Source of the DNA: Terebella lapidaria
Lineage: Eukaryota; Annelida; Polychaeta; Terebellida; Terebellidae
DNA length: 64,000 nucleotides
Assembly (NCBI GenBank): GCA_949152475.1
Contig: OX424568.1
Coordinates: forward strand, 22,357,667-22,421,666
Direction of reading: 5' to 3'
How positions within the stretch are numbered: the stretch's first letter is position 1; each line of letters starts with the position of its first letter. The notes beneath the pieces are model-generated. The model was not told the origin of the DNA and searched no databases. It was given only the letters and a program-made list of their open reading frames with translations. Shown piece after piece: positions 1 through 64,000 of this stretch. The position numbers and the translations under genes are program-made.

Positions 1-109
1 GGACCCACTCAGAGGTTATCGGGATTTTGGACAATCACCAATATGAAATTGTACTTGTGGAAACGAAAATTTCAAATTCAATATTCTCTCTTATTGTGAA
101 ATTATATAT

Positions 110-835
110 TGAGAGTGTCTCGGTCATAATTGAGGACACCTGCCAGGCCATATATCGAGGAATATTATGCCGGACTACATGCCGACGCCCCAGAAATCTG
201 ACTTGAAAGCCATTTCTGCTCGGTTTCAGGACCGCTGGAACTTCTCCAACTGTTTGGGAGCACTTGATGGGAAGCATGTTGTGATGCAAGCGCCTCCAAA
301 TTCTGGGACAACCTTTTTCAACTACAAGGGCACCTTTTGTATTCCACTATCGGTTCCGGGTAATCCAAGTAGGTGATTTTGGTAGTAACAGTGACGGAAT
401 ATATTCCCAATCTCAGCTGGCGAAAGGAGTTTAGAATGAGGCTCTGCCCATTCCAACGGACGACTTCCTGCCCAGGGGAAGGGATTTCACACAAATGCTG
501 TATGTCATTGTGGCCGATGCCGCCTTCCCACTAAAACGACATATGATGAGGCCATATCAGGGAAGAAACATTTCCCGGAAATGAAAGATTGACAACTACA
601 GACACTGCAAGGGACGTCGATTGGTGGAGTGCGCCTTCGGGATCCTGTCCAACCGATGGCGAGTGTTCCGGCGTCCCATCAACATGTTACCTCGCAAGGT
701 GGATGTGGTGGTAGGAATGTAAGTATCAACCGATTGTTTGCTCCACAACTTCATGCAGACTCCAGCCGACGCTGGCATCAAAGACGTTTAGTTAGAAGTT
801 TTTACCCCAACGACAACCTCTATTTTCCACGTTGA
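110..835 (+). pseudogene. Decayed PIF/Harbinger DDE transposase, copy A
   Basis: Translation in changing frames gives the HARBI1-like core: CLGALDGKHVVMQAPP with the first catalytic Asp (about 265-300), FFNYKGTF (about 316-340), then in another frame SNSDGIYSQSQLAKG, and MLYVIVADAAFPLKRHMMRP with the second Asp (about 500-555). RLVECAFGILSNRWRVFRRP with the catalytic Glu follows (about 618-675), then CLLHNF (about 738-755). Family members usually have DEAFPL; here the Glu is Ala. Frame changes and stops make it non-functional. The counterpart in copy B is at 34,800-35,505. Confidence 0.85.
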
Positions 836-1201
836 CGTTATGACGAGAACATTTTCACAGTTGGAGATTTAGTTTACGCGTGCCAAGGTCGGTTTTGTTT
901 TTATTGTCAATCAGCTGTGAAACCAAGGAAATATGTAATTTCACACTCCTGAGCAAAAAATAGGCCGAGTGAGCGTATAGGTCACTGAAATTTAATACTT
1001 TTGGACACAGCTGACCCTAAATATAGCGAAATCAAAGTAAATACAAACTTCTTTTATAACGAAGTACTCACATGGGTCCCATCGACTGTTATAACGGGAG
1101 TTTACTGTATCTAAATTCAAACGACTGAAAGTGTTGTAAAGTGCCACCTTTTCGGGGTTAGGCAACATTATATGTATTTTGCAAGTTCGCCAAATTGTTG
1201 G

Positions 1202-1808
1202 TTGTTACACAACAACGAAGTTTCAGGTTCATGGTTTATTCCTCAGCTGCACAACTCTCACGCACACATTCGCTGCTTCCCATACTCTCACTTGCTCTCA
1301 CTGCTAGCTGGTGAATCTCTCGTACTCTTGTAGTGTAGGAACTCTCTAGATTTTTAGGCGAGTCTCTAGGACTCCCATAGCAAGTCTCTCTCTATGGACT
1401 CCAATCTACGGACTCTCTGATCTCTACCTCACTACTCTCTGATCTTCGGTCTCTCTGATCTCTACCTCACTGATCTCCCTAAACTGTCAAATGTTGGGGG
1501 TTCTTATATCGGGACTTCTCCCGTCTGCCAGCCACTGTGTGAGCCCCTGAACAGGCGGCCCCATCACTAATTGGATGGCATGTTAAAGTCCCCTTAATTG
1601 TGATTCGTCCATCGTGACTGCGTGGGCGGTCACATGGCGAATGTGGACTGTCTTAGGCATTGGGCCTTGGCAGGGTGCCAGGTAAGTGTACTCTACCGGT
1701 GGCCACCGTGCTGATGCCTCCGTCTCGCATCAGTGACCACCCCCTAACCAGTCAGTGACCCCTTGCCGGGACAGGCTATGTTTACTTTATCATGACTAAC
1801 TTAGGACA
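1202..1808 (-). mobile_element. Possible solo LTR (copy A)
   Basis: Read on the minus strand, the segment ends with an AATAAA-type signal (about 1,238-1,230) followed by a short tail ending GTGTAACA, which resembles the 3' end of an LTR. Its other end would be near TGTCCTAAGTTAG at about 1,808. The interior has a pyrimidine-rich stretch with repeats of CTCTCTGATCTCTACCTCACT-like units (1,300-1,480). No clean target duplication or paired LTR was found. The same block is in copy B at about 35,885-36,475. Confidence 0.3.
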
Positions 1809-2069
1809 TAAAATTTGTAATAGATTACTTTGTTAGTAGCCTATTATTTACAGTAGCCTATTAGTAGCCTACTTCGTACATGTATATTACCCCCCGACAT
1901 AACCTCTACATGCTCCCCCTTCCCCGGGCCCCAGCAAGCTAGCCCCTCCCCCCCGGCTCGTTCATGATTCATAATGACAGAATTTTTTTTTATATTTTAT
2001 CTTAATTTTGTAGAATGGACCTTCAACTACTCCACATGCTTGAAGATGAGCACGATTCTGACGAAATTC

Positions 2070-2650
2070 TAAATATAAATCAAACGAAACAGTCTTGTTG
2101 TTGAGAAAATTGTTTCCAACTGTATGAAGTACCATGTTCGGAGGCGCTGCTACCCGTGAAGTTTAATTTCATTCAGTCCTATCAATTAACATATTATACA
2201 TGATAATTCTGTGATATCACATAATGAAACCGATGGAAATATCAGGCACGAAAACGCTTGATTGTGTCCTCCTGCATTAAAATGCAACCTTTATTTTTTG
2301 CGCACGAAGCGCACCTGCAGCATTATTGCAACAAGCCGTTTTTTGTGACAGTGATTTCGTTCGCATTTAGTCGCTTGCCTTAACCATATTTGAATATTTT
2401 TTTGTGAATGATGGAATGGTTAATATGTCCATTTACTCATCAAGGGGCAAATCTCAAACCCTCTGTCGGTCATCACATGATCAACCGGTTGAAGGAGCTA
2501 CAGGACTCCAGAGTAATAATTTTATCGATTTTGCATGACACTGAGTGGACTTTGAGAACGGATAACAGACTCGATTTTGTTCGTTCGGAACACTTTGTAG
2601 TTGAGTATTGATTCCATGTTCGTCCCGGCAGGTCACCATCTGACTTCTTA
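2070..2650 (+). repeat. Dispersed module related to 8,920-9,310
   Basis: Contains an AACAGTCTTG...TGTTCGGAGGC block (2,090-2,150) and a later block around GGATAACAGACTCG...CGGAACACTTTG (2,560-2,610). Both recur in order at 8,925-9,290. The second block also occurs at 13,500-13,640, 53,900-54,047 and, reversed, at 24,905-25,110 and 26,885-27,085. No convincing reading frame is shared. It is probably part of an older non-autonomous element. The copy B equivalent is about 37,020-37,640. Confidence 0.6.
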
Positions 2651-3986
2651 CCGTCCCATAGATTAGACGCAAAAGAGTAAGCAAGAATTGGAAGTGAGGC
2701 CCAACAGTACCTAATACGTAGTGTGTTGCTTATATGGAGCTGTACGTCACAGACTAAGGTGAAAGTTCCTGGGTCGGTGCACGAGAAATTCAGAACAGTC
2801 TATTATGACACGAGTTCTGGGGAAATGCTTCCTAACTGATGCAGGCATGTTTTTTTTATGTTTTCCATTGACGGTCGTTGAATCATGGGTGAGAAGAAAA
2901 TGTCCATCAGAGATATTCAGCTGACGAGGACCTGATGACATGATACCAATAATGTGAATCATATACAGACATAAACTTCGACAGGAAATGAATAAATAAT
3001 AAAAAACAAATAAAATAAATACAAAAATAATTCATGCCATGAGAACACTCATGTTCGGAAAACTACGAACATTTGTCCCAGCAGAAAAGTTATGACGTCT
3101 AGCATCATTGCGATGAGTGACAACGGCCTACTGGGTCCATGCTTGTTTCTAGACAAGGAGGTCTCATAACCGATAACTCTTTGGACGACTGCTTTCCGTT
3201 CCAACCCAGTATTTCATCTTCTCAGCAAAAGGAAGTAGTATGTGGAAAAGGCCTTGCAATATGGTGACACTGTGCAGACCTGTATATATACCTCCTGACT
3301 GATTTTGTCATCTGTCTCGACAGAAGATTCATGGATGGGTGGGAAATCCTTCACTTTTCTTAATGAAGTAAAATATATACTATTTTATTACATATAATCA
3401 CAGGGCACAGCAGTTATCGTGATTCCAGGGGGATTTTGATCCCGTGATTCTGGGGGCGAAGTTACGTGATTCTTGGCGAAAAATCATGTCCACACAGATG
3501 CGCATGCCTGAATATTGAGCAAAAATGATACTACAAGAATTAAAACAATTATTATTCGAATAAATGTCGCAATTGTTGTAGAGTGCACAGAAGGGAGATC
3601 CTCTGCATGTTGTTTCCCATATTCGCATAGAAAGCAACACTAATTCCTGGTAGACTATCGAGGCAACAATGAATACCCAGGAATTATACATTTCGAAGCA
3701 TTTGGATGCATTCGAAGGGATTTTAAATGACAAAGCATCACAGTTTCCTTTGGTGATGATATTATGGTTAGAAAATGCCCTGGTTTTACGTAAATTGGAT
3801 TGTTCTGGGAAAATAGATTTTAAAGTCAGGCAACCATGCTTCTGTGGGCAGAATATTTCTTCACAAAACATGTTATTATATTTCCCATAACGTTTCCATG
3901 GGTATTCTTAAAAAACGTTTATTTGTTTTGCTTCTAATCATGCTAATTCGGCAGTGGTTGTTGCAGAATCCCAATTACAGGTTATA
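2650..3986. other. No recognised gene (copy A)
   Basis: AT-rich non-coding sequence shared with copy B (about 37,640-38,930). A 157-codon open frame on the minus strand at 3,398-3,871 is shortened in copy B and has no recognisable domain, so I do not call it a gene. Confidence 0.6.
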
Positions 3987-3989
3987 TTA

Positions 3990-4855
3990 GGCCAAAAAAA
4001 AAAATTCTATGTTTCTGGTTACAATGGTCTTCCAAAAGTGATGCGGTGATGCGAATTTTTTTTTTTCTTTTTTTTCCTAAATCGGCGCGAATCGTGCTCG
4101 CCGAAGCCACGAAAGTTACATTTGCCTCAGTAAAACACGTATATGTTAAATATATTATGTGCATATAACATCCTACTGTTTGTTATATTCTAAACAAAAC
4201 ATTTGTATTCCTTGATAAACATTTTATTAACTGAGCCTCATGTGGCCCGGATGCTTTGTAGCATTACGCATGTTTTTTTTTACATATGGTTGTCCAAGTT
4301 GCTTCCGTGTTTTATTAATTCCTTTCGTCCATATTCATACCAATTTGCATCTGCATTTCATTCATCCCATGGGTGTGATAGCAGGTTAAAGTATTACCGG
4401 CCGCGCACATATAAAGCAGTTTGTTACCCGTTCGTAGCCGCGATTTGCCACTCATTGATTTCAGATCGTCACACTGACCAAATTCACATTGTTATTAATA
4501 TCAGCGTTTGTCATATTTGAGCTGACACACAATACAACACGAACACGCACGGCTACATTTATGTATTGATGAACTTTTAGTAGGCCTATATTCTTCAACA
4601 CAAACATAACTCACAAATTTGCATCACTTAATAACTGGTACTGAATGTAAAACCTGTAGAATATGACACTGTATGTGTTCTTTCATCATCCAATAACCAA
4701 ACGTCGAGGGCGGCGGTAAAAAAAATATAAAAACGAAGTGACGCGCGGTATTTTAAGTGATGCGCGCGATTTATTTTTTTTAAAAACGAAATGATGCGCG
4801 GGGTTTGGAGTGACGCGCGCGATAACCAGAAACATAGAATTATTTTTTTTTGGCC
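3990..4855. mobile_element. Harbinger-type MITE, 866 bp, TTA target duplication
   Basis: Inverted termini of about 32 bp begin GGCCAAAAAAAAA and continue through TTCTATGTTTCTGGTTA on both ends. The direct target duplication TTA lies at 3,987-3,989 and 4,856-4,858. Copy B at about 39,162-39,180 has the unoccupied sequence with a single TTA, proving insertion rather than deletion. A 3 bp TTA/TAA duplication is a known hallmark of PIF/Harbinger elements. GC-bearing subterminal repeats of TGAYGCGCG type occur at 4,739-4,820 in otherwise A/T-rich sequence. No transposase ORF, so non-autonomous. Confidence 0.85.
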
Positions 4856-5827
4856 TTATGTGTGACTGGTAACTGGTTGATATGCCTGTGTTATTTACCC
4901 ATAAAGCCCACAATAATATTCATCGCCCAAAAAGGGTAAACGAACCATAAACCCTTGGGCCTGGCCGTTTTCCATTCTAAGAGCGTTAAAGAGTAAATTA
5001 ACCCCGACTCAATGATTCTAAAGTCTCATCATGTAATATCTCTAAAAAGGACTGCAGCCATTGGTTTTGAATTTAAAGGAGATTAATAACATGGCATTGC
5101 TGTGAAACGCCTTTCCGTAATCTGAGACGGCCACTAGCGGTTTCTAATCAAGTACAGAAATCAAGGTGGGAAACGTAAATTAAAAATAACCAATCACATG
5201 CGCGTATTTGATCGATCGATATGCGGACGAGCCCTGGCGCCACTCAGCCAAGCAGACTGCGACACCAACGGAAAATCGTTGACATGGAAAATAAACCGGG
5301 TTTGTTGATCATTTTCTTTGAAGATTGGAAGAAACCAACACGTTAGGATGCCATGTTATAATCGGGATAAAACTGTGTTTGGTGCCAAACATAGCTTTAT
5401 CCCTTAAATATAATCGTTTTGAATACCAAATGTGGTCGTTTTATATTTAAGGATTGACGATAAATAAATTCTTTGTTGAATAAAATAAAGCTGTAACGTA
5501 TTTAGTAACAATCTGTTCATGAATAAAGGTGCGTTTTCAACGAAAGCAATTCTTCACCATGAAATTCATGTGAATTAAATAAAATGCCAGTTTCATATGA
5601 GTAGACTAAAATATGTTTACCAGATTTTGATGAAGACAATAACGAACCTAAAATACATTTTCGGAATAAAAACAAAGTCCCACCAAATCTTCAACATGAC
5701 AATCAAGGTGTTGGGCAGGAAAACTGTTACTATTTCCCTCGCGAGGAAAACGTTTCCCCTGTGAGGATAAAAACTATTTCCCACGTGATGAAAACGTACC
5801 ATTTCCTCAATTCTCCCCGTTGTAGAA

Positions 5828-6137
5828 TGTAAGTATCAATCTATTACCACCAATACAGTGAGACTTTAATGATGCCAATAACAAACGAAAAATACAATAT
5901 TTTGCGATAGAAACAAAGCCTGACCGAATAGTTTATCCAGAGACACACTGGCGTCATCAGGGACAGACAGTGTGTTAAATGTAGTTGTTTCTACTGTACA
6001 CCTGATGGAATTAGTATACAACTGCCCAACAACCTATGGAAACAATTTATAAATCCGGAACAACCCCAATGGAACAGATATATGACAAGTACATAAGTAC
6101 CTAATCACAAGCCCGAAGGCTACTGAGTTGATGGTAG
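5828..6137 (+). mobile_element. GTAAGTATC repeat insertion (copy A only)
   Basis: Starts TGTAAGTATCAATCTATTACC and ends GAGTTGATGGTA. Copy B at 40,141-40,146 runs straight through the site (GTAGAACGTACTCAT). Internal landmarks shared with other copies are CCAGATTTTGATGATGCC-like sequence, GAAACAAAGCCYGACC, a small hairpin ACACACTG/CAGTGTGT around GCGTCATCAGGG, and GTACACCTGATGGAATTAG. No coding capacity. A target duplication of about 4 bp is possible but not clean. Confidence 0.8.
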
Positions 6138-6179
6138 CTCATATCATTTCGCGTATGACATAGCGACTCATACGGTTTC

Positions 6180-6560
6180 TGTTACAGGCCCCCTGTATGT
6201 TTATCTTTTATGGGAGGTCTGACGAGAGAACAGTTGTGACGGATGGGCTCTCTTGGTGTCCTACTGGACATCTCAGCGCAAGGTGTAACTCTTGGGAGAA
6301 GTCTTGTTCGAGGGTTGGGATTAGGCTCGAGGAAGTCCAGGCGTCGTCTCCCCACCTTCAGAGGTTGCTATGTGGCAGATATCTGAACATTAATATCATT
6401 GGCATTTGTCACAATACTAGTGGGCCTATCGATAAGAGTTGTCCAAACGTTGGAGCTTATTATGCTATAGAAGCAGTTAGTCCATATTAGATTATTGTTC
6501 TAAACATTTGAAATGGACAAGGTTATACCTCGATGTTTTTCTTGATTTTCTTTATGTCTT
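6180..6560. repeat. Internal module, first instance
   Basis: A block from GACGGATGGGCTCT to TATACCTCGATGTTTTTCTT recurs, diverged, at 9,960-10,285 in the same copy and at 40,225-40,560 and 46,025-46,335 in copy B. Minus-strand frames are open for 70-85 codons but the frame is not the same between instances, so coding is doubtful. Confidence 0.6.
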
Positions 6561-6789
6561 GAATCAATTGCTTATATTACACTATACAGAAAATAATGTA
6601 TATCATATAATTTATAATATAAGTTAAAATATAGGATATGGATATGGCAGAAAAGAGTGATATCAAGAAGATCATGAAATAGTTTTAAAGAGCATTAAAT
6701 GAAATCATCACTTTAAGTATTTGAAATATATGTTAAATTTCTAATTTAGTTCCGCCGGGAGGATGCCAAATACCTTATTGCGTCGGCAA

Positions 6790-7225
6790 TTTTGTTCATT
6801 GCCTTACCAGCTTCCCGAGCGGGCGAGCGGCCTTTTCTGCCACATCAAGTTGCCTCATCAGCACCTCCCTGTTCTCCTGTCGCTCTTCGACTTGGACACG
6901 TGCCTCACAGCATCGCGCGACTAGATCGACAGTACTGCGTTGTGCTGTCGGTCCTCTCGTTCGGGACCGCTTGGCGATGGGGCCAGCAAATGAAGTGGAT
7001 GCCGAACCAATTTTGGGAACATCCACTTCATCTTCCGGCCCTGTCTCCAAGGGCGCAGAAGAACTTGAAGGTCCTGGTGCGGCAGCCTGCTGTCTTTCTT
7101 GAGTGGCAAAGGTCACACTTGGAACGATGTTTGGCTGTTCAAGAAAGATGATGTCCATTACCTCCATGAACGCGAAATCTTTCCTTCTTGCTCCGCTATT
7201 TTGATTATTGTTTTTGGCCTCTGTA
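6790..7225 (-). pseudogene. MYB/SANT-like accessory protein, 3' exon (copy A)
   Basis: Minus-strand frame from a likely acceptor (CCGATACAG, about 7,223) reads KDFAFMEVMDIIF, then a Ser/Pro-rich linker, a basic patch (AKRSRTRG) and a Glu/Arg/Gln-rich helical tail near REVLMRQLDVAEKAA. This arrangement resembles the C-terminal part of the MYB/SANT-like protein that Harbinger elements encode opposite the transposase. In copy A an 8-nt tandem insertion (GCGGGCGA region, about 6,817-6,830) shifts the frame near the C terminus. Copy B lacks it but has its own break. The N-terminal trihelix exon was not found. Confidence 0.6.
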
Positions 7226-7587
7226 TCGGTTGAGAAACACAATGATATGTATTCTTTGTTATGAAAGTACATAGTCATTTATATTGGAACAAGCACTTTA
7301 TGCTGCATTTGGTATTATTCATTAAATAGACGCCAAGGTTTAAAGATGCATTGGAGGCAGTTCGGTGGCATGAATAGAAATACCAATATACCATATACAT
7401 ATTAAGTCATTTTGGCGGAACGACACAACATTTCCTAGAACGACGAAAACTGGAAATGCTGACCCAGCAGAAAAAAATAGAAGCAGATTTTACCGTTAGG
7501 ATTTCCATAAATTGTAAAAATATTACTAAGTAAGTTGATGAGAAAAAAGAAATGGCACTCACTTCTTGATAAGGTAGAAAAACTTAC

Positions 7588-7734
7588 CGTTCGCTTGACC
7601 TGGGGTTCTTTAAATGGCCTTTCCCAGTTCAGCAAAGAGCTTAGTTTTGGAACTGGTCTTTTTCGCCTTGTCTTTTCTAGCCTTGTATTTCCGTGGCATA
7701 TCCCTTATTTGGACATCAGTCCGTAAGGATCGAT
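7588..7734 (-). other. Exon-like 147 bp block, copy A
   Basis: On the minus strand it is bounded by ACATTTTCAG and G|GTAAGTTT. One frame is open from the acceptor through DMPRKYKARKDKAKKTSSK to a TAA, about 40 codons, very basic. Copy B (43,617-43,763) keeps the length, both splice-like borders and the stop, with Tyr to Phe as a difference. Likely an exon of the gene or transposon that also supplies 6,790-7,225. No domain recognised. Confidence 0.35.
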
Positions 7735-8919
7735 CTGAAAATGTTAATATATATGAAATAATAATACACGTACAATTAAATTTTGGGGGATAAAATTATT
7801 CCTAATCAATTTCATAAGCATTCCCTCATTCTAAACACGTATTTTTGTTTCAACAAGTAATGTTGATGTAACACGTATTAGTAACGAATAGGTTATTGAA
7901 TTAATTTGAAAACATTAAGACTAATACCGATGTAATTTATAGTACAAATTCGAAAACTAAATCGGTGACCTATATTTTTCATTTCACTATTTCAAAGCAA
8001 CATATTACGTCACACACAAAATATTCAGTTTAAAACCCTGATAAAAACAGACAATATTCACTGTATCCTGATGTATGATATAGTGAATGCGTTTCCTTAC
8101 TACCTCGCAGACAAAATGGTGTAAAAATGTTTTTTCTGCTCCAGGTAGACCTGGTACGCCCTCCCGGGCCTCCTAACACAAAATCCTGGACCCGCTCCTG
8201 GAAAGGTACTGATTGCCAATACTTCTGCCCAGTTTTCTCGTCAAGAGTTACTCGCCTAATACTGAACTAACTTGTTTATTTCATCAATATGATTGTCAAG
8301 CTCGTGCCTCAAAATTGCTGATGACGATAGGCTGCTAATCGAAAAATGGTAACACCTAGTTTATGTAGGATATATAACAAATGACACCGTTTTGACTGCT
8401 TTGAATGTATTGAACACAATAAACAATTGAACACACGTATGTTTTGTACTTGCTTTGTGTGCTATATTCCCATTGAATTGATATTACTAACATCATTGTT
8501 CTTGGCTAATCGTTGGCGTTAAATATGCTCCAATATCGAGATTTTTCAGGTATTTTGTGCAACGAAATCTAGTTTTGAAAATGGGTCAAAGTTTGAAACC
8601 TCTAGATACTCTTAATATTATGTTTTGTTCATTGGTCCTACCCAGACACTATCGACAATTTATGTAGCCATATTCGTGATGCATTACTCAAACTTTCGGT
8701 CAAGAGGATAGCTAATGGGACTTTAGTTCTTCATTTCATAAGACCTGAAAAAAATCTGTGCCACCAACAGATCCAGGCCTTTGGTGACAAAATTTTACAG
8801 ACACAAGTTGTTAGATATGAAACTTGATAGGAAACATAACTGAATAAAAATAGTTATGGTTCTAATCTAAAAAAAAAACACGCTTGAAATCCCAGTCAGC
8901 ACTGAAGTTCTTAATGACA
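7735..8919. other. No recognised feature (copy A)
   Basis: AT-rich non-coding DNA that is very similar to copy B (about 43,764-44,945). No repeat boundary, RNA gene or coding frame seen. Confidence 0.6.
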
Positions 8920-9310
8920 TCAGAGGAAACAGTCTTGTGGTTGGAAAACTGTTCCCAACAGTATAGTGTACCACGTTCGGAGGCACTGCTACGGCGGTGT
9001 GAAGTATTCACAGTCAAAAAAAGCTACAGTCACCAAATCCATGTCTGCCATGCAGCTAGATCTATTTTCATGTTAATTTTGGGGAATTCATGACGGGTGC
9101 CACTAGTGGGCAGGAAATGCTCACTCTTTCCGGAGCACCTAATTTTTGGAGGTTCATGAGTTTCCCTGTCATTTTTGTTTTCTCTCACTTCGTATGCCTG
9201 ATATGACTTTCTGTCCCCGGACTATGAGATTGGATAACAGACCCTGTTTTGTTTGCTCGGAATACTTAATACTGGGTATTGATTCCACGTCTATTCTTCC
9301 ATCTAGTTCT
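8920..9310 (+). repeat. Dispersed module, second instance (copy A)
   Basis: Diverged copy of 2,070-2,650. It also contains a GGCAGGAAATGCTCACTC...CACCT segment (9,110-9,145) that recurs reversed in 25,040-25,090 and 27,020-27,065. Copy B equivalent: 44,945-45,400. Confidence 0.6.
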
Positions 9311-9647
9311 ATCAATTGGAATATTGTACATAATAATTTTGTGAATCACATAAAGAAATTGATAGAAATATCAGGCACAAGAACTTTTAATTGTGACCTC
9401 TTACAGTGAAATTCAACTTGTATTTTATTATTGCGTCCCAATCTCACCTGCAGCATTATCCCCTCGTTGTTGAAATGCTTTGGGACCGGGCAGCTTGGTA
9501 CTGGTTCTGTTGAAAAGGACTCCAGCTCGTCCAATGATGTTGATGGTTCTTGGCGTTTGATAATGGGTTCTCATTGATGACACCGAGAGTGAATAGTTAG
9601 CTCTTCTGTTTCATCTCTGGAGTGGGCTTGTTCCTTACGTGGTTCGA

Positions 9648-9658
9648 GGGGGGGGGGG
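9648..9658 (+). repeat. Poly-G tract, 11 G
   Basis: Homopolymer of 11 G. The same position in copy B (45,696-45,714) has 19 G. Length may be unreliable in either copy. Confidence 0.8.
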
Positions 9659-9954
9659 TCCTGTGTCCATGTGACGCCCTAGCGAATGACGTCTCCCGCC
9701 GGGAGGACGTTCCGTACTTTCAGACAGTCACCTCAGGGAATCAGTGCTGAGGCAAACCTCCACTGCGTAACAGAAACTTAGTCCCTGAATAATCATCATG
9801 CAACTGAATTAGTTGCACAGACACAGGACATGGAAAAATATAATGTTTACCATTATTTTTGAATGATTTGTGTAGAAAAATTTCTAACCGCTATGGACAG
9901 GGAATAGGTCTGATTCATACAGGCAAAGGCTAGTGCCATTAGGGGGAATTGTTG

Positions 9955-10300
9955 TCTTCTTTTGTGACGGATGGGCTCTTTTGATGTCCCACTGGACGTT
10001 GTCCCAGCACAAGTTGCAACCTTTGAGAGTAAGTCCTGTTTTGGGGGTTGGGATGAGGCCCGAGGAATTCCAGGCGTCGTCTCGCCACCTTCCGAGGTTG
10101 CTCCTTGGCAGACCTCTGAACATCAATATCATTGGCATTTGTCACAATACTAGTGGGCCTATCAATGAGAGTTGTCCAAAAGTTGGAGCCTATTATGCTG
10201 TATAAGCATTTAGTCCATATTAGATAATTGTTTTAAACATTTGGAGTGGACGAGGTTATACCTCGATGTTTTTCTTTATGTCTCAATTGAATTGCTCTCC
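9955..10300. repeat. Internal module, second instance (copy A)
   Basis: Diverged copy of 6,180-6,560. The minus-strand 84-codon frame here (9,884-10,138) is conserved in copy B (45,944-46,198), but the first instance of the module does not keep it. Coding status undecided. Confidence 0.55.
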
Positions 10301-10564
10301 AACCTCGTCTGCGATGTTGACAGCCGCACTCACCACTGTGACATACCCGCGAAATTAGGGAATGAAACAATTCCTGGGTGATGCATTGGCGCAACAGCTG
10401 AGTGACAAAAGTAGCACCCTAAATAATGATGGACAGTGAAACGCCTAACCTGACTTGACAATGGGCATCGGCTTCAACCTCAGTGACGTGTCTGAAAACA
10501 GTACATTCTATTGTTTATATTCTGCGGATAACTTGCATTACTGCTTCAGTAGAGTATATGAATT

Positions 10565-10582
10565 TTCCTTCGATTACTTCAA
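10565..10582 (+). other. Empty target site of the YR retrotransposon
   Basis: Sequence TTCCTTCGATTACTTC is uninterrupted here. In copy B the same site is split after TTCCTTCGA by the 4.5 kb element 46,634-51,134, and TTACTTC resumes at 51,135. No base of the target is duplicated or lost. Confidence 0.92.
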
Positions 10583-10985
10583 AAAGCTACAGTCACACAA
10601 AAGCTGGATCCTACACCGACCATGACGAAACACTGATGATCGCCCTAGACCAATACAGTCTAGATCGAGTGGTGCAGGGGTGATCTGGGAGATACGGAAA
10701 GGACGACCCTTGTCCTTGTATCAACATTCCGCTCCAACACGTCAGCACTACGGAAGAACAAGGATCCAAACACAGCAACGCCACGAATCAGTCACTGTTC
10801 CAACATGGATCTTCCAGGACCATCCAGGATTGACAAAATAGTCTCAAACCATCCCGAACGACCCCGGTAATTTTAAGCAGTTTCAAACATGTGTGTTTTT
10901 GTCCCAAACCACATAGGAATACCAAGGACAATCCAAGACCATCACGGACCCAGCACGAACCATCACCATCATGAATGCCCAAGCA

Positions 10986-11457
10986 TAAAACAATAATTTA
11001 TTTAATAATAAAAAGTGTGATTATGTAAATATGCTTTATTACCTACATACGAAATTTGCTCTGCATGACGATTATTATTATTTTTTATTCCTCAATCTAT
11101 GGCATTTTAAACGAACCTTTTCTTGACATTCTTCGACCCAGATTAGCTGGCCAGATTAAGTTTTCTATCTGTACTTTTGTATTTTACACCAAAGTAAATA
11201 TAAATAAATACTTGAAACAATAAAACAATAATTTATTTAATAATAAAAAGTGTGATTATGTAAATATGCTTTATTACCTACAGACGAAATTTGCTCTGCA
11301 TGACGATTATTATTATTATTATTTTTTATTCCTCAATCTATGGCATTGTAAACGAACCTTTTCTTGACATTCTTCGACCCAGATTAGCTGGCCAGATTAA
11401 GTTTTCTATCTGTACTTTTGTATTTTACACCAAAGTAAATATAAATAAATACTTGAA
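10986..11457. repeat. Tandem duplication, 2 x ~235 bp (copy A only)
   Basis: Unit beginning TAAAACAATAATTTATTTAA occurs at 10,986 and again at 11,221. Copy B has one unit (51,657-51,893). The second unit has extra ATT triplets near 11,312-11,325. This is a recent local duplication in copy A. Confidence 0.9.
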
Positions 11458-11636
11458 ATATAAATGTAATGTTGTTTTTCCTTTTAATGTTGTCCATCCA
11501 AAAATATATGATAACATCTATATCATTCATGTACTATAACGCGTACATGTTATACGGTAGTTTATTTTTTCTGGTGGAATATAATTGGGCTTGTAAGTGG
11601 TAATTACACTTCTTTTATCTTTTGATATTTATGTAC

Positions 11637-11838
11637 CTCGTCAATGTTGGCCTCGTGTGCCATGGAAGAAATTCGTTTGTCCTTGTCCTTCCCAGATGTC
11701 CGACCCATTCCTTGCTTGATTGTTTGCCTGTAAACATCCAAGAAAGCCTGTTTTGCCACAGACGAAGACGTCATCAACAGGCAAGAAAGGGCCTGGTACC
11801 TGGACGTCTTAAGGAGATCAAATGCCTTATCCTGTGAC
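11637..11838 (-). CDS. Candidate internal exon, unknown protein (copy A)
   Basis: Minus strand, 202 nt between acceptor TTGTTTTCAG and donor GAG|GTACAT. The open frame enters with one base of a split codon and leaves in phase 0. The 67 residues include KAFDLLKTSRYQALSCLL and KQAFLDVYRQTIKQGMGR. Copy B (52,074-52,275) keeps length, phase, both splice borders and an open frame, although most differences change the amino acid. I do not recognise the family. Helical, Lys/Arg-rich. Could belong to a host gene or to the transposon region. Confidence 0.4.
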
Positions 11839-12239
11839 CTGAAAACAAGGTATCGGAAATAACTAAAGAATATATAACTCGCTAATTTCAAGACTATTAT
11901 TTTACTTTCCACAACGAAATTTGGTTTTACGATCGAGTCTCTCTGAAATTTTGCACAGAAAGCCCAAAAGTATTACAAGAGGGAGTATTTTTTATTTTTT
12001 TTATTTTCGCAATTCGTTTCAAAATGGTGGCTATTTTTGACGGAAAACGGGCAATTTTTGGATTTTGACGGTCATTTTCTCAGAATCTGTTCAATAGCTT
12101 TTCTTATTTATGCATAACATTCCTCATATGTACACCTGTGACATGTATCTAAGTTTCGTTGCCCTTGAATCGCTCAAAGTGGGCCATTTTGGGCTCAAAC
12201 TCGGCTCAAATGAGACTTTCCCATGTTAAACTCTCGAAT

Positions 12240-13460
12240 GCATTATAATGGGGGACATTTTTACAAATATCTCATTTAATATTGAGATTATAGATTAGGA
12301 ATCAATTGTGGACATACAGGAAATTATATATGCTGAATATTCTCACGACCCTAAATTCGACCTCTGTCCTAATTTTCAAGGTCATGGGGAAAAATGTCTA
12401 ATATCTCGCTTATTATCCACTTTACAGCTTAGGAATCAATTGTGAACATATAGGAAATGATATATTCTGAATATTGTCCTGACCTTGAACATTGTCCTGA
12501 CCTTGACCTTTGACCTACTTTTCATGGTCACAGGACAAAATGGCTAATATCTGGCTTCTTATCGACTTTACAGCTTGGAAATCAATTGTGAGCATATAGG
12601 AAATGATGTATACTGAATATTGTCATGACCTTGAATCCTTTTGACCTCATTTTCGAGGTCAGATAAAAAATGGCTAATATCTCGCTTATTATCAACTTCA
12701 CAGCCTAGGAATCAGTTGTGGACATATAGGAAATTATATATGCTGGATATTCTCATGACCTTGCACTTGACCTTCACCTTATTTTCAAGGTCAGAGCAGA
12801 AAATGGCTAATATATCGCTTATTATCAACTTTACAGCCTAGGAATCAATTGTGAACATATAGGAAATGATATATGTGCTGGTTATTCTCATGACCTTGCA
12901 CTTGACCTTTACCTTATTTTCAAGGTCAGAGCAGAAAATGGCTAATATATCGCTTATTATGGACTTTACAGCCAAGGAATCTATAGTGAACATATATGAA
13001 ATGATATAAGCTTAATATTCTGGCTAATGGTTAATATATCGCTTATTATCAACTTTACAGCCTAGGAATCAATTGTGGACACATAGGAAATGATATATGC
13101 TGGATAATCTCATGACCTTGCACTTGACCGTTACCTTATTTTCAAGGTCAGAGCAGAAAATGTCTAATATTTCGCTTATTATGGACTTTACAGCCTAGGA
13201 ATCTATAGTGAACATATAGGAAATGATATAATCTTAATATTCTGATGACCTTGAATTTGACCTGACCTCATTTTCAAGGTCAGAGAACAAAATGTCTAAT
13301 ATCTGGCTTATCATTGACTTTACTGTTTAGGAATCAATTGTGAACATACAGGAAATGATATAAGCTTAATAGTCTGATGACCTTGAATTTGACCTTTGAC
13401 CTCATTTTCAAGATCAGAGAACAAAATGCCTAATATCTGGTTATTATTGACTTTCACCTC
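12240..13460 (+). repeat. ~130 bp satellite array (copy A), about 9 units
   Basis: Units contain ATGGCTAATATCTCGCTTATT, TTTACAGCCTAGGAATCAAT, GTGGACATATAGGAAATGAT and TGACCTTG...TTTTCAAGGTCA. The GCTAATAT landmark occurs near 12,394, 12,540, 12,670, 12,802, 12,938, 13,160, 13,291 and 13,427, a spacing of about 130-146 bp. Nearly every unit has TGACCTTGA and TTCAAGGTCA. Perfect DR1 spacing TGACCTTTGACCT is at 12,504-12,516 and 13,390-13,402. Confidence 0.9.
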
Positions 13461-13469
13461 CTAATTATT

Positions 13470-13640
13470 TCACCTCCTAATGGCCATTTTGGGGGGGTTC
13501 ATGAGTTTCCCTGTCATTTTTGTTTTCTCTCACTTCGTATGCCTGATATGATTTTCTGTCCCCGGACTATGAGACTGGATAACGGACACTGTTTTGTTTG
13601 CTCGGAATACTTAATACTGGGTATTGATTCCACGTCTATT
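13470..13640 (+). repeat. Dispersed module at the duplication edge
   Basis: The GGTTCATGAGTTTCCCTGTC...CACGTCTATT block, also at 9,150-9,295. In copy B (53,878-54,047) the same block interrupts the satellite, which resumes after it. In copy A similarity to B fades just past this block. Confidence 0.7.
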
Positions 13641-16499
13641 ACAACTGTGAAATCAATAAGTAGAATTTTACTCTAGAAGTCTGCTTAGTTCTGTTGTAAA
13701 TGAAGGATGGATTTTCAAAGAAAGGAAGGTCTAATAGTCCTACCATTCTAAGGTTCTTATGCACCAGACATGGTGATGGTCAATCGTTTAATAATAAAGA
13801 TAAGATATAATTATCTTCAAAGTAAGTACCCTGTCTGTAACAAATAAATAAAATAAAAAATATCCCCTGTGAATATTCAATGACAGTTTCAGTATGAAGT
13901 CAAGTGTGTCGGACTAGATTTATTATTGGAGCTGGGGGTGGGGGGTGGGGGGGGGGTGGGGGAGGAGTTAGAGGAGCTGGTTAGAGGAGTCAAGTGACCG
14001 AGCGAAGTGAGGTGGATAGGTGGTAGCTTACACGGCGTGGGTCTGGGGCCCGCTCAAGGGCCCCAGAAGCCAGAGCTTTTTTCATGTTCTGTGGTTGATT
14101 CTGAGCTCTCTCTGGCTCTGATTGAGTATTTTTCATTCCACACATGCATTTAAATATTGTTGGTATTTAAATTTATTTATCCAAAAACTACTCATTGTCA
14201 CTTTACATATCATATGTCATATAACTTGAAGAACTCATGATTAATGACACTCAATTGCATAATTATTGACCAACGAATGTTAGGCCTATGTAACGCTGTA
14301 ATGCACCTTAACATATTTCTGAGTCACAGATTTTTCTGTTGAAAATATATTATGGGGCTCTACCCCCCCCCCCCCCCCTCCCTCCGCTCCCCCCTCCCCT
14401 CCCCCCCCGGTAAAAAATATCAAACGAGGAAAATTACACTCATATTTCGTTACATAGGTGCATACCCACATTTTCTATAGCTTTTTGCTCTCTCTCTTTT
14501 CTTTTCTTCTTGCTCGCTCTTTTTTCTTTTCTTTTTCTCTTTTTTCACGGCCCAATAGGGGGGGTGCGCGCCGGGTGCACCCCCCCCTGAATCCGCCAGT
14601 GGTTTCAATGGTAGCGTGTTCAGGACTACCTTTCTCCTTGTCTGCCCAAAGTAGCGGTCGCCGATCATTTTGATTAGTCGTTCGTCTTCTTCTATCGACC
14701 TCTTCTTCTTCGGCTGGATGTTTGGTTGATAGCTTGGGTTCTGAGCTATCATAATCTCAGACATTATCAGCTTTGTTTCACCCGACCGGTCTTCCAGTCA
14801 ATTCTAAGTGTAACTTCGGTTGACTTCACCTCTTGAAATTCTATAAATCCCACTTCGGTTTCATTTCATATTAAATGGTAATAGATTGAGCTAAAATATA
14901 CAAATCTCAACAAATCATGATTTGGGCGAAGTGATTTATTACACTAAAACTACACATATGACATAATACAATGATGATGTAAAACTAGACAAAAATGCAC
15001 AGAAAATACCCACACGAGACGAGAGGTTTTGTAATGACAGTTGTGTATACAGTTAAAAATGACGAGAAGAACGCTGACTACGTTACAACTTGAATACTTA
15101 AGAATAATATAAATATTCATAATGTGTGTATACAATTACAATTGAGACACATGATCAATACATATAACAGCCTGGGAGGGATGGGCGGGATAAAAATTCA
15201 AAGCAGTTGGTGCAGCCGAGCAGGTAAATCTGACACAATACAAAAAAGGACCCAGCTTTATAGCCGATAATTACTCACAGACTGAACTCACTGCTGGGAC
15301 GCCCGGTGTACAAACGGGATATGAGAGTAGATGTGGAGAGAATTATATACCTAGCAACTGAGCACAATATTAGGATGTTGTGTTTATTGAGACAAACAAC
15401 GAGAAACAACCGCGGGCGGGAAAACAACAATAACCATTTAATAAATACAACTTTGTATTACACGTAAACCCGAAAACGGAGTCAGCTGGGCCGCCTCAAA
15501 GATCAACTCTCGGCTAGAGTTCAAGGTTTATTGACGAATCATACAGTCGGTTCAAATTGTTGCAAATGCATTCAGAGTTGACATCTTCGATGGTCTCCAC
15601 TCTTCGGTCGCACGTGTGTTAGTTCGGCTGTTCTCTGCTCAGTCACCGCAACTGAACCGGCTGGTATCCCGGTGTCTAAAGGCGCTGATATCCCGTGAGT
15701 CGGCTGCATTCATACTTTTTGGGGTAGGTGTCACGTGACCTCCCGAACCAATCGAAATTGCGATTTTCAACGATTTTTTCTATAATTGATAACCAACCAG
15801 GGACCACCACATAACAATATGCGTTGCTCCAAACACACCTGGGAACACTTTTACGTTATCGCGTATTTTGACCATCAGAGTCGGCCGAAGAGCAACCGAA
15901 GCCACCGAAAAACACCCAAAGTTTTACCCAACATATATTCACGCAATGAGCTAAATGTATACACGTAGCAAATCAGTTGTAAACCTTTTCAAACACCGAA
16001 AAGCATTTGTTAACAATATAGAACATTTATTTTTATTTATTTATTTATTTATTTTATTTCCACCCCCAAAAATGGGGAAGCACATATAAAATACACAAAA
16101 CAGTTGGACAATCAAGCATGTAAAAACAACAGGTACATAAGGGATATGACATTACATTGTGTGCCATAACTTGGATTTAATGAACAGGTACTATACCTAG
16201 CCAAACTCATTTTTTCCGCCGAAAATCGTTACAATATGTCTATGTACATACATGTACTACATGTACAAGTGTTTTGGCACCAGTGGCCAATTTGTGTATG
16301 TCATGCCAGTTTGGGCCTTTCTGGACTATGTACTGTATCAGGCCTCATAACGTATTTAGTATTCATGAAGTATTTTTTTCATGAAGGTCAAATTCAAGTT
16401 CACCAAAAATTGTGGATAGCCGTCATTTGTGGAAAACTGCGATAATAAAATAAACTAAAGAGAATACCTTCCACTTGACATTTTGGTGCAAAATTTCAG

Positions 16500-17040
16500 A
16501 AAGATTCATCCGTAAACTTTGAAGTCCAACTAAAGTCAGAATACTTATTTTTGACAGATGATAGAGTAAATCTCACGAATTAATATAGTTTTTACAGTAT
16601 GTCAATATGTCGATTATTTATGAAGATATGACAGTTTTAGTGGAAATTTTGGGCTAACTTTTGTGTGACTAATTAACTATTATAATGAGTATTCATGACG
16701 TCACAAGGGTAAAACAAGTTAATTAAGGTAATGAAACGTATATTTTCAAACATGTACGATGATAATATGACCTTAATTTAGCATGTACATTATTTGGCAT
16801 GACATATAATCAGTATTCAATTTCCAGAATTGGTTACCAAGGTAACTATTCTCGAGATATGACCCATAGCAACCATGGTTGCTAGGGGCCCAACGTCTTG
16901 AATATTGAATTAGGTACCATAAATCCAGTGCAAAAGTTAACAAGAGCCTTTTATGAATTCATTGAATAAATTTAAACGTCATTTTGCTTACCAGTCCCGA
17001 GTTAAGCCCCCCTAGCAACCACGTTGCTATGGGCCGTATG
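16500..17040. repeat. Partial foldback-family element
   Basis: Shares landmarks in order with the foldback at 23,433-24,776: a TGACGTCA palindrome after an ATTCATGA context (about 16,693-16,704), GGTTACCAAGGTAAC, and the everted palindromes TAGCAACCATGGTTGCTA (16,867-16,884) and CTAGCAACCACGTTGCTATGGG (about 17,011-17,031). The outer right arm is missing, so this looks truncated. Confidence 0.5.
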
Positions 17041-17716
17041 TTAAGTACGGTTGGCATGTTGACCAGACACATCTTATGGGTGTGGTATATTTTCTATCAT
17101 CATTGTTATATTCACATTATACAGCTATACTATGCACGGATCATTCAGAAAGGGGCTTTAAAAGTAACCAAATCCGCGCTCGAATATCTTAGAATGGCTT
17201 TGTGTAAGGCCTGGCAACTCGACCTTCCGCCATTTGTCGATCAAGCATATCAACGATCCAGGGAAGGTGTTTCGTCTGTAAATGGCAAATCATTTGGCTA
17301 ATTCCCACTATGAAATGCGAGCTGCTACCTGTGAAATGCGGGATACGGTTTCAAATACCCACTGGCCAGAACAAGGCCCCCAAGGCATTGATTCCACGGA
17401 TAGCAGTATCAACAATGACTGCCTGGAGGTTCACCCTACCTGTCCACGTGTCCCCGCAATCACTTCAACGGAGCTGCTAAAAAACTAGAGTCCTCCCTCT
17501 GGAGAATATATCCTCTTGTTCACGAGTATAAAAGTACTTTTCTCATGAACCTCACACAACCTGCACACCTGATGACAAATAACGGCATGACCCTCAAAAT
17601 AAGTTTCCCTGTCCCTAGTGCAGTGGGGCGGGATCGAACAATTTTCCCCAAAGTTAAAATTCATATCAAAATATTATAGCGCTTACTTGCATGGGTATAG
17701 CCCAGCTATACAGAAA

Positions 17717-18025
17717 TGTATGTATCAACCTATTACTGCTATTAACCAAATTTTGATGATGCCAATAAAAAACATAATATCAAAGACTTTCAGAATAGAA
17801 ACAAAGCCCAACCAAACATTCATATCTGAAGCCAAACTGGCGTCATCAGGGGCAGACAGTGTGTAATTATAGTTGTTTCTACTGTACACCAGCTGCAATT
17901 AGTGTACAACTGCCCAACAACTTGTCAAAACAATTTAGAAATCCGAAACAAACCCCGTGAAATAGGTGTATGACAAGTACATAAGTACCCAATCACAAGC
18001 CAAAAGGCTACTGAGTTGATGGTAC
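17717..18025 (+). mobile_element. GTAAGTATC-family repeat, diverged
   Basis: Begins ATGTATGTATCAACCTATTAC and ends CTGAGTTGATGGTA. Same internal landmarks as 5,828-6,137, including AAACTGGCGTCATCAGGGGC and TACAACTGCCCAACAAC. It ends about 160 bp before the transporter start codon, so it may lie in the promoter or 5' UTR. Confidence 0.8.
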
Positions 18026-18182
18026 CAATGACTGCGTGGAAAGTATAAGTGCACTATAACAACAATTTACGTGGCCATTGACTAAATTTTGATAGTCTGT
18101 GGTCGAAATATTAAATTATTTTTGGCATTCTCTACTAATTTTCTCCCAGATCCACGTCAGGTCGATTTTACCTCGTGACGTC

Positions 18183-18305
18183 ATGATGGAGGACGATCAC
18201 GTGACCAGTGACACCTACGAAGTGCCCGTGAGGACCAATCTCTCACCATGGCAACGCCTCAGGCCTCTCAAAACTATTGCAATCTTCCTGGCTTTTGTAG
18301 TGGTG
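18183..18305 (+). CDS. Transporter exon 1 (start codon)
   Basis: Two in-frame ATGs (18,183 and 18,186) open a hydrophilic, acidic N terminus leading into the first membrane helix (IAIFLAFVVV). Ends GTGGTG|GTATGT in phase 0. The frame upstream stays open to 18,099 without family resemblance, and the ATG pair fits the usual short cytosolic N terminus. Confidence 0.8.
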
Positions 18306-21300
18306 GTATGTTTCACGCATTGGTCATTCTCCTGTTCAAATATAAAATTGTGAACATTATATATAAGAAGTGCATATAAAATATAAATGTGCGCAATAAT
18401 CAGAAGTGTATAGTCAAACATTTGGAAGAAGTGCATCTATTCATGAGTGTTTTATGATCAGTTTCAATCAAATTTCTTAAACGTTCGAACGTATTTTGGG
18501 AAAATACTGAATGGATTGGACACAAGTGTCAAATATTATCTAGTTATAAACAGAAGAGTCTATAAGCCTATGCATACCATGGATACAGGTCACTTCGCAT
18601 TATTCACTCACTATCTTTGTACCCCACAGGGAATTATCTATTCGATTCTGGGCCCGAGTGTCCTAAGCTTGGAGATCATGCTAGACACGACCACCAAGTA
18701 TATCTCCGCCGGTTTCACGGGCAACTCTCTGGGATACCTATTGGGAGCCATACTATGTGGAGTCGTCTACAGTCGCCTTAACAAGGAGCTCATCTTTACC
18801 GTGAGCCTTATCCTAGGTGGAACAGCCACGCTTCTCATCTGTTACTCTCTCAACTTGGCCATGTTTATATGCGCGATGGCTCTACAGGGCTTCTCTATGG
18901 CTGCCATAGATACAGGTGAGCAATATAGAATGAACAAGAATCATACCTGGTGCAAAGCACCAGATCTCCCCGGATGACAGAAGTCAATAACGTGATCATT
19001 TCTAGCACTGTTTTCAATGTAATTCCGTGCGCATAATATATAGGCCTACGATGTCCATGCCGGACGAATATACCGAAGTGAAAGCAATTGGTACCGTATA
19101 GTTCGTATGAACACTGATCGAGTACGCCCATGAAAAATCGAGTCCCTGATCGAGTACGCTCATTAAAAAAATAGCAAGGTGTTTATAAAATTCAGCACCG
19201 TTTTCTATTTGGCCCAAAATTCCATTAATTCGTAAAGTTGTTTTTTCTTGGTCAATGGTGTGCAAATATGTGACAATATATGCCATATGAGAAGTGTCCA
19301 ATAAATTTGAGTACCGTCGGAATATTTATAAGCACTGAAATATCAATGTTGAAGGCGGTGGTGTTGAACTCGGAGCCCATTCCGACTTTTACACATTGCC
19401 AACGATAAATACCACGGTAATCAATCTTCCTCACTTTGCCAGCGAAACATTAGCTGTTGTGGGACAGCGAAATAAATGCGTATGAGTGTTAAAAGAAAAG
19501 ATGCAATCAGAAAATGGAACGAAACAAACGGCTAATTTTAATTCTCCAAAACAAGGAAAATTAGGCACTGATAGAAAGTATAAGCTTGAGAAGTGAGCGA
19601 TGGCTCGGCGGTAGGGACAAAAGTGATACCCGGTTGACTGAATGCACACCGTGGTGATTTATGTATTCTCAAACCCTGCCGACACGTAAATGTTGACGTA
19701 AATCGGTGATAGTGACGAAAAATTTGCTCCATTCGACGAAAATATTCGCCAGATTATATTAATTAACTGAATTGTTTACGTTCAACACTGTGAAACAAAC
19801 GTTTCAAGTATTTTCTCCTCGACAGCAGGTTTTCCCCCAGTCGCAGAGTATTTCCCCCATGGGAATCTCAGTGAGCGTTTAAGTAGTCTCCCCTGCGGGG
19901 AGACAATTACTATATCATTGACAATATAAAGAAAACAGAGATATAATACGTTGTCTTCACCTCACGTCTCTTGAAGTATGCTCTTATCAAACTCGGCTAG
20001 CTATAGACGCCTCAAAAGCGATCCTATCTTTTATTAGGTTACCTCCTCGACAGCAGGTTTTCCCCCAGTCGCAGAGTATTTCCCCCATGGGAATCTCAGT
20101 GAGCGTTTAAGTAGTCTCCCCTGCGGGGAGACAATTACTATATCATTGACAATATAAAGAAAACAGAGATATAATACGTTGTCTTCACCTCACGTCTCTT
20201 GAAGTATGCTCTTATCAAACTCGGCTAGCTATAGACGCCTCAAAAGCGATCCTATCTTTTATTAGGTTACCGGACCTTGAATTTGACCTTTGAACTCATT
20301 TTGAAGGTCACATGACGAAATGTCTAATATCTCGCTTATTATCCACTTTACAGCTTGGGACTAAATTGTGGACGTATAGGAAATGGTGTAAACGATCGGG
20401 AATTGGCCAAAGAAAAATACAAAAATAGCTGGAAAAATTAATATCAAATAGAACCGGAGTTAGAGCCAATTATGTGATTTTTATAGTCAATTATGTGATT
20501 TTATTTTTTCAGTTGCCATGGCAACCGTTTTCACCCGATTTTGGCAAAATTTGAAAGGGACTGAGCCATTACCATAGCACTCCAGCCCTATAAATTTCAA
20601 ATCTATCGGACCGTTTGCCTTTGAGTTATGAGCGCAGACATTTGCACTGAAACGTCGCTGGCCAAAAATAACTGAAATCGTGACCCCCAATTTTTCGACA
20701 TCCGGCGATAATGGAGAGTTTTCGTCGTACGACCATCGGTCGTACACCAAACGATCGGGAATTGGCCAAAGAAAAATACAAAAATAGCTGGAAAAATTAA
20801 TATCAAATAGAACCGGAGTTAGAGCCAATTATGTGATTTTTTTTTCCGTTGCCATGGCAACCGTTTTCATCCGATTTTGGCAAAATTTTAAAGAGTTTGA
20901 GCCACCATCATAGCACTCTAGTTCTATAAATTTCAAATCGATCGGACCGTTTGCCTTTGAGTTATGAGCACAGACATTTGCACTGAAACGTCGCTGGCCA
21001 AAAATAACTGAAATCGTGACCCCCAATTTTTCGACATCGGGCGATAATGGAGAGTTTTGGTCGTACGACCACGGGCCATATATCCGATGATTAGGAATTG
21101 GCCATAGAAAAATAAAAAATTAGTTAGAAAAATTTATCTTGAATAGAACCGGAGTTATGGTCAATTATACCATTTTCCTTTGAGATATGCGCGCGGACAG
21201 ACAGACAAACAAACAAACATACAAACGGACAGACCCAATTGCAATACCCTCTGCCCCTATCGGGGCGAGGGTAAATAGCTATTATATATTGTCCGGTAAC

Positions 21301-22455
21301 CTATCTTAGCCCTTGGGCTAATTTTCATCTTGTTGTCGGTTACTTTGTGGACCAATATCCCATGTTATTCGCGGAAAGTGTATCAATATGACGGTTAAAT
21401 GCCTCCATTCTCATCGGATTATCTTCCAGGTGCCCAGTCATACATCCTCAAGATCTGGGAGGGTCACCGCTTCATGCCTGCTGCCTTGCAGGCCCTACAC
21501 AGTATGTGGTCCTTGGGTTCAACCGTTGGGCCTTTTATACTGCACCCTTTTCTCGCCGATATCCCGCAGAACTACACCTCGGCCTATGACTACACTGAGG
21601 ATAATGTGACCTCGGGCGGAGATGCCGAATATGACCTCAAAGCCAAGGTGTCGTCCTTCCGGATTGGGTTTTTAATCGCCTCTGGGTTGGTTTGGCTAGT
21701 CGTGATCCTGTTTCTAGTTACGTATTTTGTAGCGGGACCGTCTCTTTGGGAGCAGTATAGGCGGAGGTTGAAAAAGCCAGACGATGGGATAAGTGCGCTG
21801 ACGTCACCGTCTGGGAAACCGTTCCAGATAAAACTTATCGCGATAGCGGTATTTTACTACTTTTTCATTGCCTGGGTGGAGGGAATTCCTGGCAATTTTC
21901 TGGCGACTTTCGTAGTGAAAGGACTAGGTTGGGAAAATGACCACGGTGCTCTTATCACGTCCACTTACTGGGGATCACACGGGATTGGTCGCGTACTGGG
22001 CATCCCAGTAGCAATGTGTTTCTTACCGCATCAAATGGTATCTTACTGTCACAATCGTTGGAATATGCATGCTTTTCTTTGTCTCCTATCACGGAGTTAT
22101 TATGTGGATAGCAGTGGTCATTTTGGGTTTAGGAATTGCTTCGCTTTTTGCATCAGCTCTGCTATACGTGGAAAAATACGTAGAGGTCACTGGAAGTACG
22201 TCATCAGTTGTCTTCGCGAGTGCGTCGCTTGGAGGAATGACGGCGCCTCTTTTGACGGGATACCTTATGGAAACACACACTCACAAAGCCTTTTCCTACC
22301 TTTGTTTGGCCTCGGCTCTTGTAGAACTGGGTATATCCATAGCTTTAGTCACCTATGGATACAGGTACGGAATTTTGAGACAGACGCATCAACCAGCAGA
22401 AAATAATGATGAGGATCAAAATGGTTCAGTGGAAATCAAACCACTTCGAAAGTGA
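18183..22455 (+). CDS. MFSD4/NaGLT1-type major facilitator transporter gene, 3 exons
   Basis: Three exons (18,183-18,305; 18,630-18,915; 21,430-22,455) joined by consensus GT-AG introns give about 475 residues, the usual MFS size. Diagnostic segments: GIIYSILGPSVLSLE after helix 1, a glycine-rich second membrane region (NSLGYLLGAILCGVVYSR), DTG split across the exon 2/3 boundary then ILKIW, and ALQALHSMWSLGSTVGPFI, matching the MFSD4A/MFSD4B (sodium-dependent glucose transporter 1) family pattern. An extracellular-type loop after GPFI has NYTS and NVTS glycosylation sequons. By family it is a 12-helix plasma-membrane carrier; the substrate cannot be read from sequence. Exon 3 has an apparent +1 frameshift near 22,036. 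Confidence 0.85.
18630..18915 (+). CDS. Transporter exon 2
   Basis: Acceptor TTTGTACCCCACAG; begins GGAATTATC in phase 0. Encodes helices 1-4 of the MFS fold, including the helix 2-3 loop (CGVVYSRLNKE). Ends ATAGATACAG|GTGAGC in phase 1, splitting the Gly codon of DTG. Confidence 0.85.
19815..20270. repeat. Perfect tandem duplication, 2 x 228 bp
   Basis: Units 19,815-20,042 and 20,043-20,270 appear identical throughout. Each starts CTCCTCGACAGCAGG and ends TATTAGGTTAC, and contains the inverted pair CTCCCCTGCGGGGAG. Identity implies a very recent duplication or an assembly duplication. It lies inside transporter intron 2. Confidence 0.92.
20389..21273 (-). repeat. X-box-bearing repeat, minus orientation
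   Basis: Two tandem modules of about 350 bp (from about 20,393 and about 20,750) plus a tail, ending in a 29-nt stem-loop TACCCTCTGCCCC/GGGGCGAGGGTA at 21,245-21,273. Each module carries GTTGCCATGGCAAC (20,512-20,525 and 20,848-20,861). The same family lies in plus orientation at 55,935-56,655 with the stem-loop at its start. No coding capacity recognised, class unknown. Confidence 0.85.
20512..20525. promoter_or_regulatory. Perfect palindromic X-box motif
   Basis: GTTGCCATGGCAAC matches the known RFX-family X-box consensus with both half sites. It sits in a repeat in transporter intron 2, and a second copy is at 20,848-20,861. Binding or function is not shown by sequence. Confidence 0.5.
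21430..22455 (+). CDS. Transporter exon 3 (stop codon), frameshifted
   Basis: Acceptor ATTATCTTCCAG. The frame runs from the split Gly codon through YILKIWEGHRFMPAALQAL, the glycosylated loop, the central cytoplasmic loop (EQYRRRLKKPDDG), IAVFYYFFIAWVEGIPGNF and GSHGIGRVLGIPVAMCF. Just after CFLPHQM (22,020-22,037) coding continues one base over: YLTVTIVGICMLFFV, then GLGIASLFASALLYVEKY, GSTSSVVFASASLGGMTAPL and a charged tail ending IKPLRK with TGA at 22,453-22,455. One extra base in ATGGTATC explains it. Either a sequence error or a null allele. Confidence 0.82.
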
Positions 22456-22921
22456 CAATTGGTAATATTTGGCTAGTGGGTCGTGAGTCGTTCAAAAGTT
22501 CACAACCAATAAAAGGCACCTAACGTAAATTGTTTCGTTGTCTTTAATGAAATCTGTGTCATGTCTACACGACATTTTGGCCTTTCTCGAACATTGATCT
22601 TCAGTGTATCTGATTGGTAGTGAAACATAATTGTTGGCTCATAGGTCATAAAGCACACAATCGGTAGAGGCATTCTGTACATTCTGCATGTTTCGTTTGA
22701 TGACTTATTACTATTTGTATAATTAGTTCTTTTAAACGTATGTAGTTTAATTATATTGTACAATAGTTCCAGAAGGATAGTTCCCGAAGGATGCACAATA
22801 GTTTCCCAAGGAACTAATATAGAAAGCCTCCCCAAATGAAGCCACTCCAAAATTATTTACTAATACCACTGATGATTATGCTGAGAGACTCCCAATACAT
22901 GGTATAGCGGTGAAACGTGTA
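22456..22921. other. Transporter 3' flank
   Basis: No further coding sequence. No canonical AATAAA close to the stop; CCAATAAAAGG at about 22,505-22,515 contains AATAAA and could be the polyadenylation signal, giving a 3' UTR of under 100 nt. Confidence 0.45.
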
Positions 22922-23432
22922 TTAACATAACATTGCAGAAGAACATCAACAGTACACGTGAACGCTCACATATCGTGACACACACTCAATATTATCAATT
23001 AAAGAATAGACATCTCCATTTAATGTAAGTATCAATCTATTACCTAACTCATACTGATATAATTCGCTGGCATAAGTATTATATTAGCAGTACTGCCAAT
23101 AAAAATATATACAGTGTGTGATACGTAAATTTTGGTGATGACAATAGCAAACTTAAAATATAACATTTTGGATTATGAATGAAATCCAATCAAATAGGGG
23201 CAAAAATGTGAATGTTTGTCCAATTTCCCATCACTATGTAACTTAGACCTAGTTGACTGGATGTTGTTTCCACATTTCACACACACACATACACATTGTA
23301 CTATACTCTCTTAGTGCTATGAGTACTTGTTGAATACATATTCTTGACTCAAAGATTTGGAAAACCACGAGATTTAGGAAAAAAACAGCCAATTTTTTTC
23401 AGAACATGCCATTCTAACTGGAATAAAAATGG

Positions 23433-24776
23433 TTATCATATGCCAGAATGACAGTTGATGCAAATAGTGTAGTTAATGCTATTATACAGTAATTTAAATT
23501 ACTGTCAACAAACTTATAGACCTCAAACTACACCATTTCTATGTGTTATGTTTTTCAATATCTGTGCCTATTTTTTCAATAATAAACTCCTGCCCGGCGG
23601 GCTGTAAATTCCACACTTGCCCTGGCAGCTCCCACTTTAAAAAAAACGTCATTATTTTGAAGGGTAAAGAAAAGCACATGGTCGCTCTCCTGCCCCGATT
23701 CCGTTATGTTTGACGTTTTTATGCCGCCAATTTACGTTTTACGCTGATGCTCTCGGAACTCTGAAATGGCCTGTGAATCGAATAAATGTGTGAATGAAAG
23801 CTGCATTTCTTGCTTATTTCTTTCTAATCGGATATGATTCGGTCATTTGAAACATACTTAGTACTAGGAACATGAAAATATGATGTGAACTCAAATGAGA
23901 GACCTAGATTTGCTGAGTAAAATGCCGTTTACTGCATGCCAATATCTCTATTGGTTAAAAAGTTATGGCCATTTGAATGTCACATTTTGGCAGGTTATGA
24001 CATATGTTGGATTGAACACTTCTGGATTTTACAAGAAGCTAATTAGTATGCAAATGAGGTATTCGTGACGTAGAAGGGGGAATATTTTTAATTAGGCAAG
24101 TTTGAGTCCTAATATAATTGATCTGGTCAGAATTATCGCAAACCTAAACTTCAAACATTGATAGGTATGGTCAATAATCAGTGTTGTTCAAAGTGTTCCT
24201 GTTGCCTTGGGTACTATTCACCTGCTGGAGTCCCTAGCAACCATTGGTTACTATGGGTCCTAACTGCCAGAAATAGGGGTTTTGACAGAATTTGATAATT
24301 GCATATTAATTATGCATGTGGAGTCAATCCATTTTAACCTTTGGTTTTGTTTGCTTATCGATATGACTGTGGATTTGGGCCATAGCAACCCTGGTTGCTA
24401 GGGGCCTTATATCAATACTGGTGACCTTGGCAACTATCCGGATGTGAAATTCATTGACTATCAATTGTGTAGAGCATGTGGAATAAGCTTTGTTGGACAA
24501 TTGCAATTTCTTAAGACTTTAATATGCCACTAAAACCAACTAATTAAAAAATGTTCCCCCTGTGACGTCATGCATACAAATTTGCATATTAATGAGCTAT
24601 ATGATTCTTCAAATTGTTATTTGGGCAATTTGAACTTTGAAGCACTGTGACTTTTGAAGGAATCATGCTGTAAAACCGTTCTGATCAGCTCACATGGTGC
24701 TTTAATCTGAGCTCACATCATTTTTTCATGTTCCTAGTACTTTAATTGTTCCCCGACATCCACTGGCATATGATAA
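23433..24776. mobile_element. Foldback element with long inverted arms
   Basis: Exact 14 bp termini TTATCATATGCCAG and CTGGCATATGATAA. Inside them, long imperfect arms: GTACTAGGAACATGAAAA (left, about 23,861) mirrors the sequence before CTTTAATTG (right, about 24,728-24,745), and GTATGCAAATGAGG...GACGTAGAAGGGGG mirrors CCCCCTGTGACGTCATGCATAC. The centre has everted CTAGCAAC/GTTGCTAG pairs (24,232-24,258 and 24,378-24,401). Unit D lacks it. No transposase ORF. Confidence 0.75.
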
Positions 24777-24785
24777 ACGTGTTAT

Positions 24786-24893
24786 TGCACAATATGGAGT
24801 TTCATGCCCTCGGGCCAAGCCTTCAAGAAGCCTTTGTTTCGCGTCGGGCTTCTCAAAGACTTGGCCCTCGGGCATAAAACTCCATATTGTGCG
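24786..24893. repeat. 108-nt hairpin
   Basis: Arms of about 47 nt: TGCACAATATGGAGTTTCAT...CAAGAAGCC pairs with GGGCTTCTCAAAG...ATAAAACTCCATATTGTGCG with few mismatches and a loop of about 13 nt. It lies between the foldback element and the resumption of similarity with unit D at about 24,903, so it was part of, or next to, the same insertion. Confidence 0.8.
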
Positions 24894-25519
24894 AAAACCC
24901 TATAAATCGGTACCCAAGTACAAAGTATTCCGAACAAACAAAGCTATGTCCGTTGTCCAATCTAAAAGTTCCGGGTCAGGGGAAATCAATACATTTGAAC
25001 AAGCTTCATGAACCTCCATTAAGTGGCCATAAGAAGGTGAAATCAGGTGTTCCGGGAGAGTGAGCATTTCCTGCCCCACATGTGGCACCCGTCATGAATT
25101 TCAAAACATTAAGATGCAAAAAGGTATTGCCGCTTGCTTGTGACAGATTTACTGTACTTATCAACCAAGTTTTGATGACGTCCATAGAATCTCTTTTAAA
25201 AAAAGCTATTAGTGGATACTGCATGGTTGGCAAATATTGTAATGGAATAAATTACTAACTACATGGAGTATTGATACTGTCATCTCATACGTGACGCTCG
25301 TGTAAAATCCGTATTACTCCATATCCCACCCACGGGTTATTACCACAGCCAGGAGCAATTATGAGACACGATGAAACAAATAAGGAAAATAAAGAATAAC
25401 ACGGACACGGTGACTTTCCCTGAGGCATTGGCGGAGTGAATTAACACGAAAAGGTAAAAATACACTTCGAATGAATGAGTTTGTTGACAAACTCTGGTAC
25501 ATCGCCCTTGGTCTGTTCT

Positions 25520-25577
25520 TTGTTTCTATTGCAAAAATCAAAATCTACTGTATTTGTGGTAATAGATTGATACCTAC
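25520..25577 (-). mobile_element. 58-bp internally deleted GTAAGT-family insertion
   Basis: Reads on the minus strand from GTAGGTATCAATCTATTACC to GCAATAGAAACAA, joining the family's first about 35 bases to a piece about 80 bases further in. Unit D (about 27,502) has the uninterrupted site GGTCTATTCTTCATTAG. Confidence 0.7.
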
Positions 25578-26373
25578 TTCATTAGTTCTCAGTACCTGCA
25601 TCTGTTATAAACATCCATCTGGAAGATGACAACTCTCTCGTATAATCGCTATAATGACATCAACTTGGTGGCTTTTGGAGTCTTTGCTTTCTGGCTGAAG
25701 GTAATCAACTCAGACTTTGCTGTTATTGTAATTTGAATATGTTGTTCGCCTATAAGTAAAAAAAAATAATAAAAGGGTTTATTTATTTGTTTATTTCTCT
25801 AGGGCAGTTATCCGCATGTTGTTTTTGGTACAAGGTGCATCCATGTTTTCCGAAGGTGCCAATGCATTCAATTCTGTCGCATGTCGTGAATTATGACAAG
25901 ATCAATAAAAGACGCATTACTTCCAGACAGCCGTCTGTCGTGTCCATCTAATCACAGGTATAATAGGGGTTGACGATGCAGTACTATATAAAGGAGCCTC
26001 ATATTATTGTGGAAAAATAGCCATTTTTTCCATGATGGAACATATTCTTCATTTCTGGTTGCATATTTGATATTCAAACATTAACTGATGTGTAGAATAA
26101 GACGCATTATGTATAACTGACAAATGTCAGTATCTGATTATTACCACCAGTACAACCAGATTTTGATGATAACAATAGCAAACATAAACTACAACATTTT
26201 GAAATATAAATAACGTTAAAAATTTTTGATCCAAAGACACAATTGTGTCATTTGGAGCAGTGTGTGTGAAATGTGTCTATGATAAATGTGAGTATGTCTC
26301 ATTCAGTTAATTTAGCATGTTTGAAATGAAATATAGTTTTCAAAAAATATTGACTGGTTTCGAATGCAGCTGC

Positions 26374-28226
26374 TTTAACATAATATTGCAGAAGAACATC
26401 AACGGTACACGTGAACGCTTACATATCGTGACACACTCAATATTACCAACAAAAGAATACACATATCCATTTAACACATATCCCATACTGATATAATTCG
26501 CTGGCATAATTATAATATTAGAAGTACTGCCAATAAAGAATATATAGAGTGTGTGATCAGTAAATTTTGGTGATGACAATAGCAAACTTAAAATACGTTT
26601 TAGATTATAAATAAAGTCTGATCAAATAGGGGCAAAAATTTGAATGGTTGTCCAATTTCCCATCACTATGCAACTTAGACTTGATTGACTGAATGTTGTT
26701 TCCACATTTCACACACACACATACATATTGTACTATACTCTCTTAGTGCTATGATTACTTGTTGAATATATATTCTTGGCTCAAAGATTTGGAAACCCAC
26801 GAGATTTAGGAATTCCTTGTGGGCAGGCAGCAGCCATTTTTTTCAGAACATGCCATTCTAAGTGGAATACAAATGGAATCGGAACCCAAGTACAAAGTAT
26901 TCCGAACAACCAAAGCCATGTCCGTTGTCTAATCTAAAAGTTCCGGGTCAGGGGAAATCATTACAATTGTATGGAACTTCATGAATCTCCATTATATGGC
27001 CATAAGAAGGTGAAATCAGGTGTTCCGGGAGAATGAACATTTCCTGCCCCACATGTGGCACCCGTCATGAATTCCAAAACATTAAGATGCAAAAAGGTAT
27101 TGCTGCTTACTTGTGACATATTTACTGTACTTATCAACCAAGTTGTGATGACGTCCATGGAATCTCTTGAAAACAGCTATTAGTGGATATTGCATGGTTG
27201 GCAAATATTGTAATGGAACAAATTACTAACTACATGGAGTATTGATACTGTATGTCATCCCATACGTGACGCTCGTGTAAAATCCATATTATTCCATATT
27301 CCACCCACGGGATATTACCATAGCCAGGAGCAATTATTATGAGACACGATGAGACAAACAAGGAAAATAAAGAATAACACGGACACAGTGACTTTCCCTG
27401 AGGCATTGACGGAGTGAATTAACACGAAAAGGTAAAAATACACTTCGAATGAATGAGTTTGTTGACATATATATCTCTAGTACATCGCCGTTGGTCTATT
27501 CTTCATTAGTTTTCAACTGCATCTATTATAAACATCCACCTGGAAGAAACTTCAGTTTTTAACAACTCTATCCTATAATTGGTATACTAACATGAACTTG
27601 GTGGCTTTTGGAGTCTTTGCTTTCTGGACTGAAGGTTATCAACTCAGACGTTGCTGTTATTGTAATTTGAATATGTTGTTCGCCTATAAGTAAAAAAAAA
27701 TAATAAAAGGTTTATTTATTTGTTTATTTCTCTAGGGCAGTTATCCGCATGTTGTTTTTGGTACAAGGTGCATCCATGTTTTCCGAAGGTGCCAATGCAT
27801 TCAATTCTGTCGCATGTCGTGAATTATGACAAGATCAATAAAAGACGCATTACTTCCAGACAGCCGTCTGTCGTGTCCAGCTAATCACAGGTATAATAGG
27901 GGTTGACGATGCAGTACTATATAAAGGAGCCTCATATTATTGTGGAAAAATAGCCATTTTTTCCATGATGGAACATATTCTTCATTTCTGGTTGCATATT
28001 TGATATTCAAACATTAACTGATGTGTAGAATAAGACGCATTATGTATAACTGACAAATGTCAATATTTGATTATTACCACCAGTACAGCCAGATTTTGAT
28101 GATACCAATAGCAAACATAAACTACATCATTTTAAAATATGAATAAGGTCCAAATATTTTGATCCAAAGACACAATTGCGTCACTTGGAGCAGAGAGTGT
28201 GTGAAATGTGTTTATGATAAATGTTC
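26374..28226. repeat. Local tandem duplication, unit D
   Basis: Partner of unit C without the foldback insertion. It keeps the reversed dispersed module (26,885-27,085) and the region matching 25,600-26,280. Its right edge fades at about 28,226, next to a GTAAGT-family repeat. Confidence 0.85.
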
Positions 28227-28259
28227 AATGTGCTATACTGCACAGTCAATTAGATGTAT

Positions 28260-28468
28260 GTAAGTATCAATCTATTACCACCAATGCAACCAGATTTTGA
28301 TGATGGCAATAATAAATGTAAAATATATCATTTTGGAATATAAACAAAGCCCGACCAAATAATATATCCAAGGACACACTGGCGTCATCAGGGGCACATA
28401 GTGTGTGAAATAACGTTGTAGAATTAGTATACAACTGTCCAACAACGTATGAGAAATAATTTAGAAAT
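28260..28468 (+). mobile_element. GTAAGTATC-family repeat, truncated
   Basis: Starts GTAAGTATCAATCTATTACC and runs through GACACACTGGCGTCATCAGG to TTTAGAAAT, where the TIR element at 28,469 begins. The rest of the family sequence does not resume after that element. Confidence 0.8.
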
Positions 28469-29011
28469 CACGTCAACTCAGCCGAGAGACTTTTTTTTAG
28501 TTAGAGGCGAATGTATATTCGCAAACGTCAGCGTTCCAGTTGAACCACACCACTGAGACCAGGTATGGAGCATCACGGGCAATCGAATGGGGTCATTCTA
28601 GCCAAATCTACATCTACAGGCGAATTTATGAAAGGATGTGAATTAAAATGGAATTGATCCTCTTTGTATCAGCCTATTACCGCTTATAACAAGATTTTGA
28701 AGATGACAATAAAAAACCTGACAAGAATATACATTAAAATTTTAATTGACACTGGTACATGCAGGTTGTTAAGTGTTGATTGGATTTTGTTTGATGTTTT
28801 TTCTCCTCTAACCTTTGGAATAATGCATTGTACGCTAAGACATTCATTTGTACTACCAACCCAATCATATCTAGATATCTTGTGGTTTATACCAAAATGA
28901 TTTTCTATGTTTATATGCGAACCACGGTATTCCAGGTCACTCATTGATGTCAGATATATGATCGAACTAATGGAATCCCAACGTTACGAGTCTCTCGGCT
29001 TAGTTGACGTG
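28469..29011. mobile_element. TIR element, 543 bp
   Basis: Termini CACGTCAACTCAGCCGAGAG and the inverted CTCTCGGCTTAGTTGACGTG differ at one position. AT flanks both sides (28,467-28,468; 29,012-29,013), suggesting a 2 bp duplication. That is not proven, because the flanking repeat is not continuous across the element. It holds a diverged piece of the GTAAGT family (about 28,664-28,735) and no transposase. Confidence 0.65.
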
Positions 29012-31841
29012 ATGAAATAAATTTTTCATCAAGTGTATTTTACGAGAATCCTTCAAAGAGGTGTCTTTGATCAGCTGTCAACAATATGGAGTTTATATCA
29101 CACTATCAACTTTTATGGATCACATATGGTACCAGATATCTTCCAATAGTCTATGTGTCTCATGATGCAGAAAGTAGTTACCGAAGTTACATGGCATCGC
29201 AGTTTTAGAGCCAGGTTGGGAGACACGATAATTGGAAAATATTAGCATGTACTTTATTTCAATTAAACAGGATTCGGTCACTTTCTAGGACGATGTTGTA
29301 AAGCTTTACTGTCGACCAGATTTTAACTTGGGTGTCTCGTTGCAGGCATGAATGATCAAAATTTGGCTGTATTGGTGGTAATAGATTGGTTCTTACATTC
29401 ATGCATGTGTTTTAAATGTGTGATCAAAGCGTTTATCTGAGGTCATATTCTAGCACATCATTACCGAACATTTAACATTTTACCATCATACGCACACAAA
29501 AGGTAATGACGGGCTCATTGTCTATATCCTGGGCATTCAATTGAAGACAGAAAGAATACTCCCCATCAGTTAAACAATACACACATGAGGCCTACATACT
29601 GTCTGAACACGAGTTGATCACACACATATGAATTATAATATATTGTGATTTGTGACAGCTCAGAAAATTAATTAATTTACGCATCACCGAGAAAACAAAA
29701 GAATTGATTATGGTGAAGCCACGATTACGATTTCATATTCGGTGAACATATTAATAGCAGTTCCACCACAAATGTATCTGCGCAGTGACCGTGAAAGGTG
29801 TTTTCCCTTGTGATCGTTTCCCAGAATAAAATATCACAACCAAAAACGATTGCAGTAATTTGTGAATCGCCTATTTCGATTAGCGCATATGTGGTGTTTA
29901 GTTTTTCATTGGATATCGTAATATTAATGATAGCATTTGAAAGTTCTTTTCGCCTGATTTTCAGCAACAAACTTGCTGTCATAAGAGGATTAGGCTTGAA
30001 TGTCCCCCGTGGTTTTTAATTTCCTGTTGTTTCAACTTCTTCTGTGTCATTTCCGGTGGGCTACATCCAGATCATTGTAGTGTTTTGAGTTGAGTTTGAC
30101 TGTATGGGTGAGAATTGACATGCATACATCAGCTTTCTGGTAGGAACATTTCTGCAATTTATAGTAAACGAATATTTTTCACTATGGTCCAGATGCAAGT
30201 CTAGCAGAATGATTCAATTTATTGTTGATATTCACTCTACTCAACTTCTTTTTGGAGGAGTATAATTCAGTGGAGAAACCAAAGTCTGATCTAAATAGTA
30301 TAGTATAGTATATCTGAATGGATAATAACATATGTTATCGGGGTAGGTGTCAGTACTGACTGAGCCCAAAGATCCTGGTCAATTACTGACACTCATTACT
30401 GACACAACATTATTGACTCGGTTATTCGCACTGAGTTTGCCGGATGTTTTCTCCATGTGCTCGGATCGACACGATTCCACAGAGCGCGAAGGCTGAGCAC
30501 TGAACAAGCAGGATGCCCGAGTTATGGATCTGACCCAGAAAGTCCTGTCAGATAGCAAGTTTGAGCATCGGCAGCGACGTCAGCATGTTGAGTGAACTGT
30601 GGTTCGCTACTGGTAGGTATATTCTTGGATCCATCGATTATTGAACGGATATTGGAAAATATTGTTATATACATATTCGTTAAAAATAGTGATTTATTTA
30701 TTTACCATTGCTGATAGAGCGCCCTTCGATCACTGACCTAAGCATATTATGTAATGTTGCACTGCAGATTAACAGATTTCTGAATCACTGATATAAAAGA
30801 AAAATATTGGGGGAGGAGGCTGCAAACCCCATATGGTGTTAATAAAAGAATCTCGTTGAAACTTCCAGGGCGGGGGGGGGGGGGGGGGGAATTTCAACCC
30901 TGGTGATTTGAACATATTTTTTTTCTCGAATATTCATGATGGCAGCAGATCGCTAACCTATCCTCAAGAATCCGTCGATTAAGGTGGGGTATGAATTGCA
31001 AAAGCATTTCAATGGATATCTCAAACATAGTATCTCCTGTATGCTCAGTGCGAAGCGTCAACATGGTCAAGTTGAGGCTCAGGATAATACATATTGAGGG
31101 ATTCTTCAACATGGTAAGTTTCTGTGTACTATGCTGCGCGAATCACGCAAGACCTTACTCACGGGTTCTTGGACTCATGCATCAGCTTTGTTCAAGAAGC
31201 ATTTTACAATATAGAAGTCGAAGAACATTTCTATGAGAACATCAACAAACTAATGACACTGCGCGTCTACGGATTAATGTGATATGGGTTCTAGTTATAT
31301 TTAGCGGTATACACATTTCCACGATATTTTGATTGAAAAACAGTCTCATTTGTAATTTAGAGGTGACCTATATTTGGTAGTTCGTTGCGGTCATTGTCAG
31401 TCAATATTTATACCGTTTACCGTTGAATTTTTTAAAAATTTATCAGAAAACAGAATTGCCCAGGCGAACAAAAATGACCTGATAGGCACAAATTGGTATC
31501 TGAGGCCAAAACACTTGACTATAGGATAGAATGACAGTTTATTCAATTTACATACACATTAACAAAATTAGTATATAAATGCCTGTTGTGATGACAAACT
31601 TTGAATTTGTGCATAAAAATGGAAACAACAAATACGCTTAAGCTGTCTTTCTAGTGACACCAATAGGATTAGGTCAGGTTTGTTATAGGCAGTCAAACCA
31701 AGAATATTTTGTTGACCATGAAACTGACCTCGAAGTTAAAATCTGTAGGTCACAATTGACTTCGAATGTGTCAATTGGTAGCAATGTGTAATGCTACATG
31801 TATCTGCACCATGTGACCACTTCTGAACCAATCGCAACATA
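29012..31841. other. No recognised gene
   Basis: AT-rich. A fragment of the GTAAGT family lies reversed at about 29,355-29,395. A poly-G run of 18 is at 30,872-30,889. A plus-strand frame 30,991-31,113 (starts MNCKSISMDISN) ends at a good donor, AACATG|GTAAGT, but no partner exon is evident. Repeats of TACTGAC occur at 30,352-30,415. Confidence 0.5.
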
Positions 31842-32130
31842 TTGCCTACTTTCTTGCACATGAGGTTACGGCTCTATGGCATTGGATCTGACCATAGTCA
31901 AGAAACAACCTCACGTAACGATATCTGCTTCATATGTCAGTTACCTTTATTTAATGCAATACAACGGCCAAAATTAGATGATTTATTTAATTCGTCTTCG
32001 ATTGCACAAATGCAGGCGCTTCTGGATCGTGTGCGGAACCCACAAACCAATTTCAAGCGCAGTGGATAGTAGTTGGACATCATGTACTGTTTGGTGCTCT
32101 GTATTGAAGCTTTGTTAGACCCTAAAATAA
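31842..32130 (+). CDS. Weak candidate terminal exon, unknown protein
   Basis: Open frame to TAG at 32,067-32,069 with coding-like composition. It includes NDICFICQLPLF and DDLFNSSSIAQMQALLDRVR. A pyrimidine tract ending TTGCACATGAG (31,864) could be the acceptor, and AATAAA lies at about 32,124, some 55 nt after the stop. Family not recognised. It may be chance. Confidence 0.25.
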
Positions 32131-32176
32131 AGTTGAATGTCAAAACATATGCAAGTAGCAGTATGTAGGTATGTAT

Positions 32177-32625
32177 GTAGGTATCAATCTATTACCACCA
32201 ATAGTCAGATTTTGATGATGCCAATAACAAACCTAATATACAACATTTTGCAATAGAAACAAAGCCCGACCAAATAGTTTGTCCAAAGACACACTGGCGT
32301 CATCAGGGGCAGACAGTCTGTTGAATGTAGTTGTTTCTACTGTACACATGATGGAATTAGTATACAACTGCCCAACAACCTATGAAAATAATTTAGAAAT
32401 CTGAAACAAACCCCATGGAATAGATATATGATCGTACATAAGTACCTAATCACACTGAGTTGACTACTGAGTTGATGGTATCCTCGGGGACAGATTTAAC
32501 GTCCGCCAGCAGTGACACCGACTCAGTAGTATGAATGTAGGTATCAATCTATTACCACCAATAGTCAGATTTTGATGATGCCAATAACAAACCTAATATA
32601 CAACATTTTGCAATGTTGTATATTA
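32177..32625 (+). mobile_element. GTAAGTATC-family repeat with directly repeated ends
   Basis: GTAGGTATCAATCTATTACC occurs at 32,177 and again at 32,537, 360 bp apart; the second copy stops after about 85 bp (TACAACATTTTGCAATG). Between them is the longest version of the body, continuing past GAGTTGATGGTA to TCCTCGGGGACAG...CAGTGACACCG. This shows a unit of about 360 bp that can be tandem. Confidence 0.85.
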
Positions 32626-32720
32626 GTATTATGTAGTGAGTATTATGTATTATGTTAGTATTATGTAGTATATGTAGTGACATTAGTATGTCACTACATT
32701 AGTATGTCACTACATGTAGC
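32600..32720. repeat. TAGTATTATG / TAGTATGTCACTACAT simple repeats
   Basis: Short-period repeats GTATTATGTA and three copies of (T)AGTRACAT/ATGTCACTA that can pair with each other. Likely replication slippage. Confidence 0.7.
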
Positions 32721-33189
32721 TAGGTTTCGTAACGTACAGGTTCAGGGAAAATTGCAGCCTTGCATGTTGTAGTGCAGAAACCTTTGACAGCGCTGAAGAG
32801 GGAAATTGAGAAAGAGCTGCTGCCGAAGTTACATGTTGCTTCATGTTGGAGCAATGGTCAGGCACTTGAGTAAAGTAGACTTAATTATGAAAGCGAATCC
32901 ATGTAATAAGACTGCCCCTAAACCCCAGGTACCACTGTGCCGATTGTCGTCGGCGATTCGCAACGATGTGACGTGAAAGTGGATCAAATCAAAACGATTA
33001 CGTCTGCACATGAACGAAACGAATGTCAATGTAAGTATCAATATATCAAACAACAATGTAACGTAAAATATTGCAATTGTTGACTTCTCAATGAAAGTAG
33101 TAAGTAGGTCTTATCCACTGTCATTGACTTGCAATGGTAATAAATATATAATGGTTCTTGGTAAATCACTTACTATGTTTGTGTTATGT

Positions 33190-34190
33190 GTGGAACTTTC
33201 CGCATTGAATAGGAGCGATAGACGGGAAGCATGTCGTGATGTAATGCGCCAACAATGCAGACAGTCAATTCTATAACTACAAAGGCTCACACTCGATCGT
33301 ATTGATGACCCTCGTTGATGCCGATTACTGCTTCACTTTGGTCCATATAGGGGAATGTGGAAAGAACAGTGACGGCGGGATATTCGCAAACTCTCAGGTA
33401 GGGAAATAGCTTGCGGATGGTACGCTACGCGCGTACCATCCGCAAGGCTGCCCACTCCCGGATGCCCCGGAGCCAGTAAACATGCTCTTCGTTATAGTCG
33501 GGGACGAGGCCTTCCCACTGGAGATTAAAGCTATAATCACTTTTAGAATTGACAAAATTTATTCATTCTGCGGTAGCTTTATTTTGTCTATAGAATGAGA
33601 TATCGTACAAATTTGGGTCTGAAAATGTGTATTGCGTGCCTAAATTGAGTTGTCAAATCAAGATTCAAATCATTTTTTCCTCAAAGCGGCCCGCCTTGCG
33701 AGCGATTTCTACACACAGTCTCGTGACGTCATTGGTATTTGTGTAGATACTGTGGCAACCGGCAATGTAGGCAGGCCGATCATTCTCTATCCACTGTTTT
33801 CATGCACGATTAACGGCAATTTTCTGAGTATCTGTTGCCGAACTGTGCCTATTTCCTATATTTTCCTGACTCTCTCGAGATGTAGTTTCAAATTTGCGTG
33901 ACAATCAATATCGCTAAATTTGGCTGATTTTAAAATTGATTCCAACTTTAACGTCATGAGACCCTTCCCTGGTAAGCTGTTGGAAGAAAAGAAGCTTGTA
34001 TGCAACTATCGTCTGTCCAGGGCCCGAAGAATGGCAGAGGACGTGTTCGGGAACCTTGCGGCACGCTGGCGTATCTACCAAAGACGGATTCAGTTGCCAG
34101 TAGAAGCAGTGCAGGTCGTTGTGCCAGCAACATGATTGGTGAGCTCCACAACTTCATCCAGCGCCATGGTAACGACGGGGTACCCTCGCA
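33190..34190 (+). pseudogene. Second, different Harbinger transposase relic
   Basis: Pieces in order: AIDGKHVVM then a stop, FYNYKGSHSIVLMTLVDADY, GGIFANSQVGK (33,377-33,408), MLFVIVGDEAFPLEIK (33,482-33,531, second Asp and intact Glu), then MRPFPGKLLEEKKLVCNYRL (33,957-34,015), ARRMAEDVFGNLAARWRIYQ with the catalytic Glu (34,024-34,080) and CLLHNFIQRHG-like sequence in another frame (about 34,130-34,165). A 420 bp non-coding stretch (about 33,535-33,955) splits it and may be an intron or insertion. It differs in sequence from the 34,800 relic, so a separate lineage. Confidence 0.8.
33410..33446. repeat. 37-nt perfect inverted repeat
   Basis: CTTGCGGATGGTACG and CGTACCATCCGCAAG flank 7 nt, inside the Harbinger relic between QVGK and PLPDAPEP. 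It is probably a local inverted duplication. Confidence 0.85.
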
Positions 34191-34199
34191 GTTGGAACA

Positions 34200-34690
34200 A
34201 AGCCTTGCCGAGGATCCATTAACCACTGAAGATAGTTGTCTCGTCCCAATTTCTGACTGGTGTTCATTCGCCGGGAAGGTTGGATGGAAATCGCTAGTAG
34301 TGAATCGCAGATCTTCCATGTTCTCCACCTAAGCTGCTGTTCTCAAAAGTTTTGTTAAAAATTATTGCTATCAGTTTTGCACATTGTTTTTCGTTGTCAC
34401 TGAACTGTCAATTTAACAGCTGTTTGCTCATAAAATGTTTATCGGTCATCCTGATGTGCTTGCAAGTATAACTGAATAATTATCAACCATACCCTTAAAG
34501 GTAGACATGTTATTGTTTGATGAATCATACACTTGGAATAAAGATTGATCGGTTTATTGGTACACTTGACGATTCTTATTATCCCTTGCTTGCTATCAAT
34601 TGACAAACGTTCTCAAACTCTATTATTCAATTGCATATTTGCTTGTGAACATTACGTTCAAGAACAATGTAAGGACAACATTACTTTGAT
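34200..34690. other. Spacer before copy B
   Basis: End of the Harbinger relic, then AT-rich sequence with no gene or repeat boundary recognised. It may belong to the duplicated segment, whose start in copy A is outside the window. Confidence 0.5.
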
Positions 34691-34799
34691 GGACCCACTC
34701 AGAGGTTATCGGGATTTTGGACAATCACCAATATGAAATTGTACTTGTGGAAACGAAAATTTCAAATTAAATATTCTCTCTTATTGTGAAATTATATAT

Positions 34800-35505
34800 T
34801 GAGACTGTCTCGGTCATAATTGAGGACACCTGCCAGGCCATATATCGAGGAATCTTATGCCGACGCCCCAGGAATCTGACTTGAAAGCCATTTCTGCTCG
34901 GTTTCAGGAACGCTGGAACTTCTCCAACTGTTTGGGAGCACTGGATGGGAAGCATGTTGTGATGCAAGCGCCTCCAAATTCTGGGACAACCTTTTTCAAC
35001 TACAAGGGCACCTTTGCCAGTCCACTATCGGTTCCGGGTAATCCAAGTAGGTGATTTTGGTAGTGACAGTGACGATGGAATATGTTCCCAATCTTAGCTG
35101 GCGAAAGGAATTTAGAATAAGTCCCTGCCCATTCCAACGGATGACTTTCTGCCCAGGGGAAGGGATTTCCGGAAAATGCCGTATGCCATTGTGGCCCATG
35201 CCGCGTTCCCACTAAAGCGACATATGATGAGGAAATATCCGGGAAGAAACATTTCCCGGAAATAAAAGATCTACAACTACAGACACTGCAAGGGACGTTG
35301 ATTGGTAGAGTGCGCCTTCGGGATCCTGTCCAACCGATGGCGAGTGTTCCGGCGTCCCATCAACATGTTACCTCGCAAGGTGGATGTGGTGGTAGGAATG
35401 TGAGTATCAACCGATTGTTTGCTCCACAACTTCCTGCAGACTCCAGCCGACGCTGGCATCAAAGACGTTTAGTTAGAAGTTTTTACCCCAACGACAACCT
35501 CTAGT
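34800..35505 (+). pseudogene. Decayed Harbinger transposase, copy B
   Basis: Same relic as 110-835. A short deletion at 34,857 removes the DYM codons; otherwise the same motifs in the same broken frames (CLGALDGKHVVMQAPP, VECAFGILSNRWR). Extra base differences after FNYKGTF change the local frame relative to copy A. Confidence 0.85.
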
Positions 35506-35884
35506 TTCCACGTTGACGTTATGACGAGAACATTTTCACAGTTGGAGATTTAGTTTCCGCGTGCCAAGGTCGGTTTTGTTTTTGTTGTCAATCAGCTGTG
35601 AAACCGAGGAAATATGTAATTTCACACTCCTGAGCAAAAAATAGGCCGAGTGAGCGTATAGGTCACTGAAATTTAATACTTTTGGACACAGCTGACCCTA
35701 AAAATAGCGAAATCAAAGTAAATACAAACTTCTTTTATAACGAAGTACTCACATGGGTCTCATCGACTTTGTTATAACGGGAGTTCACTGTAACTAAATT
35801 CAAACGACTGAAAGTGTTGTAAAGTGCCACCTTTTGGGGGTTAGGCAACATTACATGTATTTTGCAAGTTCGCCAAATTGTTGG

Positions 35885-36475
35885 TTGTTACACAACAACG
35901 AAGTTTCAGGGTCATGGTTCATTCCTCAGCTGCACAACTCTCACGCACACATTCGCTGCTTCCCATACTCTCACTGCTAGCTGGTGAATCTCTCGTACTC
36001 TTGTAGTGTAGGAACTCTAGATTTTTAGGCGAGTCTCTAGGACTCCCATAGCAAGTATCTCTCTATGGACTCCAATCTACGGACTCTCTGATCTCTACCT
36101 CACTACTCTCTGATCTTCGGTCTCTGATCTCTCTGATCTCCCTAAACTGTCAAATGTTGGGGGTTCTTATATCGGGACTTCTCCCGTCTGCCAGCCACTG
36201 TGTGAGCCCCTGAACAGGCGGCCCCATCACTAATTGGATGGCATGTTAAAGTCCCCTTAATTGTGATTCGTCCATCGTGACTGCGTGGGCGGTCACATGG
36301 CGAATGTGGACTGTCTTAGGCATTGGGCCTTGGCAGGGTGCTGTGTAAGTGTACTCTACCGGTGGCCACCGTGCTGATGCCTCTGTCTCGCATCAGTGAC
36401 CACCCCCTAACCAGTCAGTGACCCCTTGCCGGGACAGGCTATGTTTACTTTATCATGACTAACTTGGGACATAAA
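35885..36475 (-). mobile_element. Possible solo LTR (copy B)
   Basis: Copy B equivalent of 1,202-1,808, with the same GTGTAACA minus-strand end. It is slightly shorter in the CTCTCTGATCT tract. Confidence 0.3.
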
Positions 36476-36497
36476 ATTTGTAATAGATTACTTTGTT

Positions 36498-36790
36498 CTT
36501 TTCTTAGGGGAGAATATTGGTTTGCTGTCAAATATAAATCCTACTATCATATGCTAATTATTTTGATTATTAGTGAAGTATTAAAGTTATGTTTAACCCC
36601 CAAATTGGAAAGCTATGACTAATAATAGATTTAAGGTTAACGCTTCGATGAGACTTGTCCCTAATGTTACAGATATTATTAATTTACCAATATAATCATA
36701 TTCATAAAAGCTGGGTTTCTACAGTGTGATCTTGATCCCCCCACTAGACACCACCCCTAAATCATATGCAGGTTTATAAAATAGTTAATT
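36498..36790. other. 293-bp block present only in copy B
   Basis: Copy A joins ACTTTGTT directly to AGTAGCCTATT (1,834/1,835). The block has no inverted termini or target duplication and only TT microhomology at its ends, so a deletion in copy A is the simpler reading. Confidence 0.7.
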
Positions 36791-38932
36791 AGTAGCCTAT
36801 TATTTACAGTAGCCTATTAGTAGCCTACTTCGTATATTACCCCCGACATAACCTCTACATGCTCCCCCTTCCCCGGGCCCCAGCAAGCTAGCCCTGCCCC
36901 CGGCTCGTTCATGATTCATAATGACAGAATTTTTTTTCTATTTTCTCTTAATTTTGTAGAATGGACCTTCAACTACTCCACATGCTTGAGGATGAGCACG
37001 ATTCTGACGAAATTCTAAATATAAGTCAAACGAAACAGTCTTGTTGTTGAGAAAATTGTTTCCAACTGTATGAAGTACCATGTTCGGAGGCGCTGCTACC
37101 CGTGAAGTATGCCTTCATTCAGTCCTATCAATTGACATATTATACATAATAATTCTGTGATATCACATAATGAAACCGATGGAAATATCAGGCACGAGAA
37201 CGCTTGATTGTGTCCTCCTCCTACAATAAAATGTAACCTTTATTTTTTGCGCACGAAGCGCACCTGCAGCATTATTGCAACAAGCCTGTTTTTGTGACAG
37301 TGATTTCGTTCGCATTTAGTCGCTTGCCTGAATCATATACGAACATTTTTTGTGAATGATGGAATGGGCAATATGTCCATTTACTCATCAAGGGGCAAAT
37401 CTCAAACATTGAACCCTCTGTCGGTCATCACATGATCAACCGGTTGAAAGAGCTACAGGACGCCAGAGTAATAATTTTATCGATTTTGCATGACACTGAG
37501 TGGACTGTGAGAACGGATAACAGACAGTTTGTTCGTTCGGAACACTTTGTAGTTGAGTATTGATTCCATGTTCGTCCCAGCAAGTCACCATCTGATTTCT
37601 TACCGTCCCATAGATTAGACGCAAAAGAGTAAGCAGATATTGGAAATGAGGCCCAACAGTACCTAATACGTAGTGTGTTGTTTATATGGAGCTATACGTC
37701 ACAGACTAAGGTGAAAGTTCCTGGGTCGGTGCACGAGAAATTCAGAACAGTCTATTATGACACGAGTTCTGGGGAAATGCTTCCTAACTGATGCAGGCAT
37801 GTTTTTTTATGTTTTCCATTGACGGTCGTTGAATCATGGGCGAGAAGAAAATGTCCATCAGAGATATTCAGCTGACGAGGACCTGATGACATGATACCAA
37901 TAATGTGAATCATATACAGACATAATCTTCGAAAGGAAATGAATAAATAATAAAAAACAAATAAAATAAAATAAATACAAAAATAATTCATGCCATGAGA
38001 ACACTCATGTTCGGAAAACTACGAACATTTGTCCCAGCAGAAAAGTTATGACGTCTAGCATCATTGCGATGAGTGACAACGGCCTACTGGGTCCATGCTT
38101 GTTTCTAGACAAGGAGGTCTCATAACTCTTTGGACGACTGCTTTCCGTTCCAACCCAGTATTTCATCTTCTCAGCAAAGGGAAGTAGTATGTGGAAAAGG
38201 CCTTGCAATATGGTGACACTGTGCAGACCTGTATACCTCCTGACTGAGTTTGTCATCTGTGGTGACAATCTCGACAGAAGATTCATGGATAGGTGGGAAA
38301 TCCTTCACTTTTCTTAATGAAATAAAATATATACTATTTTATTACATATAATCACAGGGCACAGCAGTTATCGTGATTCCAGGGGCATTTTATGCTTCTG
38401 AGGGCAGATCCCGTGATTTGGGGGCGAAGTTACGTGATTCTTGGCGAAAAATCATGTCCACACAGATGGGCATGCCTGAATATTGAGCAAGAATGATACT
38501 ACAAGAGTTAAAACAATTATTATTCGAATAATTGGCGCAATTGTTGTAGAGTGCACAGAAAGGGAGATCCTCTGCAGGTTGTTTCCTATATTCGCATAGA
38601 AAGCAACACCAATTCCTGGTAGACTATCGAGGCAACAATGAATACCCAGAAATTATACATTTCGAAGTATTTGGGTGCATTCGAAGGGATTTTAGATGAC
38701 AAAGCATCACTGTTTCCTTTGGTGATGATATTATGGTTAGGAAATGCCCTGGTTTCACGTAAATTGGATTGTTCTGGGAAAATAGATTTCAGAGTCAGAC
38801 AACCATGCTTCTGTGGGCAGAATATTTCTTCACAAAACATATTATATTTCCCATAACGTTTCCATGGGTATTCTTAAAAAACGTTTATTTGTTTTGCTTC
38901 TAATTCGGCAGTGGTTGTTGCAGAATCCCAAT

Positions 38933-39159
38933 GGGGTTCCTGTTTGCCACCAGGATCGCCACCATGTAATTCGAGTATAGATAAACCATAGAAACAGTCT
39001 ACTTTGCCAAATACATACAAAAACGTAATAATGTTACATTCAATTTTTGTCATGTTTGTTTTTGCATAATACAGACAATGGACATGACGTTTTTTGTACT
39101 TCTTGGGCATAATAGACTGTTTTAAAGCCCCAAAAGCACATGGCATCTGCAGGTACCCC
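38933..39159. mobile_element. 227-bp MITE with AT target duplication (copy B only)
   Basis: Left end GGGGTTCCTGTTTGCCA and inverted right end GGGGTACCTGCAGATGCCA form an imperfect TIR of about 18 bp. AT at 38,931-38,932 and 39,160-39,161. Copy A has CCCAATTACAGG with a single AT (about 3,971-3,982). A 2 bp AT duplication is known for the ISL2EU group of the Harbinger superfamily; this assignment is tentative. Confidence 0.78.
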
Positions 39160-40224
39160 ATTACAGGTTATATTATGTGTGACTGGTAACTGGTTGATAT
39201 GCCTGTGTTATCACCCATAAAGCCCACATTAATATTCATCGCCCAAAAAGGGTAAACGAACAATAAACCCTTGGGCCTGGCCGTTTTCCATTCTAAGAGC
39301 GTTAAAGAGTAAATTAACCCCGACTCAATGATTCTAAAGTCTCATTATGTAATATCTCTAAAAAGGACTGCAGCCATTGGTTTTGAATTTAAAGGAGATT
39401 AATAACATGGCATTGCTGTGAAACGCCTTTCCGTAATCTGAGACGGCCAACAGCGGTTTCTAATCAAGTACAGAAATCAAGGTGGGAAACGTAAATTAAA
39501 AATAACCAATCACATGCGCGTATTTGATCGATCGATATGCGGATGAGCCCTGGCGCCACTCAGCTAAGCAGACTGCGACACCAACGGAAAATCGTTGACA
39601 TGGAAAACAAACCGGGTTTGTTGATCATTTTCTTTGAAGATTGGAAGAAACCAACACGTTAGGATGCCATGTTATATTCGGGATAAAACTGTGTTTGGTG
39701 CCAAACATAGCTTCATCCCTTGAATATAATCGTTTTGAATACCAAATGTGGTCGTTTTGTATTTAAGGATTAACGATAAATAAATTCTTTGTTGAATAAA
39801 ATAAAGCTGTAACGTATTTAGTAACAATCTGTTCATGAATAAAGGTGTGTTTTCAACGAAAGCAATTCTTCACCATGCAATTCATGTGAATAAAATAAAA
39901 TGCCAGTTTAAAATGAGTGGACTAAAATATGTTTACCAGATTTTGATGATGACAATAACGAACCTAAAATACATTTTCGGAATAAAAACAAAGTCCCACC
40001 AAATCTTCAACATGACAATCAAGGTGTTGGGCAGGAAAACTGTTACTATTTCCCTCGCGAGGAAAACGTTTCCCCTGTGAGGAAAAACTATTTCCCACGT
40101 GATGAAAACGTACCATTTCCTCAATTCTCCCCGTTGTAGAACGTACTCATATCATTTCGCGTATGACATGGCGACTCATACGGTTTCTGTTACAGGCCCC
40201 CTGTATGTTTACCTTTTATGGAAG

Positions 40225-40560
40225 GTCTGACGAGAGAACAATTGTGACGGATGGGCTCTCTTGGTGTCCTACTGGACATCTCAGCGCAAGGTGTAACTTT
40301 TGGGAGAAGTCTTGTTCGAGGGTTGGGATTAGGCCCGAGGAAGTCCAGGCGTCGTCTCGCCACCTTCAGAGGTTGCTCCGTGGCAGATATCTGAACATTA
40401 ATATCATTGGCATTTGTCACAATACTAGTGGGCCTATCGATAAGAGTTGTCCAAACGTTGGAGCTTATTATGCTATAGAAGCAGTTAGTCCATATTAGAT
40501 TATTGTTTTAAACATTTGAAGTGGACAAGGTTATACCTCGATGTTTTTCTTGATTTTCTT
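40225..40560. repeat. Internal module, first instance (copy B)
   Basis: Counterpart of 6,180-6,560. The preceding junction GTAGAACGTACTCAT (40,135-40,149) is the empty site for the GTAAGT insertion in copy A. Confidence 0.6.
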
Positions 40561-40779
40561 TATGTCTTGAATCGATTGCTTATATTACACTATACAGAAA
40601 AAATGTATATCATATAATTTATAATATAAGTTAAAATAAAGGATATGGATATGGCAGAAAAGAGTGATATTAAGAAGATCATGAAATAGTTTTAAAGAGC
40701 ATTAAATGGAATCATCACTTTAAGTATTTGAAATATATGTTAAATTTCTAATTTAGTTCCGCCGGGAGGATGCCAAGTA

Positions 40780-41225
40780 CCTTATTGCGTCGGCAATTTT
40801 GTTCATTGCCTTACCAGCTTCCCGAGCGGCCTTTCCTGCCACATCAAGCTGCCTCATCAGCAACTCCCTGTTCTCGCTCTTCGACTTGGACACGTGCCTC
40901 ACAGCACCGCGCGACTAGATCGACAGTACTGCGTTGTGATGTCGGTCCTCTCGTTCGGGACCGCTTGGCGATGGGGCCAGCGAATGAAGTGGATGCCGAA
41001 CCAATTTTGGGAACATCCACTTCATCTTCCGGCCCTGTCTCCAAGGGCGCAGAAGAACTTGAAGGTCCTGGTGCGGCAGCCTGCTGTCTTTCTTGAGTGG
41101 CAAAGGTCACACTTGGAACGATGTTTGGCTGATCAAGAAAGATGATGTCCATTACCTCCATGAACGCGAAATCTTTCCTTCTTGCTCCGCTATTTTGATT
41201 ATTGTTTTTGGCCTCTGTATCTGTT
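40780..41225 (-). pseudogene. MYB/SANT-like accessory protein, 3' exon (copy B)
   Basis: Same exon as 6,790-7,225. Copy B lacks the 8-nt insertion and so keeps the natural end (KAMNKIADAIRYLASSRRN then stop). It has lost 5 nt at about 40,875, which puts the helical tail out of frame with the upstream part. Each copy is broken at a different place. Confidence 0.62.
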
Positions 41226-41398
41226 GAGAAACACAATGATATGTATTCTTTGTTATGAAATTACATAGTCATTTATATTGGAACAAGCACTTTATGCTGC
41301 ATTTGGTATTATTCATTAAATAGACGCCAAGGTTTAAAGATGTATTGGAGGCAGTTCGGTGGCATGAATAGAAATACCAATATACCATATACATATTA

Positions 41399-43427
41399 GA
41401 CTTTTTTCGTGTCGGGGTTATTTCGAGGGTGTTTCGGGGGTACTTCGGGGTGAAGTACCGCGGTCAAGTGAGTAGGGGTTTTTGCGCATTGAAGCGTGGC
41501 GAATATTACTCAGATTCATTAATCAGCGCCTGTTAGGCCACACAAAATAGAACCGAACTCTAGCAGAGGTATGCTATACTGAATTTTCTTTTATCTCTAA
41601 TCAGGATTAAAAGGGTGTCAGACGGATTAAATGAGATGTTTCCCGTTGTCGCGCAGTGTTCATGGGAATCCTACTAAAGTCGGCCCAAATACCGTACGTT
41701 ATTCCTTAATACTACTCGTCCAATGAAAACATACCATTTAATCCGTCTCGCACCTTTTCAATCCTTATTGAACATAGAGGAAGGCGCAGGATTTGATACT
41801 TGGGCGCATGTAGCGCAGCTTACTTTTTCTTCTAAATTCAATGAAAATTAAAAATGTGCCAGATTGATTAAATATGGTATACATCAAATGGGTGAGTAGT
41901 ATTAACAGATTGGGCCCAACAGGCTTAGACAACCCTGAACATATCACCTTTTGTAAATTTTATTGCTAAAATATGATATATTTCACCTAAGGTATCTGTT
42001 ATTTGCTCTTTCAGTCACTCTCATCTTTTTATGCACAAATAACATCAGACATTCAGAAATCGTGCAACATCAGAATACTTCATTAATATTGGGCGAAACA
42101 CGCTAAATTAATTTGCAGGGGAAAAATAATGGAGTGCGAAAATTAACATGACAATGGTGAAATATGGTTGGTGATTGTATATTGGTCAACATCAGTTCCA
42201 TTGCAACCAGTTACTTTCATGTGTTTCACCAATGTAACACGAGTTGGTGACATATGTATTTAAGTTTGTTGGTATAATTTGTCGATTTCACCAGAATAAA
42301 CCTTCTGGTGTGATTTTGAGATACTTGTCTATAAAGTAAAGACAGGGGATTCACTATTATAGACCGCCCGTCATAAACACATTTCTTACGACATTTCTAT
42401 TTTCATGATTGTACGACTCTCGTGTTTCTCAGTCTTAGACTTTCGGATCCATTGTATAGCTGGGTTCTGTTATAATGGGTGAATTGTAACAAAATGCCAC
42501 AGGCATCCTCCTTAGGTAATATCGTCAGTGTTTGGCTAGTAAGCAATCGGCCAGTTTCATGATTTGTGTGTGAAAAGTGTAACCTGGAGCAAAATCAATG
42601 ACACTGCGGTCATTAAAGTTATGTGTCTGTGGTTTTAACAGGGCTATCATTAGGCCTATAGGTTTATCACTCATCGAATTTGACCGTTCATGACACTGAT
42701 TTTGTAAGTATCATTCATGAATCACTCCTAAAATATGGATTTGTCTATATCGATATCCATTCGTCAGTAGGCCTATACATATGTAACGTGAGACCAAAGA
42801 AATCAGTGATCCCCAAAAGTCCCCCCGCCCCTAAAAAAGGATCAAAAACACGCTGACCGGCGCTTTTTAATTCGAATGACATTTACTGCTCTGATATACA
42901 ACATTTATCGTAGGAATAGCATATAGCTGTCTGTACTTCCAATGAAACATTATGTGAATATAAAACAGACTACTCCTCCCGACGTGTATAGAACATGATT
43001 CGTTTCATATATAAATATAAACATGCTTTCGCATATCAAATTCTTCTAATTTGAATCCGAATTATAACAAACGACTCAAATCTCGACGGTGACACACTAC
43101 ACGTTCTTGCCAAAAACATGTGTGAGGTGAACACTGGACCATTGAGCTACTGAGACCCGATGAAACAAAAATCCTTGCATAAGTCACACACGGAGATTGT
43201 AATACAATGAACAGTAATAGTGGTAAATTAGTTAGACACTATAAACTGGTTTATAATTTTGTTTGGCCTCAATCTCTGTGGAGTGTCGACTGGAAATCGC
43301 TCTTGTGGGATTAGTTTGCTTTAAGCTGCACGCATCACTGAATAAACCCCTGGGTGACGAGAAGAGGCGATTATTGCGGTACTTCACCCCGAAACACCCT
43401 CGAAATAACCCCGACACGAAAAAAGTC
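41399..43427. mobile_element. 2,029-bp TIR transposon, 5-bp target duplication (copy B only)
   Basis: Ends begin GACTTTTTTCGTGTCGGGG and match as inverted repeats for 41 bp, then again (TGAAGTACCGC) after an 11-nt insertion in the left arm. TATTA lies at 41,394-41,398 and 43,428-43,432; copy A has one TATTA (7,400-7,404). The left arm also holds the small palindrome GGTACTTC/GAAGTACC. No transposase-like ORF in 2 kb, so non-autonomous. The superfamily is not determined. Confidence 0.88.
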
Positions 43428-43616
43428 TATTAAGTCATTTTGGCGGAACGACACAACATTTCCTAGAACGACGAAAACTGGAAATGCTGACCCAGCAGAA
43501 AAAAAATAGAAGCAGATTTTACCGTTAGGATATCTATAAATTGCAAAAATATTACTAAGTAAGTTGATGAGAAAAAAGAAATGGCACTCACTTCTTGATA
43601 AGGTAGAAAAACTTAC

Positions 43617-43763
43617 TGTTCGCTTGACCTGGGGTTCTTTAAATGGCCTTTCCCAGTTCAGCAAAGAGCTTAGTTTTGGAACTGGTCTTTTTCGCCTTGT
43701 CTTTTCTAGCCTTGAATTTCCGTGGCATATCCCTTATTTGGACATCAGTCCGTAAGGATCGAT
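43617..43763 (-). other. Exon-like 147 bp block, copy B
   Basis: Counterpart of 7,588-7,734 with the same borders (ACATTTTCAG and A|GTAAGTTT), the same open frame DMPRKFKARKDKAKK and the same stop. Confidence 0.35.
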
Positions 43764-44944
43764 CTGAAAATGTTAATATATATGAAATAATAATACACGT
43801 ACAATTAAATTTTGGGGGATAAAATTATTCCTAATCAATTTCATAAGCATTCCATCATTCTAAACACGTATTTTTGTTTCAACAAGTAATGTTGATGTAA
43901 CACGTATTAGTAACGAATAGGTTATTGAATTAATTTGAAAACATTAAGACTAATACCGATGTAATTTATAGTACAAATTCGAAAACTAAATCGGTGATCT
44001 ATATTTTTCATTTCACTATTTCAAAGCAACATATTACGTCACACACAAAATATTCAGTTTAAAACCCTGATAAAAACAGACAATATTCACTGTATCCTGA
44101 TGTATGATATAGTGAATGCGTTTCCTTACTACCTCGCAGACAAAATGGTGTAAAAATGTTTTTTCTGCTCCAGGTAGACCTGGTACGCCCTCCCGGGCCT
44201 CCTAACACAAAATTCTGGACCCGCTCCTGGAAAGGTACTGATTGCCAATACTTCTGCCCAGTTTTCTCGTCAAGAGTTATTCGCCTAATACTGAACTAAC
44301 TTGTTTATTTCATCAATATGATTGTCAAGCTCGTGTCTCAAAATTGCTGATGACGATAGGCTGCTAATCGAAAAATGGTAACACCTAGTTTATGTAGGAT
44401 ATATAACAAATGACACCGTTTTGACTGCTTTGAATGTATTGAACACAATAAACAATTGAACACACGTATGTTTTGTACTTGCTTTGTGTGCTATATTCCC
44501 ATTGAATTGATATTACTAACATCATTGTTCTTGCCTAATCGTTGGCGTTAAATATGCTCCAATATCGAGATTTTTCAGGTATTTTGTGCAACGAAATCTA
44601 GTTTTGAAAATGGGTCAAAGTTTGAAACCTCTAGATACTCTTAATATTATGTATTGTTCATTGGTCCTACCCAGACACTATCGACAATTTATGTAGCCAT
44701 ATTCGTGATGCATTACTCAAACTTTCCGTCAAGAGGATAGCTAATGGGAGTTCTTCATTTCATAAGACCTGAAAAAAATCTGTGCCACCAACAGATCCAG
44801 GCCTTTGGTGACAAAATTTTACAGACACAAGTTGTTAGATATGAAACTTGATAGGAAACATAACTGAATAAAAATAGTTATGGTTCTAATCTAAAAAAAA
44901 ACACGAATCTGCTTGAAATCCCAGTCAGCACTGAAGTTCTTAAT

Positions 44945-45400
44945 GAAATCAGAGGAAACAGTCTTGTGGTTGAAAAACTGTTCCCAACAGTATAGTGTAC
45001 CACATTCGGAGGCACTGCTACGGCGGTGTGAAGTATTCACAGTCAAAAAAAGCTACAGTCACCAAATCCATGTCTGCCATGCAGCTAGATCTATTTTCAT
45101 GTTAATTTTGGGGAATTCATGACGGGTGCCACTAGTGGGGCAGGAAATGCTCACTCTTTCCGGAACACCTGATTTCACCTCCTAATTTTTGGAGGTTCAT
45201 GAGTTTCCCTGTCATTCTTGTTTTCTCTCACTTCGTATGCCTGATATGACTTTCTGTCCCCGGACTATGAGATTGGATAACGGACCCTGTTTTGTTTGCT
45301 CGGAATACTTGATACTGGGTATTGATTCCACGTCTATTCTTCCATCAATTGAAGTCCTATCAATTGAAATATTGTACATAATAATTTTGTGAATCACATA
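44945..45400 (+). repeat. Dispersed module, second instance (copy B)
   Basis: Counterpart of 8,920-9,310, with 13 more bases around GATTTCACCTCC at 45,170-45,185. Confidence 0.6.
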
Positions 45401-46024
45401 AAGAAATCGATAGAGATATCAGGCACAAGAACTTTTGATTGTGACCTCTTACAGTGAAATTCAACTTGTATTTTATTATTGCGTCCCAATCTCACCTGCA
45501 GCATTATCCCCTCGTTGTTGAAATGCTTTGGGACCGGGCAGCTTGATACTGGTTCTGTTGAAAAGGACTCCAGCTCGTCCAATGATGTTGATGGTTCCTG
45601 GCGTTTGATAATGGGTTCTCATTGATGACACCGAGAGTGAATAGTTAGCTCTTCTGTTTCATCTCTGGAGTGGGCTTGTTCCTTACGTGGTTCGAGGGGG
45701 GGGGGGGGGGGGGGCGTCCTGTGTCCATGTGACGCCCTAGCGAATGACGTTTCCCGCCGGGAGGACGTTCCGTACTTTCAGACAGTCACCTCAGGGAATC
45801 AGTGCTGAGGCAAACCTCCACTGCGTAACAGAAACGTAGTCCCTGAATAATCATCATGCAACTGAATTAGTTGCACAGACACAGGACATGGAAAAATATT
45901 AATGTTTACCATTATTTTTAAATGAAATTGTGTAGATTAATTTCTAACCGCTATGGACAGGGAATAGGTCTGATTCATTCAGGCAAAGGCTAGTGCCATT
46001 AGGGGGAATTGTTGTCTTCTTTTG

Positions 46025-46335
46025 TGACGGATGGGCTCTTTTGGTGTCCCAGTTGACGTTATCCCAGCGCAAGTTGCAACCTTTGAGATTAAGTCCTGTT
46101 TTGGGGGTTGGGATGAGGCCCGAGGAATTCCAGGCGTCGTCTCGCCACTTTCCGAGGTTGCTCCTTGGCAGACCTCTGAACATCAATATCGTTGGCATTT
46201 GTCACAATACTAGTGGGCCTATCAATGAGAGTTGTCCAAAAGTTGAGCCTATCATGCTGTATAAGCAGTTAGTACATATTAGATAATTGTTTTAAACATT
46301 TGGAGTGGACGAGGTTATACCTAGATGTTTTTCTT
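46025..46335. repeat. Internal module, second instance (copy B)
   Basis: Counterpart of 9,955-10,300, ending about 300 bp before the retrotransposon. Confidence 0.55.
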
Positions 46336-46633
46336 TATGTCTCAATTGAATTGCTCTCCAACCTCGTCTGCGATGTTGACAGCCGCACACACCCCTGTGA
46401 CATACCCGCGAAATTCAGGGAATGAAACTATTCCTGGGTGATGCATTGGCGCAACAGCTGAGTGACAAAAGTAGCACTCTACATAATGATGGACAGTGAA
46501 ACGCCTAACCTGACTTGACAATGGGCATCGGCTTCAACCTCAGTGACGTGTCTGAAAACAGTACATTCTATTGTTTATATTCTGCTGATAACTTGCATTA
46601 CTGCTTCAGTAGAGTATATGAATTTTCCTTCGA

Positions 46634-46685
46634 GTCTATACTAATAACAACAAACTCGTAGTAATTGCTATTAGGCAAGCTTTAT
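46634..46685 (-). repeat. B2 terminal repeat (52 bp)
   Basis: 3' end of the element (minus strand). The outermost base is G 46,634, or A 46,633 if the shared A is counted. The 182 bp between B2 and A2 (46,686-46,867) is unique and non-coding. Confidence 0.92.
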
Positions 46686-46867
46686 TATTGACCGTGAGCG
46701 AGAAACGATTGAATGGCAAGCATACGAAGCTGATTTTACTGATTATAGTAGTACAAGGGTAAAACTGGCCCAGGGTAAAAACCTAGAGATAAAAACCTTT
46801 GATAAGCCAAAATAGGAAAAAACTATAGGAAACCTGTTTCCCAGTACAAACCCTTAAACGAAATTTA

Positions 46868-47087
46868 ATGTTTGCTTTGCGAGAAAGCCGCCTAGAATGA
46901 CCATACATACACTCCAATTTGCCTCAACACTTTAAACTCCGCCCCTTTGGGCTACTCATGCACGACTACCGCCCTGTACACAGGTACAGTCACTCAACTG
47001 AGTACTGACCACTACGCCGTGGACACACCTTTAAACGCTACAGACAATAATTTCCCGCTAATCTTATAGAAACGCGGGAAATATTTA
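46868..47087 (-). repeat. A2 internal repeat (220 bp)
   Basis: Internal copy of A1. Together with B1 it provides the template for rebuilding both ends. Confidence 0.93.
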
Positions 47088-47139
47088 GTCTATACTAATA
47101 ACAACAAACTCGTAGTAATTGCTATTAGGCAAGCTTTAT
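47088..47139 (-). repeat. B1 internal repeat (52 bp)
   Basis: Identical to B2 (46,634-46,685). It abuts A2 with the junction ATATTT-A-GTCTATAC, exactly the sequence expected if the element's two ends were joined in a circle. Confidence 0.93.
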
Positions 47140-47193
47140 AGAATAAACGAAAGAAAGAGTACACAGTGAAGTAATCATACTTGATCTTAACTT

Positions 47194-47754
47194 CTAGATA
47201 CCTAGATTTTTAGTGACCTTCAACCTTGTGGAAACAGGATCTTTGACGTAACGATTAACAGCATCACTCCGCCACCTGCCGTGGCGCTTGAACAACCTTT
47301 CATCGATTCCGGCGTCAGCAGCCGCGGTAACTCCACTAGCACGCAAAGAGTGCAAACCGATGTCAAGCTCTTTGGGTACAACTTCATACAAACGAGATAG
47401 CAAGGTCTCCCGTACCCTGGTATAACTTAAACGCTTAATTTTACATCTAAAACCTACTTTTGACTTCGTTCTATACATGGCTCTGAACAAAAAATTCGAA
47501 TCTTTCATATCAATCTCAAACATATTAACATAACGCAACAAAGCATTGTATGGACAAGCAGTAGAACCTGTTTTTGCAATCACCACTTCATTACCATCTC
47601 TAAACTGGTCCGTTTTCGATTTTCTTATCTTGATCTTAACATAATCCAACTCAAAACTCACATCTGAGCACATGATACTGCAAAGTTCATCATATCGCAA
47701 GAAACCAGCATACGCAGTATAACAATCATTGCAAGATCTCTTACAACAGAACAT
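47194..47754 (-). pseudogene. Tyrosine recombinase, catalytic part
   Basis: The 186-codon frame has the whole active site: GFLRYDEL (Arg 20), KSKTDQ (candidate Lys 45/47), LHSLRAS (His 135, Arg 138), HGRW (His 158, Trp 161) and NRYVKD (Tyr 169). The first about 12 residues are out-of-frame noise; the natural sequence comes from the N-terminal part in the neighbouring frame. The enzyme would integrate the circular DNA intermediate, explaining the lack of target duplication. Confidence 0.88.
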
Positions 47755-48443
47755 TCTGAAGAGTTAACATACATTTCGAACAATAGTTTAATATGCTCTG
47801 GAGAAATAACATCTTTCTTACCACGTCCGATTGATGGACGCCGTTTACTGTAAGACAACAAATCCTTGACATGAGGATTATCCGTAGGGTCTACATATTT
47901 AAACAGATTATGAATCCACTTTATACTGTACACAAATGTGGTTACAACAGAATGAGACTTATTGGTGCTGATGAGATGAACAACGAAAAGAGCAACATGC
48001 TCTGGACTACATGGTAAGTAAGGTTTTCCGTGCTCTAACATAAAAACCTTAAACTTCTTAAAGTAACACTCGTATTTATGTGTAGTGCTGTTGCTGCGGG
48101 CACCTAGCAAAAACCCCGGCATCTTATGCGCCAATTCCTTGAAATAGACGTCATCCTCCAGTAAGCGAGCCCGCTCCGTCAAGGCTTCAGCCAAACCACT
48201 CACAACGCCTGCCAAGATCAAAAAGTAGCATGTTATTCTAAAATCTGAAATGACATGCCAACATTGCAAAATTAATACTTTCATTACTAAAAACGCCATT
48301 CTCGCCGAAACCTGGTTGAATGTTCGCATTTTTAGGGAAAACGTTTCTGTCACGAATATAGCCGTCAACCCACAGCAAAGGCCAAAATGGTGCAGATTTC
48401 CAGACTGGAACAACCAGGATACTGTTAGCTTTTTCTTTTTCAA
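47658..48443 (-). pseudogene. Tyrosine recombinase, N-terminal part
   Basis: Overlaps the end of the RT ORF in another frame, normal for these elements. The recombinase-like part starts around VVSGLAEALTERARLLEDD (about residue 88). It shows the SAM-like N-domain: LGARSNSTTHKYECYFKKF and SPEHVALFVVHLISTNKSHS. The last residues (SVVRDLAMIVIL) should lead into the catalytic domain, but the frame shifts near 47,715-47,735. Confidence 0.8.
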
Positions 48444-49848
48444 TCTTTCTTATCACGCCAGTGATAATCTTAGGTGGTGGCACCAGCCAGTTAGTGTCTT
48501 TAGACCAGTCCTCAGACATACCATCAACGGCTTCTGTACCTGCCAACCAGACCTTCGAATTGAAACGGTCACACTTAGTGTTGTAGCTAGTAGCAAATCT
48601 GTCCACGGTACATAAGGCCCACCTGGACGTTAACTCATCGTACTTCATTTTGGACACCTGCCAATCGTCACTATCCTTATATGCTTCACGGCTCAATTTA
48701 TCTGCCATTACGTTCATCTCTCTCGGAACCCACACAGGACAAACGATAATCTCGTGTTTGTCCAACTGACGGTGAATGTCGCAACAAATCGAATGCAAAT
48801 CTTCATTCATGCTTCCTTTTTGAATTATGCTTACAACATTTTTGCTGTCTGTGTGCCACTTTACACACCGCCCCTCCAGGGCCTTTGCCATCCGAGACAG
48901 TACCTTGCTGACTGTTTTGAGCTCTCTCCACGTGGAGCTTTTGCCCGCCTCTGAGGCCGACCAACACCCCGTGTACTTTTTGTAAGTATCGCCCGCCACG
49001 AAAGCACCAAAACCGACCGAAGACGCATCACTGTATACAGAGAATCCGGCAACCTGCTTGTCTATGAAAGCACTACCGTTCAGCAACTCAACGTTATCTA
49101 CCCAGAATGACAGTTCATCTACGGCAGAGCTCGTCAGAACGACCTTACTGTCCCAGGACCATTTGGACTCAATAACCCTGTGACAAAACTTCGTGCGCCT
49201 CAGCGCGATACTGCCAACAGCAGATGAAGCTGATATTATTTTCCCAACAACACTGGCAAGGAAACGGGCTTTCACCCAATTGTCCGACCTAATAGCGGAA
49301 TCCATAATATTCTGACATTGACTTTTAATATCTGAAACCCTCTTCTGAGTAATGGACAACGTACCACTTCGAAAATCGAAAACGTTCCCCAACCATACTA
49401 GGGAAGATCTCGGGTTCCAATCGGACTTGTCCTCGGCCACCAGAAAGCCGAACTCGGCTAGATCTTCTTTGATAATTTTAGCGGAAGCTTTTGCAGACAA
49501 CATATCGTCCGAAACCACTAAACCATCGTCGAGATATAATACCACTCTTATGCCCTTGGCACGCCAAAGCTTTACCAGATGCCGAAGAACCTTAGTGAAA
49601 ATATAACCCGCCGTTGAAAGTCCGAAGGGTAAAACATTAAAAACGTAGAAATTTGAATCCCAGCAGAACCCCAGAAATTTCCGGTGATCGTCAAAGATAG
49701 GAATATGGTGATAAGCCGACTTGAGGTCGAAAGTGAAACCGACATCACCTCGCTTAACTAGTTTTAGAGCTACTGACACGTCTTCGTAACGAAACTTAAC
49801 CTGCCTAAGACATGGATTAATATGCCTACAGTCGAGAACCAGCCTCAA
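48238..49848 (-). CDS. Reverse transcriptase, RNase H and methyltransferase-like ORF
   Basis: 536 codons. RT: FDLKSAYHHIPI with catalytic Asp 41, FGLSTAGYIF, and the YLDDG box with Asp 107/108. RNase H: VYSDASSVGFG (Asp 274), STWRELK (Glu 309), WHTDSKNV (Asp 334), MADKLSRE (Asp 383), i.e. the full D-E-D-D set. After it, VDRFATSYNTKCDRFNSKVW, NWLVPPPKII and VVPVWKSAPFWPLLW form the methyltransferase-like region of DIRS/PAT elements (about 415-493). The N-terminal RT part lies in the preceding ORF because of the 2-nt break near 49,850. Confidence 0.9.
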   Translation of the reverse strand: MRLVLDCRHINPCLRQVKFRYEDVSVALKLVKRGDVGFTFDLKSAYHHIPIFDDHRKFLGFCWDSNFYVFNVLPFGLSTAGYIFTKVLRHLVKLWRAKGIRVVLYLDDGLVVSDDMLSAKASAKIIKEDLAEFGFLVAEDKSDWNPRSSLVWLGNVFDFRSGTLSITQKRVSDIKSQCQNIMDSAIRSDNWVKARFLASVVGKIISASSAVGSIALRRTKFCHRVIESKWSWDSKVVLTSSAVDELSFWVDNVELLNGSAFIDKQVAGFSVYSDASSVGFGAFVAGDTYKKYTGCWSASEAGKSSTWRELKTVSKVLSRMAKALEGRCVKWHTDSKNVVSIIQKGSMNEDLHSICCDIHRQLDKHEIIVCPVWVPREMNVMADKLSREAYKDSDDWQVSKMKYDELTSRWALCTVDRFATSYNTKCDRFNSKVWLAGTEAVDGMSEDWSKDTNWLVPPPKIITGVIRKIEKEKANSILVVPVWKSAPFWPLLWVDGYIRDRNVFPKNANIQPGFGENGVFSNESINFAMLACHFRF

Positions 49849-50966
49849 CTTGTGGAAGCCACGGTTAATGGGTTAACTACAAGAGGTGGTTTGCTCACTT
49901 TGTGTACATATCCTTTAAGAAGCAAATTGTTGATCTCTTTTGTTACAAATTCAGGATGAGCTCTTGCCGAAGCATTGTTACGCAACACACCAGAACTTGG
50001 AATAGTTTTGAAAGGAATTTTGTAACCAGTTTCTACTAAACTAGTGACAAACATTGAAGCTGAAGTAGATTTCCACTTATTAATACTACATTTGAGCCTA
50101 CCTACTGGAGACAATACATTGTGACCGGCCAAACACCCGACCTGACTTTGAAACGAACGCTTATTATTTATACATTTGATTGTATCACATTGAGATTCGT
50201 TCAGCTTGACATTACTTGTACTTATCTTGTCGGTTTGACTTTTGCCCGAAGCAGCGACCTGAGTAGACTGGGGACTCTTCCTGCTGTAACAGTTCGCCCT
50301 CCAGTGCCCTGGCTTGCCGCACTCGTAGCAAACTCCAGGTCGCCTGGCGTTGGTATTGGACGTTCGTTGCTCCCGCGCTGCTCCTGAAGACGCGCCGGCG
50401 GTGCTAGCCTGTGGGTCGAACGGTCGCCTTCTACGAGCTTTCAGGGAAGCCTCCTTCATCTTGCGCTTGGCACGTGCTTCAGCCTTGAATATTCGTTTTT
50501 CGTCTTCAGAGTTCGAAGCCAGCTCATGAGCCTCATACTCGTCCACGATGCGCCAACCCGCCTCGCTCGAGTCGGCCAACTTGATGTGTTTGTTTCTACG
50601 AGTTAGAGCATCCAAGGCATCCTCAAGTTCGCTGTAGGCCCTCTTCAACGAAGCCCTGCTTTCCGGTCTAACTTCCACATTGTCCAGTGATTTACACGCG
50701 GCTCGTGTGTGCGTGTGTACTTCAGAGTTTACACTGTACTGCTTGGCATTCCCCTTGTGTTTGAAGTCGAACTTTCCATGAGATTCGGAAATGCGCTTGT
50801 CCACTAAACGCTCAAGGTTATCTAAAAGACATTCGTTTGATTGTTGTACAGCCGACTTGACTATGTCAAGTCGGCTGTACCGGTGTCCTGCTCGCTCACA
50901 GACATGGTCAAGTTCGATGTTTGCTTTGCTAGAAAGCCGCCTAGAATGACCATACATACACTCCAA
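49845..50966 (-). CDS. Gag-like ORF with CCHC zinc knuckle, running into RT
   Basis: 373 codons. Acidic then strongly basic middle (KAEARAKRKMKEASLKARRR, about 161-180), then one zinc knuckle CYECGKPGHWRANC at about 213-226 (C-X2-C-X4-H-X4-C), then a linker. The last about 35 residues (TKEINNLLLKGYVHKV, PPLVVNPLTVAS) are the start of the reverse transcriptase domain. The frame stops 3 codons later where 2 extra nt break continuity with the next ORF at 49,847. Nucleic-acid-binding structural protein by analogy. Confidence 0.85.
   Translation of the reverse strand: MECMYGHSRRLSSKANIELDHVCERAGHRYSRLDIVKSAVQQSNECLLDNLERLVDKRISESHGKFDFKHKGNAKQYSVNSEVHTHTRAACKSLDNVEVRPESRASLKRAYSELEDALDALTRRNKHIKLADSSEAGWRIVDEYEAHELASNSEDEKRIFKAEARAKRKMKEASLKARRRRPFDPQASTAGASSGAAREQRTSNTNARRPGVCYECGKPGHWRANCYSRKSPQSTQVAASGKSQTDKISTSNVKLNESQCDTIKCINNKRSFQSQVGCLAGHNVLSPVGRLKCSINKWKSTSASMFVTSLVETGYKIPFKTIPSSGVLRNNASARAHPEFVTKEINNLLLKGYVHKVSKPPLVVNPLTVASTS
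50846..50880. repeat. Perfect 16-bp stem-loop inside gag
   Basis: GTACAGCCGACTTGAC, loop TAT, GTCAAGTCGGCTGTAC. It lies in gag codons about 29-41 (RYSRLDIVKSAVQ), 87 nt after the ATG and just downstream of A1. In the element RNA it would form a very stable hairpin. Confidence 0.9.
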
Positions 50967-51134
50967 TTTGCCTCAACACTTAACTCCGCCCCTTTGGGCT
51001 ACTCATGCACGACTACCGCCCTGTACACAGGTACAGTCACTCAACTGAGTACTGACCACTACGCCGTGGACACACCTTTAAACGCTACAGACAATAATTT
51101 CCCGCTAATCTTATAGAAACGCGGGAAATATTTA
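50917..51134 (-). repeat. A1 terminal repeat of the YR element
   Basis: 218 bp at the 5' end of the element. It matches A2 (46,868-47,087, 220 bp) except one G/T and a 2-nt indel (CTTAACTCC versus CTTTAAACTCC). It contains the gag ATG (50,966-50,964), so the first 17 codons lie inside the repeat. The inverted pair TTTCCCGC...GCGGGAAA is near the tip (51,096-51,129). Confidence 0.93.
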
Positions 51135-51533
51135 TTACTTCAAAAAGCTACAGTCACACAAAAGCTGGATCCTACACCGACCATGACGGAACACTGAGGA
51201 TCGCCCTGGACCAATAGAGTCTAGATCGAGTGGTGCAGGGGTGATCTGGGAGATACGGAAAGGACGACCCTTGTCCTTGTATCAACATCCCGCTCCAACA
51301 CGTCAGCACTACGGAAAAACAAGGATCCAAACACAGCAACGCCACGGATCAGTCACTGTTCCAACATGGATCTTCCAGGACCATCCAGGATTGACAAAAT
51401 AGTCTCAAACCATCCCGGACGACCCCGGCAATTTTAAGCAGTTTCAAACATGTGTGTTTTTGTCCCAAACCACATAGGATTACCAAGGACAATCCAGGAC
51501 CATCATGGACCCAGCACGAACCATCACCATCAT

Positions 51534-51645
51534 CTACACATTTCTTGGTCAAGGGGAAACTGGAGTGGCCACCCAAAGTTATCATGGTCCATGTGGGTTC
51601 CGGCTTTATGTGACTGGCTTAGTTATTGACATGCCACAAATGATT
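51534..51645. other. 112-bp block present only in copy B
   Basis: Copy A joins CACCATCAT directly to GAATGCCC (10,973/10,974). No terminal repeats seen; insertion or deletion undecided. Confidence 0.65.
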
Positions 51646-52073
51646 GAATGCCCAAACATAAAACAATAATTTATTTAATAATAAAAAGTGTAATTATGTA
51701 AATATGTTTTTTTTACCTACAGGCAAAATTTGCTCTGCATGACGTTTATTTATTTATTTTTTATTCCGCAATCTATGGCATTGTAAACGAACCTTTTCTT
51801 GACATTATTCCACCCAGATTAGCTGGCCAGATTAAGTTTTCTATCTGTAATTTTGTATTTTACACCAAAGTAAATATAAATAAATACCTGAAATATAAAT
51901 GTAATGTTGTTTTTCATTTTAATGTTGTCCATCCGAAAATATATGATAAGATCTATATCATTCATGTACTATAACGCGTACATGTTATACGGTAGTTTAT
52001 TTTTTTGGTGGAATATAATTGGGCTTGTAAGTGGTAATTACACTTCTTTTATCATTTGTTGATATATATGTAC

Positions 52074-52275
52074 CTCGTCAATGTTGGCCTCGTATGCCAT
52101 GGAAGAAATTCGTTTTTCCTGGTCCTTCCCAGATGTCCGACCCATTTCTTGCTTGATTGTTTGCCTGTAAACGTCAAAGAGAGCCTGTTTTGCCACAGAC
52201 GAAAAAGTCATCAACAGGCAAGAAAGGGCCTGGTACCTGGACGTCTTCAGGAGGTCAAATGCCTTATCCTGTGAC
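52074..52275 (-). CDS. Candidate internal exon, unknown protein (copy B)
   Basis: Counterpart of 11,637-11,838: 202 nt, same phases, acceptor AATTCTTCAG preserved although the intron just beyond it differs, donor GAG|GTACAT. About five amino-acid changes from copy A and no stop. Confidence 0.4.
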
Positions 52276-52729
52276 CTGAAGAATTGTTATGAAACAAGGT
52301 ATCGGAAATAACTAAAGAATAAATAACTCGCTAATTTCAAGATTATTATTTTACTTTCCACAAAGAAATTTGGTTTTACGATTGAATCTCTCTGAAATTT
52401 TGCACAAAAATGCCTAAAAGTATTACAAGAGGGAGGTATTTTTTTTTATTTTCGCAATTTGTTTCAAAATGGCGGCTATTTTTGACGGAAAACGGACAAT
52501 TTTTGGATTTTGACGGTCGTTTTCTCAGAATCTGTTCAATAGCTTCTCTTATTGATGCATAACATTCCTCATATGTACACCTGTGACATGTATCTAAGTT
52601 TCGTTGCATCGCTCGTTGCATCGCTCCTTGAATCGCTCAAAGTGGGTCATTTTGGGCTCAAACTCGGCTCAAATGAGACTTTCCCATGTTGAACTCTCGA
52701 ATGCATTATAATGGGGGACATTTTTACAA

Positions 52730-54665
52730 ATATCTCATTCAATATTGAGATTATAGATTAGGAATCAATTGTGGACATACATGAAATAATATATGCTGAA
52801 TATTCTCACGACCCTAAATTCGACCTATGTCCTAATTTTCAAGGTCAAGGGGAAAAATGTCTAATATCTCGCTTATTATCCACTTTACAGCTTAGGAATC
52901 AATTGTGAACATATGGGAAATGATATATTCTGAATATTGTCCTGACCTTGAACATTGTCCTGACCTTGACCTTTGACCTAATTTTCATGGTCACAAGACA
53001 AAATGGCTAATATCTGGCTTCTTATCGACTTTACAGCTTGGAAATCAATTGTGAGCATATAGGAAATGATGTATACTGAATATTGTCATGACCTTGAATC
53101 CTTTGACCTCGAGGTGAGATGAAAAATGGCTAATATCTCGCTTATTATCAACTTTACAGCCTAGGAATCAATTGTGGACATATAGGAAATTATATATGCT
53201 GGATATTCTCATGACCTTGCACTTGACCTTTTCTTTATTTTCAAGGTCAGAGCAGAAAATGGCTAATATATCGCTTATTATCAACTTTACAGCCTGAGAA
53301 TCAATTGTGGACATATAGGAAATGATATAAGCTTAATATTCTGGCTAATGGCTAATATATCGCTTATTATCAACTTTACAGCCTAGGAATCAATTGTGGA
53401 CATATAGGAAATGATATATGCTGATATTCTCATGACCTTGCACTTGACCTTTACCTTATTTTCAAGGTCAGAGCAGAAAATGGCTAATATATCGCTTATT
53501 ATGGACTTTACAGTCTAGGAAACTATTCTCATGACCTTATTCTCATGACCTTGCACTTGACCTTTACCTTATTTTCAAGGTCAGAGCAGAAAATGGCTAA
53601 TATATCGCTTATTATGGACTTTACAGTCTGGGAAACATATAGGAAATGATATAAGCTTAATATTCTGATGACCCTTGAATTTGACCTGCCATCATTTTCA
53701 AGGTCAGAGAACAAAATGTCTAATATCTGGCTTATTGTTGTATTTACTGTTTAGGAATCAATAGTGAACATATAGGAAATGATATAAGCTTAATATTCTG
53801 ATGACCTTGAATTTGACCTTCGACCTCATTTTCAAGATCAGAGAACAAAATGTCTAATATCTGGCTATTATTGACATTCACCTCCTAATGGCCATTTTGG
53901 GGGGTTCATGAGTTTCCCTGTCATTTTTGTTTTCTCTCACTTCGTATGCCTGATATGACTTTCTGTCCCCGGACTATGAGATTGGATAACGGACCCTGTT
54001 TTGTTTGCTTGGAACACTTAATACTGGGTATTGATTCCACGTCTATTACTGCTTGGGAATCAATAGGTAACATATAGGGAATGACATATGCTGAATTTTC
54101 TCGTGACCTTGAATTTGACCTTTGACATCATTTTCAAGGTCAGACCACAAAGTGGCTAATATCTCGCTTATTATCGACTTTACAGCTTGGGAATCAATTT
54201 TGGGCAGGTGGGAAATTATATATGCTGAATATTGTCATGACATTGAAATTGACCTTTGACCATGTGAACATGTATTAAATGACATATGATGAATATTCTG
54301 GCTACCTTGGATTTGATCTTTGACAATATTTTCAAGGTCCCGGAACAAATTGGCTAAGATCTAAGACTAAGATCTAAGGCTAAGATCTAAAACTTTCCCA
54401 AGCTTCTGGGCTTATTTTTTAGTTTAGGAATTAATTGTGCAAATGTAGGGAATGATGTATGCTGAATATTTGGATGACCTTGAATTTGACCATTGACCTT
54501 ATTGTCAAGTCACAGGACGAATTTGCTAATATCTTCCTTGTAAATGAATTTACAGCTTAGGAATCAATTGTGGACATATGGGGAATGATATGCATGTATG
54601 CTGGATATTTCCGTGACCTTGAATTTGACCAGTGACTTTATTTTCAAAGTCATGGGACGAAACAG
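52730..54665 (+). repeat. ~130 bp satellite array (copy B), about 15 units
   Basis: Same units as 12,240-13,460, continuing past the duplicated part. Some units are truncated or spliced (53,340-53,360; 53,520-53,560), and a dispersed module interrupts at 53,878-54,047. A perfect DR1 motif is at 52,967-52,979. Ends in TATATA sequence at 54,678-54,703. Confidence 0.9.
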
Positions 54666-54689
54666 CCAATATCTAAAATATATATATAT

Positions 54690-55060
54690 ATATAATATAT
54701 ATATTGTCTGGTCACCTGTCCTAGCCTTTGGGCTAGTTTTTCTTAAGTCAGTATTTCGTTTGTTTGTTCAGTTTAGTTGTAAGTTCTATACTGAAATACC
54801 TCCAAGGCATCTTCGGGCCTTGTCGTCCAGTCATCATCATGATCATGGGACTGAAGAGCATTATGACCATAATATATATATTGTCTGGTCACCTGTCCTA
54901 GCCTTTGGGCTAGTTTTTCTTGAGTCAGCATTTTGTTTGTTTGTTTAGTTTAGTTGTAAGTTCTATACCGAAATACCTCCAAGGCATCTTCGGGCCTTGT
55001 CGTCCGGTCATCATCATGATCATGGGACTGAATAGCATTATGACCATGATGCTGTTCAAG
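54690..55060 (+). repeat. 177-bp tandem repeat, two units
   Basis: Units begin TTCTATACYGAAATACCTCC at 54,784 and 54,961 and include CTTCGGGCCTTGTCGTCC, CATCATCATGATCATGGG and AGCCTTTGGGCTAG. The same pair with the same 177 bp period is at 61,245 and 61,422. Confidence 0.9.
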
Positions 55061-55934
55061 ACTCAAACTGGTACATGAATTCATACAGGAAGATTATGTA
55101 CTACTGCCCATATATAAACGAGATTTGTATGTGGAACCATTTTCCTGTTCAAATGTTGTTGTTGCATTCAAAGAAGTCTATCTGCAGTACTGCCAAATAT
55201 GAGCTTAATATCAGACTTGAATTCCTTTGGCTACCACTGTGTCTCACAGCTATACAGTTTGAGTGATGCTCCTCAACATAGTTTTTTTTGGTTGACCACT
55301 AATCATGTTCTGATACTGATACTTTGTTTCTATTGAAAAAAATGTTGTATGTTGGTCAGTCATCTTGTTTGTATGTTTGTATATTTGTATGTTTGTCTGT
55401 CCGTCAGTTTGCACGATAGCGGGCACAATTCTTGTCGGATTTTCATGAAATTTTCACACGATATGCGCAAGGAGCTTCCTCATCAGCCTATTGTTTCTGA
55501 AGGTCAAAAATGGACGTCAAGGTCATTCAAAAACCAAAAAAAGCAAAAATCGTAATAACTCCAGTTATATTCTATCTGGATTTCTTGCATCGATTACTAT
55601 GGCCAATTCTGCATCTTTTGATGTATGGCCGACAGCTGTTGGGAAAAAATTGACGATTTTGACTCCAGGTTAAAAAGAAGGGGGTCAGGAGTTTCTGGAT
55701 CAAAAGTTTCATGCAATGCTGTGCAGTCAATTCTTGTCGGATTCTCATGAAATTTCCAGAGCATAAGCACACAATATGTTGGCATAAGTCTGTTGTTTTT
55801 CAAGGTCAAAGGTCAAGAATTAACGCCAAGGTCATTGAAAAACCAAAAAGTTAAAAATTGCCATAACTCCACTTTCATTCCACCTGCACTTTCAAAAGTG
55901 TTCACGTCGCTTACTATAGCCAATTCTGCATCTT

Positions 55935-56655
55935 TACCCTCGCCCCGATAGGGGCAGAGGGTATTGTAATTGGGTCTGTCCGTTTGTCTGTCTCCCTGTC
56001 TGTCTGTCCGCGCGCATATCTCAAAGGAGAATGGTCCGATCAACATGAAACTTATAGATATGAAGCGGTATCTCAATGGCTCGGTCCTCCGCGAATCTGG
56101 TCAAAATCGGACAAAAACTGTTGCCATGGCAACGGAAAATGTAAAAATCAATAATTGACCATAACTTCGGTTCTAATCAAGATAATTTTTTTCTAACTAA
56201 TTTTGTATTTTTCTATGGCCAATTCCTGATCATCTGATATACAGCTCGTGGTCGTACGACCAAAACTCTCCATTATCGCCCGATGTCGAAAAATTGGGGG
56301 TCACGATTTCGGTTATTTTTGGCCAGCGACGTTTCAGTGCAAATGTCTGCGCTCATATCTCGAAGGCAAACGGTCCGATCGATTTGAAATTTATAGGGCT
56401 GGAGTGCTATGGTAGTGGCTCAGTCCCTTTCAAATTTTGCCAAAATCGGGTAAAACAGTTGCCATGGCAACGGAAAAAAGAAAATCACATTATTGGCTAT
56501 AACTCATATGGTTCTAATCAATATTAAATTTTCAACTCATTTTTGTATTTTTCTTTGTGCCAATTCCCAATCATATGGCGTACAACCGATGGTCTTAAGA
56601 CCAAAACTCTCAATTATCGCCTAATTTTAGTTACTAAATCTGAAGGGCGAGGGTC
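55935..56655 (+). repeat. X-box-bearing repeat, plus orientation
   Basis: Starts with the 29-nt stem-loop TACCCTCGCCCC/GGGGCAGAGGGTA (55,935-55,963), then GTCTGTCCG-rich sequence, then modules with GTTGCCATGGCAAC at 56,120-56,133 and 56,458-56,471. Same family as 20,389-21,273. Confidence 0.85.
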
Positions 56656-56964
56656 TGCAATCTCTGATTGTCTCGTTTGATATATGACCGACAGCGTTTG
56701 AATCAAAATTGACGATTTCATATCCCGGTGAAATACATGGGGGTCAGGAATTTCGGATCCAAAGTTTAACACATTGCTGTGCAGTCAATTTTTGTGTGAT
56801 TTGGACGAGATTTTCACCGAATATGTACACAGAACATTCGTATAAACCTTTTGATTTTGAACATCATAGCCTCGAAACTGTTGTCATGGTAACAGAAAAA
56901 CCGTTACTTAAACGCATCACATGAAAACCATGATACCATTGCTGTATGAAATACACCACTTCCC

Positions 56965-57045
56965 ATTGCCAGCGATGTTAGTGCTGTGCATAGACCTTAG
57001 AACCTTTAATCCACCGACCCGGGTTGAAGCCTCTCTCAAAATTAT
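56965..57045 (+). repeat. tRNA-Gln-like SINE module 1
   Basis: Diverged: TAGTGCTGTGCATAGACCTTAG ... TTTAATCCACCGACCC and B-box-like GGGTTGAAGCC. Poorer match than modules 2 and 3. Confidence 0.45.
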
Positions 57046-57269
57046 TATTTTCTCCATTACATGATCATGTATTTTTTTTACAAACAAAACAACCATTCGT
57101 AGTGTACAAACTCAGCAAATAAATGTAGCAGGAGAAATCTACATCGTTTTTATGTCATCGTACTTAATTATTTCTCACCATGAATTTCATTTAATAGTGT
57201 CTCATTGGTTCCATTATGATCATGTTTTTCATGCATCATAACGCATCTGTGTTAACTCCTAAATATACA

Positions 57270-58165
57270 CACTCGGTTGCGTAGTAATACAGTATATCAT
57301 ATATGTACCCAAATGCAGATCTCAAACGACATTTCTTTTGTTTTCTAACTCAGTGATGTACAATTGATATAACAAAACCTAGAACTCAAGTCTAAATACA
57401 GTCTGTGTCAAGCCACAGGCTCCCCTATATTAGGACTGCTGGGGGGTGACGAACCGGCATAGGAAACGGGCCCCATTCCCGGTTTCTAGCAGTAACTTGC
57501 CGTAAAAGACCTGTTACAATACATACACCACTCAACGCTGTCGGCCACGTTGGTGCTGTGCACAGAGTGCAAGACTTTGAAACCACACACCCGTGTTCAA
57601 CCCTCCCTCAAAATTCTTTTATCTCTAAGTTAGTTTTCATGCAGTCAGTTGCAGTGTTATTTCTGGTTTATGGTGCACTTTTCATATTGGAAATATATTG
57701 AAAACTCGCTGAGATATCAAGACTCGAAGAGACGTGGGGTAAATCTGTTCATCAGCCCGTTCACACATCAATAAGATGTGGAAACGATTACCCCCTGTGC
57801 ACACGTACTGTCCAAAATATCAATACTCGGTGGCGTAGTAATACAATATACCTTGTATGCATCTGAATACTGATCTCAAACGACATTTCTGTGGTTTCCT
57901 AACTCAGTGATGTACAAGTGATATAACAAAGCCTAAAACTCTTGTCTAAATACAGTCTGTGTCAAGCGACAGGCTCCCTTATATTAGGACTTCTGGGGAT
58001 GACGAACCGGCATAAGAAACGGCCCCCTTCCCGGTTTTTAGCAGTAACTTGCCGTAAAAGACCTGTTACAATACCACCACTCATCGCTGTCGGCCATGTT
58101 GGTGCTGTGCATAGAGCTCAGGACTTTGAATCCACAGACCCCGGGTTCAACTCTCTCTCAAAACT
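57270..58165 (+). repeat. Tandem duplication of about 557 bp with tRNA-like ends
   Basis: GCGTAGTAATACARTATA starts at about 57,278 and about 57,834. Each unit includes TCTAAATACAGTCTGTGTC, a GC-rich GACGAACCGGCATARGAAAC block and CTTGCCGTAAAAGACCTG, then a tRNA-like segment (57,545-57,605; 58,085-58,155). Confidence 0.8.
58085..58155 (+). repeat. tRNA-Gln(UUG)-like SINE head, best copy
   Basis: TTGGTGCTGTGCATAGAGC, GGACTTTGAATCC and GGGTTCAACTC align in order with the D arm, anticodon arm and B box of tRNA-Gln (loop CTTTGAA, anticodon TTG). The acceptor stem does not pair, so it is not a functional tRNA gene. Consistent with a tRNA-derived SINE. Module 2 is 57,545-57,605. Confidence 0.6.
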
Positions 58166-58388
58166 TGTTTTTTCTCTCTAACTTACAAGATCATGTATTT
58201 TATTCTATATAGCATATCTGCACAATTTGATACATGTACAATTTACTTAACAGCAAATGGATAATTTAAAAAAAAAGAACTATTCAAGTCTCTCTCAAAA
58301 CGTTTTTTAGCTGGTTTATTACAGACTTCTTTTCAAGTTCATTACTTTATTTTGCCAAGTCCTAGCTCTTTGAGCGATTGCTTCATAT

Positions 58389-58820
58389 TTTATGTTTGTT
58401 ATTGGTATCATCAAAATTTGGCTATATTGGTGGTAATAGATTGATTCTTACATTCCTACCACTGAGCCGGTGTCACTGCTGGTGGACGTTAATTCTGTCC
58501 CCGAGGATACCATCAACTCAGTAGCCTTCTGGCTTGTGATTAGGTACTCATGTACTTATCATATATCTATTCCATAGGGTCTGTTTCGGATTTGTAAATT
58601 ATTTACATAGGTTGTTGGGCAGTTGTTTACTAATTCCATCAGGTGTACAGTAGAAACAACTACATTCACCACACTGTCCGCCCCTGACGACGCCAGTGTG
58701 TCTTTTGATAAAGTATTTGGTCGGGCTTTGTTTCTATTGCAAAATGTTGTATTTTATGTTTGTTATTGGTATCATCAAAATTTGGCTATATTGGTGGTAA
58801 TAGATTGATTCTTACGGTAT
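58389..58820 (-). mobile_element. GTAAGTATC-family repeat, reverse, with repeated ends
   Basis: TTGGTGGTAATAGATTGATTC occurs at about 58,429 and about 58,790, 360 bp apart, with the full body between (ACTGAGCCGGTGTCACTGC to GGTCGGGCTTTGTTTC). Same architecture as 32,177-32,625. Confidence 0.87.
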
Positions 58821-59023
58821 AACTGTTTCAATTTATGTTCGTTCAGGTTCTAGTGAGAGATCCTCCGAAATGGGCTAAAACGTGAAATTTCTTCGTTCCA
58901 AGACTTCCAATCAATCATCAACATGATCAATAAGAGATTGTGCAATTTGGAACATAATTTCTGGATTGAATATTCTGTTCAGACTCTCAGTCTTGAAACA
59001 GTCAAAGGAATTTTACATTTCAG

Positions 59024-59145
59024 CCCCTGTGCACCCCGCAACATATCTTAAGGCGGTGACTGACCTAGTTCTTTTGTCTAGGGGTCAGGTCATGTTATTG
59101 TCACCGACTTGTGCTCATATTTTTCAGAAAGAAGATAAACACAAG
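59024..59145 (+). CDS. Candidate penultimate exon, unknown protein
   Basis: Acceptor TTTTACATTTCAG, donor CACAAG|GTAAGA. The open frame has two bases of a split codon at the start and ends in phase 0: PVHPATYLKAVTDLVLLSRG, then QVMLLSPTCAHIFQKEDKHK. The phase-0 end joins the exon at 60,004 in frame. Family not recognised. Upstream exons would have to precede 59,024 and were not found. Confidence 0.4.
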
Positions 59146-60003
59146 GTAAGAAAAATTCAATTTCTGCGACATAACGCACATATATAATAACTGAGCTGGA
59201 TGATACGATGTCCGAGATACTACTACAAATTTATGTACTTCACAAATATTTGTAGGGGCTGAAATTCCCCAGAAATAAGGTTTCTTCCATCAATGTTTAC
59301 CCTAATTTTGACACGGTGATCACGTTCATGGTCATTTTCAATAAATTCTGCACATTGGATTTCGATAATCTGTACACGGGAGTTAGGATAATCATCTCAT
59401 GTTTCATATATCCTGCGCATCTGCACTAATACCTTGTGATTTTTCAGTTATTCCTAAATTATTCAACATGCTTGTCGTGTCATCAATTTGAGTCAAGCGT
59501 CACCGACTTAGGTTTACATCATACCCACTGGTTGAATGAGTTGAACTGTTCAATGAGTTCTCAGGAAAGGTGTTCTCGTGTACGGTTAAAGCGATATCAT
59601 ATTCGTGGTATCGTGAACCGTACGCAGCAATATATTGTGCAGTATACATGCTGTTTTAGGATTGGTTTCCATTGCTTTGTGAACAGTTCTCCAAATAGAG
59701 GTCAACTTGGTGAACCTGAATCGCGAAATTAAAAAGTCGAATCCTAAACGCTTGGTGAGGGAAAGAACAATTGGCATTATGTCACTTGCATTCCTGATGT
59801 GTTGTGCTGTATGTTTGGAATGCAATGTTATTCACAAAATTATTTTGATAATAGGGGCAAAACCATGGAGTACAAAGGCACCAGACATAACTTTTTTTTT
59901 ACTACGCAAAGATCAAAAGAACCCACTTATTTGCTCATTGATTGAAGCGAAGCACTCTTGATTAGAAAGCTTATTAATCCACTATTGACATTATTATTTT
60001 CAG

Positions 60004-60138
60004 GATCTCAACACGTGTCTGGACTCGACAGGCCAGTTGCAATCTTTAACGATGACATATCTTTTATTGCAAAAGCACTCAGACATAACAACCACCATCA
60101 AACAAATGAACACAATACTTCAACATGAGGGTTATTAA
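60004..60138 (+). CDS. Candidate terminal exon, unknown protein
   Basis: Acceptor TATTATTTTCAG. Phase 0; 44 residues beginning DLNTCLDSTGQLQSL with a helical HSDITTTIKQMNTILQ stretch, stop TAA at 60,136-60,138. AATAAA overlaps the stop (60,138-60,143). Splices in frame with 59,024-59,145, giving about 85 C-terminal residues of a possible helical protein. Confidence 0.4.
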   Translation, partial: DLNTCLDSTGQLQSLTMTYLLLQKHSDITTTIKQMNTILQHEGY

Positions 60139-60154
60139 ATAAAAAATTATACCG

Positions 60155-60805
60155 CAGTTCATGTGATCTTCTGGAGATTCGAAAAACAAGGACCACACCC
60201 AGACATCCCGAATGCAACGGACAATGTGAAGTTTTCAACAAATCTTTGATCAGAATGCTTCTACCTTCATCAAAGGAGAACAGACTAACTGGAATCTTTA
60301 CCTGCATTTTGTAACTGCTGCATACAGATCAACACCCCACGAAGTAACAAAATTCACGCCAAATATGCTGATGCTCGGAAGGGAGGTGAGAATGCCTGAA
60401 GAAGTGAGCGTACCAATTCCTACCGAACTGAAGATCTCGTATCCAGATTATGTTGAGCTACTGCGAGACAAACTCCAGAAAGCAAATCAAAATACCAGAA
60501 AATTTCTACAGAAGGATCACTATGATGTCAAAGCTTCTTTAAACAAATACAAATCTGGAGATCTGGTGTGGTTTCTCACCGAAGCGAGAAAAGAGGGAGT
60601 CAACCCTAAAGCCCATACACTGGACCTTGTGTGGTGATTGAAGAATTCAACTCTGTTGATTTTCGGATCCAGATCGACAAGAAGGGAAAACACCGAACCG
60701 TTCATCACAACAAATTAAAGCCATACAAAGGCACAAGCTCTCCCAAGTGGATTAAAAATCTTCAAGCCAAACTGCGGACCAAGACAGTCAATACCGATAA
60801 TTAAG
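60155..60805 (+). pseudogene. Ty3/Gypsy integrase C-terminal fragment
   Basis: Readable in three frame segments: CDLLEIRKTRTTPRHPECNG and NKSLIRM (about 60,160-60,255), then FIKGEQTNWNLYLHFVTAAY, STPHEVTKFTPNMLMLGRE and a helical stretch to YKSGDLVWFL (60,265-60,580), then YTGPCVVIEEF ... HHNKLKPYKG (about 60,612-60,730) to TAA near 60,804. The catalytic core Glu region and C-terminal GPY/F-like module of Gypsy integrases are recognisable. Two frameshifts and no upstream RT make it a relic. Confidence 0.82.
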
Positions 60806-60947
60806 CCTGTCGTCTAGATAAGAAGTTTGTTCATATAACTAACTGCTCTGATGCCCCAGAAAAGTCAATAAATTTGTCTAAAATATGAAAATCCACCATC
60901 GAGACTTCCGAAACTGGTAAAATTCAAGTCTAACAGAATGTCCTCCA

Positions 60948-61240
60948 ATGCAATATCAGTGCAAGATGCCAGGACGCAAGACATTCAAGTGTTCTAAGTG
61001 TGACTCGGTCGGAGAGAAGGCATGGGCGATTCGCCACTATGGGAAAAAGCATTCCACAGTTGAGGATGCACCTTACGCTTGTGTTGTCTACCAGTTCACC
61101 GCAGGAAATGAGGGAGACTTGGACGAACACATCGGGAGGGAGCAACATCAGAGAAAGCACCGAGATGGCGTGAGAGAAGTGTTCACCAGGCGAGGGCAAG
61201 GTGTTGCACTCATGAAGTTCTTTGAAGAGGAGAAGACAGA
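60948..61240 (+). other. Zinc-finger-like ORF
   Basis: FKCSKCDSVGEKAWAIRHYG then KKHS gives one C2H2-like finger (Cys 15, Cys 18, His 30, His 35). A second has Cys 45, His 61 and His 67 with Tyr in place of the second Cys (CVVY). After about 97 codons the frame runs into the 177 bp repeat. It could be the 5' part of a retroelement ORF or a captured exon. Confidence 0.4.
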
Positions 61241-61244
61241 GAAG

Positions 61245-61540
61245 TTCTATACCGAAATACCTCCAAGGCATCTTCGGGCCTTGTCGTCCAGTCATCATCA
61301 TGATCATGGGACTGAAGAGCATTATGACCATAATATATATATTGTCTGGTCACCTGTTCTAGCCTTTGGGCTAGTTTTTCTTGAGTCAGCATTTTGTTTG
61401 TTTGTTTAGTTTAGTTGTAAGTTCTATACCGAAATACCTCCAAGGCATCTTCGGGCCTTGTCGTCCAGTCATCATCATGATCATGGGGCTGAAGAGCATT
61501 ATGACCATGATGCTGTTTAAGACTCAAACTGGTACATGAA
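61245..61540 (+). repeat. 177-bp tandem repeat, second locus
   Basis: TTCTATACCGAAATACCTCC at 61,245 and 61,422. Matches 54,784/54,961, including the AATATATATATTGTCTGG junction. Confidence 0.9.
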
Positions 61541-61578
61541 TTTATACAGAAGATTATGTACTACTGCCCATATATGAA

Positions 61579-62212
61579 CTCTCTGGTGCGCCCCATTATG
61601 GAGTACGGGGGTGCAATCTGGGACCCTTACTACAAGCAGGACATCAACCGGCTGGAGAAGGTACAGAGGTCAGCAGCACGGTTTGTGATGGGCAAGCGCC
61701 ACCTGTGGTCTGATCCGGCCAAGGACAGTGTCACGGAGATGATCGCCGATTTGGGCTGGCCATCACTACAGCACAGAAGGAACACTAGCACCGTAACCTT
61801 GCTTTACAAAGGCAGGCACGGCCTGTCAGTCTTATCACCTGACTGCACCTACGAGGGCTCGGCGGTCCAGAGCTCACCAGGACACTCTGACTGTCCCACA
61901 GTCCAACCTCATCTCATACCAGCACTCTTTTGTGCCCCGGGCCGCACGCTTGTGGAACAGTCTTCCAGCAGCTGCTATCCAAGCCTCTACGCTTGAGAAC
62001 TTTAAGGCTAATCTAGCTGGATGGAGATCAGTGTAAATAAACTCAAAATATTCACAAATCTGGACTGATTTACCGCTAGTATTAAAATTGTGTATATGTT
62101 CTCACTGTATACTTACTATATCATATGTTCTAACATGTAACACCCCATGCAATGCTCAGCTCCTTGAACGCGATATCCACTTGTGGACTTTGTTCAATAA
62201 ATGTAGATGTAG
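61579..62212 (+). mobile_element. 5'-truncated non-LTR retrotransposon (LINE)
   Basis: Encodes the extreme C terminus of a LINE reverse transcriptase protein: LVRPIMEYGGAIWDPYYKQD, INRLEKVQRSAARFV, ADLGWPSLQHRR. One frameshift (about 61,835-61,845) separates this from HSFVPRAARLWNSLPAAAIQ and ENFKANLAGWRSV, stop at 62,034-62,036. A 176-nt 3' UTR ends AATAAATGTAGATGTAG. The empty site is at 55,118-55,119 (TATATAAACGAG). Target duplication is 1 bp at most. Confidence 0.85.
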
Positions 62213-62425
62213 ACGAGATTTGTATGTGGAACCATTTTCCTGTTCAAATGTTGTTGTTGCATTCAAAAAAGTCTGCAGTACTGCTAAATATGAGCTTAAT
62301 ATCAGACTTGAATTCCTTTGGTTACCACTGTGTCTCACAGCTATACAGTTTGAGTGATGCTCCTCAACATAGTTTTTTTTTGGTTGACCACTAATCATGT
62401 TCTGATACTGATACTTTGTTTCTAT

Positions 62426-62880
62426 TGCAAAATGTTGCATTTTATGTTTGTTATTGGTATCATCAAAATTTGGCTATATTGGTGGTAATAGATTGATTCC
62501 TACATTCATACCACTGAGCCGGTGTCACTGCTGGTGGACCTTAATTCTGTCCCCGAGGATACCATCAACTCAGTAGCCTTCTGGCTTGTGATTAGGTACT
62601 CATGTACTTGTCATATATCTATTCCATAGGGTCTGTTTCGGATTTGTAAATTATTTACATAGGTTGTTGTGCAGTTGTATACTAATTCCATCAGGTGTAC
62701 AGTAGAAACAACTACATTTACCACACTGTCTGCCCCTGAGGACGCCGGTGTGTCTTTTGATGAAGTATTTGGTCGGGCTTTGTTTCTATTGCAAAATCTT
62801 GTATTTTATGTTTGTTATTGGTATCATCAAAATTTGGCTATATTGGTGGTAATAGATTGATTCTTACTGTATAACTGTTT
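62426..62880 (-). mobile_element. GTAAGTATC-family repeat, reverse, second-block copy
   Basis: Counterpart of 58,389-58,820, but with intact sequence across the point where the 3-kb insert interrupts the first copy (TTTCTATTGCAAAATGTTGC). Confidence 0.87.
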
Positions 62881-63187
62881 CAATTTATGTTCGTTTAGGT
62901 TCTAGTGAGAGATCCTCTGAAATGGGCTAAAACGTGAAATTTTTTCGTTCCAAGACTTCCAATCAATCATCAACATGATCAATAAGACATTGTGCAATTT
63001 GGAATATAATTTCTGGATTGAACATTCTGTTCAGACTCTCAGCCTTGAAACAGTCAAAGGAATTTTACATTTCAGCCCCTGTGGCTGTTCAGAACTCCAA
63101 AAATCAGAGTGTTGCCTTTCTGCTTACAGATGATGTCAATCTTCAACGGTGACTTTGACAGGGTCAGCCATATCCCCAGAAATTAGA

Positions 63188-63761
63188 CTATACTCTGATT
63201 TTTCTAACTCGTTTACACAGTTTTTCGCTGATATTTTTGCGATGCTAAATGCTATTGTTCTATAACTTGACACACTTCACCTGGGAGTCAAACGGCAATC
63301 ATTTACCGAATTTCAGATTTCTATCATGAAAATTGAAAAAGATGGCAATCTACCCCAATGGTAAATTTAGCCTTGTCATTTTATTTCTGGGTCCGCACAC
63401 AATTTCGTGCATTTGCTCGTTTTTGTAGTAGTGCAATCTTTCAAAATCAACATGTTTGTCTAGGATACACCCCGATGTGTCATCTGGTCTAAAATTACAA
63501 CAAAACTTCGAATCCTGGTGGATGTAAACAGGATCAAATCCTCAAATAAGCTCAGATTCTCGAGATCCCGTTTTTGGGCGAAATTTATCATTGGGGTAGA
63601 TGGCCAACTTCTTCAATTATTGTGATAGAAGTCTGAAATTTGGTAGAAAATTGCCGTTTGTCTTCGAGGTGAATTATGCCAAATTATCAAACGATACCAT
63701 TTAACATCGCAAAGATATCGTCAAGAACCGGTGTAAAGAAGTTAGACAAATCAGAGTATAG
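63188..63761. repeat. Large imperfect inverted repeat
   Basis: Left arm 63,188-63,372 and right arm 63,576-63,761 pair over about 185 nt with a 203-nt loop. Landmarks: CTATACTCTGATTTTTCTAA versus the inverse of TTAGACAAATCAGAGTATAG, TTTGCGATGYTAAATG, CAAACGGCAAT, and CTACCCCAATGGTAAATTT versus AAATTTATCATTGGGGTAG. No ORF of note. Confidence 0.8.
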
Positions 63762-64000
63762 GAGTGCACCTAATACAAATAAAAAAGAAATTGGTATGGA
63801 TCATTCTGGTTTCAGTCCTTTGCTTTTTGCATTGCTGCTTTATTATAAATACCGTCAGTCTCTCAATATTGGGTAACATTTGTATAAGATGTTAGATTGT
63901 CATTAATATGTGCATGTGGATGTATACCGGTAACAAAAATTCTACTGTTATTCTCAAATAGGCAAGGCTGGCAGGGCAAAGAGGGAAAACCGAAGAAAAG
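63762..64000. other. Window end, nothing recognised
   Basis: Short AT-rich stretch. An open frame 63,676-63,876 starts inside the inverted repeat and has no family resemblance. Confidence 0.5.

Follow-up and report, generated by a model that had tools for sequence, protein, structure and literature searches.

The 4,501-bp element described here is very probably a Pat1-like retrotransposon (DIRS order, with internal repeats beyond the recombinase gene) that inserted precisely into one copy of a segment already duplicated, by the mechanism proposed below. It lies in the window, i.e., the 64,000-nucleotide stretch of Terebella lapidaria DNA that was analysed. One copy of a direct segmental duplication of about 13.7 kb carries the element, with its flanks inside the duplication, and the other copy retains the uninterrupted site (Table 1). 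What is understood of target choice and joining by tyrosine-recombinase retrotransposons is largely model-based. For this Pat1-like lineage, the empty/filled pair and the junctions counted (26 left, 22 right) describe the join base by base: the switch falls at one bond, the target is not duplicated, A/WTM (slashes mark bonds) is weakly preferred, and little or no identity is required. The recombination step thereby becomes testable in vitro on short substrates.

Table 1. Features of the element, its target and the surrounding duplication (window positions; A1, B1, A2 and B2 are the repeat labels of the initial annotation)
Feature	Positions	Strand	Basis
Duplication copy A, empty; may reach left beyond the window	1..13662	+	Self-comparison
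Empty target bond, paralogous copy	10573..10574		Empty/filled comparison and assembly search
Duplication copy B, element-bearing	34691..54069	+	Self-comparison
Whole Pat1-like element, 4,501 bp; termini GTCT...TTTA on + strand	46634..51134	-	Empty/filled comparison, repeats, same termini elsewhere
Terminal short repeat, A1 (B2 in published nomenclature, coding strand)	46634..46685	+	Identical to 47,088-47,139
Spacer, short to long repeat	46686..46860	+	Found in full-length and solo copies
Internal long repeat, B1; first 7 bases absent from terminal copy	46861..47087	+	Repeat comparison
Internal copy of putative circle junction, ATATTTA/GTCT	47087..47088		Repeat alignment
Internal short repeat, A2	47088..47139	+	Repeat alignment
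Putative tyrosine recombinase, C-terminal catalytic piece	47194..47763	-	PF00589 E 3.7e-5, 24.0 bits, under curated 27.1
Putative tyrosine recombinase, N-terminal piece	47658..48449	-	ORFs
Predicted RT, RNase H, Dam-like methyltransferase	48238..49872	-	Pfam; YLDD at 49,536-49,525
Predicted gag with CCHC knuckle 50,330-50,289	49845..50972	-	ORFs; PF00098 20.3 bits vs cutoff 20.8
Terminal long repeat, B2	50910..51134	+	Repeat alignment

The filled site reads ...TTTTCCTTCGA/GTCTATACT... at its left join (46,633/46,634) and ...GAAATATTTA/TTACTTC... at its right join (51,134/51,135), and the empty site reads ...TTTTCCTTCGATTACTTC... without a break. Between the two, no target base was lost, none was duplicated, and a single A is ambiguous. 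The insertion postdates the duplication and is precise, the target having neither gained nor lost sequence. The initial annotation had proposed such an insertion, without target duplication and with one ambiguous A, and the alignment bears it out. The 16-mer it reported at the empty site is indeed uninterrupted, but the coordinates it gave, 10,565-10,582, end 2 bases too far (10,565-10,580 is correct). Its description of the element as young is apt relative to the duplication, but the copy has two frame breaks. Its assignment to the PAT type agrees with the domains and split repeats, and the internal junction is, as it claimed, an end-to-end join.

Two other insertions, each private to one copy, serve as controls. 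A 2,029-bp insertion in copy B (41,399-43,427) has a target duplication of 5 bp, and an 866-bp insertion in copy A (3,990-4,855) has TTA at both sides, the copy B site being uninterrupted at 39,161. Since both show target duplications, comparison of copies A and B is able to reveal them. The single shared A is weak evidence, because shifted positions in the same flanks often match equally well (mean identity run 0.68 bp, at least 1 in nearly half). What goes beyond chance is that both ends of the element coincide with ends of the split repeats. The 361-bp empty locus had four matches in a search of the 761.6-Mb assembly, a type of DNA search that can miss very common words: itself, the two halves flanking the element, and a 72% partial match on C6. 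The window pair was the only empty/filled pair found by the assembly search.

The internal junction, ...ATATTTA/GTCTATACT... at 47,087/47,088, equals the end-to-end join of the element's termini. The long repeats (46,868-47,087 and 50,917-51,134) are 98.6% identical, differing across 220 bp by 1 substitution and one 2-bp indel. Among the predicted domains, RT (PF00078, E 2.4e-16) and RNase H (PF13456, E 5.9e-5) score over their cutoffs in the window copy, and the Dam-like methyltransferase (PF05869, E 3.4e-4) scores 20.8 bits, under its cutoff of 28.1. The putative recombinase carries the motifs FLRYDEL (47,703-47,683), HSLR (47,352-47,341), HGRW (47,283-47,272) and NRYVK (47,256-47,242), which we take to have catalytic roles; its N-terminal piece has no Pfam recombinase match. 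The reading frame is broken between the two recombinase pieces, and that of gag is broken ahead of RT. These two breaks render the window copy defective. Scans of the window for tRNAs and for Rfam families (at the gathering threshold) gave no match.

The following course of events may be proposed. An RNA copy of the element would be reverse transcribed, the internal junction acting as the template that restores the element's ends. The tyrosine recombinase would then join the end-to-end junction, perhaps in a circle, to a weakly preferred target, with no need for identity over several bases. The one substitution and the 2-bp indel between the long repeats would have arisen after insertion, as would the two frame breaks that disabled the copy now seen in the window.

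Other copies in the assembly have the same ends: host/GTC on the left (26 counted) and TTTA/host on the right (22 counted), an agreement that is partly by construction, because ends were chosen by alignment to the termini. The counts omit broken or diverged ends: L018 (left), L022, L023, L025, L026 (right, TTCA), L039, L040 and L041. Also uncounted are L037 (the same insertion as L034), the right end of L029, which lies outside the sequence taken in, and the right-end places C6:43555232, C15:122446 and C12:21416412. L014 and the first piece of L019, both truncated, contributed left ends only, L024 contributed a right end only, and for L035 and L036 the left end was located with a manually entered string. 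A freer pattern census, allowing 3 mismatches anywhere and including internal junctions, found G at 21 of 21 starts and A at 37 of 37 ends, with 0 control hits. The old left end of L039, with T at +1, has diverged too far for a verdict, and that of L040 is altered as well.

Exact target duplications of 2 bp or longer are absent from all 20 two-ended copies; by chance, about 1.5 in 20 would be expected, judging from mismatched flank pairs. The initial annotation had named differing termini in other genomic copies, or a target duplication on alignment, as what would speak against its reading; among the copies retrieved, the readable ends match, broken ones being omitted, and the 20 two-ended copies lack such duplications. 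A clean empty site is available for the window copy only, and the precision of the other 19 is read from the absence of a repeat. For L015, a solo copy on C15, a neighbouring local host repeat is a candidate empty site, which fits only with a 1-base indel.

The target shows a weak preference, A/WTM. The host base is A at -1 in 19 of 26 copies (p 8.8e-6), T at +2 in 16 of 22 (p 4.3e-5) and A at -8 in 17 of 26 (p 2.4e-4), the p values being uncorrected and taken for the best of four bases at each of 30 positions; at +3 it is A or C in 21 of 22. The shared A is a preference and not a requirement, for the host base there differs in 7 of the 26 copies. On account of the same 7 copies, the earlier claim that one pair narrows the crossover to one base is not supported in that form. 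It is all copies jointly, not the window pair alone, that put the switch between A and G, and the joins switch at this one bond despite mismatched neighbouring bases.

Why should the bond be so constant? Possibly, though this is doubtful, the finished insertion derives from only a single strand of the junction, the substrate being single-stranded cDNA or a heteroduplex always resolved one way. In 17 of the 20 two-ended copies the host has a base other than G at +1, and still the left junction has the element's G; in 6 of 20 the host has a base other than A at -1, and still the right junction has A. With 50:50 resolution of an overlap reaching +1, the first outcome would have a probability of 2^-17. 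Furthermore, all 11 copies with a readable internal junction and body have one repeat order, despite the local identity of the internal junction, and a linear single-stranded cDNA has reportedly been put forward for DIRS (Malicki 2020). However, the same picture would result from mismatch repair with a bias or from an overlap of very few bases, and with left ends chosen by terminus alignment, displaced joins could escape. The altered left ends of L039 and L040 also count against it, as do two 57-nt inserts (L027 and L042) that have the same terminus at the start, go on in the internal repeat order, and do not fit the one-order pattern. Moreover, circular DIRS-1 cDNA has been verified experimentally, according to a review (PMC5633606). 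It is conceivable, but unlikely, that Pat1-like integration joins one strand: the recombinase would exchange one strand of the cDNA-end junction, and replication would fix the join. Single-strand joining would account for the fixed switch bond in spite of mismatched neighbours, for identity being dispensable, and for the lack of permuted full-length copies even though a second, identical junction lies within the element.

Some invertebrates have heterozygosity that covers the divergence of copy A from copy B (K2P 1.8 to 4.7%; 6 mismatches and one 1-base indel across 273 bases in the left flanks, K2P 0.031 across 399 bases in the right), as would be expected of alleles set in tandem by the assembler. 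This is quite improbable, however, as both copies carry private insertions and, among the 120 best self-hits listed, there is no direct collinear match between 13,663-34,690 and 54,070-64,000. Insertion into one of two paralogues is preferred.

Highly improbable for this lineage is a crossover of the DIRS1 type, with strand exchange across about 3 bases identical in circle and target, the shared A included. That model has been published for DIRS1-like elements (PMC3266345), and identity does exceed the control (mean 1.15 vs 0.68 bp), with 3 or 4 bases in common in 3 of 20 copies compared to 4.6% of control positions. But contiguous identity of target and circle junction falls short of 3 bases in 17 of the 20 copies, which rejects 3-bp identity as a general rule for the window lineage, and is nil in 6, counts that rest on reconstructed empty sites except for the window copy. 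The single copy of a third family, L064, shares no base. Since 15 of 20 copies share 0-1 bases, the 3-bp identity of DIRS1 is not needed here. Precise excision from copy A hardly merits belief, for although tyrosine recombinase reactions are reversible in principle, integrated ends would not make two full junctions, and insertion after duplication is simpler because the long repeats have diverged less than most duplicated flanks (the numbers are small).

Judged by domain set and repeat layout, the element would belong to a known kind, the Pat1-like retrotransposons. It has predicted RT and RNase H, a putative methyltransferase (over cutoff in L064 only; under it in the window copy and in L028), a recombinase oriented like RT, both on the minus strand in the window, split direct repeats A1-B1-A2-B2, and a gag zinc finger (CCHC over cutoff in L064, under it in the window copy and L028). 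The sea-urchin Pat1-like form (PMC4157794) shares CCHC gag, RT/RNase H, methyltransferase (MT), same-orientation recombinase (YR) and split direct repeats; assignment to this form is by elimination, the internal repeats not lying between MT and YR as they do in the nematode Pat1-like form and Kangaroo (same source). Kangaroo, with its inverted YR and no zinc finger, does not fit. The target preference and the 0-1-base identity at the join, described here for the window lineage, may add to what is known of Pat1-like elements. DIRS1-like elements (PMC3266345) are alike in domain set, internal junction copy and lack of target duplication, but have inverted terminal repeats and 3-bp identity, whereas the termini here are direct repeats and 17 of 20 copies fall short of 3 bp (19 of 20 empty sites being reconstructed). 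Ngaro is alike in its solo AB remnants but has no MT domain (PMC8547959, PMC4157794); the element here has a Dam-like segment, which scores low in the window copy and over cutoff in L064. Outside the assembly, the RT piece had one 30% match (60 residues) among viral contigs, in a contig whose ORFs of at least 120 aa are not DIRS-like by eye, and 8 pattern matches among genome contigs with no confirmed relative. The recombinase piece had 6 pattern matches among viral contigs, again with no confirmed relative, and phage records gave no match.

More copies occur in the host assembly, among them those of a second related family and of the third, single-copy one (80 of 7,222 candidates from the RT search were scored). 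The two-ORF layout is unbroken in L064 and in L028, of the second family. L064 has Pfam matches over cutoffs to RT, CCHC (25.9 bits) and Dam (33.0 bits); its recombinase ORF has no Pfam match, yet tblastn matches this ORF to the window recombinase. L028 is over cutoffs for RT and recombinase (35.4 bits) and under them for Dam (23.7 bits) and CCHC (19.3 bits). The split-repeat layout was not seen in L065, one member of an abundant distant group. Solo copies are precise, about 454 bp, and consist of a short repeat, the spacer and one long repeat. They probably arose by recombination between the two long repeats, a process whose products look the same as those of integrated resolved minicircles. 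They are not one small amplified family, since variable sites group them with different full-length lineages.

A stretch of roughly 13.7 kb occurs twice in the window, in direct orientation, and the two copies, A and B, are separated by K2P distances of 1.8 to 4.7%, block by block. Copy B is split, between the equivalents of two adjacent bases of copy A, by a Pat1-like element of the DIRS order. The empty and filled sequences match to the base, with a single A ambiguous, and comparing them gives no target duplication at the element, so the paired empty and filled locus described in the initial annotation is borne out. The comparison is able to reveal such duplications, since it does so for two other insertions: one private to copy B, with perfect inverted ends of 41 bp and a 5-bp target duplication, TATTA, and one private to copy A, with ends GGCCAAAA and TTTTGGCC and TTA on both sides, whose counterpart site in copy B is uninterrupted. 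A search of the host assembly (761.6 Mb, 438 contigs) for the target locus found, besides copies A and B, only a partial match at 72%. A further insertion private to copy A belongs to a repeat family found elsewhere in the window, and copies A and B both end on the right, where their homology stops, in satellite-like tandem arrays (many offset self-matches).

Coordinates of features in the window
Feature	Position	Remarks
Duplication, copy A	1-13,662	
Duplication, copy B	34,691-54,069	
Pat1-like element	46,634-51,134	4,501 bp, in copy B; genes on minus strand
Empty site	10,573/10,574	copy A
Internal circle junction	47,087/47,088	TTTA joined to GTCT
Inverted repeat in gag	50,846-50,880	perfect, 16 bp, 3-nt loop
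2,029-bp insertion	41,399-43,427	copy B; empty site in copy A, ~7,404
866-bp insertion	3,990-4,855	copy A; counterpart in copy B, 39,161
~307-bp insertion	5,829-6,136	copy A; family also near 17,718, 32,177, 58,386, 62,424
Satellite-like arrays	12,266-13,454; 52,729-54,674	

The observation was thus real, and its assignment to the PAT/DIRS class is correct: the element has split repeats and encodes gag with a CCHC knuckle, reverse transcriptase (RT) with YLDD, RNase H, a Dam-like methyltransferase segment and a tyrosine recombinase, the matches for Dam, CCHC and recombinase all lying under Pfam's curated cutoffs in this copy. Along the plus strand, a short repeat of 52 bp is followed by a 175-bp spacer and a long repeat (227 bp, 220 shared), then by the second short repeat, the coding body and the second long repeat. 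In coding-strand orientation one long repeat precedes the ORFs, and after them come a short and a long repeat, the spacer and the other short repeat, which is the A1-[ORFs]-B1A2-B2 order of two published accounts (PMC6681497, PMC8547959). The window copy's reading frame is broken twice, between gag and RT and inside the recombinase. An unbroken two-ORF layout is found at two other loci of the host genome, L028 (901 + 355 aa), where the recombinase exceeds its Pfam cutoff and Dam and CCHC fall under theirs, and L064 (908 + 361 aa), where Dam and CCHC exceed theirs and the recombinase ORF has no Pfam match.

Repeat queries located copies on many contigs. In family 1, both the internal junction and the body occur in six copies: the window copy and those on contigs C16, C2, C1, C9 and C4, the body being incomplete on C16, C9 and C4. 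Another seven are solo copies, made up of short repeat, spacer and long repeat, one of them left-truncated and one diverged; this count leaves out L023, a diverged locus with a junction and no body found. Family 2, about 65% identical in its body, has the internal junction in four copies and is otherwise represented by six distinct solos. A comparison at variable sites, covering six of the seven solos of family 1, groups them with different full-length lineages, as expected of recombination between the two long repeats; solo AB repeats have been described in Ngaro (PMC8547959). A third family, represented by L064 alone, shares this anatomy and the GTCT start, its RT being about 45% identical at the amino acid level. 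The host genome seems rich in DIRS-like or related RTs: of 7,222 RT candidates 80 were scored, and most of these belong to a distant group (27-31% identity) whose scores are almost the same and whose reading frames are long and open; the split-repeat layout is absent from L065, one member of that group.

This kind of element is already known, and what the analysis adds is the base-level integration profile of the lineage. The counted left junctions all pass from host to GTC (26/26) and the right junctions from TTTA to host (22/22), a uniformity partly by construction, since junctions were chosen through alignment to the element ends and broken or diverged ends were left out. Pattern censuses (three mismatches allowed anywhere, internal junctions included) gave starts with G in 21/21 and ends with A in 37/37, and reversed-pattern controls gave no matches. 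Exact target duplications of at least 2 bp occur in none of the 20 two-ended copies, where mismatched flank pairs give about 1.5; the termini and absence of duplication claimed for the window copy recur in the other copies counted. The target is weakly preferred as A|WTM: the host base is A at -1 in 19/26 (p 8.8e-6), T at +2 in 16/22 (p 4.3e-5), A or C at +3 in 21/22, and A at -8 in 17/26 (p 2.4e-4), each p value referring to the most favored of the four bases at one of 30 positions, uncorrected. According to the published account of DIRS1, a 3-bp junction recombines with an identical genomic triplet (PMC3266345). Here, however, such identity is mostly missing: the contiguous run shared by target and circle junction measures 0 bp in six two-ended copies, 1 in nine, 2 in two, 3 in two and 4 in one, with a mean of 1.15 bp against 0.68 in the control, and L064, of the third family, shares none. 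The profile thus argues against a general 3-bp identity rule.

In every counted copy host sequence gives way to the element at the A-G bond, despite mismatched neighboring bases (host +1 is other than G in 17/20, host -1 other than A in 6/20). Classical two-strand exchange over a mismatched overlap, followed by unbiased replication or repair, should displace some joins by the overlap length, and none of the counted joins is displaced; L039, a left end with T at +1, is too diverged to read either way. Repeat order is likewise identical in all 11 copies with readable junction and body (six of family 1, four of family 2, and L064), whereas the two junctions of a circle would be locally identical and insertion through the internal one would produce permuted copies. 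Both constancies could follow from one-sided resolution, for example of a single-stranded substrate, and the linear single-stranded cDNA intermediates reportedly described for DIRS retrotransposons by Malicki in 2020 would fit. Biased repair or a minimal overlap, however, would give the same picture, and, according to a review, experiments have verified circular cDNA of DIRS-1 (PMC5633606). Two 57-nt inserts (L027:457 and L042:433) also stand against one-sided resolution, as both begin at the GTCT terminus, continue in the order of the internal repeats and break off at one and the same base; a 23-bp host duplication flanks that in L027. Given these inserts and the verified circle, one-sided resolution is a possible inference. 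The profile raises a one-strand integration model without proving it; the odds of this model, and of the main reading as precise insertion of a Pat1-like element, are slightly lowered by the circle, by the way the end counts were constructed and by the lack of a Pfam match for the L064 recombinase.

The element had been called young. One substitution and one 2-bp indel separate its long repeats over about 220 bp, its short repeats are identical, and its end segment differs at 2/454 positions from the closest copy compared, while the duplicated flanks diverge by 2-5%; judged from these sequence differences, the insertion is therefore probably younger than the duplication, but the window copy is now defective. 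The inverted repeat within its gag reads differently in another copy and so may be a template-switch mutation of the window copy.
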